A stretch of DNA of 64,000 nt from Phytoseiulus persimilis (lineage: Eukaryota; Arthropoda; Arachnida; Mesostigmata; Phytoseiidae), in NCBI GenBank assembly GCA_037576195.1, contig CM075103.1, forward strand, positions 17,608,001 through 17,672,000. Direction: 5' to 3'. Position numbers and translations under genes: made by a program. Position 1 is the stretch's first letter. The number at the start of each line of letters is the position of its first letter. Below the pieces are notes generated by a model, which was not told where the DNA came from, did no database searches, and saw only the letters and a program-made list of their open reading frames with translations. Shown here in pieces: positions 1 to 64,000 of the stretch.

Positions 1-2950
1 ATTTTCTCGTATCACACGACTTTGCAAGATGGGGATGCTGAAAGTTCAAAGACGTGCTCTGAAATGTTGGCCTCTTACCGTGTGTGAGAATACCTATCCT
101 GTATCTTATCGTGGGCGCCGCCCCTCGGAAGAATACGCTTGGTGCGTCTCAGCCGTGAAATCTCTCGATTTTCCCGAAGGCGACGACTACGGGAATCATT
201 CGTGTTGTAGGCGTCCGTCGGAGGCGCATTTGAACTTCTCTCAAACTCACCCCAAACCGAAAGCAACAACAGCCTCAAAGTGCGCGGAATCGTTCAAAAA
301 CAGTTCATCGTAGAAGGAGCGCGGCTATTGGGTGCATGAAATTGAAAGAGGTCGCGGCAGTTCCCATGCCACTCGATCTCCCATGTCATGTGAGATCAGC
401 GCGGATCCCGCTACAGTGCTGAGGAATCCGATCTGAAATTTTTCGGCGGCCCTGACGAAACCTTTTTCTTTTTGCTGCCTCCAAACCGGCGGAAACTTGA
501 GCTCTTTCACCTCGGTTGCGGTTCCAAGCTGAGTTTCTCTGGGCATGATGGTGCACGCTTGGTCTTAAAGTCGTAACCAATCTTACCGACAGGTCGCTGG
601 GAGGGCAACTTGCGGATCAGGAGCTCAATGGACTCCTGTTACGAAGAATCCCACGAAGAGCGACCAGTGGCGTACGTAGTATGAGGCTGCCGAGGCTGCA
701 GCCCCTCCCCCCCCTCCAAGTCTCGAGATTCATGTCCGAGTCGAAATTCTGCGTTGGTTTGCGATCTCTCACTTACTCTCTGGGCCGCTGGTGCGTTCAG
801 ATAGACTTCGGACGGCTCTTCTTGTCTTTCAGGCAGATCTCGGACGAAAATCCAAGTTACTGATCTAAGCTATCATGCATGAAGTCAGCGGAGACCCGCG
901 CGATCGAGTTACTCGCGTGCGTTCGGATATTAATGACAGATGGTGAATCGAGACCGTTGTAGCCGCAAAGTCGGGGGACTGGGTATCCAGGGGGCGAAAC
1001 CTCGCGGAATTCTCTACGTTGTTGCCGCTGACAAGCTGTGAAGGAATAGGCATTGAATAAGTTGAGCGGAGTTAGAAAAGGCGCCGAGAGAGACTGCGGA
1101 CTCGGATTTCAAGAAGACTTTGTGGAAGCCTCAGCTTCATACGCTGTTGAAATAGGAGTTCGATTGCCGCCGCTAACCGGCGAACGGACTAAAATGTCAA
1201 AATTCTCTGTTAATAGCATCACAGAGTATTCCCCGGTCGTTGTTCACCTGCCATCTGCCGTTAGGTTGATCTCGCCTCCCGTTTAACAGGCCCGCGAGAG
1301 AATGCGCTGAAAACTCGATTCTTGGTGCCGCATTGCATCATAAATTGTTATCCAGATGACATCACGAGCGTTCTCTCATCTCACGATACCGATCTCGGCG
1401 GTAGCACGAGTGTACCAAACGAAGAGTGTCGAAGGCGGGAAGCAGAGTGGGCTAACGTTTCCGCGTTAGCCAGACCGAGTACAGCCATCGACGCGCTCAA
1501 CTCCTGGTGCTCCGAAAATACCCGCCTTCGCAGATCGTCGCCGTCTTACCAGCGACATTTTCGCCGCCAGCGACATTTTTTTCAGTGTGCCACGCTCGTT
1601 TACAGCATGTTCTAGTTCGGGTATGACAAGAGCCTGGAGGTTTGAGCGATTTTCCGGAATAGTTCAATCAATTGCCTGGGATCGATCAGTTGCAACGAGG
1701 GTATGATTCCGAAGAACACACGGACTTCGAGGCTCAAGTTATGACCGAAGATAGATTGATTGGCTCGACCTTCATGCGCTTGCACCTAGACATCATTGCC
1801 ACCGCTCATGAAGTGCTTGGCATCCTTGCATACAGTCCAAGGCGGTTGGATCCGGTATATTGGAATGATTCAAAAAAACAGTCGGAAGTATGGGAACTCG
1901 CCCTCAGACGAATGAGTGGTAGAGTTCCAGCAACTCATCAACTGTTGGTTGAATGAGATGAGACTAGAATCATTTCAAAATGGCGCCCAGCCAGCTCATT
2001 GAAGAAAGACTGGCAACAGCCGCTCCATTCAGTTTCTGATTCCGGAACCAGGCCGCAGGACGCGGAAGGAGTCACCGCCATGAAGATAGTCTACGCTCTG
2101 AAAACATGAGCCCGCATCCGCATGAGCATGAGGTTCCGGGGCTGAGCCCATCGCTCATGGGAAAAGCTCTCTTCAGGGTCACCGAAATATACGAGACCCA
2201 CCGTCAAGAGCGCGACGATCACGAGTAGTTTTCATATGATGTTCGAGAAGTTTTGCAGAATTTTGAGGGAGGAATCGAGAGCGATTCTCCCGAAAATCCT
2301 CTAGTATCGATGTGCCGGGAAAGCTTGCGTTTCGACATCATCCAAGGACTCATAACACTGCACCAACAGCGTGCATCGGATCCCTCTGATTGTCGTAAGG
2401 GAACGTTCTCGAACATGGGGATTTTGATAATCTATTCCTAATGAATGCTCAAAGATGTGGATCTGGGTGAGGGGAAAATTTTGTTCCCACTGTCTTCTGT
2501 CCTCTCCCAGCTCGGCGCGCCGCGGCTCAATAGTCGGATCTGTTGGGCCTGGAAGTTCAGGCATTGTTCATTTCGAACAGTCCATCTTTCCATACAACCA
2601 GATGAATGAATGGAAGTTAGGTGACTGAATTTTTCAAGTGCCATCGCGACGACTCAACGGTCAATCGACCGATCCTTCCATTCACGCGTCTACTTACAGT
2701 TCGGAGAGTCATGATCAGTAAACGATGGCGTAGCTCTGGGCTTTTCATATCAGGCACGCTTTTTTCAAGACAGTACATGACGACGAGGAGCCCGAACCTC
2801 GGGCATCGCCTCATGATCCGTGTTTTAGATCAGACACATGCGTCAGCTGCGAGGATTGCGAAGGGAGCACTCGCTCCGCGTATGCGTCTTTTCCCTGGCT
2901 GCATATGATTGGATCAATCGGGATGCAATCATGCAATGATCAAGTCATCG
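1..2950. other. No recognisable gene
   Basis: I found no reading frame with family resemblance and no convincing exon chain here. The longer open frames (for example plus 1672-1956) begin at non-ATG codons and lack flanking splice signals. It may be intergenic DNA or introns of a gene beginning outside the window. Confidence 0.4.
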
Positions 2951-3590
2951 TCATTCCCTGGCATTCCGACTCTTTTCCCGGCGTTCAAGTGCTTGCAAGT
3001 CTTCGAGTTTGCTCTCAGATTGTGGAATGGACTCCGGAAGCAAAGACGGAATGGGCGCACCGTACCCGTCACTGCTGGTGAGTAGCGCAGCCCGACGGAG
3101 CCTTTTTTTGCTATCAGCTTCTGGAAAATCATCGAATGAGCTTGATTCGGTTCGATTTCGAAGCTCCACTGAAATCGGAGGTTCAGTCGTAAGAGGACTC
3201 AGCCATTCGGAGAAGCGTTTCGAGATTCGCGGTTCGAGCTCCGCGCATAGCAAGAATTTGTACATTTGGTGAAGCGCCTTGTCGGGAAGCTCCTCTGTTG
3301 AAGTATCGCAGAGGGGCTATGGCGGAACAGCCTTAGCGCGTGGTCACCTCCCACGTCCTGATCGATCGGAATGCGAATTTTCGGGTGTCGGCTCCCGGGA
3401 ACTCGGCGCGAAGAAGAAAAAAACGTATCCACGCTGATGAGGATCGAATTCTCTGATATGTGTTGCGAAAAGCTCCATCTACGAGACTGCATCAGTTGCC
3501 TGTGAGCTCCTGCGATACAGCTCCAGCGTTCCAAATGTGGAGTCATGAGCGAAAGTTCTCTCTTTCGAAGAGGATTTTCCGCATTCGATC
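2951..3590 (-). CDS. Unrecognised gene, 3' exons
   Basis: Function unknown. Three minus-strand exons fit together in phase: about 3590-3483 (5' limit uncertain), 3401-3348 and 3294-2951, with GT donors and AG acceptors. The acceptor before 3401 follows a long pyrimidine run. The last exon encodes 114 residues rich in charged and Ser residues and stops with TGA at 2953-2951. The reading SLPGSRHPKIRIPIDQDVGE crosses the 3483/3401 and 3348/3294 junctions without a break, which supports the model. Further upstream a frame at about 3755-3620 (containing VLAVPDEILENG) also looks coding, but I could not join it. The gene points away from the troponin I copy at 3945, so the two are head to head. No domain was recognised. 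Confidence 0.5.
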
Positions 3591-3944
3591 CAGAATCAGA
3601 CCACCTCGTTGCCTCAATGAATTCACCTTAATATTAACCCGCAGCTCGCCCTCCGCTGGTTTCCACCATTCCGTTCTCTAGAATCTCGTCCGGAACAGCG
3701 AGAACCCACCCTACGCTCTTATTGCGGTCGGGTGTTCGAGAGTTTCGTTTCTTTCTGAATTATCCGATGAATTTATCCTCTGGCAGTTTCGCGTTTCAGC
3801 TGGTTCGGAGAAGAGATTCGGAGAAGCTCTGGATCGTGTCCAACGCTATAAACAAGCTGAGAGAGTTCGCGGTGCCCAGATGGTGGCTCGCTTCAACAGA
3901 GACGTCGAGGGCTCATTCGGCGTAACCACTCGAAGAGATCGACC

Positions 3945-5921
3945 ATGGACGAGGTTAGTGATGTTGGTTTGAAGTTTGTTCTGGACGAGCGCCTAGATCC
4001 AATTAACCCGGAACAGCAAGATCTGTTCTCGGACTTTTCGACTCATTCGGAAAAATCCACTATCGCTTACTTTCGAAGGCTGAGAAAGCTAAGATGGAAG
4101 AACGCGAGCGGAAAAAAGTTGAGGTCAGGAAGCGCCTCGAGGAAGCTAGCAGGCGCAAAGGACGCGACACCACAAAAAAAGGTTTCATGACGGCCGAAAG
4201 GAAGAAAAAGCTCAGGGTAAGCCGATCCGTGAGGTATTCTAGTGGATGTATTCGCATTTTACTCAGCCCACTGCGAGAGCGATTCGAAAGAAACGAGCTC
4301 GTAAAACGCCTTGTGGTCGAGGCCACGTGCCCCGACGTGGACCCTAATTGGTTCTCAAACAGCCAAGCGGAAAATATTCTCCCCGAGGGGAGCAGGTACG
4401 AGACAACGAATCAGTCTTGGGTCGCGGCACCAGTGGAGAAACTTGAGCCTGCGGTACCACACCCACTTCTTCATGCAAACTGTTGGACTGCGTCTGCCGT
4501 CGTGATGCACACAGCGGACGTTTCAACCCTTAGGCATTTGTCAGGTGAGACTCCGTCCTGTTTTATCCACGGAAAGAAAGTTGTCGGGATTACCTGAAGC
4601 CTGTCCTCGGTTTTTCGAGCTGTGCTGTACTCATCAGTTTCGGAAATGAGGGGCTCAAACGTGATGAGCTGAGATTACGGTCGAGTCAATTGCAACGAAA
4701 CGAGTGGAGCGATATCGCTCAAGCAGGAGAGCAACGGGGGCAGTTGAGAACATTGAAATATCATCCAGCAATCGAAAATCTCCGATCTCCGATTCGTGAT
4801 CCGCATTCAATTTGATTTCACTTCCAGGTTGAATGGCTGACGACTCAGGAAAAACTTGCTCTTAACGACCATGGCTCTCAAAACTTCTTCTATGTTTGAT
4901 GGTAGAGTTCTCGAGCGAGTCGTCGCTGAGGTTGTCTCCTCACTGACTTTTCAGAAATTACTGCGTGAGGTGAACCTGAACATGATATCCCAGGAGTACG
5001 AGAGGAGGAAACTGGCTCGTGACAAAGCCATCAAAGAACGATGTGGTCAGCCGAAGAATCTCGATGGAGTGTACGATCTAAGTGAGTTCTCGCCGGTGCT
5101 CACTTTGCGTTGGTGGTTGTGTGTTTCCACGATCGGAACGAGGTCAACGATTCCCGGTTTCGCATTCTTGGCACATTGGTCACTCCTCCTGAAAGCGTGG
5201 GCCACTTGATGCCGAAGCCTGCCGACGGATGAATCATGTATAGGGAGGTAGCGAGAGACGGTTGTCAGAGCTGACGATTCGTTTTACAGAAGAGCTTCAG
5301 GATATCGTCGCCACCTACCATGCTCGAATTGTCCGGCTTGAGGAGCAGAAGTACGATCTTGAATACGAAGTTTGTCAGAAAGACTTCCTCCACAACGAGA
5401 TGACAATCCAGGTCAACGAGCTCCGAGGGAAGTTTGTGCGACCCATTCTGAAGAAGGTCTCCAAGTAAGTACATTTTGTCCGTTACTCCAATCAAGATAG
5501 GGGAGTTCCTCCCCTGTCATGAACAAAGGTAAATAATTGAAAATGGTTCGATCTGATTCTATTCAGGTTCGACAAGCTCAAGAAGAGCATCAGAACAGCC
5601 GAAGGGAGCGCAACGGAGAACCTGCACTTCAGTCGACAATCGCTGAAAGCCGTGAAGAAAAAAGTTATTCTACAGGAGGACAAAGTGAGTCCGTAATGAT
5701 ACATTAAGCCCTGACCACCCTTCGTGCATACAATATACAATACATATACAAGATATAATACTTCACAAAAGAGACCTCGTGTACAGCGCTGGAATTCGTT
5801 CTCATGAGCTTCGGAACGATCTTTCACTGAAAGCGTGTTCCAGGTCGATCGTCCGGAGTGGGCCGCGCAAAAATCCTGTCCTGATGGCTCGGGCGAGCTG
5901 CGTGGCGCCGAAGGTGAATAA
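3945..5921 (+). CDS. Troponin I, divergent copy (copy A)
   Basis: This is a thin-filament inhibitory subunit of muscle, expected in the sarcomere with troponin T and C. The model has six exons: 3945-3953, 4079-4216, 4955-5081, 5290-5464, 5567-5684 and 5844-5921, giving 214 residues with continuous phase. Family marks are VRKRLEEAS then GFMTAERKKKLR near residues 20-49, the ERCGQP motif, the [13 protein letters not shown] helix, and the inhibitory segment LRGKFVRPILKKVSKF. The C-terminus contains RPEWA but lacks the Glu-rich tail of the copy at 8238-9710. The first exon is only MDE before a GTTAGT donor. The exon 4955-5081 (KLLREVNLNMIS...) is the most diverged from the canonical A-L-L-R-K-K sequence. 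Intron positions match the other copy except that exon 5290-5464 is undivided here. Identity as troponin I is very secure; whether it is a specialised isoform gene is inference. Confidence 0.9.
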
Positions 5922-8080
5922 ACATTCTCGGGAAGGTGGGTCAGGGACGTCCAATATCCGCAGGAACTTTTCCATTTACACAACTGACGAATACTTGGCT
6001 CAGATCTTGCCGTAAAACAGCACAGCGTATCGTGCGAAATCCGGAAACTGCGACATTCCGTGCTCGCGAACCTTGCCGCAGACAGTTTGCGATCTAAACT
6101 CTGGAGCGTCACGTTTGGAACTTCGATTCAGAAATGACGTTGTGTCGGAACTCGCCGAATGACCCGGTCCCCCAGAGGCGGAGGACAGGGCTCCGTAGAG
6201 ATATTTCCCAGCCTCGTCTCGAGCAAAGATGGGTCTGGTCCGATCGAGCCGAAGTCACCAGTTGCTCATTATGGTGCCAAATCAGTTGCCACTTATGATT
6301 TGGATCTCGATATTCCGCTCGATGCCCATGGAATTTTTCGGTTCGAAAAAGGAGAAGTCCATCCGCTCCGCGTCACCAAGTCCTACTCGTATCCCCGCGG
6401 GTCAAGCGGTCTCGGGTCATTATTAACCCTCTGTGTGCCCGTGTTCCACCGGAATACTCCCGTGGCATTGACTGACCGGACTGTGACGGAAACTCCGCTT
6501 CCTTCCCGTGGACTGCGGACGGGCATATCTGCTCAAGAGCATAAAGTCTCCCAGAAAAATCTCACGCTGAACTCGTGCGTACTCAGAACGCCTCGTATGG
6601 AGAACCTTGCGTATCAGGAACCTCACGCAAGGAGAACCACGCGTATGAGAAGCTTCGCGCATTGAGGATACTCAAGGTCCTCCTAGTGGAAAGTTCTCGA
6701 TGGGCGAGGTTCTTCCCGCAGAGGATGTTCCTTACGGAAAGCACGCGGGGTCATTTTTGTCTTCTGTATTTGTTGTTTCTCTGGTACGCGCGAGCGCATG
6801 GCAACGGAACGGCAATTTGAGTTCATGTTCTTTGACGCAATTAGGCAATGTTTGCAACATAGAACGCCTGACTCAAACCCCATTTTCGATATTTGGTTCA
6901 CAGATATCGAATCGCTGTCTCTCTGAAACAGGAGAGACCGGCCAACCATGAATTTCACCGCGGGTTGTTCCTTGACGCCATCTTTCACTAGAGACCCTCG
7001 CAAGAGTCGCTGGGGGTGGGGGGCGGGGGGATTTTAAATCGTTGGAGGCTGAGCAGACAAGAACCCATCGGGACGCTGAAAACAGCGCCGGATTCAAAAA
7101 TCGCATGTCCCACGGTATGTGCTACGTTTCTTCGGGAAAAATATTGAGATTCATCGCGGAAGAGGAGGATTCCGAACTCACGCTCCTTATCGGAAGCTTC
7201 CCAACTTGGTTCTAATAAATCATAACCGCAGAGTGCATCCCTATTTGTTCGCCAGTGACATTCTTCAAGTGAATTTCTCGATCGTGATCTCATATCGGGA
7301 AAACATAGAATCAGATCTCTGGCGGAAACCGAGTGTTTTGTCTCACGAATCTCTTCATCAATCAATAAATAATATCCATCGATGGGTCATATATGGCTGT
7401 TTGTGACTGTACATGAGGGTTGCAACAAGCGTGAAATATCACTGTGAAAGCGAGGATTCTGCAGCTCTTCGAATCTAGTAGGCGTATCAGTCGAATCGAG
7501 ACTGTAAAGTTGAAATAGACGGACATCGAAGATACACAGATTGTTGTAATATGCAGAAGTCGAAGAAGACCAGCCTTGAGAGCATTATTCCGAGCTGTTC
7601 TTATGGTTCCTTAGACCTTCCCACTCTTAGAAGAATGACAAAACCGCAGACATCCCCCAACTTGAATGCTGGGTGCTCTCAATGGAGTTGAGAGTTCCGT
7701 CTGTTCGCAGCTCGCCCTGGGAACAATACTGTCTTATATTTCTCAGCGAGAGAAGCTTGACTGGAATGAGAGCATTGCGAACGATACTTCTGGCACACAT
7801 CCTTCACACAACATAAGCAAATTGGAGAGAGGGCGAACGAAAATGGAATCTGGTTCTCTGAGTATCCGGGGCAGTCTGTTGTTGGCTCCCAGCGAGATGT
7901 CTTCGTCGATAGGGTGAGTAGCTGTTCCCGTTCGAATTTTCGAGACACTGCTACTCGCAATCAGAACGAAGTTGGAACGGTCGACCAGACATCAGAGCAG
8001 GAAAGCTTTTATTCGCAACAATTATTATCTTAGCGATGTTGTATTGACATCGTCAACATTGGCATCTTCCGTTCGTTACC
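5922..8080. other. Intergenic region between convergent troponin I genes
   Basis: I see no convincing gene. Part of it should be the 3' UTR of the plus copy, though the nearest plus-strand AATAAA motifs are far downstream (about 7215 and 7366). A patch at 6580-6670 has imperfect short repeats built around GAACC and GCG, which I cannot interpret. Confidence 0.35.
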
Positions 8081-8086
8081 TTTATT
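8081..8086 (-). terminator. Polyadenylation signal of troponin I copy B
   Basis: AATAAA on the minus strand, about 150 nt beyond the TGA at 8240-8238. A second AATAAA at 8013-8008 is an alternative. Confidence 0.55.
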
Positions 8087-8237
8087 GTGATTTCAAACGA
8101 AAATCGCGTTGACAATACTCTCTTTCTCCATCTTTACCAACGGGTTGCACGCCAACTGTAGGTTCCGTTCCTTGTTCCGGGTCAGCTCGAATCGAGACGC
8201 GAGCCGGTCGTCTTTGTGAATGTTTGCGTCCAATGGT

Positions 8238-9710
8238 TCATTCCTCTTCTTCCTCGGCTCCTTCTTTCTTGGCTCCGAGAGCCCATTCGGGTTTGTCGGT
8301 CTGAGAACATGGGAAATCGGCGTTAGTATCAAGGTGTTGAGTCCCTTCTCAGGGCCTCATTTGTAGGAAGTCATGAACTCCGGAACGAGGTTGAAGCCCG
8401 CAGACTGTCCCATGCCTTCCGGGAGAACGTGGCGTCAACGCGAATTCGCGCATGTATCGCAGATCGTGCGGGGCACTCGGCCCTCTCGTCAGTGGCAATT
8501 CCAAGTGCTCTCATTATACATATATCCCAAGCCTGGACAAAAGATAAATAGCTTTGCCTAAAACTCCACAAAAATTCCCAGCTCAAACCTGTTCTTTTCC
8601 CTCGTCCAACTTGAAGTCTTTTTTGACACACTTGAGATTCGACCGGAAGTCGACTTCGGTTTTCACGTTCTTGATCTTCATCTTGTCGAACCTGCCACGG
8701 AGAATATCCCATGAGCAATCTATGGCCGGATCAGATTTGATCGAGTGGGCGTGGTTTTATGACTCACTTTGAAACCTTCTTGAGCGAAGGCTTGACGAAC
8801 TTTCCCCGCAAGTCGTTGACTTGAATAGTCAGCTCGTTGATCTGCAAGCACACACAGAGGGCACATTAGGCGGGAGGAGCAATCTTGTGAAGGATCATCA
8901 GATTTTTTCCGACGATGCCCGCAGGAAAATATATCGAACGGTTCGAAACTCACGAGGAAATCCTTCTGGCGGACTTCGTACTCGAGGTCGTATTTCTTGT
9001 CTTCGAGATCCAAGATCCTTGCGTGGTATTCCTTCATGATTTGTTGGAGAGAGGCTGTGACATCAAGTTGGCTGTGAAATCCACTTTCGTCGGCATGAGG
9101 TCGATCCGCCTCCTCGGAGCTTGCGTCAGACCTGCCCACTCACAGAATACTCACCTTCGTTCGCTCCTTCGAGGCTTCTGGGTTGGCCGCACCTTTCGGA
9201 GATTATTTTCTTCCTCGCCTCAGCTTTGCGTTCTTGTTCCTTTTTGAGCTCATCGGCGGCCTTTTTACGGAGCAAAGCCTGTGGGAAGAGAATCGAATAA
9301 ATCAGAACGTATCGGTTTTTCCCTCCTCATAGCTCTGGATCACACAGAAATCTCGAACGCTCGACGGTATTTCCCGAAAACGTAGCGACCATCCTGGAGA
9401 ATTCGGAATCAACAAACGTTACCCTGAGTTTTTTCTTCCTCTCGGGGGTCATGAATCCTTTCTTCTCGCCGCCGCCCTTCTTGGCTTTCGACGCTTCCTC
9501 CAACCGCTTCCGAACCTCGGCCTTCTTCCGCTCCTTCTCCTCCATTTTCCTCTTCTCCTCCTGAACGAACGCACCAAGTCAATAAATAACGTATCGTCTC
9601 GAGCCGAACAATCTGAATACCAATTTTATGTTTACGAATGCAGAGTCATGGCCTGGTTATCCTCTGTGGCGCATGACTTCTAAGCGACTCACTTCTGAAA
9701 TGTCCGGCAT
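8238..9710 (-). CDS. wupA: Troponin I, canonical copy (copy B)
   Basis: This is a muscle thin-filament inhibitory protein, orthologous in type to Drosophila wupA. The seven exons on the minus strand are 9710-9693, 9560-9423, 9278-9155, 9054-8954, 8841-8768, 8691-8589 and 8300-8238, giving 206 residues with all phases consistent. The order is a short acidic start (MPDISE, ending at a GTGAGT donor), a Lys/Glu-rich helix with [13 protein letters not shown] and [12 protein letters not shown], the [18 protein letters not shown] helix, ERCGQP, the [13 protein letters not shown] coiled coil, the inhibitory motif [27 protein letters not shown] and a terminal run of five Glu. Length and motif order match arthropod troponin I. 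It is convergent with copy A. In the aligned segment after ERCG the two copies share 42 of 57 residues. I saw no alternative exon set, but mutually exclusive exons in the introns cannot be excluded. Confidence 0.95.
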
Positions 9711-12700
9711 GTCGATTCAAATGGAGAGGGCTGGAAATTTAAAAAAATTGGAGTATTGGAACATGTCGCTTCAAAATTATTTTAGCCACGAGCCCAAGTG
9801 CGACTGCCGCCTGTACCTACAGAGGGGACTCCTGAACCTGTGTCTTTGGGGCCGGGAGCTTGGATCGGGAACAACAAGTTTTCCAGAGCGGTCTAGAAGA
9901 CGATTTTCCCTCAAAACAGAGGATAGTGGCGATTCCCCTGTTGAGCTCGACAGCAGAGCGCAGTCTCGCCCACACCGCGATGGCAGTCAACCGAAAATAG
10001 ACCTGGTTTCATAGCAGAGCCACAACTGGCCGCGGCAACAGCCGCCGATATGGCCCTGTGGTGTTCCACAGGCAAGCGAGCGATGGCTGTGCTTCACTTA
10101 AAGTGTCAAAAAGATCTCTACACCGCTTCGAGAACACACAAGCTCGAAACGAGGCCGGAAACGATTTCCGGCAATGAGTGGGAAAAAAACTCCTCATAGC
10201 TTGTTTTTTCCTGATTTTCCGATTGGCGCCGTTCCACTCAGACGATTGGCTCCACCTGATGGCGCCAATTCACGACGGTTGCCCTCCGCCGGGTTGCAAG
10301 TCCTGAATCCCAATCCTCATGGCCGTAGTTTTGGAAATTCCTACCCGATAGGATCTGCCGCTGGTTTTAATGGTCTCTCACTGATTTGTAATCCAAGGAG
10401 AAGCGCAGTATTGAATGCATCAGGAGTCCGACCATGGCATTGGCGTCCCATCGACAGACGCGATCCACCGCTTCCCGCGGGAAAGCTTTCGCGTGAGCGT
10501 TCTCTGGTCCTCTATCGGGCGGTGACGCAAGCGATTCATTGAATATCTTCGTGAGATCGAAGCAACCACCCTTTATGAGTTCATGAGTTCGATCAGTTCA
10601 AATTTGTTCTCCACAAAGCACCAGAGTTTCGCCCGTGTTCGGCATATCTAGAGGCGACGTTTTTCTTCCTGTCTTGCTCGGAATCATTGACTGGATCGAC
10701 TGCGATTCTGATCAACTCGCTATGGGATCCGTAGAACGAGTTTTTTTTGCATTGAAGTTGAACGGTCTCGATCATTTGGAATGATTCCTCAGCTCTGTCG
10801 ATTCCAGATCCTCCAATGGCAAGGTTGCCAAGGTGTTCTGCGGGGCCAGAGGTCGGTCTATGTTGCCGGTAAACGCCCCACACAAGACAGTTCAGGCACT
10901 AGGTGGGTTCGCAGGAATCAGCCGGAGGAAATTCCAATGCAAGACCTCACGTGTGTCTTCTAAAATATACTCCGCTCGAGTTCCTACAGACGCATTCAAC
11001 TGCCTAGCTGAGCGCGTAGTTCTAAATACAGGACACCGCCAGTCAGGCGGCTCGCAATCTTCCGTGCTCGGACGCACCCACATCGTTGCGTTCTGGCAAG
11101 GCCGTTCCAATCGACAGACAGTTCTAGTACATGAATCGATACGGACATCGTAGATCGGCTTCGGTTCGGTTATGGGATAACATCGATGATCTCGTCGGAC
11201 TCGGACGGTTCCCGTATGCGCAAAACAACTGAAGACGAGTTGATCTTGACATCCGCATAGACTTCGTAAGAGCAACCCAGAGGTCCTGGCACTCATTAAG
11301 AAGAGCTTTGTAAACGGCTGGCACACCGCGACGAGCGATCACGAGATCGCTTTGTGTGTGGGCTTTTGAACGCTGTTAGATGCCTTCGCGAATAATTACC
11401 TCAACTTTTCGAGAAACCCTCCGGCGTCGTTCGAGCTCTTGGAGCGAGAACAGTTCCACGTATCGTGAGGAAAACTCGTCGAAAGCCTAAATTCCCTAGC
11501 TACGGAAGCCTCGATCATCCTGTACGGATGGAAGTACCATAGCGCTGAACCTCTACCGCATCATCGGAGGCTCTGCCCCGGTATCAGCTAATGGTTCCGA
11601 CCTCTGCGTAAACTTCCCTTTTCTCCCTCTCAAATGTGGTGGTCGATGCGATGCGTTCCTTGGAACATGGGGTGGAGGTTTTTTTCGAGATCACACCAAC
11701 TTCGCTTCCGGTGTTTCCTCGAGATCTCTGTCCGTCATTCGCGGTAAGGAGAATTCATTCTCTCAACAGCATGAGGCTGCGAGTCATTTAAAGCAACCCG
11801 AGAGGTCCGGGAGAGCTTCCAGAAAAACATCACCACAAACGAGCTGTACAGTTCCTGGCGGCGGTGGCGATGACGGGCCCGCTGGTCAGACGCTGGGCTA
11901 GCGTTCTCGAGATGTGGTCGAGTTTGGTGCCATAGGGTCTTCTCATACGACGAGACTCAGCCTCCCACCCACACTGGCTCGCCTTGCTTCTTCTACGGCC
12001 GACTTTCGTCGAGCGGGCTCTAGAGATATGAGGTTTGAGTTCAAGGCACAAACTGTGGTGGCCAACCGGTTTGACCACGCCTCCCGTGTCGCTAAGATGC
12101 ACAGGCGCTTTGATTATAAACAGCCAGCTGGTTTGGTGACTTCGATTCGGCGTTTCTCTCGATTATCTCAATCAAATCTGAACCAGTTTACACTAGCCTC
12201 GTTCCAAGAGCGGGTCGGACGCGATCCATTCCCCGAGAGCATTCATGATGGACTGAATTTCGATAACCGCCTGTTCCACGGTCTCGAAGGATTGATTTGG
12301 GCGCTGAGACGGCCGGCGAGCACCTTGTTCCCATCTCGGCATCCGGGTCGTCAGAGCAAACCACTGCGTCGCCGATTTCCGGGTTTGAAGTTGCATTTAG
12401 TCAACATCTAGAATCTCAGCATTCTCAATCGATGTTCGTCGGTTCTCATCGTGCACCGCAACCTGCGACGACAACAACACAGCCCCGGGTCCCGGATGCC
12501 CGAATTTCTCTGAGCCCGAACGGTGTAATCCCCGAATTAGCGGGTCTGTCCCGGCCTGCTTTTTGAGTCTGCCGCGAGGATAGAAGAGCATTTCCTGGGA
12601 GATCCAGCTCCGTTTCGTCGATCGGAGAACTGTTTGAGGAGTGCAAAACGGCTCCGCAAGCCGAGCTTCCGCGCAAGTCCACCAGCCCAGCGGGACACTC

Positions 12701-15700
12701 GCGTCCCAGGTTGCCGCGATGCGGATATTCAGCTTGACACGCCCACTCGGGCGACTTGAGAACCACAGGCCAATCACAAAATCCAACTGGCCTCGCGAAC
12801 GGCTGGGAAGAAACGTTAACAGACACTCTCTGAATCAGATTTCGCCTATACAGAAAACTCGAAATCCTCGAACTCACTGCGGGCCTGTAGAGAGAGGTGA
12901 GGTGCCGAGCGGATTCGACAGGAGATGACGTACCTGTGTTTGTGCGAGCTTTCTAACGAGGATGTCTCCGTGAACTCGCTACCAGAATCTCGCCCGTTTG
13001 AAGAGAGGGTGTGGGCTCGTTGCCTGAACTGCTGGCTCTCCGGCTGGCCGCTTGGCGAGCCTACGGACCGAGCTGTGACTCATGCCGCCTGCGGTTTCTG
13101 CCAACAGACAGCGCCATATCTTCTCCGCGCGAGAAGCAAACCTCAAAACGATGCTTGATTGAAGGTGGGAATTCCCGGGAGAGCGAGTTCGCGACGGAAG
13201 TGACCGGAGGTATCGCCACCGCTCTTCAGACTCCAGATGGGAGTTCGCGAGGCTTCCTTCGTCAACCAACGTGGGCTTCGAATTGAAGAAGACTGGAGAA
13301 ACGGGTTCCAGCCGAGACTACGACCGCGTTCTGTAGCGACAATCGCTTCGACACTGTACGCAACGCTCTGCAAGTACTCAGCGCTGTACTCGAGGTAATT
13401 TCGGAGCAGCTTGAAACGGGCCTCGAGACCTGAATGCGCAAGGACTCCTGGTGCGTGCGACAGCCATTTCTCTCTCCTCTATGAACATCAACGGAAGAAA
13501 AAAAAATTGTAACCACATCGATCTTTCCCGCATTTTCCCCGTCAAGTGGTTTCGTCCCGCCTTTGCGCCGTGGGCTTCGGAACAGCATCATCCGTGTTCC
13601 CAGAACTCTGGTCTACTCGGTTCGCGACTAAGTCACGTAGTCAACCATTACGCAGGTATGACAGTGACGGAATGAAGACTGAAGGGATTGAATGAAGACT
13701 TGGAAAAACGCACGACTTCATGTCTGAGCGCTGCAGCGGCGGTGTTTCTCATTCGTTTCCGATCATAATTGTCATTCCATGAGGATCTGGAGAATGTTTC
13801 ACAGAATGGTCCGTCGCTCCAGAACTTCACTTTCTAGCTTCAAAGTTTCGAGCCACCGTCCCACATGGTTCTTCGAGAGTTCGGGAGACCAGCTTGAGAA
13901 CTCTGTCCGTCCTACGACGAACGTCTTCTTGTTCGCTAAGCGTTAGGATAGCTCCCTCAACGGGGCAAAAGCCGTGAAACCCTGCTCTGAGGACCGCAGC
14001 GTAGCTAGTGGTGAGAGACGTCTCGCACCGCGATAATAAATCGTGCAAACGCGGCATGGTTTTCAAAATCCGATAGATCATGTCCGAGGTTCAATACCCT
14101 GGGTACAGTCTAGAATGAGCTGAACTCCCTTTCCGTTTCCCCAACTATCCGGACCGGTGGGCCCCTTCCGCTATCGGAGATGTTTGAGGTCCGAAACAGG
14201 AGTTTTATTCCAGATTCCGAATCATGAGCTACATGAGATGAAGGCTTGGAGCAGACGAAACACAAATCGAAACTCACTTGGTGAAGAGCGTTTCTCGATT
14301 CAGTTCACATGGTTTGCAACACCTCGTGATTTCTCGCGGTTCTTGATAACCCTACCAGCCCCAGTCTGGTTTACCATCGATGATCCTGAACGTTTCTGCA
14401 CGCCAGAACTGTCCGTACTCGAGACTTTCGACGGTGAAGACCCGTGCGAAGGCATCAGGAGTTCACAGGATTCACTCTCGGATCGATTGACATGGGCAAT
14501 TGGGAGCCTTGATTTTCGACCAGTTGATTGGCCCTCGGAACGAGCAGGACGCCGGATCGGTTCATCCTCCTTTTCTTTTGCGGCGGTTCTGAGAGAAAAT
14601 ACTTCGATGAGCGGACTCTCGCGCTCACTAGGCAAGAATAGAGAGACTGAACCGCATCTTCACCGCGAGCAGGTTTGAAAGGGCGTGCGACGTCGTTTGG
14701 AGGATTAAGCCTCTGCAGCGGCAAGCTCATGGCAGTAGTGGCTCCGAACCTCCGATCTCGGAGCGATTGTCGAACAAAAGTCAACTTGACAGATGTCTCG
14801 AGCTTTAAACTCAGGACGCGAACGGAAGTTTGCATCCGGTGATTTGGAGCTATAGCCCGAAAGGAGTTTGCGTTGCTCACAGCTGTTGGTTTCCAGGGAC
14901 AGGACGTGCGGCTTTTCAGTTCAATACAACTCACACGATCTGTCAGGTAACATAGCATATTCGAGGGAGTTACCATATGCACACTCAGCCTTCCATCGGC
15001 CGAGTCACCGGTGAGGTTTTCGCGTGCGCGATGAACTTTCCTGCATCCAGCCACTGACAACCTCAGATTGAGAAAGACTGAAAGCGGAGACTGGCAGATA
15101 TCTAAGGTCGCAGCACTCCTGTTGTGCGGAAATTCCGTACAACAGGAACAATCAGGAACAGTTGAAGCCCGTGACGAAATTTGGATCTCTTCGGGAATGT
15201 TTGGGCTGGGCTGCCGCGATGAACGCTTATGCCTAATGATGCGGGAACGACGCAGCTGCGTTGCTCCAACTCTCCTGAGAAGTTGATCATTCCCAACTGC
15301 CGGAAGCTCGCGGCGCTCTCTGTCGTCCATCGCCGCCGAATCGAACGGAAACGGAGCACATGATCCGCGAGCCACCGATATTCCACCGGGAAAGTTATTG
15401 ACTGCGTTCGAGAAGCACGAGCGTCGCATTGATGAATGAGGGAGAACGTGCTCGCTTCGTTGCATTCAATGATACGTTTCGGATTCAACCGTCATTGCTT
15501 CTGTCGATCTCGATGCCCTCAGTTTTGATTGACCGTCGACAGTATCCCATTCCTTGGAAGAGACCAATTTTCCCTGTGAATTGCAATTGGGAAAACGTGC
15601 CCCCATGCATGTGAATGTCCTCTGGAGTTGAGCTCGGTCCCGTGAGAGTAACAGCTCTGATGTCGGAAAAATCTGTTCCAAGCGCGTGGAGGCTTTGCAA

Positions 15701-16327
15701 TCATCTGTCTAACGAGAGCGTCTTTTCGGTCCCTGTGCGTGAATACCCTCTTACTCCACGTGTGTTCTCTGGCTTAGCCGCGATTCGGGTTCCATGCCTT
15801 GAGGAAGTTCCCGCGTTTGATCTCCAGTCATCACTCTTCTGACAGGACTTTCGTCGTTTTTGAAGCCTTTGGCCCGATAGATCGGTCAGATGGACTGCGG
15901 CTTCCACCCGAAAGGAATGGGTCTCTTCGGAGGGAGGGTTGGAACGGCGTAAGAGTCTCGGAAGAGGGGCACAGGCTGTGGAACTCCGAAGAAGGAGTTC
16001 CGGAGCTTTCTTCGTGCATGTCTTCGCCGTTTTTCGGGATGTGCATTTAGGAGCGTTTTGAATTTCGCGCTGCTGGGAAGAAGTCTCTTCGCTGTCGCGC
16101 GTGTGACATGAGTTCGATTAGTCATGTAAACACCGTCGCTGGAAGACTGACCAATCACTGGGATCTTGTTTGAACGGAACTGGAAGGCTGTTCCGGCCAA
16201 CACATCGCTTCAGGAACGACTTCGAACGTACCCTGCTTCGTTGCGCCGGTTTGATGAAGACAGTGGTCGACCGTCATCTATTTTCTCCTCTCGTCCTCGA
16301 TTCGGAGCTGCCCTTCCTCCCAAGAAA
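9711..16327. other. Long stretch without a confident gene
   Basis: It should include the promoter of troponin I copy B near 9711-9900. The rest gives no recognised protein. Two spots look weakly coding. One is the minus frame 14081-13827, which has no ATG that I trust and ends in TAG. The other is the 14157-15465 block, listed separately. Minus frames at about 10880-10600 and 11326-10892 are open and partly cysteine-rich but have no supporting splice chain. A near-perfect palindrome lies at 15118-15147. Confidence 0.35.
14300..15465 (-). CDS. Possible coding block of unknown product, strand unsure
   Basis: A minus-strand frame runs from an ATG at 15465 to 14455, 336 codons without a stop. 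That is long for this composition. It is Arg/Ser-rich with a basic patch (PPQKKRR) near its end. A second minus frame (14635-14300) overlaps its 3' part in another phase. A plus frame open over 14157-14678 without an ATG start also looks plausible (for example PAPVWFTIDDPERF). They cannot all be real. I recognise no domain and found no exon chain that settles the strand, so this is a pointer to possible coding DNA, not a gene model. Confidence 0.25.
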
Positions 16328-17137
16328 ATGAGTATTTGCGATCTTCCTGATGAGATCCTGGGTCGAATCGCCGAAATGCTTGACCTCAGATCGTTGACAG
16401 CCTTCGGCGAGGTCAACGCTCGCTTCCGACATGTTTCCGAGAACATCAGACTTCGTTTCGTGAGGATAGAAGGCTCATTGGAGTCATCGTCATGGGGCTA
16501 TCTCGAGAAAAATGGACCCCGGGTGCGAGCTCTCGACTTCGGGGGATGCACCACGGTCAACGACTGCTTCCGCGAGGTGCTGGTGGCGTGCCCGAACACG
16601 ACAGATGTGAATTTGATCGGTTCGCACTGTTCCTTCGAGAGAGTTATGAAGGATCTTGAATTACTGGACAATCTGAGCACGCTGAGTCTCCCGTTTTATC
16701 CGACATCTGGGAGTGGACTGACCGACGCGCAGCGCAGAGTGTTCCGGGGCCTGCGGAAGCTTTTCTTGGAAGTTCGACCCGACTTCCTGCCGCTCATGTT
16801 TGTGATACTGTTGCTGAACGACTGCTTCGCGCTCAGAGTTTGCCACATCAATATCACGACGAGTTGGCCCCGTTCCTTTCCCTCTGGCTACCGGCCAGCT
16901 TGGCTGTCGCCGGAACGATGGGAAACTCTCGAAACCCTCATCTGCACCTCCGGAGACGCGGCCTCTTCGGAGGTGCACAGAAAATTCGTCGAGACTGTTG
17001 TGATCAACGCGCCGGTGGTGGCGCGCCCCAAGATTCGTCGTGCCGAAGGATGCTTCGTTTTCAAACGCGGAGGCGTAGATGGAATCATTTTCCCATTCGA
17101 CTCCAGATGCCAAATACGACAAAACTGGGTCGAATGA
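16328..17137 (+). CDS. F-box protein, small
   Basis: Likely a substrate-recognition subunit for an SCF ubiquitin ligase. The ATG at 16328 (context AAAATGA) opens a 269-residue frame. The upstream in-frame codon at 16166 is TTG, so I prefer 16328. The F-box is at the N-terminus: CDLPDEILGRIAEMLDLRSL at about residues 4-23, continuing to about residue 45. The remainder has leucine-rich-like strands (RALDFGGCTTVNDC, DNLSTLSLPF) and ends in a His/Trp/Arg-containing tail. The start resembles the F-box of the larger minus-strand protein at 58653-60602 (both LPDEIL), suggesting one lineage-expanded family. It appears intronless. The partner substrate is unknown. Confidence 0.75.
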   Translation: MSICDLPDEILGRIAEMLDLRSLTAFGEVNARFRHVSENIRLRFVRIEGSLESSSWGYLEKNGPRVRALDFGGCTTVNDCFREVLVACPNTTDVNLIGSHCSFERVMKDLELLDNLSTLSLPFYPTSGSGLTDAQRRVFRGLRKLFLEVRPDFLPLMFVILLLNDCFALRVCHINITTSWPRSFPSGYRPAWLSPERWETLETLICTSGDAASSEVHRKFVETVVINAPVVARPKIRRAEGCFVFKRGGVDGIIFPFDSRCQIRQNWVE

Positions 17138-19736
17138 ACTTGAGCGACAGAACTGAAATCATTGGAATGAGGCAAGAGCGCGCAGCATTTTAGCTCCACC
17201 TGGGAGGAGCCCCTGTGGAAAATTCAATATCGTTACTGTGATAGGCAGTGTCTCTTGAGAACTCGAGAATCAACTGCGCATAGCTCCAATGCAACGACGG
17301 CGATGTGGACAAGACTCATGCATACGGTGATGGACAACGAGGCTGGAATTGAGCGGCTGAATCCATCGAAAGTCAACACTCACTCATATCCAGCGGGATC
17401 AACCGCCAGGAGCGCACTTCCCAACATCGCCCGACTCCGAAACGATGCGCCGAAATGGCCGGAGTGAAGCCGACGATAAGCATTTTACTTTCGATGGATC
17501 GCGCGATTTTTTTGATTTGCAACCGCCAATGGGCTCATGGTCCCTTGTTCGTTTGCTTGAACGTGTACTCAATTTACAATTTTCTCTTCATAAAACTGTA
17601 TCATATCAGGATGGGTTGCTCTCGTTGCAGGAGATTCCAAAAGTATTCCTAGTTTTTCATTGAGACAGGTTTGAAGTTTTCTCAACTCATGCCCATGTTG
17701 AGGAATGTTCCTCGACTCCTGCCGCGGCGCATCATCCGGGGGACCTGGGAGTTGGAACGGAATGTTTGACTTCGGTATCGCCTGAGGCAAGCGAAGCTGG
17801 CGAATCCCCCGGAACAGCTGAGAACATCTTTGTGACGATGTAGCAACGTTACTACGGAAGATTCCCAGATCCTGGAAATTTTATCTATGACTGTGATTTC
17901 TCGTTATATTTATGGTTGAAAGAGTAGTCCCTTTTACGTCAGATTTTAGGGAATTCCGGGATATTTCTCAGGAGCAGTGGTTCCTCATACAGCGTTCGGG
18001 GCATCTTTCGTAATAGTTATAAACCGATGGCAACGAAAGGATCCCGTCGACATAGAGGCCTTCCCGGAGACGAGCCTGGCTGACCCGGCTTTCTACCTCC
18101 AACTGGTGTCACCCTCTCTCATTGAAGAAAAGTTTTCGGTCTTGAGCCTCATTCACAGGAATTGTGATGGACGAAATCCTCAGATTTAGATGCTCCCGAT
18201 TACCTCATTCCTTGCACGAAATCTTGAACTCGTGAGCGGGATTCAGCACTCAAAACTCGTAATTCTTCTCGGCCGCCAGCTTTTTGAGACGACAGTTTTT
18301 TTATGAAAACTTCCGCATCCAGCGCCATCGATGAGGGGTCGGGATCGATCCAGACTCTGGTAGAGTTGGGTATCGGCGAATTCGGACATGTTGTAATCGT
18401 GAGCAGGTCTACAACGCTTTTGAGGGCAGTCGTTCGTTCCCCAGATGAGCACCATGTCCTCATAGGAAACTTCTGCCACGAAGACCGAGTCACGGTGACT
18501 TATTGTGATTCTTCGGGCATCGGACCACTTCTGTCGAGAACTCACGCCCAAAAAGAGCGCTGTGCGAGATGGAACCCACGAGCGCGTTCCTGGATCCGGA
18601 AATCGAGGATATACCAAAAGTAATGAGGAGCGATCTCTGCAGGGAACGCGGCGAGAATCCTCTTCGACGCTATTAACAAGCATTCGCTAACAACTATGCC
18701 AGGAGAGTACAAATCAACACTCAGTTCATCCTGAATTGGGGAATCGCTCTTTCGGCCGACCGGGCTGAAGAGCAGGGGGCTAAAACGATTGTGCGATAAA
18801 CATTCGGGAGAGGATGAGCGAGGGATAAGTGGAAGGATCAGGATAGTACGAGTCTTCTTCTTGCTAGAAACTCCCGTCTTTCGGGGAGTCGTTGCGACGG
18901 CGGATCTGAACGCGATTCTCATCACAAGAGTCCGTGGTCTTTCATTTGTCGAGCATGTTCCAACTAAGCGTCGTTCACCGGTCGTGCATGTCATGCGGTT
19001 TAGGGGAAATGATGTTCAGTCCAGCGCTCATCGAACTCAAAGAGTCGGATCATGCTCCGCTTAGTTCTCGCAACCGATATGACAGCCAGCCGCCCGCTAC
19101 GATTCCGTTCCTCCTTTGTTGTTCGTTCTTTGATCCACAAAACGGACGTGGGAAGTAGCGCACCGTTTCCCAGGTGAAGCTTTGTTTCCCTGGTAACGGA
19201 TGGCGGCACCGTTGGTCAGTACGCCGTGCGCGCAGTACCTAACGCGGCTGGGGCCGTGGCGAGCCCTGTAATCTTGCGTCTGGGAGGCCGGCTTTTGGGG
19301 TGAGGTCGGTGAGTTCGCCGTCAGAACTCAGCTGGGGACGGCAGCGCTGGGTCCGGAAGTTCCTCTGCTATGTTTCTGCAGCGGGGTTGCTCCCTCCGCC
19401 GCGGCGACTCGGATTGATCAATCAAGAGCGTGCGGTCAATCTAGGCATCGAGTGGAAGCTTTCGATCTTAACCGAGTTCCAGCTGACCATCCTGTACGTC
19501 GCTGGACTTCCGACCCTAACCAAGAGCCCCTTTTGCTCACGGTCGTTCCAAAACCACGGACTGGAGGGGTTTCGTGCTCGACTTTCGGGAGCGGTTCGGG
19601 GGGGCTCGTGAAGCTCCCGTGGTTTGGGGTTCGAGTACCAGTTGCGGCTTTTAACTTTTGAGGGGCGTTCGTGAGATGCGCTCCCGGAAGGAGCACCAAA
19701 CTTTGCGTCCTCGAAATTTCTGCAACAACGAAGGAA
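17138..19736. other. Mostly non-coding; possible minus-strand exon near 18330-18200
   Basis: No recognised gene. A minus frame beginning with an ATG near 18333 (MALDAEVFIKKLSSQKAG) reads as plausible protein to about 18205, where ATGAG meets GTAATC, a possible donor. I could not find the neighbouring exons. The rest shows nothing. Confidence 0.3.
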
Positions 19737-20720
19737 ATGCCCCCGGGGTTTGCCCCGTTCTTGATTGCTCTGTTCGGCTTCTCGGCGTGCCCGGCCTCAG
19801 CAGGGAGATCGTTCGTTGATGGAATCGAGATTTTCCGGAGAGTCGATGCTTCGGATGTCACTTTGGTCATGACGTGGTTTCCCGGCCGCTGTCTGAAAAT
19901 CCTGGATCGCGTTGAAATCGATACCCCGTGCGAAATCGATGCGCTGCGGCCTTTTTGGACGATCAGGGAAGTCAAGGGTCGGTTGAAAAACTGTGAAACA
20001 CATGGAAACGAGCACGGTTAGTCGAACGACTCTCAACGAGATTGTTCCCCCCAATCCGGTAGGACGAGAAGGCGCGAAACTAGTCGACCTGACAGAATGG
20101 AGTTTCCAGTCCCGAGCGACCTCAAACAGCGACTGGCTGATGTTTGGCCGCCTTTCCATGTCCTCCCGAAAGAATATGAGAATTTCTGGCTGAAAGAGTT
20201 CAGAAAAGATGGTTCCTGCTTTCGTCGGCAGAACCATCCTCTGCTAGGATCTGTGTGGAAGTTTTTCTCGGCGTCCCTGTATCTCGCGCTACAACGCGAC
20301 ATTTTCGGTGAGTGAGGCCCGTGCGGAGATATCGGACGCCACTTTGAACGAAGCCCTTCCCCCCCCCCCCTGTTCGAGTCACTGCTCGAATCCATAAATT
20401 TTCCTGGGAATCGAACGTTTCCAGAAGCGCTGGCGACCAGAGGCATCGTCCCGTCACTGAGCGGTTACGCAACGAGAAGCATAGCCGATGCTCTTCGGGA
20501 TCTCCACACGGCTCGCGTGAGATTGCTGTGCGGGAACCGACATGACTTTCTCATGGATGTAGAGTTCTGCTACGATGAATATCTGAAGCCCACAGACTGC
20601 ACGAAGTCCTCGTTTCTGGAAACCTGCGCGGAGTTTGTGTTCTATGCCCCTCCCCCGGCGGTGCCAAGGAATATCCGAGATCTCTTAAGCAGGAAGCCGA
20701 CGCACAGCTCCGAGTTCTAA
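19737..20720 (+). CDS. Secreted RNase T2-like protein lacking catalytic His
   Basis: Three exons, 19737-20016, 20110-20307 and 20425-20720, join in phase to 257 residues. A signal peptide (hydrophobic PFLIALFGFSACPASA) covers residues 1-22. The RNase T2 framework is clear: LVMTWFPGRC in place of the family's L-x-L-x-W-P...C strand, a CAS I-like segment FWTIREVKG at 73-81, a CAS II-like segment FWLKEFRKDGSCF at 119-131, then a C-terminal part with G-I-V-P-S-L, six or more Cys and PPP-A-V-P. In the family, CAS I is W-T-I-H-G-L-W-P and CAS II is F-W-x-H-E-W-x-K-H-G-T-C. Here the catalytic positions are Arg77, Lys122 and Asp127 instead of His. Glu123, Lys126 and Cys130 are kept. RNA cleavage by the usual mechanism is therefore not expected. 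The ATG at 19737 is chosen because the signal peptide follows it. Confidence 0.82.
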
Positions 20721-20852
20721 TGAACGAGCTGTAGGGGGTAGCAAAGCGTTCCTGAATTCAAGGGCCCGACTATATGGAATGCGATTCTCGATGCAAGAGT
20801 CAGAGGGGGTCTCATCGGGAGAGGCTGCAGGGCAACTCGGCTCGAAAGCTTC

Positions 20853-20858
20853 AATAAA
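20853..20858 (+). terminator. Polyadenylation signal of the RNase T2-like gene
   Basis: AATAAA lies 133 nt after the TAA at 20718-20720, on the same strand. Confidence 0.55.
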
Positions 20859-21186
20859 TTGATGGACGAAATCGCCCTCCGGTCGTTCCCTCCGTTGCTG
20901 GGGGGTCGGATTAGGGAAATTTCCTCGCAGCATGGAGGAAGCCGAGAAAAAGGAACTATCGAACGCACTAAGATAACCAGTCGCTCTCGAGGTGGTTCCG
21001 GGACCGGTCGACGCTTGAGTGAATTCACGCGTGCACGTTAGAGCGCTGCGCATCTGTTGGTCGGAACGCATCGCTACAGCGAATCCTATGTGAACGCGCC
21101 TCAGTTCCTCGCTCGCAGCCAGAGCGAGAGCCCGCAGTCCACGCTTCGCACATTGCGGAGTCCTCGAGTCAACTCCATGCGGTTGC

Positions 21187-21945
21187 ATCATGATTAGAGA
21201 CGCCATATGACCGGACATTTTTTCCATGAAAACCGGACATGGTCCGGACAGGACATCAGTGCCAAAGCCGGACATCAAACCGGACATTTCCAGATCCACC
21301 AATTTATATGAATGGAAGGGGCTAAAGCTTCAATATGTTTCTCTCATTCCATGCAGCGTTGATGAGTCTCAAGTACCAGGATGAGAAGTCAGAGCTTCAC
21401 TCGCTCTTCGGTTATATCCATCATCTGTTCCTCTGAGCACCGGTTTTTTCATCGAGATCTCTCCAAGTTCGAGTATGCAGAGGGACTTCACTGGCAGTAT
21501 TTCCCGACACAATGTCATTCGAGCATGCAGTATTTTTCAGTTTTTTTTTCTTCTGGAAATATGTCTTTACGAGGGGAACTCAAGCTTTGAGTCCGCCACG
21601 GGGAGATTCTAGCTATGCTCGCACGGGGGTTGGCGTCGGCAACTTTCTCATCACTATAAGTCCGCTAGCCGACGAAACAGCGGTCTGTGACGACGTTCAA
21701 CCGTCCGCGGGCGCTCTCTCACGCTAAATGCTCTCTAGAGCAGGGCATTTGCTCTCGGAAGGGCTTGGAATCCAACTGGGTTTCCTTCGATCTCTTAACA
21801 ATGGAGAATTATCTTTGGGGATCCCGAACTTCGGACCTTTTCTCCTAAAATCTCAGAAAACGGACATTTTCCCCTGAAATCCCGGAAACCGGACAAACCG
21901 GACGGACAAGGACATGTCCGGTCATATGGCGTCTCTAATCATGAT
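21187..21945. mobile_element. hAT-type non-autonomous transposon (MITE-like)
   Basis: A 743-bp element (21195-21937) is bounded by perfect 24-bp terminal inverted repeats starting TAGAGACGCCATATGACC. It is flanked by identical 8-bp target duplications ATCATGAT at 21187-21194 and 21938-21945. An 8-bp duplication of the form nTnnnnAn and termini of the form YARNG are diagnostic of the hAT superfamily. Both ends carry several extra copies of CCGGACAT or close variants in both orientations (left about 21211-21295, right about 21860-21920), as expected for subterminal transposase-binding repeats. No long transposase frame is present inside, so it should depend on an autonomous relative elsewhere. 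Confidence 0.88.
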
Positions 21946-22095
21946 CACTCTGACCCGTTGCCACGCTTCCGTTGAATAATGATGAGCCGGAAGGATACTA
22001 TGCAGTTTTCCTTCGTCTGAGGCGGATTTCAGGGCCTCCATTTTATGGGAACCTGGTGAGCATCAATGAAACACCGAGAACATGCCTCCTGGAGT

Positions 22096-22127
22096 CCTGT
22101 CGCAGTTTGTTCTCAAACTGCGACAGG
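22096..22127. repeat. Perfect 14-bp-arm hairpin
   Basis: CCTGTCGCAGTTTG at 22096-22109, a 4-nt TTCT spacer, then its exact reverse complement at 22114-22127. A related CTGTCGCAAACT string recurs near 22245. It lies about 400 nt upstream of the UBIAD1 start. The function is unknown. Confidence 0.85.
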
Positions 22128-22527
22128 TGAGGCGGAAATTCTCAGGGATCCGACGACATACTCCAAGAGATCGCTGTTCCTCATCAGCTGGAACGACCAA
22201 CTCGGCTCAAAGCAGTCCAAACTCGTTATTTCTGTTCCGACATCCCTGTCGCAAACTCGAGTTCTTTTTCTATACACGTCTGAACATCGATGGCTCTCCG
22301 ATCGCCTTTCCGGCGGAAGAGTCAACGACTGTCACGTAGCAGCGCTTTTCGTCGGTGGTGGTTGAACACCGGGTTGTTTTATACGACTCGAAGCGTTGCC
22401 GAATACCAGGCCGCGTAGTGTGTTACTCGTGAGCAGATCAGCTGAAGAGACACAATGTCATTGAACAGTTTGTGAAATTGAGACTTCTGCACGGGCGGGA
22501 GAGGTCCATAGATTGGCTCGGCCCAGC

Positions 22528-23427
22528 ATGGAGGTTCCCCCGCGCGCTGTCGGAGTGATCTCGGCGTGTGTGCTCGCGCTCCGACCGTGGAGCTTACATA
22601 TCTCACTCGAGCCTGTGGCCTTAGGAGCTGCCTTAGCTTACCGACTCGGCAATGGTTTCAGTATCTGGGCTTTCCTCGGCGCCGCGGTGACGGCCCTGTG
22701 TGTACATTCAGCAGGAAACGTTGTCAACAGCTACTTCGACTACGCAAAAGGCGTGGACTCCACGTCCGTACTTAGCAGTGACGCACTGGTTCGACTCGGG
22801 GCAGTGCTCTACGCTCTGGGCCTAGCAGCGTTCCTGGTGCAATTCACGTTGACTCCCGACGGCCGCTTGTTGGCTCTCGTCTTTTTCGGTGGCATGTGCT
22901 GCTCATTCCTCTATACCGGAGGTCCTGGATTCAAGTATATCGGTTTGGGAGACGTGCTGGTGATGGTCACGTTCGGACCGTTGAGCGTACTGTATTCTTT
23001 CTTATGTCAAGCGACAGTCTTTAGCCCATCGAGTTTGATCTCCGTTTTACTGTACGCCGTGCCGTTGGCGTTGAACACCGAGGCGATACTCCACGCAAAC
23101 AACCTGAGGGACAGAGTTGCCGACTCACGAGCCGGTATCGTGACTATGGCGGTGGCGATCGGTCCCCAGCTTTCCCATGTAATGTACGCGGTGCTACTCT
23201 TCGTCCCGTACATAGCGTTCGCGGTCGTAGCTTTTGCGTACGGGGCCATCTCGATGCTGATGCCTCTCATAACGATGCCGACAGCGTTCCAACTCGAAAG
23301 AGAATGTCGCTTCGGACACCACGCCGAACTCGATCGACATACGGCTCGGCTCAACACGTACTTCAGCGTTTTCTACGTACTGGCCATAGCGATGTCGCAG
23401 AAGCTCCCCGGATTCGGAGCGGTTTGA
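22528..23427 (+). CDS. UBIAD1: UBIAD1-type membrane prenyltransferase
   Basis: This is a UbiA-superfamily enzyme. In animals UBIAD1 (Drosophila heix) transfers geranylgeranyl to menadione to make menaquinone-4, in ER/Golgi membranes. The ATG at 22528 gives 299 residues in one exon; the TTG at 22513 in the same frame is not a preferred start. Landmarks are LALRPWSLHISLEPVALGAA at the first helix, the Asp-rich motif AGNVVNSYFDYAKGVD around residues 70-85, LYTGGPGFKYIGLGD, and the second Asp motif ANNLRDRVADSRAGI near residues 191-205. The carrier has eight or more hydrophobic helices. The loop after KGVD is shorter than in the human protein. The match in motif order and length is close, so identity is secure. 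It lies between the hAT element and the minus-strand TMED10 gene. Confidence 0.93.
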   Translation: MEVPPRAVGVISACVLALRPWSLHISLEPVALGAALAYRLGNGFSIWAFLGAAVTALCVHSAGNVVNSYFDYAKGVDSTSVLSSDALVRLGAVLYALGLAAFLVQFTLTPDGRLLALVFFGGMCCSFLYTGGPGFKYIGLGDVLVMVTFGPLSVLYSFLCQATVFSPSSLISVLLYAVPLALNTEAILHANNLRDRVADSRAGIVTMAVAIGPQLSHVMYAVLLFVPYIAFAVVAFAYGAISMLMPLITMPTAFQLERECRFGHHAELDRHTARLNTYFSVFYVLAIAMSQKLPGFGAV

Positions 23428-23564
23428 AAGCAAACGCAGCTGATTGTTTTCACGGAGAGCATATTTATACTTAAATACATGTATATGCAAATTTTACAAA
23501 CACACGGGTGTCGACAAGGACGCGCGTGCTGGACAGATATTTTTAGACGAATTGAAATGACTGA

Positions 23565-23570
23565 AATAAA
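23565..23570 (+). terminator. UBIAD1: Polyadenylation signal of UBIAD1
   Basis: AATAAA 138 nt downstream of the TGA at 23425-23427, plus strand. Confidence 0.55.
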
Positions 23571-24300
23571 TGTCAATGAATGAAAATTTTCTAACGTGAA
23601 AGACACTCTTGACTCTTTCGGTTGGTTCTTTGTTTTCTCCAACTTGGTTCGAGACTATCTTCTAGGATCATGGAGCGAGGAATCTTCAGCAAGATCAAGA
23701 TATATACGGTGCGAGTTTCAGCCTGTACGCGTGAGGAACTCGACGTATGACGTCGGGGCTCGCAAGCGAATCGGCTCTTTCTCGCCTTCTACGGTTTCGC
23801 TCGGCGCAGGTATTTGAATGGTTTCGAGAAAAAGGCGCAAGTCACTCCTTCGATAGAGGTTCTCGGGAGGGAGAGCAGCAAGTCACAGCGACCTAAAGCC
23901 GGGCTCTATCGGATCGCTCCCCGTGGATAAAAACTTCGCGAGTAAAGACCGAGGTGTTATACAAAGAACATTCTTTCCTTTTATTCAAGTACCTAAGACA
24001 GCCGTAGATGTCGTTGATCTCCTCTGAATCACACACATGATGACATACATCCTCAGGAAACGAGCACACGCAGGAGATGCTTTCCGAGGGAGATGTCGGT
24101 TAAGTCACTGGTTTTCTAAAAAAATCGCTCCGAATTACAATTGTCCCTATGACTCGACTGCAATTACTTCCCACGAGGACGGTGAAGAAACAAGATCAGT
24201 GATCGTCTAGGGTCTCTCGAATCCACGTGTGCTTGTCTCTTGTTCTCTGCAGCAGTTAACTGGCTCGCCACGCTGAAGCAACGTCTCAATTGTTTCTCAC
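23571..24300. other. Intergenic space between UBIAD1 and TMED10
   Basis: These genes are convergent. The right part is the TMED10 3' UTR; a minus-strand AATAAA at 23985-23980 is a candidate end signal, about 315 nt past its stop. No other feature was seen. Confidence 0.4.
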
Positions 24301-26159
24301 TTAGTCGATCAACTTCTTGGACTTGAAGAATTTTCGCAAGTATAGAATTTGCCATACGACTAGACCCATCAAACACAGCATCCCTATCATCGACGAGTAT
24401 AGCACTCTGTTCGCCGTTGATTCGTTGGTATCCCGCATTTCTTCTTCGCGCTGTCTCATGTGGGCGAAATCTGAAATTCGAGAGTGACACTTGATGAGAG
24501 CTCCTGGCTGTGGCTCTCCGTCATGACCGTCATGATCGAGTTAAAGCATCGCTCGATGCAGCGGAGGAATTTCACATGAAACTCCCTGCACGGGCACGCC
24601 AGACCCGCGGCGAGAATATTTCGGCAAGGAACATCTCAACAGCGAGCTTTCTGAATGCAGCGCCCCAAAACGCTTATCAGATGATCTCCGATGATGAGAA
24701 GCTCCTGTGCGGAGCTGTAATTCAGAGCTAAACCCACCTTTGACAATACTCTCGCTGAGATCTTCGAGTTGCTGCAGCTTGACTTCCAGAGGCTTGAGTT
24801 TTTCGACTTCGGCAAGTTTGTCGTAATTGATCGCTTCGGCACCATGCTTCAGACTCAATTGGATTTCACGATCTTGGCCCTGAACGCCGGGTGGTAGTTT
24901 TGTGATGAAGCAAACCTATTCGAGTCGAAGAGAGAGTTAAATATATGAGGTGAAACGGGAGAGCAAGCGCTCGAGCGCATCCTTCGGCATCTCGTTCAGG
25001 AGGAAGACTCTGGCATACATGCATTTCAGAAGCACTCGGAGCTTTCGGAAGTCGGCTAACAGACTGCTGTCTCAGATTACCTCAAAAACGTCATACGTGT
25101 CAGTTGTAAACGCAAATTTCCCTTTGTCACCGTGAATGTTCTCTCTGTGCGCTAGGACCTGTCCACTGGTATCAGTGACCTGAAAGGCAAGCGTGTTTGC
25201 AATCGAACGCTATTCAGATCGTCCTGCCGCGTCGTTCATTCCGATCAAAAGATTCATATTGTCCCTGATCGATCCTGAAATCCGAAGGTGTTGACATATA
25301 CGACCCCAAGCAGGCATTAGAATATATTTTCAGTGAGCCTTCTCCCGACTGGGTGCCTCAGACTGGATCGGACCGTTCCGGATGAGATGGAGTTTCAGTC
25401 GATCGCAAGAAGTAAACGAACGGAAGAATTCGCGGACGGGTTTAGAGTCCAGATGCATCAGGAAACATCTCCAACACGGAACACCATGAGCGCAACATTT
25501 CATCGTCGCACATGTGTCACACGAGCAGTCGCTAGAAAGTCCATGAGGCTCTGATTTCAGATATCATTAAGAACCGGAGATCGCTACCGATGGAAACAGT
25601 TGATAAAGTAGGATTCAGAACGAGCCGGAGTTGGTCTTGGCTCGGGCACACGCGAAATTCGCCGAGTGACATCGTATGTCACAATGCGATCGGAACCGGG
25701 CTTGAAGACATAGGAAACGGTCTCTGTCCGAAACTGGCATTCAGTAGATGAAAACCGAAGGCGTTCTCCGTTGATAACAGCCCACATCTTGCTGCTGAGA
25801 AGCGCCACAGCGGACACCGCGTGAGCATCGGAACGGTTTTCGCCGAAAGTTTGACACAACAGCTGGCATGGGGAAAACCGATTTTCGCGAGGATTCCTCC
25901 TGAAATCCCCCCCGACCGTTACATGAACAGGGTCTCGGTTCACCCAGTTAGTCTTTAGGCTGATAGGGAAGCGATGAATACTCACGACGAGGTCTGTTTT
26001 GTGTCCAGGAGAATCGGAAAGTGTGTACTCGCCGGATACCAAAACACCTTTCAGAACTTCTTCCTTGAGGCATCGTTTACTGTTGGGTTTCAGGAAAAAC
26101 GTGATGCCATCAATACCTTGGGTCAGGCAGACCGCTACAACGATGCAGCGGAGCCACAT
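24301..26159 (-). CDS. TMED10: p24 family cargo receptor TMED10 (p24delta)
   Basis: A COPI/COPII vesicle cargo receptor of the early secretory pathway (Drosophila baiser type). There are four minus-strand exons: 26159-25986, 25179-25081, 24915-24738 and 24470-24301, giving 206 residues. In order they encode a signal peptide ([14 protein letters not shown]) and the start of the GOLD domain with KRCLKEEV, whose Cys pairs with the one in FEVCF. The strand [18 protein letters not shown] spans the exon 2/3 junction. A coiled coil [19 protein letters not shown] follows, then [18 protein letters not shown], one transmembrane helix, and the tail [12 protein letters not shown]. The tail keeps the FF export and di-lysine retrieval signals of this subfamily. 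Every intron phase agrees. Intron 1 is about 0.8 kb, the others are short. It is very close to the animal TMED10 pattern. Confidence 0.95.
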
Positions 26160-26927
26160 CTCGGAAATTTGAAATTTAGGTTCTCTCGTGACGTGTAATT
26201 CGCAAGACTGTCTAGAGCCGGCCAGCTGACAAACGCACGAGGAGAAGCCTCGCTGACGCGGTCCCGGAAATCGGGAACGAGAAATTCCCGAAAGCTCTCT
26301 TACATTCGGAATCCTTCTTAGAGCATGTTGCCCTTAATCATCGGCGAACGTGGGCATTGAAAGAATGATTTCCAGTCACCGCTGGAGGAAGCGCTGCCGG
26401 GAACAAATCTTCTCCGAGGGAGCCATTGAAGCTTCTATGTGTTAGAAAATGTCTGTTTGGGAGAGAGCGCAGTGAACTTCAACAAAATTCAGCGTCTCGC
26501 GGGCGGGACTGGATATTGTCGATAGACGAACCGAGACACGGCTTAGATCAATAGAAGGGGAACTGGGAGACTCCCAGGTTCTAGATTCCCCTCGGAGCTC
26601 TTTGCCGCGTTCAACGGTCACCGGCAATCGCAACGCATCGCACGAAATCAGACATCGAAGTAAGCAGTCAACGATGCGCTTCGCTTTCGATCTTTACAAC
26701 ATAAGACCACCGACTAAATGAATGAAAATCTAACATCAAGCAAAACTGGCAGGGGTGCAGGAATCATTGACAGTTACTCATGTCTCGCGTTCCAAGTCGA
26801 AGAGGTGCCCCACCAGCACACGGAGGCCGCGCCCCCTGGCGGGCCTCGTGCGAGAAACTCAACACTATAGTGTCGACGGATCACTTCTTCGATAGCCGGC
26901 AACGAACTATCCAATCCTACCGCAACC
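26160..26927. other. Intergenic space between divergent TMED10 and NDP kinase
   Basis: TMED10 (minus) and the kinase (plus) start here head to head, so both promoters probably lie in this 0.77 kb. I see no canonical TATA box well placed for either, and no other gene. Confidence 0.4.
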
Positions 26928-28507
26928 ATGCCTCGTGAACGATCTTTCATCATGGTCAAACCCGACGGAGTCCAACGAGGACTCGTCGGAGACATCATCT
27001 CCAGGTAAATCGGAGTTAACTGTTTTAGTTTCTGAGCTTTGCACTACTTAGTCTTCATCTCTTTCGGCTCCTCGCCGGTCGCTGGTTTCTTTTCCATTAG
27101 GGCTAACAGCCGGCAACGTTGAAGTTTCCGGTGTTCGCGAAGTAGCTCATAATCTGCCATTCCTTGACACCAGCCGATCTCCACCACTCGTTGAACGTCT
27201 AGTGACGGCGTGGCTGTTGGATCTATCGCGGACCGATGTAGATTCGCAACGAGAATGGTTTTGACCTTGATAATGTGAACGCTCCAACGCGGCGGCTCGA
27301 TCCGGCCATGTCATTTCTCCACACCGCCGATAACGCTCAGTACTGGGTGTGTTCAATCACCGCTCTGTACACTTCGAGGGTCTCGATTATTTCTCCTTCC
27401 GAAACCAGTTCAGATCCTGTGATTCGGCGATCGACTCTGATCCAATGTACGCATCCTCTCGGTTGTCCACTCGTGGATCGAGTTCTTCGATCCGAAATGC
27501 CACGGAGAACTGTAGTCGATGTTCTGGTTTTATTTGCCGTACCGGTCCACGTGGTTTCGAGCCTCCCTCCCGCCGGTCAATACACCCGGCTTCGGTCTGC
27601 CTATTCCGACGAGACACGGACACTCGAGCCCAGCGAGCTTTTGTATTATGTGACACGCATTTTCTTGTTGGCGGAGCTCGAAGGACGCTCTGTCGGCAGG
27701 ATTCGCCGGATTGTCGGGAGGCACGGGATCAAACATTATGGCAGGGCTGTGCAGCCGATGCTCTCGGCCAAACGATCCTCCGATCATCGATTACTCTCCA
27801 TGAAAGAGGAACCTCGGAGACGCTCCTGAGCCGACGATGACGTCACCGCCCTTGCCGACGATCATTAGCGAGTCGACTCCTACCAGTTTTTCGGAACATA
27901 CAAGAAGCTCACTCTCTGTTGACAGGTTCGAGAAGCGAGGCTATAAGCTGGTTGCGATGAAGTTCGTCGAGGCCTCGAAGGAGCATCTGTCCAAGCACTA
28001 CGCCGATCTCGCTGGCCGACCCTTCTTCAACGGACTCGTCGAATACATGGCGTCGGGACCCGTTGTCCCCATGGTCTGGGAAGGAGATGACGTTGTCAAC
28101 ACCGGACGAACCATCATTGGCGCGACGAATCCACTCCAGTCCGCCCCGGGCACGATTCGAGCTGATTACTGCATCCAGGTTTGTTTTTTTTCAAGCTCAC
28201 GGGGTTTCATTGAGAAACAAGTTCTCCCCTAGAAAGTGTTTTTTATCTCTTTGTTGTTTTGATGAATGGCATTGGCGCAAAAGCTTCGATCGATATCTGT
28301 CCAAGCTGGATGACCGGACGTCGAGGGGTCAAGTACCCTTGTCACGACAGGCGTTTCATCAGAATTTACTGATTCCAGGTTGGCCGAAACGTGATCCACG
28401 GCTCCGACTCGGTCGCTTCCGCAGATAAGGAGATCAGCCTCTGGTTCAAACCTGAGGAGATCGCCAGCTACAAGAGCTGCGCTGAGAGTTGGATCTACGA
28501 GAACTAA
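26928..28507 (+). CDS. awd: Nucleoside diphosphate kinase
   Basis: This enzyme transfers the gamma phosphate between nucleoside tri- and diphosphates via a phospho-His intermediate. It is cytosolic and homologous to Drosophila awd and human NME1/2. Three exons, 26928-27004, 27926-28178 and 28379-28507, give 152 residues, exactly the usual length. Visible marks are [20 protein letters not shown] at the N-terminus, [26 protein letters not shown], the substrate-binding [10 protein letters not shown], and the active-site stretch [11 protein letters not shown] with the catalytic His at residue 117. The C-terminus ESWIYEN is typical of group I enzymes. Intron 1 is about 0.9 kb. No oddities; the protein appears fully functional. 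Confidence 0.97.
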
Positions 28508-28533
28508 TATCTTGATGACTTTCTTCACCTGCG

Positions 28534-28539
28534 AATAAA
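28534..28539 (+). terminator. awd: Polyadenylation signal of NDP kinase
   Basis: AATAAA 27 nt after the TAA at 28505-28507, plus strand. Confidence 0.7.
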
Positions 28540-28799
28540 GAAACTCATCAATCGGACTAGAATCCCCCGGCACAACCTCCATGTTTCGTTATTCCGCTTC
28601 TCTGAATCCACTCCAGCGGAGTGCTGGGGCCAATTCACGCATTTCACTGCGCATGCGCGAGCGTGCTTCGCTCCTCAGGAACGTGCACAAATCCTGAAAC
28701 GGAATCGCCGTTCGAGTCACGCGAACCAGGAGTCCCAGCTCTCGATGAGACGAATGCCATTTTGGAACAAAGGGTCATAATTGCGAGGGTGGATAGGGG

Positions 28800-28805
28800 T
28801 TTATT
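28800..28805 (-). terminator. Polyadenylation signal of the cuticle gene
   Basis: AATAAA on the minus strand about 47 nt past the stop at 28852-28854. The 28540-28799 interval, between two convergent genes, holds nothing else. Confidence 0.65.
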
Positions 28806-28851
28806 GGCTGCCGAGGAAGTAAAGCTGTGACGTTTCACTCAGAGCTTACAA

Positions 28852-29841
28852 TCAGAATACTAGAGGCATATAAGACTGAACTTGTTGGTAGGGCGGGTAC
28901 TGCTGCTGGGAGGCAGCCGGACGACCGAGGTACTGCCATGTGAGGAAATGGGGTGGTACCTGAGGAATTTGAGCGCGAGCTCCGGTCTGAACTCGACTCT
29001 GGAACGACGGCACTCTCGACACCTGAGGAATCGCAACAGCCGGCACAGGCACGTAACCGTGCACGCTGTAGGATTGCACCCGGCTGTAGGCGACCTGTTG
29101 CGGCAGAGGAACGAAGAAAACGGTCGCCGGGAAGTCCTGAGGTCGTGGTGAGAGAGCTTCCAACTGCAGAGGGGGCATCTGTGGCTGCACGATCACCCCG
29201 TCGACGTGCTGGACCGGCTTCGGAGCTGCCGGTTCTTTCTCTGGGACCTCGGTAACTTGCTCTACGCTCTGCAGCGATTGGTCCACAGCGGTGTCGTCCA
29301 CCTTCCTCACAGCTTTGTCGGCGCCCTCCGGCCTATCCTCAATTCTCACGGGTTCTGATGCTTTGGTGACTGTGGTGACCGCGACAGGATGGGCCTGTGC
29401 CACCAATATGTCCACCGGGGCGGCCGCTGGTGCATCCTGATCCTTGACTTCCACCGAAGCTCGGAACCCATTCTCATCGGCGATGTAGTTGACGATGCGT
29501 TGGGTTCCATCAGCTTCCTTGACGCCATAGCTCCCCGCCTTCATTCCCGGGCTCCCAGTTTCCTCGTGGAATGTTCCCTCCTCGCTGGCATAGCCGAAAG
29601 CGTAGTTGCCCTTGTCCTGTGAAAAGACCAGATCGTTAGCGCGAACGTTCTCGTCTCCCTTCGCCTCCGAAGGTCTCGTCTGCGACGGATGAGAAACATC
29701 TAGTCTGAGACCTCCAGAGCTCGACCTCTCGAGTCTCCAGAGTCTCGAACTCACGTTTTCCGTGCGATAGCTCCTGCCTGGCTGGAGGGGAACGGCGAGA
29801 ACGCAGGCTACGGCTGCCGAGAGAATGATGAAGCTTCGCAT
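28852..29841 (-). CDS. RR-type chitin-binding cuticle protein
   Basis: This is a structural protein of the arthropod exoskeleton, secreted by epidermis. The ATG at 29841 starts a 329-residue open frame. Residues 1-17 form a signal peptide (RSFIILSAAVACVLAV). The extended Rebers-Riddiford domain lies at about residues 75-135: GNYAFGYASEEG, then GSYGVKEADGTQRIVNYIAD and ENGFRASVEV. A Pro/Val/Gln-rich tail follows, with QPQMPP and a Tyr/Gln-rich end. Within the frame, codons 30-54 look like an in-phase 75-nt intron: they start GTGAGT directly after RTEN and end CATCCGTCGCAG before TRPSE. The mature protein may therefore be 304 residues, with the intron after the signal-peptide exon as is common in this family. 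A TATA box and initiator lie just upstream. Confidence 0.9.
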   Translation of the reverse strand: MRSFIILSAAVACVLAVPLQPGRSYRTENVSSRLWRLERSSSGGLRLDVSHPSQTRPSEAKGDENVRANDLVFSQDKGNYAFGYASEEGTFHEETGSPGMKAGSYGVKEADGTQRIVNYIADENGFRASVEVKDQDAPAAAPVDILVAQAHPVAVTTVTKASEPVRIEDRPEGADKAVRKVDDTAVDQSLQSVEQVTEVPEKEPAAPKPVQHVDGVIVQPQMPPLQLEALSPRPQDFPATVFFVPLPQQVAYSRVQSYSVHGYVPVPAVAIPQVSRVPSFQSRVQTGARAQIPQVPPHFLTWQYLGRPAASQQQYPPYQQVQSYMPLVF

Positions 29842-29860
29842 CTTGGTTTTCTGTGTTCCG

Positions 29861-29895
29861 AACTGAGTGAGGTCTCGGCCGTCTCAGCTTTTATA
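29861..29895 (-). promoter_or_regulatory. TATA plus initiator core promoter of the cuticle gene
   Basis: On the minus strand TATAAAAG occupies 29895-29888 and the arthropod initiator TCAGTT occupies 29866-29861. The initiator A (29864) is 31 nt from the first T of the TATA box, the canonical spacing. The predicted 5' UTR is then about 22 nt before the ATG at 29841. Confidence 0.78.
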
Positions 29896-31588
29896 CCGCA
29901 ACCTGACCAGGGCGATCCGCGCTGACGAAAGAACCGGAAAGCCTCTCACTAACCAGAATATCGACCGTCACCAGATGGCTCCTCAGCTTTGACACGGGCG
30001 ATCGTTGGCGGCGTTGGATACGAAGAACACGCGGATTCCTGGCCAGCAGAACCCCGAGTCTTGCGCAGGAAGCCTTCCTCGGGGAGAATGGCAGAACTTG
30101 ACGTTAGTTCGCTCCACCGTGGCAGATTTGGGGCGCGGACTCCGGTCGACGAGTCCCACCGGAAGGTCGTTGTATCTTCGGGCCGTTGACTCTGACCAAC
30201 GCTATCGTGTATGGACTCACTTAACATCACACTTATCTTGTTTAGAAACTTATCCGGCCAGATAGCCAGCTAGATCGGCAGGCAGATCCAAAGCCGAGAC
30301 CGGATCAAAAGGAAGAAGAAGAGCCGTCGGAAGGGGAGAAAATTTCGCCCGCCGCCAATCCTCACCGGCCAAGGAACAATTGTAAACTCTGCCCGCGCGG
30401 CCGATCGAACGCGTCCGAAGTAATCCCATTGAGTGTTTCGGCTCGCTTCTCGAGTCGCTGGCGTTTTTGACGTTGCGGCTGAGTTTGTCGCTCGTTCCTC
30501 AGTGTGACAGGGTGCCTCATGAAGTCCATCTTATCATCACTGATGTCGACCGACGGACGCGCAGGTCACGCACGTCAAAAACTTCACCCCGACAGCAGCA
30601 GCGGGTAAAAATCACGTTTGAAACGCGAGGATCGAATTGGGAAGTGAGGCCTGGCCGAGATTCGCGTCGGGTTTCTCTTCTCTCCAAATCCCACGGATTG
30701 GCATGGTCCCTGTTCCCACTTTCCGTGCTCGTTCGTCGCTCGATCGATCGAGTTCTGTTAAAGATCTGTAAACCCAGGGCCCGTCGTTGATTTGGCACTT
30801 TTCGGTCTTCACGGAAGGGCCTCGAACATCGTCGCCGATGGGGAACACTACTGACCAGCGGTTTCAAGCTTTATTCTCCTCACGCAACCTCGAGGGGCTC
30901 CGCGGGACCCCCTGGATTCTACCAGGCATTCCGCGGAGCCCCCTTCAACGGACCAATCGTTCCGTCCCTCACTGATCGTTGTTTCGGCAATCCTCATTCT
31001 TCTCAATCCTTGCCACTCAATTATCCCGAATTCCGTAAATGAATTCTGGGCTCGACGCAAGCTGGATTCAGTTAGGTCTCGTCATCGAATACAGTTGAAG
31101 GCCCGGAATATCGATGGAAAATAGAATCAGATTGGATCCCGCGGACTTTCCAGCGGAACCCTGGGATGGCCCGAAAACTGCCTCATGAAATCCCTGGGAA
31201 CCAGGGGAACCGGGTTCAGAGTACAGTGGATTCAGAGGGTGTCGAATCGATGTTGAAATGGGACGATTTTGTTTCCGTTTCTGGCGCAGTGATCTATCGT
31301 GGCGAGTAGGACGGGAGTGGTGTTGGAGATGTTTTCTCATGGTATCTTCACGTTGAGCCTCGCGGCGTTGCATGGTTTCCGAGACCTGGAGCGTCATCAC
31401 ACAGCTCAGGGTCGTTGCTTGAGAGTAGGGCGAGGACGTTCTGTATAACATGACACCGAAACCGCCGCCAATTCCGATGACACCAGTTAGAGCGATGCTT
31501 CTCCACCGTGTGGCGTAGAAAAGGCTTCTCTTCCAGGATGTTGAGTTTGATGTTCACAGCGGTTTTCTTGCTCACAGTTTTCCGTAAG
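29896..31588. other. Intergenic region with one strong hairpin
   Basis: No coding region recognised. The left part should be upstream control sequence of the cuticle gene. The hairpin at 30894-30942 is listed separately. An ATG at 31538 opens MLSLMFTAVFLLTVF, which resembles a signal peptide and sits just before the EGF gene's first modelled exon, but it is out of frame with it by a 5-nt interval. Confidence 0.4.
30894..30942. repeat. Nested GC-rich inverted repeat
   Basis: GGGGCTCCGCGG (30894-30905) pairs exactly with CCGCGGAGCCCC (30931-30942). Inside it CCTGG (30911-30915) pairs with CCAGG (30922-30926) around a 6-nt loop. The result is a two-tier hairpin. No flanking gene model accounts for it. 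Confidence 0.75.
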
Positions 31589-33719
31589 TGGAGTCAATCT
31601 TCTGTGAGTACTGGCAGTATTTCGGGGAATCCAGCAGGACGGCTCTTCGGAAACTCTTTTTCGAAGGTTTCGGAGGATGCACCGAACGCATGAGCAGGGA
31701 CCAAGCGGCGGAGATCATGCGGACGATGGGACCTCTGCGTGTCGATCTCCCCCACGGGAAACTGATATTCGTTGGCGATCCGAAATGTGCGCGAGGCCTG
31801 GAGTTTGACCCTCAGACGGGTTTATGCGTTGGTGGGTCCCCAAAGTCCCCGAAACCTACTGCATTGAATTTCTCGCTTCCACCACATCCAGGCTGATGTC
31901 AACAATGAGCTAGGAATGATTGTTTTTCTCACTGACGTCTTCCTTGAAGATATCAACGAATGCGCTCGCGGAACGCATAACTGCACTCATGCTGCTCTGT
32001 GCGTCAACCACGCGGGCTCCTTCGAATGCGCGAATCTAGGACGTAAGGCTTCCAAGTGTGCTTATGGCTACAAGTACAACTGGCACCTCGACGAGTGCAT
32101 CGGTTGGTAACTGGGCGATAGCTTCGAGTTTGCGCTGCGAGACCAACTTCATTCGACACTTCTCTTGTCGTCGCCATTGTTTTCCCAGAAATCGACGAAT
32201 GTTATTCGAACCCCTGCGAGCGAGACTATGTTTGCATCAACCAGCAAGGAGGATTCCAGTGTCTGAGCAGGAACGATGCGAGCTGCCCCACGGGTTATCA
32301 GTTCCGCCCCGGACGCGGGTGCTCGGGTGAGTTTCGTCCTCGAATCATCGCGGATGCTACGAAATCGCAAGGTGGGGAATTGTGGTGAAATAGATGCAGC
32401 AGAGTGCTGTCGTCCTGTCCAAAAGCAGGTCATGACTTCGATGATCATGAATATTCTCATGATGAAACTCTCGAATGCCCGATGCTCAGCTGTTCGCCAA
32501 CGAGTGGGAAAACTGCGATCAAGAAGGCCATGGTTTGCTCATGAACGCTTTCAACGAAAAATTGGAACAGAGACGAATATTCGACTCGAATGCGCTGCAG
32601 AATTGTGGTAAAAGTTCGTTGGGTTGAGGGGAGTACTTCTGGAACCGTATTCTCTCACAATCATCGATTCTCGTTCTCGAGCTTGATTTCATATGCTGTT
32701 TCATTGTGTTATCTATTGCAATTCAAATAATTCTGTATTCAAATGACATCATCGGGTTGATAATGTGTGAGGGAGAATAATAATAATGCTTCAGTTCTTC
32801 TATATCAGCGATATTCCCCGATGAGTGTCGTTCCGTTTTTTACGAGAAGCCTCTGATCTGACGAGAACTCCGTTAATTTGGAGGTGATTACGTAATTTTT
32901 CTTTTCGACTCTCGAGCTGCCCCTCGGACAGACGGCTTCGACTCATGAGTTCAGCAGAGGGCTCAGCATTCAAAATTTCCTTCGATGTATTCCATATTTC
33001 CATTATGAATGAGCCGTGTTTCGAATCTCGGACAAGCATATAGCCCAAGGCTCGGGATTCTACCAATGGAATCCCTGCCGCCCTTTTCCGTCGGTAATTT
33101 CCATGGTGCCCACCCTCTTCATGCATGCCGGATTCAGGCCGGAGGCAGTCAGAGCCGCGGGCGAGAATTCGTCCCTGGAATTGTTCCTGCTTAGAACCTT
33201 ATCCGAACACGACCAACCTCGTATTTCATATGCTGTTATTCCAAGACCTGAAGAGGAACGAAATCGTTCCAGATATCGACGAATGCAGGAAATCACATCT
33301 TTGCGAGAACAACGAGCAGTGCGTGAACCTACAAGGATCGTACATGTGTGTGGACCCGTGCCCGAAAGGCTTCATCATGATACCGTTCCAATGGGAGTGC
33401 ATCGGTGAGTCGAAGGTTTCGCATTTCTTTCAAAGACTTGGCTTGCGTGCGCATCGCGGGGGAGCGTAGAATATGGATCTCTCGGAGAACGCTTTCCGAA
33501 TTATAATAGTTGGCCCTGGGGGTCAAATATTTGGCGAGTCGTATCCAGTCGTAGATGAATGAATGGCGGTCCTGCTTCCCCCACTCTCAGATCGAGTCAT
33601 GCATTCAATTGATTCCAGATGTCGACGAATGCCAGGATGAAACGGACGACTGTGCTCGCCAGGGAGAAGAATGCGTGAACACTCACGGAGGATACAGTTG
33701 TGAAAAAAGCGACACATGA
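31589..33719 (+). CDS. Calcium-binding EGF-repeat protein, fibulin-like
   Basis: Probably a secreted extracellular-matrix glycoprotein. There are five visible exons, 31589-31831, 31950-32102, 32189-32326, 33273-33404 and 33619-33719. All junctions are phase 1, as usual for EGF modules. Exon 1 is a Cys-containing region ending KCARGLEFDPQTGLCV. Four modules then start DINEC, EIDEC, DIDEC and DVDEC, the calcium-binding consensus D-I/V-x-E-C, with downstream N and aromatic positions (CVNHAGSFEC, CINQQGGFQC, CVNLQGSYMC, CVNTHGGYSC). The last module stops after its fourth Cys (YSCEKSDT), so it is truncated or an alternative end. A signal-peptide exon is missing; phase 1 is required upstream of 31589. 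The intron 32327-33272 could hide another module, which I did not find. The fibulin label rests on module type only. Confidence 0.8.
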
Positions 33720-34211
33720 TGCAAACTGATGAGATTCTCGCCGGCTCCATGTGGCTGACTATGTGAAAAAAAGAATAAAAAATTCAGAAAGAGCACCGAG
33801 AGGGTCTCCTCCCTCAGACAGCATGTCCTCCGACCGTTTAAAAATCCAACAGTGCTTCCAGTACATTTGGAGATATCTCCGTTCCGAGTTCGCGCTCAAT
33901 ATGCGGGAACTACACCCACCATGGTCGAAAACATCGTGATGTCTTGTTACTCCTGTTTATTTTTGTTGAGCGTTTCCGTCGGAACGATCGCGGGGAAGGA
34001 CAAGCTTCCGATACTTGTTGTCCGTCTTCCGATCTATTCGCCTCGATGGAATCGAGGCTCCTGGTGGTATTGAGGGACCCCACTTAGCCGGCAGTCAGCC
34101 GACTCACTCACAGTCTGGCCATGGGAATCGCTCTCGAAAATATGAGCTCTCAATTTCTGTGTGGACTCCGTTCCGTGACGCTGATCCATCAGGGTCGACC
34201 TTTCGTTCTGA
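33720..34211. other. Short intergenic interval
   Basis: Downstream of the EGF gene. It contains plus-strand AATAAA-like strings near 33772 and nothing else that I can support. Confidence 0.4.
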
Positions 34212-34245
34212 TATAAGGTCGCAGATCCTTCCAGGCTTGGCAGTT
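34212..34245 (+). promoter_or_regulatory. TATA and initiator of the small Thr-rich gene
   Basis: TATAAGG begins at 34212 and GCAGTTT has its A at 34242, 30 nt downstream, a proper core-promoter distance. It leaves a roughly 10-nt leader before the ATG at 34252. Confidence 0.55.
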
Positions 34246-34251
34246 TCAAAC

Positions 34252-34615
34252 ATGAGTTGCTTTTCTACTTTCTTTCGGGTGCTCGTTTTGATGTGCCTCT
34301 GTTTCCGTTACGGCCAATGTACCACCGCTGCCGGCGGCACCACCCCCCCGCCGACGACAACCACCCCCCCGCCAACCACGACGACCCCTCCGACAACCAC
34401 GACCACGCCCGCGCCCAGTAAGTGGACTAGTTTTTGAAATCATCGGGTTTCCTGAGTTTCATTGACTCGAAAAGTACTCGCGAAGTATTCACGCGTTCGA
34501 GAAAGAAGGACTGATTGCATCAACAGGAAGCGCAGTCACGAGAATACATGTTCTTAACTACTTTTCAGTCGGGTATGGTACGAACACCTCCTGGAAGCTT
34601 CTCAACAAATTCTGA
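34252..34615 (+). CDS. Small secreted Thr/Pro-rich peptide (mini-mucin)
   Basis: Two exons, 34252-34417 and 34569-34615, joined at GTAAGT and a pyrimidine-rich TTTTCAG acceptor in phase 1, encode 70 residues. Residues 1-23 form a signal peptide (FFRVLVLMCLCFRYGQC). Residues 24-55 are almost pure Thr, Pro, Gly and Ala in PPPTTTT units, typical of heavily O-glycosylated stretches. The C-terminus is a distinct tail IGYGTNTSWKLLNKF with one N-glycosylation sequon. A TATA/initiator promoter sits directly upstream and AATAAA follows the stop by 4 nt, so the whole gene spans about 400 bp. It has no recognised family. Reading the 34508 AG as acceptor instead would insert more residues in the same frame. 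Confidence 0.62.
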
Positions 34616-34619
34616 AATG

Positions 34620-34625
34620 AATAAA
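34620..34625 (+). terminator. Polyadenylation signal of the small Thr-rich gene
   Basis: AATAAA four bases after the TGA at 34613-34615. Confidence 0.6.
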
Positions 34626-34749
34626 CTCCTGTTAGTTCGGTCACATTTCCTCTCTCGCTCTCCCATTCGTCTCCGCGTTGGGCTAAGACTCGCTTTCTCC
34701 CGTCCGTAGAAGTCGAAGTGATCCGGTTGTGCTTCTTCGGCTGACGGTC

Positions 34750-37480
34750 ATGCGAGAACGTGGCACATTCGAGCAAGCACGTTCAGGGTTCGAGGTTCCG
34801 TATGATTTTCTCGTAACAGATGTTCGTTCGTTGACAACAGCAGTGGAGCTCTTCGCGGAGCCGGGTTCCCGACGAGAAACAAATGGCTCTGAAGAGAACG
34901 ATGGAATCGTGGACATCATCTCTCCGGCCGTTCAGGTTCACGAAACCAATTACACCGAATGATGGTGTGAGTGTAGCTCACAGAATCAGACCCGTATCTT
35001 CCTCGGAGAAAAGTTCCCTCCATTCACGGCACGTCCGCGTTTTCAGACTCTGTCCCGAGCCAGAGCAGCGGGACACAAACGCTCCCTGGGTACATCCGAT
35101 GTGACCGGCGGTAAGCGCTCAATATTGTCGGTTGAGCCTTTCAACCTGCAGATCGAGATCCTCCGGTGTTTTGGAGTTCCGCGGGTGGAATGAATGGTCT
35201 CGCGGATATTAAAATTTCAGCATCCATCGAGTCTCCGAAGAAGACACGCCTCGACATCAAACGGAGCTCAATTGAGAAGACTTCAAAGCTTCGCGTACTT
35301 CTGACCAGTCGAATCAAGGCCCCAACAGTCGTCAGAGGGAACGTGACCAAGCGCAGAACTTTGATTCCCATTCATCAGAAGGAAGTCCCGGAGAAAGGTT
35401 CGCGCACCCTCACTCTTTACTCGTCTTGGACTCAAACGGGCATTGGGGATTTTTTTGTGGAGTCCATACAACCGCAAACACGGTTCTCGTGTGAAAAATC
35501 CGTATTGGGACTTCCTCAATGTTTCTCCTCGCAGCTATTACGTCATCGATAACTGACGATATTTGTGAGCGGCTCAAAGCTCTCGAACTCAAGGTTGAGG
35601 AGAACACAGAGGTGAGTGGTTCCGCATGCTCGAGAACCGCAATGATCGAATCGTCCTAAGCAGATGAAGTTGAACAATGATGGATCTCGAATGCATCCCA
35701 TCTGTATCTTGTTGCTGTTCCCAGCTGGCGCAATGTCGAATCAAGGAGCTCCTCGAGAGAAACGATGCCTTGGTCGAGGAAACTGACCGGCTGAGGATAC
35801 TCCTCCAAGGTAAAATCGACGAAATATGGTGAGTGCCGGGATCTTGGTGCGGATTCGTCAAATCCGAAGCCCTCCTTCTGCTACGAAATCTTCAAGGATC
35901 TCGTTTCATCTCCAGGGAGCTGAAGAAGGACGGAATCGAAGCGGCGAGGAAGCTGAACGACCGAGAGCTCGAAGTTGAGCAGCTCGAGGCTCGGCTCGAT
36001 GGCCAATCGCATGCCTTCGCGGATCTGGAGAAGAAGTATCGTACTCTCCAAGTCAAGTTTTCAATTGTGAAAAAAATGGCGGATTTCTGGGACTCTGAAA
36101 GCACAACGCTGCGCAACCTCCTTGATGTCGAGCAGGTGCGCACCAAGGAAGTCGCTGAAGCGCTCACGACAGCTACAGCCGAGAACAGTTTGATCAGATC
36201 GAAGCTCAGGAAGAGCTCGGCGGAGTTGCAAAACGTTCACAACAGGCTCCTCGAAGCGCAGGGCAACATCCAAGTGTATGCGAAGATAAGACCAAGATCC
36301 GCTCGGCGAATTCATCGCTGTGTCCTCAAACGTCAGAATCAATCGATCGTTGTCGAGAAACTCCCTCTGAAGAACGGGAGGTCGAACCAGGTTTCGTTCA
36401 AGCTCGACGGAGTTTTCGACACTGATCGCTCGATGAGTGACATCTTGGACGCTGTCAAACCTCTGATTCAATCGGCTGTCAACGGTCACAACGTCTGCAT
36501 CCTGACCTACGGGTCCAGTGGAACGGGAAAAACCCATACAATGGAAGGTCGACCGTCGGCACCCGATGGTTCTAGGCTCGACGATGATTCGGAAATCGGA
36601 ATCGTTCCTCGGGCTTTCATGAAAGCGCTGGAGTTCGTCGAAGAACAAAGCGGCTCGGTGTATCGTTTCACACTGGAAGCCTCTTTCATAGAAATTCGCA
36701 ATGACATCATCTACGATCTTTTGGACACAGACAGGAATTGTCCGCTGCGGCTCTGCCCGGATCCCGGGAGGTGAGTCGTGAGAATCCATTCGGTTGCCTG
36801 TTTCCAATCGAATTGTTCGAGAGCGAAGACAACCCCACTCATTCTCGTTCCAGGAGGAAATCAGCGGTTGCGGAAAATGTCAAGGCAGTGCAAATCACTT
36901 CGTCGAAACAGATCCTGGAGCTCATGGAGACGCTCCGGAAACGAAGGCGCTCCGCCCAATCCAAGAGCGACGGGCCATCGCCACGTGCTCATCGTGTTTA
37001 TCAATTGCAGATAACTTCTGAGTGCGGGGAGCCTCAAGCGATACGAACTAGTGTTTTGAACCTGGTCAAGCTCGCCGCTGCCGATAGCGTTAGGGGAATC
37101 CTCGCCGAAGGAATAAGCTCGATCGAAACCAAAAATATAAACTCTACACTAGCTGCACTGCTGTCAGTTTACAGCAGCCTCGGGAGCAAGGTAGGGACTG
37201 TGTGAAGTCATTCGATTGGAGTGGCGGAATCGTTTCGATAGATGCTCAAGGAATATTTTCTGTGCCGAGGCGCTTCGACATTCTTTCTGCTGCGCAGGCG
37301 TCTCATGTTCCGTATCGGAATTCGAAGCTCACCCACTTTCTGTCGTCGGTGCTCAACAACGAATCGAAATCTCTCATCTTGGCTCATCTGTCGCCCGAGG
37401 AAGAGCAGCTGACCAGCAGCATAAACACATTAAAAATCGCACAGAAGTTCCGAGAAATCCATATTGACAGCGAGTCTTGA
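34750..37480 (+). CDS. C-terminal-motor kinesin with degenerate switches
   Basis: Kinesin-14-like microtubule protein. Eight exons, 34750-34935, 34984-35110, 35152-35397, 35535-35611, 35725-35828, 35916-36770, 36854-37190 and 37298-37480, give 704 residues with unbroken phase. It begins with a basic, Ser/Thr-rich tail (HKRSLG, TKRRTL). A coiled coil covers about 210-360, and the motor starts at GNIQVYAKIRPRS near 363. The P-loop GSSGTGKT (446-453) is intact, and the late motif VPYRNSKLT is intact. Switch I, normally N-x-x-S-S-R-S-H, reads SPRAH at 574-578. Switch II, normally D-L-A-G-S-E, reads KLAAAD at 604-609, losing the Asp and Gly needed for the ATPase cycle. It may bind microtubules or a partner without cycling ATP, comparable in logic to the yeast non-catalytic kinesin partners Vik1 and Cik1. 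The first ATG is a choice; an upstream 5' exon is possible. Confidence 0.85.
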
Positions 37481-38597
37481 ACGACTTTTGTTCCAAAATA
37501 TTCTCTCTGGCATACAGAGACTTTTCAGGAATTTTGTGGAGAGCAGACGTCGTGAACTGATGGGAAGCGTGATTTTTGTCCGATAGAGGCGACTGGTCTC
37601 AGTTAGAATCGGGGACTATAATCGTAAAGTCGAATACTTGCTGTGCGTCTGGGTGAAGGACGTTCGCCCATGAAGTCGTCAATACAAATTGTACCCCCCG
37701 CATTGAATCGTTCTTTTTGATTCGGCCTGATCTCATCCGGCAAACGATCCAAGATTCGTATTCCGGGTTCGAATCCGCCCTACTCAATCAATTTATTGTT
37801 CCGGTCAGTTAAATTTCAAACATATCCCATGGATACAGCAGTTCGCGAAAAAGAGTTCTCCATTGATCTTATCACTCTGTCATGAGTTCAACGGGGCCAC
37901 CGGGGACGATTCTTAGCCTGCGATGAGGCAAGCGAAATATTTCGTCACCAACTGGGATCTGCAACAAAACCCGAAGAGAGTCGCGCATTCCTTCTGAGAT
38001 TTGGCTGCTCGCTTCCGGAAACCCTCGTCAAATGAGACGGAAACGAAATCAAGTCATCTGTATACTGATGACAGCCGAGGAAACTTTCTCCTCTCTGGAA
38101 GGTTAGCAATGATACTGGCCGACATGAGCATATAGACTTCCCAAGTTCGTCATGGGCGTGGAGCTGTCAGTGAGTGAGGATCGGGAGGAGATATGAAGCG
38201 AAGTCATGCGGAGACATGGAGTTCTATCGCGGCAGAATTCGCGGAATCCTTTTTGTGCACACGATAAAAGTGGAGCCGGAATAACCAGCTTCGATTCTTT
38301 GTGGGGGGTCGACGTGGAGAAATATTTGAGCGTCGCGCTCCTCTGTCCTGTCTGTACAACGCTTTCTCCTACGTTCGGAGATCGTATTCCTCTGATGCTC
38401 GGTCACAGCTTCAGCTGTCTCTCTTTCCCTGGAGGCCCGGTTTTCGAGAGAGATGTTTTTGATTCATAGTCCTGGCCTTCGCCGTTCATGTATGTTTCTA
38501 TTCAAGCGTTGGCAAGAATGTATTCTTTCTGCAAATAGATTTCATATGCCTTATTGCTGCCGCTTTCGAATCAAATGATAGCCTCGACACGAGTTTG
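37481..38597. other. No gene seen
   Basis: Downstream of the kinesin gene. A T-loop-like string near 37765-37780 does not fold into a tRNA. Nothing else is supported. Confidence 0.4.
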
Positions 38598-39479
38598 TCA
38601 GATGAGGTTTCCAGTGAAAATCGGTTCCCTTGTCCTCATGAACGCGAAGACTTCCCAGACTTTGGCTCCGTCCACATGGATTGCCAACTTTTCCAACAAG
38701 CTCTGTCCAGTCGCCCTTGTGTCGGGCAGGGGCGACTTGCGTTCGTCCAACCAGTTATTGAAAACAGCCGAACGTGCTAGATCGATGTCGATTTCGCTAT
38801 CAATTTGTTTATTAATAACATCGATCAACAGGGCGTTTGAAAGTAGAGTATGAACGGGATCTTCCAACAGAAAACGGCTTCTCTTCATGCGTATTTTACA
38901 GAGATATTTACAGAGTTGTGTTCGTGTTTAGCCTTTCTCTACCGCTTCCTTTGAGCGAGACTTCCTATGGAGAAGCTCTGCCCGGTCGGCCACAAGACGG
39001 ATCGGAGTCGAAAAGTCTTCGTCCGGCGGTAAATTTTTGAATCCGGTCTCCCGGACACAAACCGCAGCTCTGGGAGCCTTCGACTCTTGTCGCTGAAACT
39101 GAGGAGCACCGAATGAGAGCTGTGCAGTTTTGCATACAGATGAGTTCGACCCCAGGGAGATCGAGATTCTCAGCCCGGCGACCGTACGGATCGATAAATC
39201 GTGGCTCGTAATAGATTGCGAGACAAACACATCTTCATTCGGAAGGCTCAAACATTTATCTCAACAAACCTTTCCAGCGGCACCGATGAGCGGTCCGTAC
39301 AGATTCTTCCAAGTTTTGTTCAACCTGCTCACTACTTTTTGTGCAGTCTCTGCCTCAGTGTTCACAACTCTATCCTTCAGGAAGATCCTTTCCGTGACAC
39401 ACAGTTTCTTCGGGCGGGTCTTCGCTTGTGTGACCAAGGGCACACCGGCGCAGAGCCGGCGAGGAATATTCGAAGTCAT
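38598..39479 (-). CDS. Unrecognised small basic protein gene
   Basis: Function unknown. An ATG at 39479 starts exon 39479-39270 (70 codons, MTSNIPRRLCAGVP... ending LYGPLIGAAGK) at a GTTTGT donor. The acceptor TTTCAG leads in phase 0 into 39092-38928, which encodes RQESKAPRAAVCVRE and stops at TAA 38928. Alternatively, a GTAGAG donor inside that exon could join to a further minus-strand frame, 38888-38598 (FLLEDPVHTLLSNALLIDVI ... TGNLI, stop TGA). That frame has its own ATG and could be a separate gene. The composition looks coding throughout. The basic N-terminus without acidic residues could be a mitochondrial presequence, which is only a guess. No family was recognised. Confidence 0.5.
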
Positions 39480-41198
39480 CTGGCAAATCGATTCCCGATT
39501 TGCACCCGGAAACAAATAAGCCGCGCGAACCAGCCGAGGTCGAGGTCCGCACACATCCAGGCGTCAGATCGTAAACATGTTCCAGCGCCGCCTAGCGGTG
39601 AGTCGGTATCGATTCAAAGACTGCCGCTAAAACATATGGTGGGGTTGGCCGTGGAGGCCGATCGCGCGAAACTGTCTCGATTCACTGTTTTCAAGTTTCC
39701 GAAATCGATGTGTGGGAGGCTATGCATTCCATTCAGAAGAGAAAATCTTCCAGCGAAAGTTGAGAGCGCTGAGCTGGGAGAGGCGCTCCGGCATTTGCGC
39801 GGAGTGAGTGAGAACGATTCGAGCCGTTCCTGGGGAAGAAGCGCCAGCGGTGGGCTGCCGCGGTCTGATACGCTACTTGCACCGCGTTCCTTTCCTGGGA
39901 CCGCGAGTCAGCACGAGTTGTGCGGCAGCGACAACGTCTACAACTCATGATTGTAATCGATCTGATCGTGGCATATTATAGGTAAAGAGACGGAAATTGG
40001 ATCATATGATATGTTTTTGGAGCTTCGAACCCGGTTATACAATGTGCTTCACGGCATGTCAAACTGGCTCGTTCGATGGGGGAGATTGAGTTTCTTTCTG
40101 AAAACGCTCACTGGCAATTACACTGGCAACTAGACAGCTGGATGTCCTCACTCGGGGACGAAAATTTCGTTATCGACGCCCATCTCGGCCTGAATCAAGT
40201 TACTGGTAACGGAAGATATGAATATCGCGCTCTCTTCCGTTTTGAAGGAAGTATTCCAGCAAAGGTTGACAGCGTTTCGTGCAATGTGCGCATCGCGAAA
40301 CATAGACCTCCACGGTCACTGAAGCGACGCAGGAACGTCAGCACGAACGGGCAGCGGGATGCGGCGGCCGAGCGAACGCGATCCGCGCTCACGTATACGT
40401 TCACAACAGGAAGCGTTTCTCGTTCTCTGCGAGTCCGCCTGATGCTCCGGAACCAATCGCTGCCTGGAAGTTTCGCCGGGGCGGGGATTCCCGAACTCCA
40501 TCATCGATACCGTCCGGTGGAGATGCGAAGGCAGCTATTCAAGAATTTCGCTCAATCCTGGAAATCCTGGGAAAGGCAATCGCTCGGACTAAGATCGGTT
40601 CAGAGTGTGGACATGGATATCAACGGATGACATCATAATTCGAGGTATCGAATCCATAGCAGAGCTTCACAACGAATGAATTGGGTGAGTCAATCGATGG
40701 AAACGGAAAGTTTTTTTCGGTTCCCGGATACTCCTGCGGGAGACGATCAGAACCCTGTGAGATCCTCTGCTCGTGACGCGGAGCTCCCTTGCGGGGCGAA
40801 CCAGCCACAGATACTGCTCTCAAATCTGTCCTTTCCTTGTCGACGGCGCTCGCAGCGAGCGCCTCCTAGGAGCAGGGCAGTTGAGAAATAACTCATTATT
40901 TAAGCATTGAGCGGAGTTGAATAACAAAACCAAACTTCGAATCACTAGCATCCGACGACAACGAGACCGCAATGTGGGACCAATGTAAGCACAAGGTTGA
41001 CAAGGCATTGCAAAATGTGCAACCATTGCGGACGATCGAGCAGAATCCCTGGTTCCCGTTCGAAGCACGGAACCACTTCCGCAAGTATGGAGCTTACCGC
41101 TTTCGGCTGGAGATTCTAGTTGAGGCTCGAGATCTTCAGATCGGCCGAACTCTCTGAAATCATCGGATAGATAGTCGTCGATCACGATTAGGGGTCGC
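39480..41198. other. Gap with one weak open frame
   Basis: A plus frame 40076-40630 begins with ATG and has 184 codons. Its first half reads like protein (FVIDAHLGLNQVTG), its second half is Arg/Ser-rich. There are no domains or supporting signals. Other open frames here (39201-39950) do not resemble proteins. Confidence 0.3.
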
Positions 41199-41224
41199 AG
41201 ACTCGGACTCGCGAGTCCGAGTCT
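41199..41224. repeat. Perfect 26-bp palindrome
   Basis: AGACTCGGACTCG is followed directly by its reverse complement CGAGTCCGAGTCT with no spacer. The adjacent ACGAGTCC repeats part of it. It lies about 185 nt upstream of the four-helix membrane protein start. Confidence 0.85.
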
Positions 41225-41408
41225 ACGAGTCCAGATCCAGAGGGCGCAAAATCCTATATTTGTCGCCAGGTTCATGTCTCGACATTCGCGTGAAGTCCGT
41301 AGTTATGGTGATATTCCTGGAGTTATTCAAGCTTTTCGCGGCCGTCGTCGTCGCGGGCGACTCAACAATTTAGTCGAGTCACTCGACTGAAATCCCGATC
41401 CCCACCAG

Positions 41409-42128
41409 ATGCATGGCTTACGACGGCCTCAAAACCACAACCACCTCCAAGAATATGAGCACAGCTACGGGTTTCACGTGAATACCGAGACTTGGATCCA
41501 ACTTCAAAAACAGGATTTTGCGCCCTCATCCGGACTCGTCGATTTCTGCGACCCTGATCACAGCCCTTCCGGAACTCAGATCGGAATTCTTTGCAGAGTA
41601 ATATACAGCATCGTGATCACGTTTCACGCCATGTGGGTCGTCAAGGGATTCTACCGCATGCTGCATGTGTTCGGGGCGGATACGCACGACTTCGAAATCC
41701 ACGAAATCGCTATCGTCTTCATCAGTCGATTCATAGGCTTCTTGCTTCAGTTGTGTGGCATCTTGTGTTTCATTTGGAAATTGTTGGGACGAGCCAGTCA
41801 AGCCCTCGTGGAGAGCATCACAAAGAACTTCAGCTACCTCCAGCTGTTCAACGTGGCCGCGAGCGCTCCGCTTCTTCTGATAGGAATCTTTGTGAACCTC
41901 GTGAGGTGGAACTCGAGGACTCTAACTGCTCGAGCGGTATCGCTTTTCTCGAACCTCATGTACGGGCTGGTTCATCTTGTCGTTTGTGACATCTTCATCT
42001 CATGGCCTGATGAGAGTGGAGGTTCTGCAGAGGTGCCAACTTCTGACAATATGCCTCCGATGGACGCTGCTCCGCAAGATGCGAAGCCAAACGTCAAGAA
42101 GGAAGTTTCGAAAGTGCCCAGGCAGTGA
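41409..42128 (+). CDS. Four-transmembrane protein of unknown function
   Basis: The frame from ATG 41409 has 239 residues. Four hydrophobic segments are evident at about residues 59-83 (IGILCRVIYSIVITFHAMWV), 97-121 (IAIVFISRFIGFLLQLCGIL), 141-160 (LFNVAASAPLLLIGIFVNLV) and 172-196 (SLFSNLMYGLVHLVVCDIFI). Both ends are hydrophilic, and the C-terminus is Pro/Asp/Lys-rich. This layout resembles arthropod tetraspan membrane proteins, but I do not recognise the family. CCCCACCAG directly precedes the ATG and could be a splice acceptor, so there may be an upstream exon and a different N-terminus. Downstream by 63 nt lies another possible open frame. Confidence 0.65.
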   Translation: MHGLRRPQNHNHLQEYEHSYGFHVNTETWIQLQKQDFAPSSGLVDFCDPDHSPSGTQIGILCRVIYSIVITFHAMWVVKGFYRMLHVFGADTHDFEIHEIAIVFISRFIGFLLQLCGILCFIWKLLGRASQALVESITKNFSYLQLFNVAASAPLLLIGIFVNLVRWNSRTLTARAVSLFSNLMYGLVHLVVCDIFISWPDESGGSAEVPTSDNMPPMDAAPQDAKPNVKKEVSKVPRQ

Positions 42129-42191
42129 TTGTCGGCTTCTGATCGAGGGAAAAAAATCGCGGAACCCCTCTGACATGGCGACCCCCGGAAG

Positions 42192-42770
42192 ATGGCTTCG
42201 AATAAAAAATTGAGGTCCGTTATCCCGAGCGCGCGCGGGGCTTCGATAATTAAAGACTTTCCTGTGAAGATCGAGTTCTTCCTCGTCGAAAACTATCCTG
42301 TCGTTGTTACAGTTCCGTCGACACCGTTTTGGCTGGAGTATCGAGCTAGGGAGCAGGGGGCCTCGTCAGAGTCAAGTCTCCGACTTCACTCGTTTAGGAT
42401 GTCGCGAACTCAGGGAGCTATACTTGGAACTCGAATTAGTGCAGAAATCTCGATGGATTTTGTAATAATGACTGCCAGGAACGCTCATCTCTGGGCTTCC
42501 AAGCATCGCGCATCCGGCTGTGATTCAGTGTATTTAGAAGCCAGTACGAGAGGCAACAGTATTCTTCGCCGCCTCAGCTGGGGCACTCGGAATGAATATT
42601 TGAAGCGAAATTACTCGGATGTTCTCTCGCGCCCCGGAGAGTCGTGCATGCTTGTGTCGGGACTCGCCCACAAATGTAGTGGATGGTCAATCTCGACCGG
42701 TATGACTCCTGGAAATTCCCCTATCAAGAGCTTCCTACCAGGAGACGATATCAGTTTTTTGTCGAGCTGA
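42192..42770 (+). CDS. Possible small gene, unknown product
   Basis: ATG at 42192 opens 192 codons to TGA at 42768-42770. The N-terminal third (KIEFFLVENYPVVVTVPSTP) reads as plausible protein; the rest is less convincing. No domain, signal peptide or splice context helps. It could be chance. Confidence 0.3.
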   Translation: MASNKKLRSVIPSARGASIIKDFPVKIEFFLVENYPVVVTVPSTPFWLEYRAREQGASSESSLRLHSFRMSRTQGAILGTRISAEISMDFVIMTARNAHLWASKHRASGCDSVYLEASTRGNSILRRLSWGTRNEYLKRNYSDVLSRPGESCMLVSGLAHKCSGWSISTGMTPGNSPIKSFLPGDDISFLSS

Positions 42771-44156
42771 CCTGCGGCGTACAAGCATCCCGACGTCGCT
42801 GCGGTGAGTTTCGTGAGTGAGCTAGTTCTGGGAGGCTCTCATCGAGCTGGATCTGTCGGATTCGCGGAGAAGAAGATCCTGTTCAGGAAATGAAAGATTC
42901 TTCTCGAAGTCGGAAAGCGAACTGGGGCGGCAGCGTTTGGGAATGAATGCATTTTCGTTCGGTCACATCGAGCAAATCGATTTCGAATATCGGAGCATCA
43001 CTCCGATCAGACCCATATTTTTCCATTCCGGTTCTGGAATTCGGGACCGAATGGTTCGGCGGGGCAAGATATTCCTATTGAATCTTCAGAGTGCGGAGAG
43101 CTGCCATCTTGTCTCGGTATTTGTCATGTTTTCTGGCCCCACTTAGCCTCTTTTCGGCGTGATACACGGCGAAAAACGAGGTGTCGTCGATTTTTCAGTC
43201 AGCTCTATCTTGGGAGGTTCCAATCTGCGGTTATGATCTGCGTTCTAGCGGCCAGTCGAGCTTCCTCGGCGAGAGGTTGAAGAATCAAACAGTGGACGAT
43301 GGAGCCCTGGGAAGATAGTGGCCTAATCACCGCCGCTTACTGCTCCCAAAAAGCGCTCTCGGGCTAAATCCCTATTCTTAGTCCGCTGCGAGCTTTGGAC
43401 TACTCTTGCGCGGGCGGCCACTCGCCAGGGATTGTGCTTCGGAGCGGCTGATTTCTTTCTCTTCCTAAGAGGATGACGCTAAAAGAAGATCTCAATTCAC
43501 TTTCCATAATCCGCAAGCATCTCCCAACATACGTTCGGAGCGAGCTAGCTGATAGCGGGGCCAGCAGCGTGGACAGCGACGTGCAAGGGGCCACCGGCTC
43601 TGGAATGATATGGAGTTTCTTGAGGGGAAATGAACTCAGAGAACGTTGATCAAAACATCGTGTGATGCAGCAGAGAATGGGAACCGGAATTCGTAGCGTC
43701 CGTGTATAATGAGAACCAAGAGATCGTCAGGGGGAACGAGGGGGGTTCCCGCCGAATGAGCTCCGCGAACCAAATCAATTATTCGCCGATCAACATCCTG
43801 TCTCTTGCCCTCTGCGCTTCGCTTGATTCGATTGTGAATTTCACGTGGAAGACGGACCAACGAATCGAACGCTGCTTGTCACAAATCATGGAAATCCGCT
43901 GTGCCAGAAAGCCTTGTCAGAGGCTCATGTAGTAGCGGTGATTCGAATTTATTCGTGATCTCGGTGCATACGGATGATTCTCAGCCTTCGGAACGACAGC
44001 GCTACGAAACAAGCGAACCCATTGATGATATTCTCATTCGATTAGACGGTAGTTTCCTGACCTGGGGTTCGCGCCAACCTCTGGTCCTCACGTCGGAACC
44101 CTCGCAACTGCTCTGGTCCGGTCGTTGGAGGCCGCCCGCAAGAAACTCCACATCCG
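42771..44156. other. Gap with two short coding-like frames
   Basis: A plus-strand ATG at 43472 starts a 58-codon frame (MTLKEDLNSLSIIRKHLPTY) ending in TGA at 43646-43648, directly after a pyrimidine-rich CTTCCTAAG that may be an acceptor. A minus frame, about 43875-43636, (RLPREIHNRIKRSAEGKR) also looks coding. They overlap little and neither is recognised. Confidence 0.3.
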
Positions 44157-45356
44157 ATGGGGAAACCAAGATCGCTCATCACTGTGCTCGTCTACTTGGG
44201 CTGTCTGTGCGGTTCGGTTGTCCAAATGTCCAACCTGATCCAGAGGTATCTGGAGCGCCGAACTCAAGTGAGTCAAACCGAGGTTCCGAAGAAAGGCCTC
44301 GTGTTCCCGGCCATCACGATCTGCGTGGATTTTTGGACGAATAAGGCGAAGCTGTGCGAACTCTACGAAAACAAGTGCTCGAAGCGCGACATGGTCATCA
44401 TGACCATGATGTTCCAACAGAACGTCAACGCTGACCTGCGCAACAAAACGGCCTTCGATCCTACGCATCTGTTCTCCTGTCGCCTCAGAGGCTCGGGCTC
44501 GTGCGATGTAGATCTCGACTGCTCGGACGCCATCAAGATGACCTCTTTCCGTAGACCTTTGCAAATGTGTTACACTCTGGACCTGAGCGGAAACCCCAGG
44601 TTCCGATGCGAGGAACCCTGGTTCCTTGAGGCGAGTTTGGGGACGGCCGTGAGACCCAAGGACACCATAATTTTCATGAGATCTCAAGCTGTGCCCGTCA
44701 TCTTGGCCCAGCCGGGAATATCCCCGCTCCTCGAGATTCCCTCGGTGGAACTACGCCCGGGCTACGCTCATGTAGTGACAGTCCGTCAGCAGAACATAAA
44801 GAGGCTGCCAGCGCCGTTCGAGTCCGACTGCATTGAATACGAGACCCTGGGACACCAGTTCGACATGAACGGAGTCCACTCGATGGAATCGTGCGTGCAG
44901 CAATGTCTGTACAGAGTGGAGTTCGCGTTGTGCGGTTGCATAACGTACACGCACGAGTTCTTTGGCTCCATCGGGCTCCCGGCTTGCTTGAATTTAACCC
45001 GAGGTTTTGAATACTGCAAACAGCTGATCATCAATGGCGAGGAATACAAGCGGTGTTACGCAGAGTGTCGAGTCCCGTGCAAAGAGACTCGATACGATGT
45101 GAAACTGGCCAGGATCACGCCGATTTCTAATCTCAAAGCGGCCGAGAGAGAAACGAACTTCCGGGTAAAATTCCGCTTCGCAACCCTCAGCGTTGAGGTA
45201 CTCGAAGTAGCGCCGCTGATCAGCTTCCAGACGTTGATGGCCTACATGGGCGGTAGTTTCGGAGTGTGGATCGGGAAGTCGCTGAGGGATATACTCACCT
45301 GGGTCATGCGCACTGCTGGCTCACTTCTCCACAGGAACGTTCTGCAGGAAGGCTAG
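44157..45356 (+). CDS. DEG/ENaC (ASC) sodium channel subunit
   Basis: Amiloride-sensitive-type cation channel subunit of the degenerin/pickpocket superfamily, plasma membrane. One exon, 399 residues from ATG 44157. The first membrane helix is at about residues 7-30, followed by the post-TM1 motif FPAITIC (51-57), and then a Cys-rich extracellular domain with CVQQC, CGC, CYAEC and PCKETRYD. Before and within the second helix lies GGSFGVWIGKSLRDI, matching the family's G-G-x-x-G-L-F-x-G-x-S pattern although the third position of G-x-S is Lys. The N-terminal cytosolic stretch that normally carries the gating His-Gly pair is absent: the protein starts right at helix 1. Either an upstream exon exists or this subunit is N-terminally short. 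At 399 residues it is shorter than typical members (about 450-600). Confidence 0.85.
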   Translation: MGKPRSLITVLVYLGCLCGSVVQMSNLIQRYLERRTQVSQTEVPKKGLVFPAITICVDFWTNKAKLCELYENKCSKRDMVIMTMMFQQNVNADLRNKTAFDPTHLFSCRLRGSGSCDVDLDCSDAIKMTSFRRPLQMCYTLDLSGNPRFRCEEPWFLEASLGTAVRPKDTIIFMRSQAVPVILAQPGISPLLEIPSVELRPGYAHVVTVRQQNIKRLPAPFESDCIEYETLGHQFDMNGVHSMESCVQQCLYRVEFALCGCITYTHEFFGSIGLPACLNLTRGFEYCKQLIINGEEYKRCYAECRVPCKETRYDVKLARITPISNLKAAERETNFRVKFRFATLSVEVLEVAPLISFQTLMAYMGGSFGVWIGKSLRDILTWVMRTAGSLLHRNVLQEG

Positions 45357-46229
45357 TGAATAACCACGGGACGACCTTTCGCTGATCAAGTTCAAGGAGT
45401 CTCATCGAAATCGGAGACAATTTTCCCTCACGGAGCAACCGTCGAACAGAAGAGGCTAGCCTTGTTTGGAAGAAAACAAAACACGGAATGATATGGTCTC
45501 CGTTTCAGTAAAATTTTCCTGTCTACGCGACCACCCGAGAACTGTTCCGGAACACTTGCATGGTGAGACCAGCGTCAGATGCATTGTTGTGGAATCTGCT
45601 GCTCTCGACGACCACCGCGCATAAGAACTGTGAGCTTCGACGGAATTTGTCGATCCTTACTTGGAAGTTGACAGTGAAATGGATCGTGATCTAATTCGCG
45701 CTTCTCCGAGAATGAGGAGTGTGTCTCAGAGAACGGAACGCCTCATAGTTCATTTCTCGGTTCCGGTCGGTGTAGGGGGCTCAGCAGGTGCGGGAATCTC
45801 TGAATCATTCGCCCAACTCGCCTGTAACTGACTCGAACTTCCAAATCGGGGGAAATAATTGACTGCTACCACCATGATTTTGCAAATACAATCCGAGTAA
45901 CCAGGTGACAAACTTATAATAAATAAGCCATTTATTGGACCATTCTTTCTTACATATCTCTACAAAAACGCACGAGCTCGCGTCATTCATTGCTCGGACA
46001 CTTCATACAGCCAGTATCCCAGCCGTAAGAGTTCTGCTATACCAAGCTTCGTCTTTTGCGAATGCTGCTGTATTTACACGTGACGAACCGCATCGACTTG
46101 GGGTTATGTACAGATTTCAGGCAGGAAACGCATCCAGGCATGGAAGGATGAGAACTTAATTGTAGAACCTTCTGGATCCACGGCAGGCTTTGCTTTCGAT
46201 GTGCTAACAGCTCCCTCCTCGACCGGTAA
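45357..46229. other. No gene seen
   Basis: 3' of the channel gene. AATAAA-type strings around 45916-45926 occur on both strands and could serve either neighbour. Nothing else is supported. Confidence 0.4.
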
Positions 46230-47159
46230 TCAGGGGGTCAGTGATTCGCAGAGACTTCCAAGGTGGAGATTAAGCTTAGCATCCAATGGTGCGTTGTCTG
46301 GCCAGCTGATCCTCAACGACATCATCAAATAGGTCAAATTCGAATTGAACGACTGTTCGATGTACCGTAACTTCAACCGGCGGAGCTGGTTTGACGACAC
46401 GTTCAGGATGAGACCGTCGGTGTCTGTGTGAACAACGTTAACTGAAAGACCTGCAGAGGGAATCCAATATGAAATACAACACCACCCAGCCCGACCACAT
46501 GCCGTTCTTCCGAATTCTCTAGACGGTAATCGCGGGAAGGAGGAAGAAGAATCGATCAGTTCTGAAAGCTTGCTCACTTATATGATGAGAGGTTGATGTC
46601 AGATGCCATAGGAGATTGTTTTCCGAGGTCCCATCGACGAATGTGAGTGTGGCCACTTTGGATGTCCCAGCGTTAATCGTGCAATTGACTTTGCTTTTAT
46701 CACGCGAACACCACCTGAGGGAAAGTTTAGGGTCCGGTCAGCATCCTGCGATTCCTTTGGGCCGACCACAAACCAATAATCCCTGCTGAGCATTTTTTTT
46801 TAAATTATTTTTTTCCTCGTTCTTCCCTATTTCTTTCTTTGTGATTGTTTTTTTGTTTCTGCTCATTTCCTATTTTTTTCCTCGTTTTTTTTTTTCATTT
46901 TTCTTTTATTTTCCTGTCCTATCTTTTCTCCTTCTTTTCTCTGTGGAAGGAGCGACTCATTCAGAATGGATTGCGCATTGATGTGTAGCTGAACCCACCT
47001 CAGACAGGCTACGGGGTCCCGGGGCAACGATTGGAACACATAGGCTTTCGAGCCCGAGTCTAATAAGAAGCCGAAGTCCTCCTGGAGGCCTCGGATGCAT
47101 TGGATAAGAACGGTGAGCAAAACATATTTTACAGAAGACGCGCATTTCACTGCGATCAT
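46230..47159 (-). CDS. Secreted protein of unknown family
   Basis: Three minus-strand exons, 47159-46999, 46714-46578 and 46450-46230, with phases 2 and 1 matching at both junctions, give 172 residues. The ATG at 47159 is followed by a signal peptide (CASSVKYVLLTVLIQCIRG, cut near residue 24). The mature part has sequons NCT, NVS and NLT, three or four Cys (ACLRWCSRDKSKVNC, and one near the C-terminus), and beta-strand-like hydrophobic alternation (KVATLTFVDG, GLILNVSS). This suggests a small secreted glycoprotein. Intron 1 carries a long homopurine tract on the coding strand. It is divergent from TTC8, whose start is 314 nt away. I do not recognise a family. Confidence 0.6.
46793..46944. repeat. 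Homopyrimidine/homopurine tract
   Basis: About 150 bp are almost pure T/C on the plus strand, with short A-containing breaks. The tract is A/G-rich in the transcribed sense of the minus-strand secreted-protein gene, whose first intron contains it. Such tracts can form triplex DNA. Confidence 0.8.
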
Positions 47160-47472
47160 TTTCAGTGGGGCTGGATCTTGTTGGAAGAAGTGCGTTTCGA
47201 ATCTTCCGGGGCTCTTGCGAGCGCACGCACCATGAACTGGAGGCACTTCCTGGAAGAATGAGAAGTGACGCTATGAGATTCGAATCTCGCAAAACCGACC
47301 CAACACTCCGCGTCTGACACCTGCGTTGGAGCCCATCAGGGAAACTCTGGACCGCCATCCTGTTTTTCGAACAGGAGAGCGTCGCCACGGTTACCGGATC
47401 AACAACTCGCGCTTCGTCACTGAGAAGCCCGAACCCCACCAGCCCGGCGCTCCGACGTTTTCCTCGCTCGAA

Positions 47473-49978
47473 ATGGTTGAGCTTGATCCACTGTGTCGAG
47501 CCTTGTTCCAGTTCCGACAGTTGAAGTACGAGTCGTGCATCGAAAGCTGTGAGATGGCTCTCAACAAGAACAGTTATGATCAGGCGGCTTGGATTCTGAA
47601 GGCGATGGCTCTGACTCGGATGGTTCACGTGGACGACTTGGAGATAGAGGAAGAGGGCATCGCCGAGTCGCTCCTCGATGACAACGCAACGGCGCAGGTT
47701 GCCAGACCGGGCACTTCCCTCCGGACAGCGGTGACAGCTTCCGGTCTGAACCAGATGGTGAGACCAATCACTCAATCGGGACGACCGCTCACCGGGATGG
47801 TGCGACCGGGAACCCAGGGTGGCGCAGCCTCAATCGAGAAAGCTCTCAAAACCGCGAGAACGGCAATGTCGGCGAGACCTGTCACTTCATCGTCGGGCCG
47901 CTACGTCCGGATGGGCACGGTATGTCGCGGATCGGGAGCTCACGACCGAGCGAGGTCTTGTTCCGTCTCTTGAGCCGTTTTACGTGCTCGGCTCATCTTG
48001 AGTTTGGGGTTATTGTTTCAAGGCGTCGATGCTCAGCCAAGCCGGAGAACCGTTCATCAATGTCGCGCGTTTGAACATCTCGAAGTACGCTCAGAAGCCA
48101 GCGCTCTCGAGGGCTCTGTTCAACTTCATGTACTACCACGAAAATGAAGTTCGCCACGCGCTGGAACTCGCGGCGCAGGCGAGTCAGCACTCGAAATTCA
48201 ACGACTGGTGGTTCAAGTTGAGCTTGGGCAAATGCTATTATCGCCTTGGGATGTTCAGGTGAGCGTGAACGCGCTATTCCTGCGATTTCCGCCGAGGACG
48301 TTTCGTCAGCTGAGGACTCCGTTTCGACGGCATCAGAACAATCTCGAATCACCCTGGACTTGCGCGTGCAAAAACCGTTCCTCCCACAAAGATCGCTGTT
48401 CTCAAAATCCTCGGATTCAGAAACTGAGCAAATTTTGGCTCAATCATGAAATTGAACTCTTCATCTTCCATGAATATTCGTTGAGCGATGCGTGTCCCGA
48501 TCACAGTTCCTTCCTGGAAGGCTTTGGTCCTCCGTGGACGGGTTCTTTGAACGCGCACGTTCAGGATACTCTCATCCGAATCATGATCTCACTAAACTCG
48601 GAGGATCCGAGGGCGGCACCCTCCACACATCCAGTGGGAAGAGCCGACGACCCGAATGCGACAAGCTCGTGAACTTTGCGTCCGTGTTCTGTTCATTGAA
48701 GTTGTTTACAGGGACGCGGAAAAGCAGTTTCGTTCAGCCAACGCGCAACAGCCGATGGTTGAAACTTCGTTATGGCTCGGGAAGCTTTTCTTGAAGTGGG
48801 ACCAGCCCCTCGGAGCTCTCGAGGTCTACAGAACAGCCCTGGAGAATTTTCCCAGTGACTCTTCTCTCTTGACGAATATCGCGAGAGTCCATGAGCTCCT
48901 AAACGATCTCAATGCCTCGGTGAAGTTCTACAAGGATGTCCTGAGGTGAGCCGTCTCCTCGACTTTCAAGTCTTCATCGCTAGGGGCTGTTCGAGATGCC
49001 CAATCGATCTAGATCCCGATGTCAGGGCCAGTTGATCCAGTCAAGGAAACGTAGGCAATCCCCACAGCTCGGACTCCGTGAATGTTGAAGCGATGGCCTG
49101 CATCGCCACCAATCACTTTTACTCGGATCAGCCGGAGCTCGCGTTGCGATTCTACCGCAGACTTCTGCAGATCGGCTTACATACCGCAGAGGTACGTGTA
49201 ACGGTTCCATATTCCGTTGGACACGTGTTCCTGTCGCGTAAATCGAAGCTGCATGCGATGGGACCCGAGTCGGCGAACCGGTCGATCGAGAACCCACTCC
49301 TCAAATGCTCGGAGAGACTACGCACGGAACGTCTTTTCCAGATCTACATAAACATCGCGTTGTGTTGCTTCTACGCACAACAGTTCGACCTGTCCATCAC
49401 CTGTGTCGAGAGAGCGCTGCAGCTCTCGAAAGATGACGCAACAACGGCCGACATTTGGTACAACTTGTCACACATTGCGATCGTGAGTTCTAATGAAGCG
49501 CGGCGAGCAATGACGTCTTGGGAGATATTCTCGGAGCGGAGATCACAATTTGAATATTGTTTCCGTTTCAGAACTCCGGAGACAAAGCGCTCGCGATCCA
49601 GTGTTTGAGGTTGGCGATCGCTCATAACAACGATCACGCCGAGAGCCATAACAATCTTGGAATCTTGATCCCCGAGCAGGCTAAGCTCAATTTCGAAACG
49701 TCGCATCGCTTAGCCTCTCACCTGTTTGAGCCGCTATACAACTTGGCTCTGCTGTCCGACTTGGTCTGACCCGCTCCCATCGTTTTGATTGTGATGATGC
49801 GAGTTTGCTGGATGAAAACGCAGAAGCTGTATTCAAAGTGATCAACGCTTTGAGTTTTCAGATCGGGGACTGCCTCAGCGCGTTCAGATACTCGAAGCAA
49901 ACACTGGAAGTGTTCCCTGGCCATGTCGACAGCAAAATAATCCTGGACAGGGTTCAGAGAGAACTGGCCTCCCTCTAG
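47473..49978 (+). CDS. TTC8: Bardet-Biedl syndrome protein 8 homologue
   Basis: A tetratricopeptide subunit of the BBSome, which moves membrane proteins in and out of cilia; in arthropods cilia are mainly on sensory neurons. Seven exons, 47473-47919, 48023-48258, 48712-48945, 49068-49191, 49342-49482, 49572-49763 and 49862-49978, give 496 residues with consistent phases. Diagnostic stretches are SYDQAAWILKAMALT, VARPGTSLRTAV, VRPITQSGRPLTG, ARPVTSSSGRYVRMGT, ISKYAQKPALSRAL, KCYYRLGMFR, ATNHFYSDQPELALRFYRRL, ALCCFYAQQFD, ADIWYNLSHIAI and FPGHVDSK. Together they follow animal TTC8 from end to end. The donor of exon 6 (GTCTGA) is unusual but the join to IGDCLSAFR fits the family. An AG at 49310 could extend exon 5 upstream in frame by ten codons. 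Presence of an intact BBSome gene is consistent with retained sensory cilia. Confidence 0.95.
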
Positions 49979-50420
49979 TCTCGCTCCAGACGAGCCGAGC
50001 AACGAGCGGGGTTTCTCGAGGAAACTGGGGAAGATTGCGACCCCAACAGTACCAGCGACGCAGCACGCCCAGGGTTCCTTCTGCGCATGCCCCAACTGCT
50101 GAGCCGGCTCTGGGATTTCGTGGATCGAGCCCGAAAATCATTTCCACTCCAGCTGACCGAGCTTGCCTCGAATTATTAATCTCAACCGGGGCAGATAGGC
50201 AACTGGCGGTGTGCATCACATGTCGTACTGACGATGTGTTGCAGAAAAGTAGTATCTCGAAACGACGTCTATTTTTGAATAGACGGCTCAAGTACACTCG
50301 CTGCGGTGAGTCAATCAGGGCAGTGACATTTTTGGATCTATTCAATGAAGCTCCGAGAGAAGGATCTTCAGAAGGAGGACGTCTTAATTTCGAAGAGAAA
50401 ACGCCTCGGAGATTACTCAC

Positions 50421-51466
50421 CAGGAACCGGCTGCTCGTGCTGATCTGGGCTGCCTCGGCCAGTACCGGGAATAAAAATGAATCACATACTAAGACGGCGA
50501 GATTCTTCTTGTCCACGATGATCAGTTTCCACGGATGGTCCCCGTGGAACGCTTTCATGAAAGCTTGTGAGAAGTCATCCGCAAACTCGATGTATTCGCG
50601 GATTCGGAAATCCTGGTTGTGTTTCCATAATGTAATCCATCCTCCGAGGAACCTGCAAGGGTAGCGATGTCTCACAAATGACAGACAGTTCTCCTCCCCA
50701 TGGTTCACCGCTTCGAGTGCTCTGAATTTCCCCTGGTGATTAGACGGCTTTTTCGAATGAACGGTGTCCCGATGTGGGGGCCGGGAAACGTAGACACTCT
50801 CAATTAGAAAACCGAAAACCCGGGTGCATACTCTAAGGGACGGCAACCCCGGTCCCCCTTCCCCCTCGAAAATGCACCGAATGCCGTCACACTAGAAAAA
50901 AATGTTATTTCGAGCAGATTATCCGGAACAGGCTATTCACGCACTCCGTGAATAGCTGTAAGGGAGACTGTTTCTTGGAGATCTCTCACCTCGAAGGCGT
51001 CATTTTCAATCTGCGTTCACGAAGTGCATCGTACACAGTTTTTTGGATGTTGCTGCTCAGTCGGAAGAGCAGAGCGTGTCGTTCGGAGTAGCCAAAATGA
51101 TTCATCGGCGTCCAGTCTAAGAGAACAGAGGGCAGCAAGTTCTCAAGTAGACTCATCGCGACACCGCTCTCTTCCTGTACCGGCAGTCATAGGAATTCCC
51201 GAATCCTGTGAGAACTCGTTTCTGAGATCAAAGTCCGCGGCACTTCGCTTGAGCCGGTGTTCGAGCTTCGTCTTAGCCGCGCCGATCAGTCCGAAGAGCT
51301 CACTTGCTGAGGGAATTCTCGTCGGGGAAGCGGTCGGGGAGAAGAACTGTGCTGGCTGGTGGACTTCTGAGGCAGTTTGCTCGACGAGCACACTCTCGAG
51401 GTGGGCAAACACTTCTAGATGGAAAGAGGGCGCTCCAGTGACTCGTGCCGCCGCGGAGCCTTTTTC
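50421..51466 (-). CDS. Unrecognised multi-exon gene
   Basis: Function unknown. Three minus-strand exons agree in phase: 51466-51181 (0 to 1), 51116-50990 (1 to 2) and 50652-50421 (2 to 0). They are bounded by acceptors such as CTCTGTTCTCTTAG and GTGAG-type donors. The exon set encodes a Ser/Pro-containing first part (SFHLEVFAHLESVLVEQ, ASPTRIPSASELFGLIGAAK), then DWTPMNHFGYSERHALLFRL and IQKTVYDALRERRLKMTPSR, then FLGGWITLWKHNQDFRIREY and FHGDHPWKLIIVDKKNLAVL. Both ends are missing. A minus frame open from about 50309 to 49884, following CTCACCGCAG, may be a later exon that overlaps the 3' end of TTC8 on the opposite strand. No family was recognised. Confidence 0.55.
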
Positions 51467-53259
51467 CTGAGATCTGATCGAGTGTGAAACTGACCGTCGA
51501 ACACTAATAGACACTCGGACGGTCCTTGGTTGAGTATCGTAGATCACAGACTGTAGCTCTCGCGTAACGCTCCCAGCCCGGTGAGAGAGGACGCTCGAGG
51601 AATCATATCTCTCAATCTATTAGCCACTCTACCTAAGCCGTCCAGAACGAGCGCCGTTCCACAGCTAATACCACATCGCGTTCTGCGTGTTTATTGTGGG
51701 GAGCCGCGCGAACATGGCGTCGCAGGTGCACGTGTGCTCTCGGCTTTGGAGTTGGTTTCGTTCCCCTCGGTGTGGAAGCACGAGCTGCGTTTCGCTGATA
51801 CATTGAACTCTGCTCGCTCGCCGGATCGCGCATCGGATCGATCAGTCGAGGGCTTTCTGCTGGCCCCGCGAGTGAATCATAATCCTTTGCGCAATGAGAG
51901 CTAATCAGTCGGAAACTCAGCAGCTCAATCCCGTTTCTTGCTCGTTTATACGCTCCCCCTCATTATTTTCACGCATATCGATCCGATCGCGGAAATCCTG
52001 CTCCACCCGCTCAGATTTCTCGGTTTTGGGTCCATGGAATTCCGAGTCATAGATGGACATTGAAACTGTTGGTAGGGAGCTATTGAGGAGTACTCCCACA
52101 TCCTGGATTGTGTCCTGTCAGCACTGGACCCATGAGCTCAACGATTTTCGAAGAATGTCGTGGAATTTGCCAGTAACTCAATACGTCTCGTTCGTAATTT
52201 GAGACTGTGGCCAGATGGTATAAGGATTATCGGAACCCCCGAACTTCCTTCCTCGTATTTGAGCCAGAAACCGATCCGCGGATACCCCACGATCCCTGCG
52301 TTCAAGGAACGATCGCGGAGCATTCAGGACCTGCGCCGCTGCGACATGCGACCCGAAAGATGAACAGGAATCAAACGCTATTCTGAGGCGGAATCCCTGA
52401 GGTCGCAGAGTGATTCGCTTCATGCCGCGAGGAAACTAGAGCGAGCCACGTTGTCGATCGCTTATAGTTCGTTGCGTGCTTCATGGTCTCTTGCTCCGGA
52501 TGAAGGATCGAAGGAGCCGCAACGGAGAGAGTTCGAAACTCGAAAGTAGACAACTCATCACGGAAAAATTGAGCGCTGTAACGAGGGGAAAGCTGCACCG
52601 GAGGCGCAGGTAGCGCTCAAAAAGACGTCGACCGGAACTTTCGGTATTTCCGCTCTCAATATTCATCCCACTGATTCCAATTCCTTTTTTTCCGACGAAC
52701 AAAACAGGAGATCGGCGGCGTGTGCGATAGGCTCGTGCACGCGTCGTTTTTCGAAACCACTGGGCTGACGGCGGTGCTTGAGGCAACAACGAAACTTTCG
52801 TGGCGAACTCTCTCATGGCTCCACACGCTGCTGACGCGAATGAAACTCATCTTCACTGTTGATTCGTGACGGGGCGGGGACGGAAGTTCGAAGTATCATT
52901 GTGGCCGGTCACACTTTCAATCTGAAAATTATCCCCCAGCGAGGAACAGACACTTCCGTCCCGGTCGCTCAAGAGAATTTATGAACCTTGATCTCAGACT
53001 CGAAACTCCATTGCCAAATCTGTGATTCGGGTCGAAAATCCCGAGCGCACCGTTTTCCGATTGCGTCACCTGACCGTCCAGCTCTGAGATCTGCTCACTG
53101 TCGATTGATATCCGTGAATCGATCCGAATTCTCGCTAAACGCTGACCGCGTCCCTCCGTCGAATCGTCTTCATTCCCCCCGAATTCCGTGAAAAGTGGTA
53201 CTTCACGATTTCGAAGAATACCTCCAAGGTGACGCCTCTCCCTCTCTTTCCCCCGTCCT

Positions 53260-53668
53260 ATCCCAGTTACCCGACTCCAAATTACCCTCTCTCACCGCCA
53301 AATCCTCACACTCTAGAGTCTAGGTCTAGAGTCACGACGGATCCCTAGGAGAAGCATAGGAACTGACTGAAAGAGATATCCAAAGAGATTATTCAAAGTC
53401 GTGTTCGTGCAGTGAAGTACAGTGCTGGGTTAGGTTAGGTTAGGTGAGGCTCTTTGTTAAGGACGTCTCCACGGAGACCTACTAGAAATATCGTGAACTT
53501 CAATCGGGATAGGAGACTGGAACTCTTGGGTAACGTCATCCTTGAGGGAGAGCCAGTATTGGCTGACTTGAACTTCCGAAGTTCTGTCGGCGCGCGAATC
53601 GGACATGGAGTTCAGCGCATGAGGATTTAGCGGTGAGAGAGGGTAATTTGGATTCGGGTAACTGGGAT
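53260..53668. repeat. 49-bp inverted repeat pair
   Basis: 53260-53308 (ATCCCAGTTACCCGACTCC...) and the reverse complement of 53620-53668 agree at 47 of 49 positions, with about 310 bp between them. The arms could fold into a long hairpin if transcribed. Confidence 0.85.
53430..53444 (+). repeat. Short interstitial TTAGG repeat
   Basis: Three exact TTAGG units and a fourth degenerate TGAGG. TTAGG is the common arthropod telomere repeat. It is too short to imply a telomere. Confidence 0.75.
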
Positions 53669-53709
53669 TCAGGTACCTGGGATTCGGGTAACTGGGATTC
53701 GGGTAACTG
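53650..53709 (+). repeat. 15-bp tandem repeat, four copies
   Basis: Units GGATTCGGGTAACTG, one variant GGATTCAGGTACCTG, then two exact copies. The array starts within the right arm of the inverted repeat; the left arm has a single unit, so the expansion followed the inversion. Confidence 0.85.
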
Positions 53710-53970
53710 GTACCCGACCCTTTCCCCAGACCCCGAACGCAAGTTCTCCGGAGATTATGGTCGCAGCTCCGCATCGGACAGAAACGGGCAGCTGGCGAGA
53801 AACTCAATCGAGAATCGCCGACTCTCGCAACCCCTTTCGTCGTCGGGGTATTTCCAGCTGGTGGGCTACGCCGTCATTGAAAAGTCGAACACATGGCGGT
53901 AAGGACGTCATAAAATTTATTCACACTTCTTAACTTCCCCGAAGTCTTTTACCTCTGCTTTCGACTGCAG

Positions 53971-54675
53971 TCATTGGGTCGGAACCGGATTCTGAAGCAG
54001 TTTCGACAAACCCAAAGCGTTCTTCATGGTGTCCGGGCCCAAGCGCCCGATCGGTCGACCGGCGAAGTCGTCATCGGGTTCCAAGTTAATTTCCACGGCG
54101 ATGCGCGCGGAGTCGTGCTGATGAACGACTTCGTGCGAGAAATCTTCGCCGAAGAGATCGATCCTGTTCGATGTTGCTCCAACGAGGTTTGCCTCAGCGA
54201 GAGGGGGGGGATCGAGGACGGAGTTAGATCGCGATCTCGCCGTTTGGGTCGGCCCGACTGAAACCGGCGTGCTTGAACACGGATCGGGGATCCTGCAACG
54301 CAATGTTCTGCATTCGATGCTGGAGGAACTCTCGAACGAATCCTCTCGCAACACTCCTACCACAAGGACACAAACCTTGAGAGCCGGCTCAACACTTTCC
54401 GCTGTTCGAGAGGTTCTGGGACGAAGGCCTTCCATTTCTCAGCCTGTACGCTAATAATATCCCTGTATCTCGCTCTCAGGTCATCTATCCTGTGAAGGTG
54501 ATCGTTCGTGAAGCAGACGAGTGGGATGATTTGCGAATCGAGTTGCTGGGAATGTTTGTCTGCGGAATTGACTCACATTTGGCGGCAATCCTTCAACCGG
54601 TCTATCCAGTCGAGGTTCCTGCTAGCATCGATACCACGCGGATCGGTTCCTGGCCGGGTGGGGCTGGAATCGAAA
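53971..54675 (-). CDS. Tandem unknown gene, second unit
   Basis: Exons 54675-54577, 54489-54376 and 54319-53971 join in phase and end at TGA. The reading gives NLDWIDRLKDCRQM, IDDLRARYRDIISVQAEKW, then CRIPDPCSSTPVSVG, RIDLFGEDFSHEVVHQHDSA and DDDFAGRPIGRLGPDTMKNA. The first part is a likely coiled coil, the end is acidic then basic. It parallels the unit immediately upstream exon for exon, except that a 56-nt intron (54375-54320) interrupts what is a single exon there. Differences are largely conservative (PNPC/PDPC, TPIS/TPVS), which argues that the frame is translated. No 5' exon with an ATG was found, so it may be a later part of one gene containing two repeats. No family was recognised. 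Confidence 0.5.
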
Positions 54676-54801
54676 CTAAGGAAGTCAGAGCGAGCTCAAG
54701 ATTCGAGAAATGAATACGCAGAGCTCGACGACCCTCGCCTCGTTCACGTGATTCAGCGCATGCAGACGACGGTGGGAACCAATCGGGGGGTTGTGACTCA
54801 C

Positions 54802-55835
54802 GTTTGGTCGCGATCCCCCCCGCAGCCGATCGAGTCTTCGTTGACTTCGATAAAAGACAGATCTTGCTGATCCAGTCTGGAATCAGAGCTGCGAAATCAG
54901 GAGGGGCGGCGAACTCCTGACGAATTTTACTGCCACCTCCGAATCGAGATGAAATTCCGCGCCATTCAGTTGTTTCGACTCACACTTGGTTGGCTAGGGC
55001 GTCCTTCATGGTATTCGGGCCCAAGCGCCCGATTGGTCGACCGGCGAAGTCATCATCGGGCTCCGAGTTGCCTTTGTCAGCGAAGCACGCGGAGTCGTAC
55101 TCGTAAACGACTTCATGCGAGAGTTCATTGCCGAAAAGATCAATTCTGTTCGATGGCGAACTCACGATCTTTTCCCCAGCAGGAGGCGAATTTAGGATGT
55201 AGCCAAATCCCTGCCTGGTCGGTGCGGCCGTCCCAAGAGATATCGGAGTGCTCGAGCACGGATTCGGGATCCTGCAATGCAGCTGATGCTTAAAGTTTTC
55301 CTCATCGTTGGGAGCTCGCGGCGGAAGTTCTGCCTCGAACCTCGATTGGGGAGCGGGGTCCGATGGTTTCTTCTGTTCGAGACGGTTTGAGACATAGTCG
55401 TTCCATTTCTTGGCCTGGACGCTGACAATATCCCTGTATCTCAACCTCAAATCATCGATCCTGTGGACGGAACTTCCCCTATGAGTTTGGTTTCCAGCCC
55501 TACTTCTCGGATGCGTCCGCCGAAGGTGAATACAGAGCCTGCGTTCCAAGCATTACAAGCATTCGTCCACGGGAACTCTCTGAGGAACTCACCTCTGGTT
55601 GCAATCCTTCAATCTGTCGATCCAGTCGGAGTCCTCGCTCCCATCGATACGCGAAGGATCGTCTCTCGGCTGAGCTGAACTGAAGCATAACTTCGAAAAT
55701 CAGAACGTCGTCAATGCCCGGGGCGAGCTTACTGTCAGACTCGTTGAATTCCGTTCTAAGCACGAGTGCACGCTCTAACTTCAGTTTGTTGTCCTTTTGA
55801 GGTTTGCAAGAAGAGGGAATTCGCAAAGGCGCCAA
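54802..55835 (-). CDS. Tandem unknown gene, first unit
   Basis: Exons about 55835-55733 (5' limit unsure), 55674-55593, 55460-54984 and 54929-54802 are phase-consistent. They read LKLERALVLRTEFNESD, DDPSRIDGSEDSDWIDRLKD, RIDDLRLRYRDIVSVQAKKW, CRIPNPCSSTPISLG, RIDLFGNELSHEVVYEYDSA, DDDFAGRPIGRLGPNTMKDA and then QEFAAPPDFAALIPDWISK. The last exon can also be read through into a longer open frame to about 54592. This unit and the following one are direct tandem duplicates about 1 kb apart. The coiled coil with a conserved FAGRPIGRLGP box suggests a structural or scaffold role, but I have no family match. Confidence 0.5.
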
Positions 55836-58652
55836 AACAAACCACGTCTAAAGCTATTCGGAGGAATCCGAGACGCAACTCGTCACTCACGCTCTGTTCT
55901 CCAGGAACTCAACACTTTGCATCTTCGAACAGGGTTTCGGACGACGGAAGGCCCGCGGTTTTAGGTAAAGACTGTTCTTCTACTTTTGGGCCGTCGGCAT
56001 CGGACAAAAACATCTGAAGAATCTTCACAGAGTACGCCTGCACGCGCGACTTCCAACACGCATCCACGTTCGTTGCGGAGTCGCGAAACGCGCTCGTCGA
56101 AGCCTGACTGCCAGCAGTTCGATTCCGTGTTGAGGGGGATCGAATCCCTCGATTCGCGTGGGATCGACGGCGAGCCGGGAGGGCGAATTGGATGAAAGAG
56201 GAAACTAGGCAAGAATCTGATGAATGGTTAACTAGAGGTAGGAGAACATCCCCAAAACAGCAGAGTCATTGTATACAACTCTCTATACCATCTCAACCCC
56301 ATTATTAAAGATAAAACGGCGAAATTAAAGATAAAACGGCTTCCCTTATCAATGTTCCAATATCAGATGTATTTGCGGATTGGGCCGTCAGCAGAAAACC
56401 ACCACTCGGTCGGGCGCTGGGCAAAACTATCGAAAAGAGCCAGGCCAGCTATTTGGAGGCTCACCGCGATAACGATTTGTAGTGTCAACGGAGTCGAAGT
56501 CTCGAAGATACGAAGAAAGACATCAGCAGCAGCGCAACTCACATGCTCCGATGCAGATATCTCGATGCCAGGATGAGTGAGGAACCTTTGCCCCGACGGC
56601 TCACCTCTGATGAGGGAAGAGCTGATTCTTCCATGGGAGACGGAATAAATAGACCCACCCGAAATATTCTGCTGAAAAAAGAGAAGAGGCATTCCCAATC
56701 GGGAAATGGAGGCGACAAAAAATCAAGAGTGATTTTGAAATTAGGAGGAGAATTAGTGACAGCGAAGTGATTATGCTCGACGAAAGAATTAGCGCGAGAA
56801 GAGATATCGCTCATCTACGGTGACCACTTCCTGCAGAGTTTGTAGAACCACGTCCTCTGTCTTCCTCCGCACACTCCAAGTTTGTCTTGGCTGGGTATGG
56901 ATCACCGAATTCGAGTGGAATTGCTCGAACGGACTTCAAAAAGCTCAATGATCCACAAGTAAAAAATCGACAAGCCCGGAAGCGCTACGCGCGCATTCAT
57001 TGAGCGCGGGAATGTATGTATGTGTTGAAATCTATATCAAGAAGAATTTGAGGAGCGGACGGGACGATGAATGTGGAGTGAAACAGCTGCTCTAATGAGT
57101 TGCTCATCGTCCCATGAGTCGCACTCAACGAGGAACGCCATCCACTGCCATGGTCTGAAACTCGGACGTGGGCTTCCTTCCACTTCTCGGCTGTCGGACT
57201 CCGATGCTGACTGTGCGGTTTCTCCCCTCCCGTATGGCCAACAGAGTCTCTCCGTGAAGACTCCTCTTCACAATCATGGGATTCACTTCGAGCGATTCTT
57301 TCTCCCCCATCTCGCCTGCAATCTGAGTAGCGGTTTTCCATATACCGCAAAGTCTTCAACAGTAGGGCGGGCTCCATTAGACGGGCAATCTCCAACAGGC
57401 AGGCGGGTATCGAACATCTGAGAAGAAAAACGGGTCTCATCCAATGGATGGGCGACTTTGAATAATCGGACGCACCTCGGCCATTTGAAGAGATTAACGA
57501 GTATCTTCCAATGGACGTTGAGTGGGTAAAGAATCTGAACTCTCTCGATCAAACTCGAGTTAATTGGAGCTCATAGAACGTCGTGGGATTCTGGGAAAAG
57601 TGTAACACAGTATAGAGTCAGAGAACTTGTGAGGTTCGTGATGAAACTAATGTAAGAGAGCAAAACGTGGCCGAGAGTCGTTCTGAGGAATCGATGCTCA
57701 GATTACTCGGCTATGCTACGAAGATGTGGTAGCTGAGACAGCCCCCCTGAGCCATATCGTAATAGGGAATCGTGAAAAGGGAAGTGAGCGATGGGAATCC
57801 AGACATCGGACCGATATTCGTTTCGCCAGCTTCCGTAGTCGATTTCGGCAAGACTTCCAGATCGTTAACAGTCGACTGCCCAGCTCTCAGACAATAGCAA
57901 CGTTGAGAACTGTCTTCCCGTCATCGATGAGTGAGATCAGCGTGACGAGTCATCGTTTCTCGCAACGTAATGATAAATTTTCCCTTCTTCATTCGTCAAC
58001 AATTCATCAACATCGTTTCTGAAACTATTTTCTTATTCGAATCATCGGTACAAGTGGTTCATTCTCCTCATTCCTCTCTGTCTCAGCTTTTCGGAGCCGA
58101 TAGTGAATTGCTCATTGTTTCTGGAGCTCTTCTCGTAGCTTGAAATTGTAGTAGGTCCCGTGGGATCTCGTAAACTGTCGTCTGGGCTCTCGTAGACACA
58201 CGTAGACTTTCTGTCCTGAATGGCCCACGTTCGCTCCAAAGTGAATGAAATGAAGATGAAATCATTAACGGAATATAATTTATTAACAATGATGCAGTGT
58301 TTTTCCCTCGACCAAGTCTCTCTGTTGCATGTCATGATAAGTTCTTGGAGTTCACGTTTGAACGTAATTGCTCCATGGGGACCGGTTAGTTGAGGACAGC
58401 GATGGTGACTCGAGGGCACCGCACTTCTTGAGAGATCTCCAATGACGCGTCAGCTCGGCCTCCTGAAGGTCTTTCGGTTGTTGATCTGGTCTGCGCGTCA
58501 AAAGGTGCGGCATCTTCAGAGTTCGCCTCTCCCGCCCCGGGCGCCGCTTGATCCCGCCACTACCCACCCGATGCCTCACAGTTCGAGTTCGGGACGCTCT
58601 CGGCGAGGAGGGAAAAAAGAGAGCGGGATGCAGTGTCTCCCATCACTCCACT
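55836..58652. other. Mostly non-coding; possible minus-strand exons
   Basis: A minus frame 56212-55961 could be a 5' exon of the tandem unknown gene. A minus frame, about 57325-57125, (EKESLEVNPMIVKRSLHGET, ending VDGVPR and a stop), preceded by an ATTGCAG acceptor and by LMEPALLLKTLRYMENRYS further upstream, looks coding but is unrecognised. A 17-bp direct repeat (ATTAAAGATAAAACGGC) occurs twice at about 56304-56340. Confidence 0.3.
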
Positions 58653-60602
58653 TCAATCTGTGTCCCATCCTTCTAGCGGAAGCATTCCGGCAGGACTTTC
58701 CGAGATGCAAAAGCCTCGCCCGACGTAGCATCCATCGAACAAGCTAGTGCTGCGATGGGTGAAGTAGGAATACTCGAAGACGATCCTCCCACTCAAATTT
58801 TCATCGCGCCATTCTACGAAGCTACCCAAGTATCTATCCCAGGACGGAGGCGGTAGATGCAAGTGGCAGTATTTGATGTCTCCCAGGATAGCTTGGGGGA
58901 ACTCACGCAGAACATCGCTTCCGTTCAGTTCATGCGAACCTGGCTTTCCTGTCAGGAGGCAAATTCGCCTGAGGTTCGCTCCTTCGGCGAGAGCCTTCCA
59001 AATTGCACCCGACTGCAAGTCCAAGTCGAAAGCCTCTAACTTGAAAGACTCTAGACGGGTACATTGCTGGATCAGGTCTCGCAGGCCCGCATAGCTATTG
59101 TTCGCATTCAAACACAGTATCAGAGTGCGAACTCTCGAGTTGGCCAGATTCTCGTAGGCGGAAGGTCCGACAGTGAAACCTCGCAGACTCAACTCCTCGA
59201 TGTGCTTCAAGCCCCCCATGGCCACCAGATTAGCGGAAGTCAATGGTGACACTGAGCGGCATGTCTCACAGGTCACATCCTCCTCGCAGAAACAACGCCC
59301 TCGGCAGTCGCTGGCATGACAGACCCCTTTCACATATATTCTCTTCAGCTTCAGCCCTTCCAGAGCCTGCTGGACGAAATCGATCTGGAGCGACGCAACG
59401 GCATCCCCACCGCGGTTCTCAGGCTCGCTCGGAACGAAGAGACAACGCGCACATGCGAAAGTTTCGAGAGCTGGCGACGAAGCCGCCAATCTCTGGTAAA
59501 ACATGTTGGTGGGAATCCCGTGACACTTCGACAGATCCATTTCCTTCAGCCTAACTGACAAGCGTTCGCTCAATCCTGGGAGCAGACCAACGAAGCCGCC
59601 GACTCGAATCGCTCGAGGTGAGCCCCACGGTGATTCCATAATCCTCGAGCCGCTTCCGTCCGGCGGCAAATCGACGGAATGCAAATATCTCAGGAGCTTG
59701 AGTCCGCTGATGTCGTCTCCAGAATCGCCGCGGAATTCTCCGTTGACGTAACCATGCTCGTAGATATAGCACCGCTGGTCCCGTTCTATCCAGTTGCGTA
59801 TTCGCGGCGAGGACTTACCGGCAAATATCCATCTGAGAACGTTCTTGGCCCAGTCCCTCGTGCCCAAGCCCCGATTGTAACACACCACGGTGTGGAGGGT
59901 TCTCAATCGCTCGGTGTCGAGGGCTGGCGAGAGGACACTCGCTGGCCGGAACAAGGAGCTTCCGTGGAGGTCGATGTGAAGCACCTCCAGGATATCGCAT
60001 GAGTTCAAGATGCTCATGATGAACTTCAGAGCTCTGTCGTGGCGCTCGGTCTCGATGTAGAGTCTCTTCAAAGAGCTGAGCCTGCCGAAACTCCCGACTT
60101 TTTTGCACGGAGTGCTCATGCGGAGCGTTTCCAGCTCACCGAGGCCGCAAATGACATCCATGGAGGGGAACTCCGAATTCACCAAACTCAGCTCGCGGAT
60201 GCGGTAACATTTCGAAATGACCCGATCAAGATCAGTCGAATTTGCCACACAGTCCGAAAGATCCAGTCGTCGCACTGAAGATCCACACAAATCCAGGAAT
60301 TGGAGAACAAATATCGTGACTATCTGCACTTTTAAAGTCCCAATCTGCTCCTGCGTTATTCTCTGCAAGCGCGCATCCGCCAAACCGAATACGCTCAGCG
60401 AGTCGGAGTCCAGGTAACGAACGATGTAGGCGAGAATCTCGTCCGGGAGGTCCAAGAGAAGCATCCTGGCACAATTCAATGTGGACCTCGAGCGGTCGGC
60501 TGTTGGCACTGAGAGAAGCAGAACGGACTCCTCGGCCGAGTCGTTGAGGAACTCGCTTGAAGCGGCGTTTAAATGGCGCTTCTCGAGAGCAGGAGAGGTC
60601 AT
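58653..60602 (-). CDS. F-box/leucine-rich repeat protein
   Basis: Predicted SCF ubiquitin-ligase substrate receptor. A single 649-codon frame from ATG 60602; Met47 (60464), directly before LLLDLPDEILAYIV, is an alternative start that gives a protein beginning at the F-box, as in the small F-box gene at 16328. The F-box is at about 49-90 (LPDEILAYIVRYLDSDSLSV). Leucine-rich repeats follow, with strands such as VRRLDLSDCV, IRELSLVNSEF, LETLRMSTPC, LKRLYIETER, LKEMDLSKCHG and IEELSLRGFTV. Around residues 427-447 is a Cys-rich insert with spacing C-x4-C-x3-C-x-C-x5-C-x2-C. It ends in an aromatic tail. It is intronless, as its smaller relative appears to be, which suggests spread by retroposition or intron loss in the family. 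Confidence 0.85.
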   Translation of the reverse strand: MTSPALEKRHLNAASSEFLNDSAEESVLLLSVPTADRSRSTLNCARMLLLDLPDEILAYIVRYLDSDSLSVFGLADARLQRITQEQIGTLKVQIVTIFVLQFLDLCGSSVRRLDLSDCVANSTDLDRVISKCYRIRELSLVNSEFPSMDVICGLGELETLRMSTPCKKVGSFGRLSSLKRLYIETERHDRALKFIMSILNSCDILEVLHIDLHGSSLFRPASVLSPALDTERLRTLHTVVCYNRGLGTRDWAKNVLRWIFAGKSSPRIRNWIERDQRCYIYEHGYVNGEFRGDSGDDISGLKLLRYLHSVDLPPDGSGSRIMESPWGSPRAIRVGGFVGLLPGLSERLSVRLKEMDLSKCHGIPTNMFYQRLAASSPALETFACARCLFVPSEPENRGGDAVASLQIDFVQQALEGLKLKRIYVKGVCHASDCRGRCFCEEDVTCETCRSVSPLTSANLVAMGGLKHIEELSLRGFTVGPSAYENLANSRVRTLILCLNANNSYAGLRDLIQQCTRLESFKLEAFDLDLQSGAIWKALAEGANLRRICLLTGKPGSHELNGSDVLREFPQAILGDIKYCHLHLPPPSWDRYLGSFVEWRDENLSGRIVFEYSYFTHRSTSLFDGCYVGRGFCISESPAGMLPLEGWDTD

Positions 60603-62760
60603 TCTCTCGCTCTCAACCCAGAGCCCGATCTCTGATTACACATATGATAGTTCACATAGAAACATACGACATATAGGTCTTTGCTCCGATACAGGGTAGC
60701 TTTTTTCAGTCGGGAATTTTCGAGCCCGATCTTCTTCTGGCCATAACTTTCACGAAAGAAAATCAAGAAGTCATCGATAGAGGATATCGTGGCGTCATTT
60801 TTCAAAATTGCGAATGAATATGATGAAAATCTAGGGTGAGAAAATGGTTTTGAAAATTACCCATTTTTTTTTAGGTCTCCCTAAAAGTCATCGTGAAAAC
60901 GTCAATATTCATCCGATCGGACTCGTAGGGGTCGCGTTGGGCGCGCGGAAGGAAGCCGGTCATTGGCCCGAGAACCTACCGAAGTTATCTCTTATCCTCG
61001 GAAAATGGCCAGCGATCGTATCTACCCTTTTTTCAAGGGCCTGCCCGGATTTCGAACACGTGACGTAGATTCACGTAGAGTTTGCCGACGAAGCATCCAT
61101 CCATGTTGAGAAGGGGCTAGATGGTGTGGCTGTGGGTCAACGGTCCTAACGCGTTCACCGTAACCTGAGTCATCCGTTCGCCCGTATGCAACAAGGTGCG
61201 GTTGGTTCGTACAATACAATTAAAACCTGACTGGTGTTGAATATTCCTTTGAGGTCGAACTTCCCATGAATATGGCGGCGGTGTTCTTTGACCATCGACG
61301 AGCTCCCCCACCTGTTTCTCCATTTGCTCCTTTTCACCTTGGTGCTTTGTAGTGATGAACCTCACAACTCCACCGCGAGACTTCAAGCAGTACGGGTCAC
61401 AAATTTGCGGGATGAAATGCGATACACACTCTTTCATCGGGCAGCCCAGGGCTGCGATGCTGTGGAGGTGATCAAGTTGAGTTCCCTCCAAGAGCGAGTC
61501 TCTCCAGTCAAGCACTTCGCGGATGTGCTCATGGCTGGAGCTTTCATGCTCTGCTCCTCCCGTTAAATGATCGAAGTCCTCTTCACGTCAAGGTTGAAAC
61601 GATCGTCCGTTCTGCTCACAGAAACCGACAATGAGCTAAAAATCTGGAGTTGCCGGGCATCTGAGCAGCAGCCTATCCCGAGTCGAGCCTCGCGATCCCG
61701 AAGCCGATCTGTTGACTTCAGAAGTTTTCCGACCAGTTTTTTTGAGGAAAGTAGGAAAAAAGGCGATCTCCCCGCGGCTCTCCGAGACTTGCAATCAGAG
61801 AAATTATGCGCAATCCTTCCGGCTATCGATCGCAAAAAGAATTTCCAGGATAGGCTAATTTTTTACCGAGTAATGAGCGAAATAAGAGAGGGTAAGAAAG
61901 TGTCCCACCAACGATGACCTCCCTGTGTGTACCTATGTATATACTCAATCAGCCCATTTGCCGATAAGTCGGGTGGCTTAACTTTAAGCTTAACGAAAGC
62001 GGAGCGGCACTTCTGAAACTCCCCTTGTCAGTGGAAAATCCCCTGATCCGATGAGAATATGCCGCGCGAGATCTCCACGGCGTTGATTGCTCGGGAGTCG
62101 ATTCGATTCGATTTCAACGATGCTCCCAATAGCCGAGAGCATCATCTGATGTCTCCCGCGAACATGATTGTCCGGGTTCAGGGAAACATCCCCTTCTTGG
62201 AACGTTGATTGATTCTAAATGCGGCCATGGGTTTTGAGCAGGGCTGTGCGCCGCGTCACGGATTCAGCGGCGCTCCGGCGCACCGAGACAGACAGCGCGC
62301 CGCTGCGCCGCCGCCGCATTGTTTTCATGGCGGAGCTTCATGGATTCGAGCCCGAATCCCAGGGTTGCTAAGAGAAATCACGACGAAGCGGAATTCACTG
62401 CGACGTATATTTTCTCCTCTCCCGCTTTTGATTTCATCGATACTTCGACCCGTGAACTCCGGCGTCGGGCACCAACTACAGAGATTCAGTTCTCAGTGAT
62501 CGCTCAGCGAACGTCGGCATATTAGGCATATCCATGAGTTCGAAGTGTCAGACTCTCAGCTGAAGGTTTGAACGACGTGTTCATGAAGACGGGGTCTTAT
62601 GAGTGGTCCGTTCCGGCCAGAAGAATTTGACGATATACGCGTGATAGTCGAAAAATAGTGGACGAGTTCAGAAACTAATTTAGAACGCCCGTCCCTGCGA
62701 GAAGGGTTTTTCCCACATAGCCAAATGTACCTGGTCGACGAATGGTTGACGAGCGGTTCC
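60603..62760. other. Gap with one possible small gene
   Basis: A plus frame from ATG 61567 has 116 codons (MIEVLFTSRLKRSSVLLTET; later DLPAALRDLQSEKLCAILPA) and ends in TGA at 61915-61917. The later half reads as protein. No domain, signal or splice context. The remainder shows nothing I can support. Confidence 0.3.
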
Positions 62761-62951
62761 GAGGAATGGTTGACAATAAATTTCGAGGAATGGTTGACAA
62801 TAAATTTCGAGGAATGGTTGACAATAAATTTCGAGGAATGGTTGACAATAAATTTCGAGGAATGGTTGACAATAAATTTCGAGGAATGGTTGACAATAAA
62901 TTTCGAGGAATGGTTAACAATCAATTTCGAGGAACGGTTGACAATCAATCG
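62761..62951. repeat. 24-bp minisatellite, about eight copies
   Basis: Unit GAGGAATGGTTGACAATAAA plus TTTC. Six exact copies run 62761-62904, a variant copy follows at 62905-62928 and a partial variant at 62929-62951. A degenerate piece precedes it (62740-62760). The 24-bp length keeps several frames open on both strands, which creates artificial repeat peptides. Confidence 0.92.
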
Positions 62952-64000
62952 ATCCATCAGTTAGGCAGGGACCGGATTTCCAGGCGCGTCATGGCGCGCC
63001 GCGACATTTCCGGTCCGCCACTTTTCGCCGTGGCGCGCGTCGCTGCTGTGTGTTTTCCAGTCCTTCGCCGCCGCCGTCGGAAATACCCGCCGCACACAAC
63101 TCTGGTTTTGAGCGGTAAAAGGCCGCAAATGGACAAGCGAAAAAGTGTTGGAAATGCTTGCGAAAATTAAGAGACAGGCCAACTTCGATTAAGATATGGA
63201 AGCGACACAATGTGGAAAAGTACCCTGAGCAAGAGGGAAACCAAGCGAGCAGGATGATGACGGAACAGAGAGACAATGAAAGTGAGAAGATCAGCCAGTT
63301 ATTCCAGGTCTATGAGACTTCTCGCACAAAAGCTGTATCGGTACATCGCGTTCGCGAGCTTCACACGCAGGACGAGCGCAAGACCAAGCTGCTGTCGGTA
63401 AACAGAGCGCAGCTGTTTATCCGCGAAACTGCAAAGTTGGGGCTGAATGATCGTTGACGTCAGATTGCTTGAGAACTTCGAATTCCCGATTTCCTCACGG
63501 CCTCAAGCTGTGAGTTCTACAGATTAATCGTGAAATGACGGCGCGTTCCGGCTTGGAGGGATGATTCCAAGACGAGACGTCCTTGATGTTAAATCGATGT
63601 CCGACGATTCGAGCTGAGTGTTAGCCTTGAAGAGCGACGCAACCTGAGGGAACCCCATCCGAAGAAGAACCATATGGGGGCACTGGAAAAGGATAATAAT
63701 ATCACAACAAAAAGCTCTACCCCCACCATTTCAACGACATTGTTGCTCGAATAACATCGAGCACAATCAGGGTCAATATCAACGACACAAAACGGCACCG
63801 GAACCTCGATATAGGGCCGTATATACATGAAATATGGCAGGGAACAATTGGGGTGAACCAGAAAAGTTATTTTCGTGGAAGGAGTGGGAGCGTGGGAGAT
63901 TATTAATGGCACGATTTTCAATGAGGGGCGAGTTCATGACGGCCATCATCAAAGCGCTGGCAGAAGATTTCGCAAGTTCGAGAGGCTGAAGACGGCATAT
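62952..64000. other. Right end, one possible small frame
   Basis: An ATG at 63254 opens a 67-codon plus frame (MMTEQRDNESEKISQLFQVY ... KLGLNDR, stop 63455-63457) with strongly charged, helix-like composition. It may be an exon or a small gene. The last 500 bases show nothing recognisable. Confidence 0.3.

Follow-up and report, generated by a model that had tools for sequence, protein, structure and literature searches.

The window analysed here is a stretch of 64,000 nucleotides on contig C3 (C3:17608001-17672000) of a 181-Mb mite genome of 127 contigs; GC content is near 51%. Within it, two troponin I (TnI) genes, both complete and both with introns, lie tail to tail, as a sequence-only reading of this DNA had proposed. 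We refer to the plus-strand gene, with its start codon at 3945, as TnI-B (B1), and to the minus-strand gene, with its start codon at 9710, as TnI-A (A1) (Table 1). The stop codons are 2.3 kb apart, the frames (645 nt in B1 and 621 nt in A1) are open, and both proteins match the Pfam Troponin family PF00992, with scores of 136.2 bits for A1 and 101.5 bits for B1 against a cut-off of 26.2 (the B1 protein used in this search was one residue off the final model, with E for K at position 92). PF00992 also takes in TnT. When A1 was compared with solved structures, the top matches were TnI chains (E 2.5e-18), the closest being those of cardiac muscle, with TnT chains at 2.2e-5 or worse; that comparison covered A1, and the assignment of B1 to TnI rests on its identity to A1 at 117 of 198 positions. 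Both proteins contain GKF..P.L..VS, the TnI inhibitory peptide motif (GKFVRPILKKVSKF in B1), and GKF..P.L..V is also found within the cardiac TnI chain matched by A1.

The two genes share much of their architecture. Each of the five B1 introns has an A1 counterpart at the same position and in the same phase (exon lengths were read by hand on the alignment). The intron that separates exons 4 and 5 in A1 is precisely missing from B1, whose exon 4, at 175 nt, equals A1 exons 4 and 5 (101 + 74 nt). The five introns, together with the open frame, rule out B1 as a processed pseudogene. Two of the A1/B1 intron positions, again read by hand, are missing in the C gene (see below), and could represent either shared gains or losses in C. 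Upstream of A1, the aligned DNA is on average 81% identical to a copy of this region on contig C2, and three blocks within it (window positions 9951-10100, 11901-12100 and 12851-13150) that are 88-98% identical are candidates for a promoter or enhancers.

Table 1 Features of the window (positions without a contig name) and of related TnI loci elsewhere in the genome
Feature	Location	Strand	Remarks
Putative MEF2-type site (3628) and TATA-like site (3847) upstream of B1	3628..3852	+	consensus matches alone
TnI-B (B1), diverged troponin I, 214 aa	3945..5921	+	spliced model, all introns GT-AG; PF00992 E=5.7e-29
B1, six coding exons	3945-3953, 4079-4216, 4955-5081, 5290-5464, 5567-5684, 5844-5921	+
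B1 exon 3	4955..5081	+	rewritten H1 helix
B1 exon 4	5290..5464	+	coiled coil (IT arm) and inhibitory peptide; carries the Cys
B1 exon 5	5567..5684	+	rewritten switch/mobile segment, 7-residue insertion
TnI-A (A1), canonical troponin I, 206 aa	8238..9710	-	spliced model, all introns GT-AG; PF00992 E=1.1e-39
A1, seven coding exons	9710-9693, 9560-9423, 9278-9155, 9054-8954, 8841-8768, 8691-8589, 8300-8238	-
Candidate promoter/5' region of A1	9951..10100		88-98% identical to C2 copy, 50-bp identity profile
Block with collinear, interrupted copy at C2:2376793-2359993	5174..13171		ten blastn pieces, 67-91% identical
F-box	16151-17134	+	weaker match, below Pfam cut-off
UbiA prenyltransferase	22465-23424	+	over Pfam cut-off
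EMP24	25587-26333	-	weaker match, below Pfam cut-off
Cuticle protein (Chitin_bind_4), insect-type domain	28855-29883	-	over Pfam cut-off
Kinesin motor piece	35833-36771	+	over Pfam cut-off
ASC sodium channel	44061-45353	+	over Pfam cut-off
TPR protein	49036-49605	+	over Pfam cut-off
A2, intact canonical TnI	C2:2371.2-2372.5 kb		genome searches
Broken B copy	C2:2376.7-2376.2 kb		genome searches
C copies, inverted pair	C1:16623.1-16626.0 kb and C1:16649.1-16646.2 kb		genome searches
C 3' fragment	C1:16635.3-16635.6 kb		genome searches; blastn C1:16634885-16635761

The TnI gene family and the copied A-B block

Searches of the genome with PF00992 (15 matches), the B1 protein (21 matches) and the C protein (29 matches) led to the same places and, as the matches were read exon by exon, yield counts that are lower bounds. 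The pair in the window turns out to be part of a larger family: there are at least five intact genes, namely A1 and B1 on C3, A2 on C2 and two copies of the C gene on C1, and in addition two fragments, a broken B copy on C2 and a C 3' fragment on C1. A2 is identical to A1 at 203 of 206 residues, with a dN/dS of 0.043. The C genes are intact, and each has two alternative 101-bp exons (4a and 4b), which correspond by alignment to the variable exon of the fly gene. The C frame breaks if both of these exons are skipped or both are included, and they are predicted to behave as mutually exclusive exons do. The two C copies, whose 4a-form coding sequences are identical, form an inverted pair with 99.2% identity across 4.9 kb and 94-95% identity in the DNA on either side, with outer ends that lie further out; the large inverted duplication that carries this gene, predicted to be alternatively spliced, was seen at C1:16620000-16626539 and C1:16652197-16645728.

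Exon 4 of A matches 4a at 28 of 34 residues and 4b at 21 of 34; for exon 4 of B the corresponding values are 22/34 and 16/34. A query with the 4b form (E 0.1) gave no second exon-4-like match at the A1 or the B1 locus, and with a single exon-4 version at each locus A1 and B1 were rejected as alternatively spliced genes of the wupA type. Having one version each, A1, A2 and B1 are thus splice-locked at this exon, whereas the C1 genes keep a fly-like alternative pair, so that splicing diversity and gene duplication probably coexist in this genome. The earlier description of the minus-strand gene as canonical stands, with the correction that A1 is not the fly-type spliced gene, which sits on C1.

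The collinear alignment of window positions 5174-13171 with C2 indicates that a block containing A and B was copied between the contigs; on the C2 side, about 7.5 kb of extra sequence lies between C2:2370439 and 2362956. The aligned stretch ends inside B1 intron 3, and the C2 copy of B is therefore without exons 1-3; as read by eye, it has also suffered a frameshift and a lost splice donor in exon 4 and the loss of most of exon 5. Past the break where its 5' exons are missing, at about 2377.8 kb on C2, we noted by eye a C2H2 zinc-finger-like frame. The JC divergence between the two blocks at aligned positions is 0.249 for B introns (n=293), 0.252 for intergenic DNA (n=1439), 0.170 for B exons (n=276) and 0.031 for A exons (n=621), with 0.229 for A introns and 0.218 for the region upstream of A.

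Exon 4 of B1 and that of its C2 copy differ at 16 amino acids in 50 comparable codons (one more is gapped). At 13 of these 16 positions B1 keeps the A1 residue, at none does the C2 copy keep it, and at 3 neither does (two-sided sign test on the 13 polarised differences, 2.4e-4); with C in place of A1 as the reference, the counts become 12, 0 and 4. The case for selection depends on exon 4, since exons 1-3 and most of exon 5 are missing on C2 and the six differences in exon 6 (25 codons) can hardly be polarised (0, 0 and 6 against A1; 1, 0 and 5 against C). Decay, which the sequence-only reading had entertained for the plus-strand gene, is thus at odds with a fully open frame and with a split of 13 to 0, by which B1 looks maintained; exon 4 of B1 has been constrained since the block was copied to C2. 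The dN/dS between B1 and the broken copy over exons 4 and 6, 0.49, is about what is expected from one neutral and one constrained branch.

Remodelled segments of TnI-B and the age of the A-B split

Segment by segment, A1 and B1 are identical at 35/49 positions in the N-terminal part, 13/30 in the H1 helix, 5/10 in the linker, 32/47 in the coiled coil, 13/15 in the inhibitory peptide, 12/30 in the switch/mobile segment and 7/17 in the tail; for A1 against the 4a form of C, the values are 46/50, 24/30, 5/10, 41/47, 14/15, 19/31 and 14/21. The excess change in B1 is thus largest in H1, which we take by homology to be the site for the C-lobe of troponin C (TnC). In vertebrates, TnC binds through its two lobes to H1 and the switch segment of TnI; the coiled coil is the part that joins TnT, and the inhibitory peptide the part that attaches to actin. 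B1 therefore differs most in the TnC-contacting segments and in the tail, the inhibitory peptide and coiled coil being better kept, and it has an insertion of 7 residues beyond the inhibitory region. These comparisons bear out several features of the plus-strand gene that had been read from the sequence, namely a kept inhibitory motif, a helix rewritten after KKKLR, a Cys in the coiled coil (EVCQKDF) and the absence of a Glu-rich tail. The Cys is also present in the broken C2 copy and so predates the block duplication; Cys numbers likewise differ among the alternative TnI exons of the fly, as described in PMC8011728.

Between A1 and B1, synonymous sites are saturated (pS 0.848), which indicates that the split is old; a dN of 0.393 was obtained, and the dN/dS ratio that had been suggested as a check on the pair is precluded by this saturation. 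In an LG+G4 tree of seven sequences, B groups with the outgroups, outside A+C, with a support of 65 (46 in a six-sequence tree). Of five topologies compared, A+C was the best; the AU test rejects none of them (p 0.13 to 0.81), and the topology that places B with the fly lies outside the bp-RELL set. The tree is compatible both with a split of B from A and with an earlier one.

Codon usage also sets B1 apart by one measure. Its ENC is 54.9, whereas A1 and A2 have values of 41.0-42.4 and the two C forms values of 37.9-42.1; the weaker codon bias would be in keeping with a lower or narrower expression. The argument depends on the measure, since CAI computed against the C gene puts B1 (0.56) close to the A genes (0.59-0.60).

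Candidate roles of TnI-B

On balance we favor, with modest confidence, the view that TnI-B is a functional, separately encoded isoform with altered TnC coupling. An old duplication would have left it tail to tail with the canonical copy. TnI-B would still build a troponin complex through its coiled coil, and its kept inhibitory peptide would still block actin-tropomyosin; the altered H1 helix, switch segment and tail would couple differently to TnC, possibly to the product of one of two TnC genes, and TnI-B would in this way make some muscles or stages respond differently to calcium. The TnC pairing in this scheme is drawn from vertebrate structure and function. Counting against altered coupling, H1, the switch segment and the tail vary between A1 and C too, the linker has changed no more in B1 than in C, and B1 shows changes in its coiled coil and N-terminal part as well. 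Of the subfunctionalised isoform that had been proposed at the outset, what holds is two real, complete genes and constraint on exon 4 of the diverged one; a dedicated use in a special muscle is a possibility.

Candidate partners for TnI-B are encoded elsewhere in the genome. A fly-type TnC probe (seven matches) and a human TnC probe (14 matches) point to two TnC-like genes, at C4:9768039-9768446 and C1:5921062-5921463, each a single uninterrupted match of about 135 amino acids and 67-68% identical to the fly-type probe (34% to human TnC). The other five matches of the fly-type probe are calmodulin-like places already matched by human TnC; by eye, the loci at 33.58, 19.67 and 2.45 Mb on C2 and 12.05 Mb on C1 are calmodulin or calmodulin-like and were rejected as TnC. 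One of these, C2:33576343-33576786, is an intronless frame and a possible retrocopy, and another, at C2:2.452-2.455 Mb, is split (both were named by eye). Two TnT-like genes, with open exons read by eye, lie at C2:36.709 Mb and C3:1.445 Mb, places that the genome searches for TnI also reached. Six tropomyosin matches, two of which score above the cut-off, all fall at a single locus (C1:30.59-30.61 Mb). With two genes each for TnC and TnT, a second troponin complex is possible. A bolder proposal, which we regard as rather doubtful, is that TnI-B forms a dedicated complex with one TnC and one TnT on shared tropomyosin, giving certain muscles another calcium switch, and that diversity has moved from splicing to a gene family with the spliced gene retained.

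Several other accounts of B1 must be weighed against altered coupling. B1 may be maintained and yet biochemically equivalent to A1, adding dosage or another expression pattern, with its changes reflecting drift in tolerant segments. The switch segment, tail and linker are indeed the most variable between A1 and C as well, and the near identity of A2 to A1 suggests that TnI dosage may be selected; H1, however, has departed from A1 much further in B1 than in C, even though B1 exon 4 has seen little change since the block was copied, and we consider equivalence rather unlikely. Unlikely to a greater degree is a role for B1 mainly outside the sarcomere, in cell polarity, proliferation or the nucleus, as for some fly wupA isoforms: fly TnI isoforms are described as acting in cell polarity and proliferation, and one as entering the nucleus (PMC8011728), and the higher ENC of B1 would suit such a role, but the inhibitory peptide and a large part of the coiled coil are preserved in B1, as expected of a thin-filament component, although this is compatible with a non-sarcomeric role even so.

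That B1 is a decaying duplicate we regard as highly improbable; the broken sister on C2 suggests that a second B copy is not needed, but in B1 itself the splice sites are intact and the frame fully open, and exon 4 gives the lopsided polarisation described above. Equally little credence attaches to the extra TnI copies being assembly artefacts or unpurged haplotypes. The near identity of the inverted C1 pair would suit that explanation, and the second C1 copy, alone of the five genes, could plausibly be an artefact, but the aligned non-coding DNA of the C3 and C2 copies has diverged at about 19-21% of its positions, and these copies lie on separate contigs of 38.9 and 52.0 Mb.

Related systems and other features of the window

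Nematodes have multiple TnI genes (unc-27, tni-1, -3 and -4) and so provide another invertebrate example. Like the vertebrate genes TNNI1/2/3, named in PMC8011728, the mite genes supply isoforms from separate loci; unlike them, they include a tail-to-tail pair and stand alongside an alternatively spliced gene, and we infer that the duplication was independent. Drosophila wupA, the one TnI gene of the fly, in which exons 6a-d are mutually exclusive (PMC8011728; fly TnI splicing is also treated in PMC13322953), encodes the same protein family and resembles the C1 genes with their two alternative exons, but in the mite TnI is also split over separate genes of which A1, A2 and B1 have one exon-4 version each. 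Because flies make all TnI versions from one gene, at least five intact copies are unusual. Among the titles and abstract openings listed from open-licence literature, none described more than one TnI gene in a mite or tick. Vertebrate TnI gene families and one-gene TnI diversity in flies are already known; what appears to be new is an arthropod family of at least five predicted genes with a remodelled copy.

In the fly, loss of one dose of the single TnI gene is reported to be lethal, and the authors of PMC8011728 argue there that dissociation from a single gene needs isoforms to be split among duplicates and would even then be apparent only. With five or more intact TnI genes, of which some are splice-locked and one is remodelled, the mite offers a natural test of that idea, and also of the balance between splicing and gene duplication in muscle. 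Males of a phytoseiid mite, Neoseiulus cucumeris, can be haploid (PMC6902594), which would sharpen the question of TnI dosage if it holds for this mite as well.

The remaining genes in Table 1 come from a Pfam scan of 20 of the 41 frames of at least 150 amino acids in the window, 13 of the 20 being without a match. We also observed two tandem arrays, at C1:16640257-16642531 and C3:17558001-17560749, that repeat about every 45 bp and are about 77% alike.
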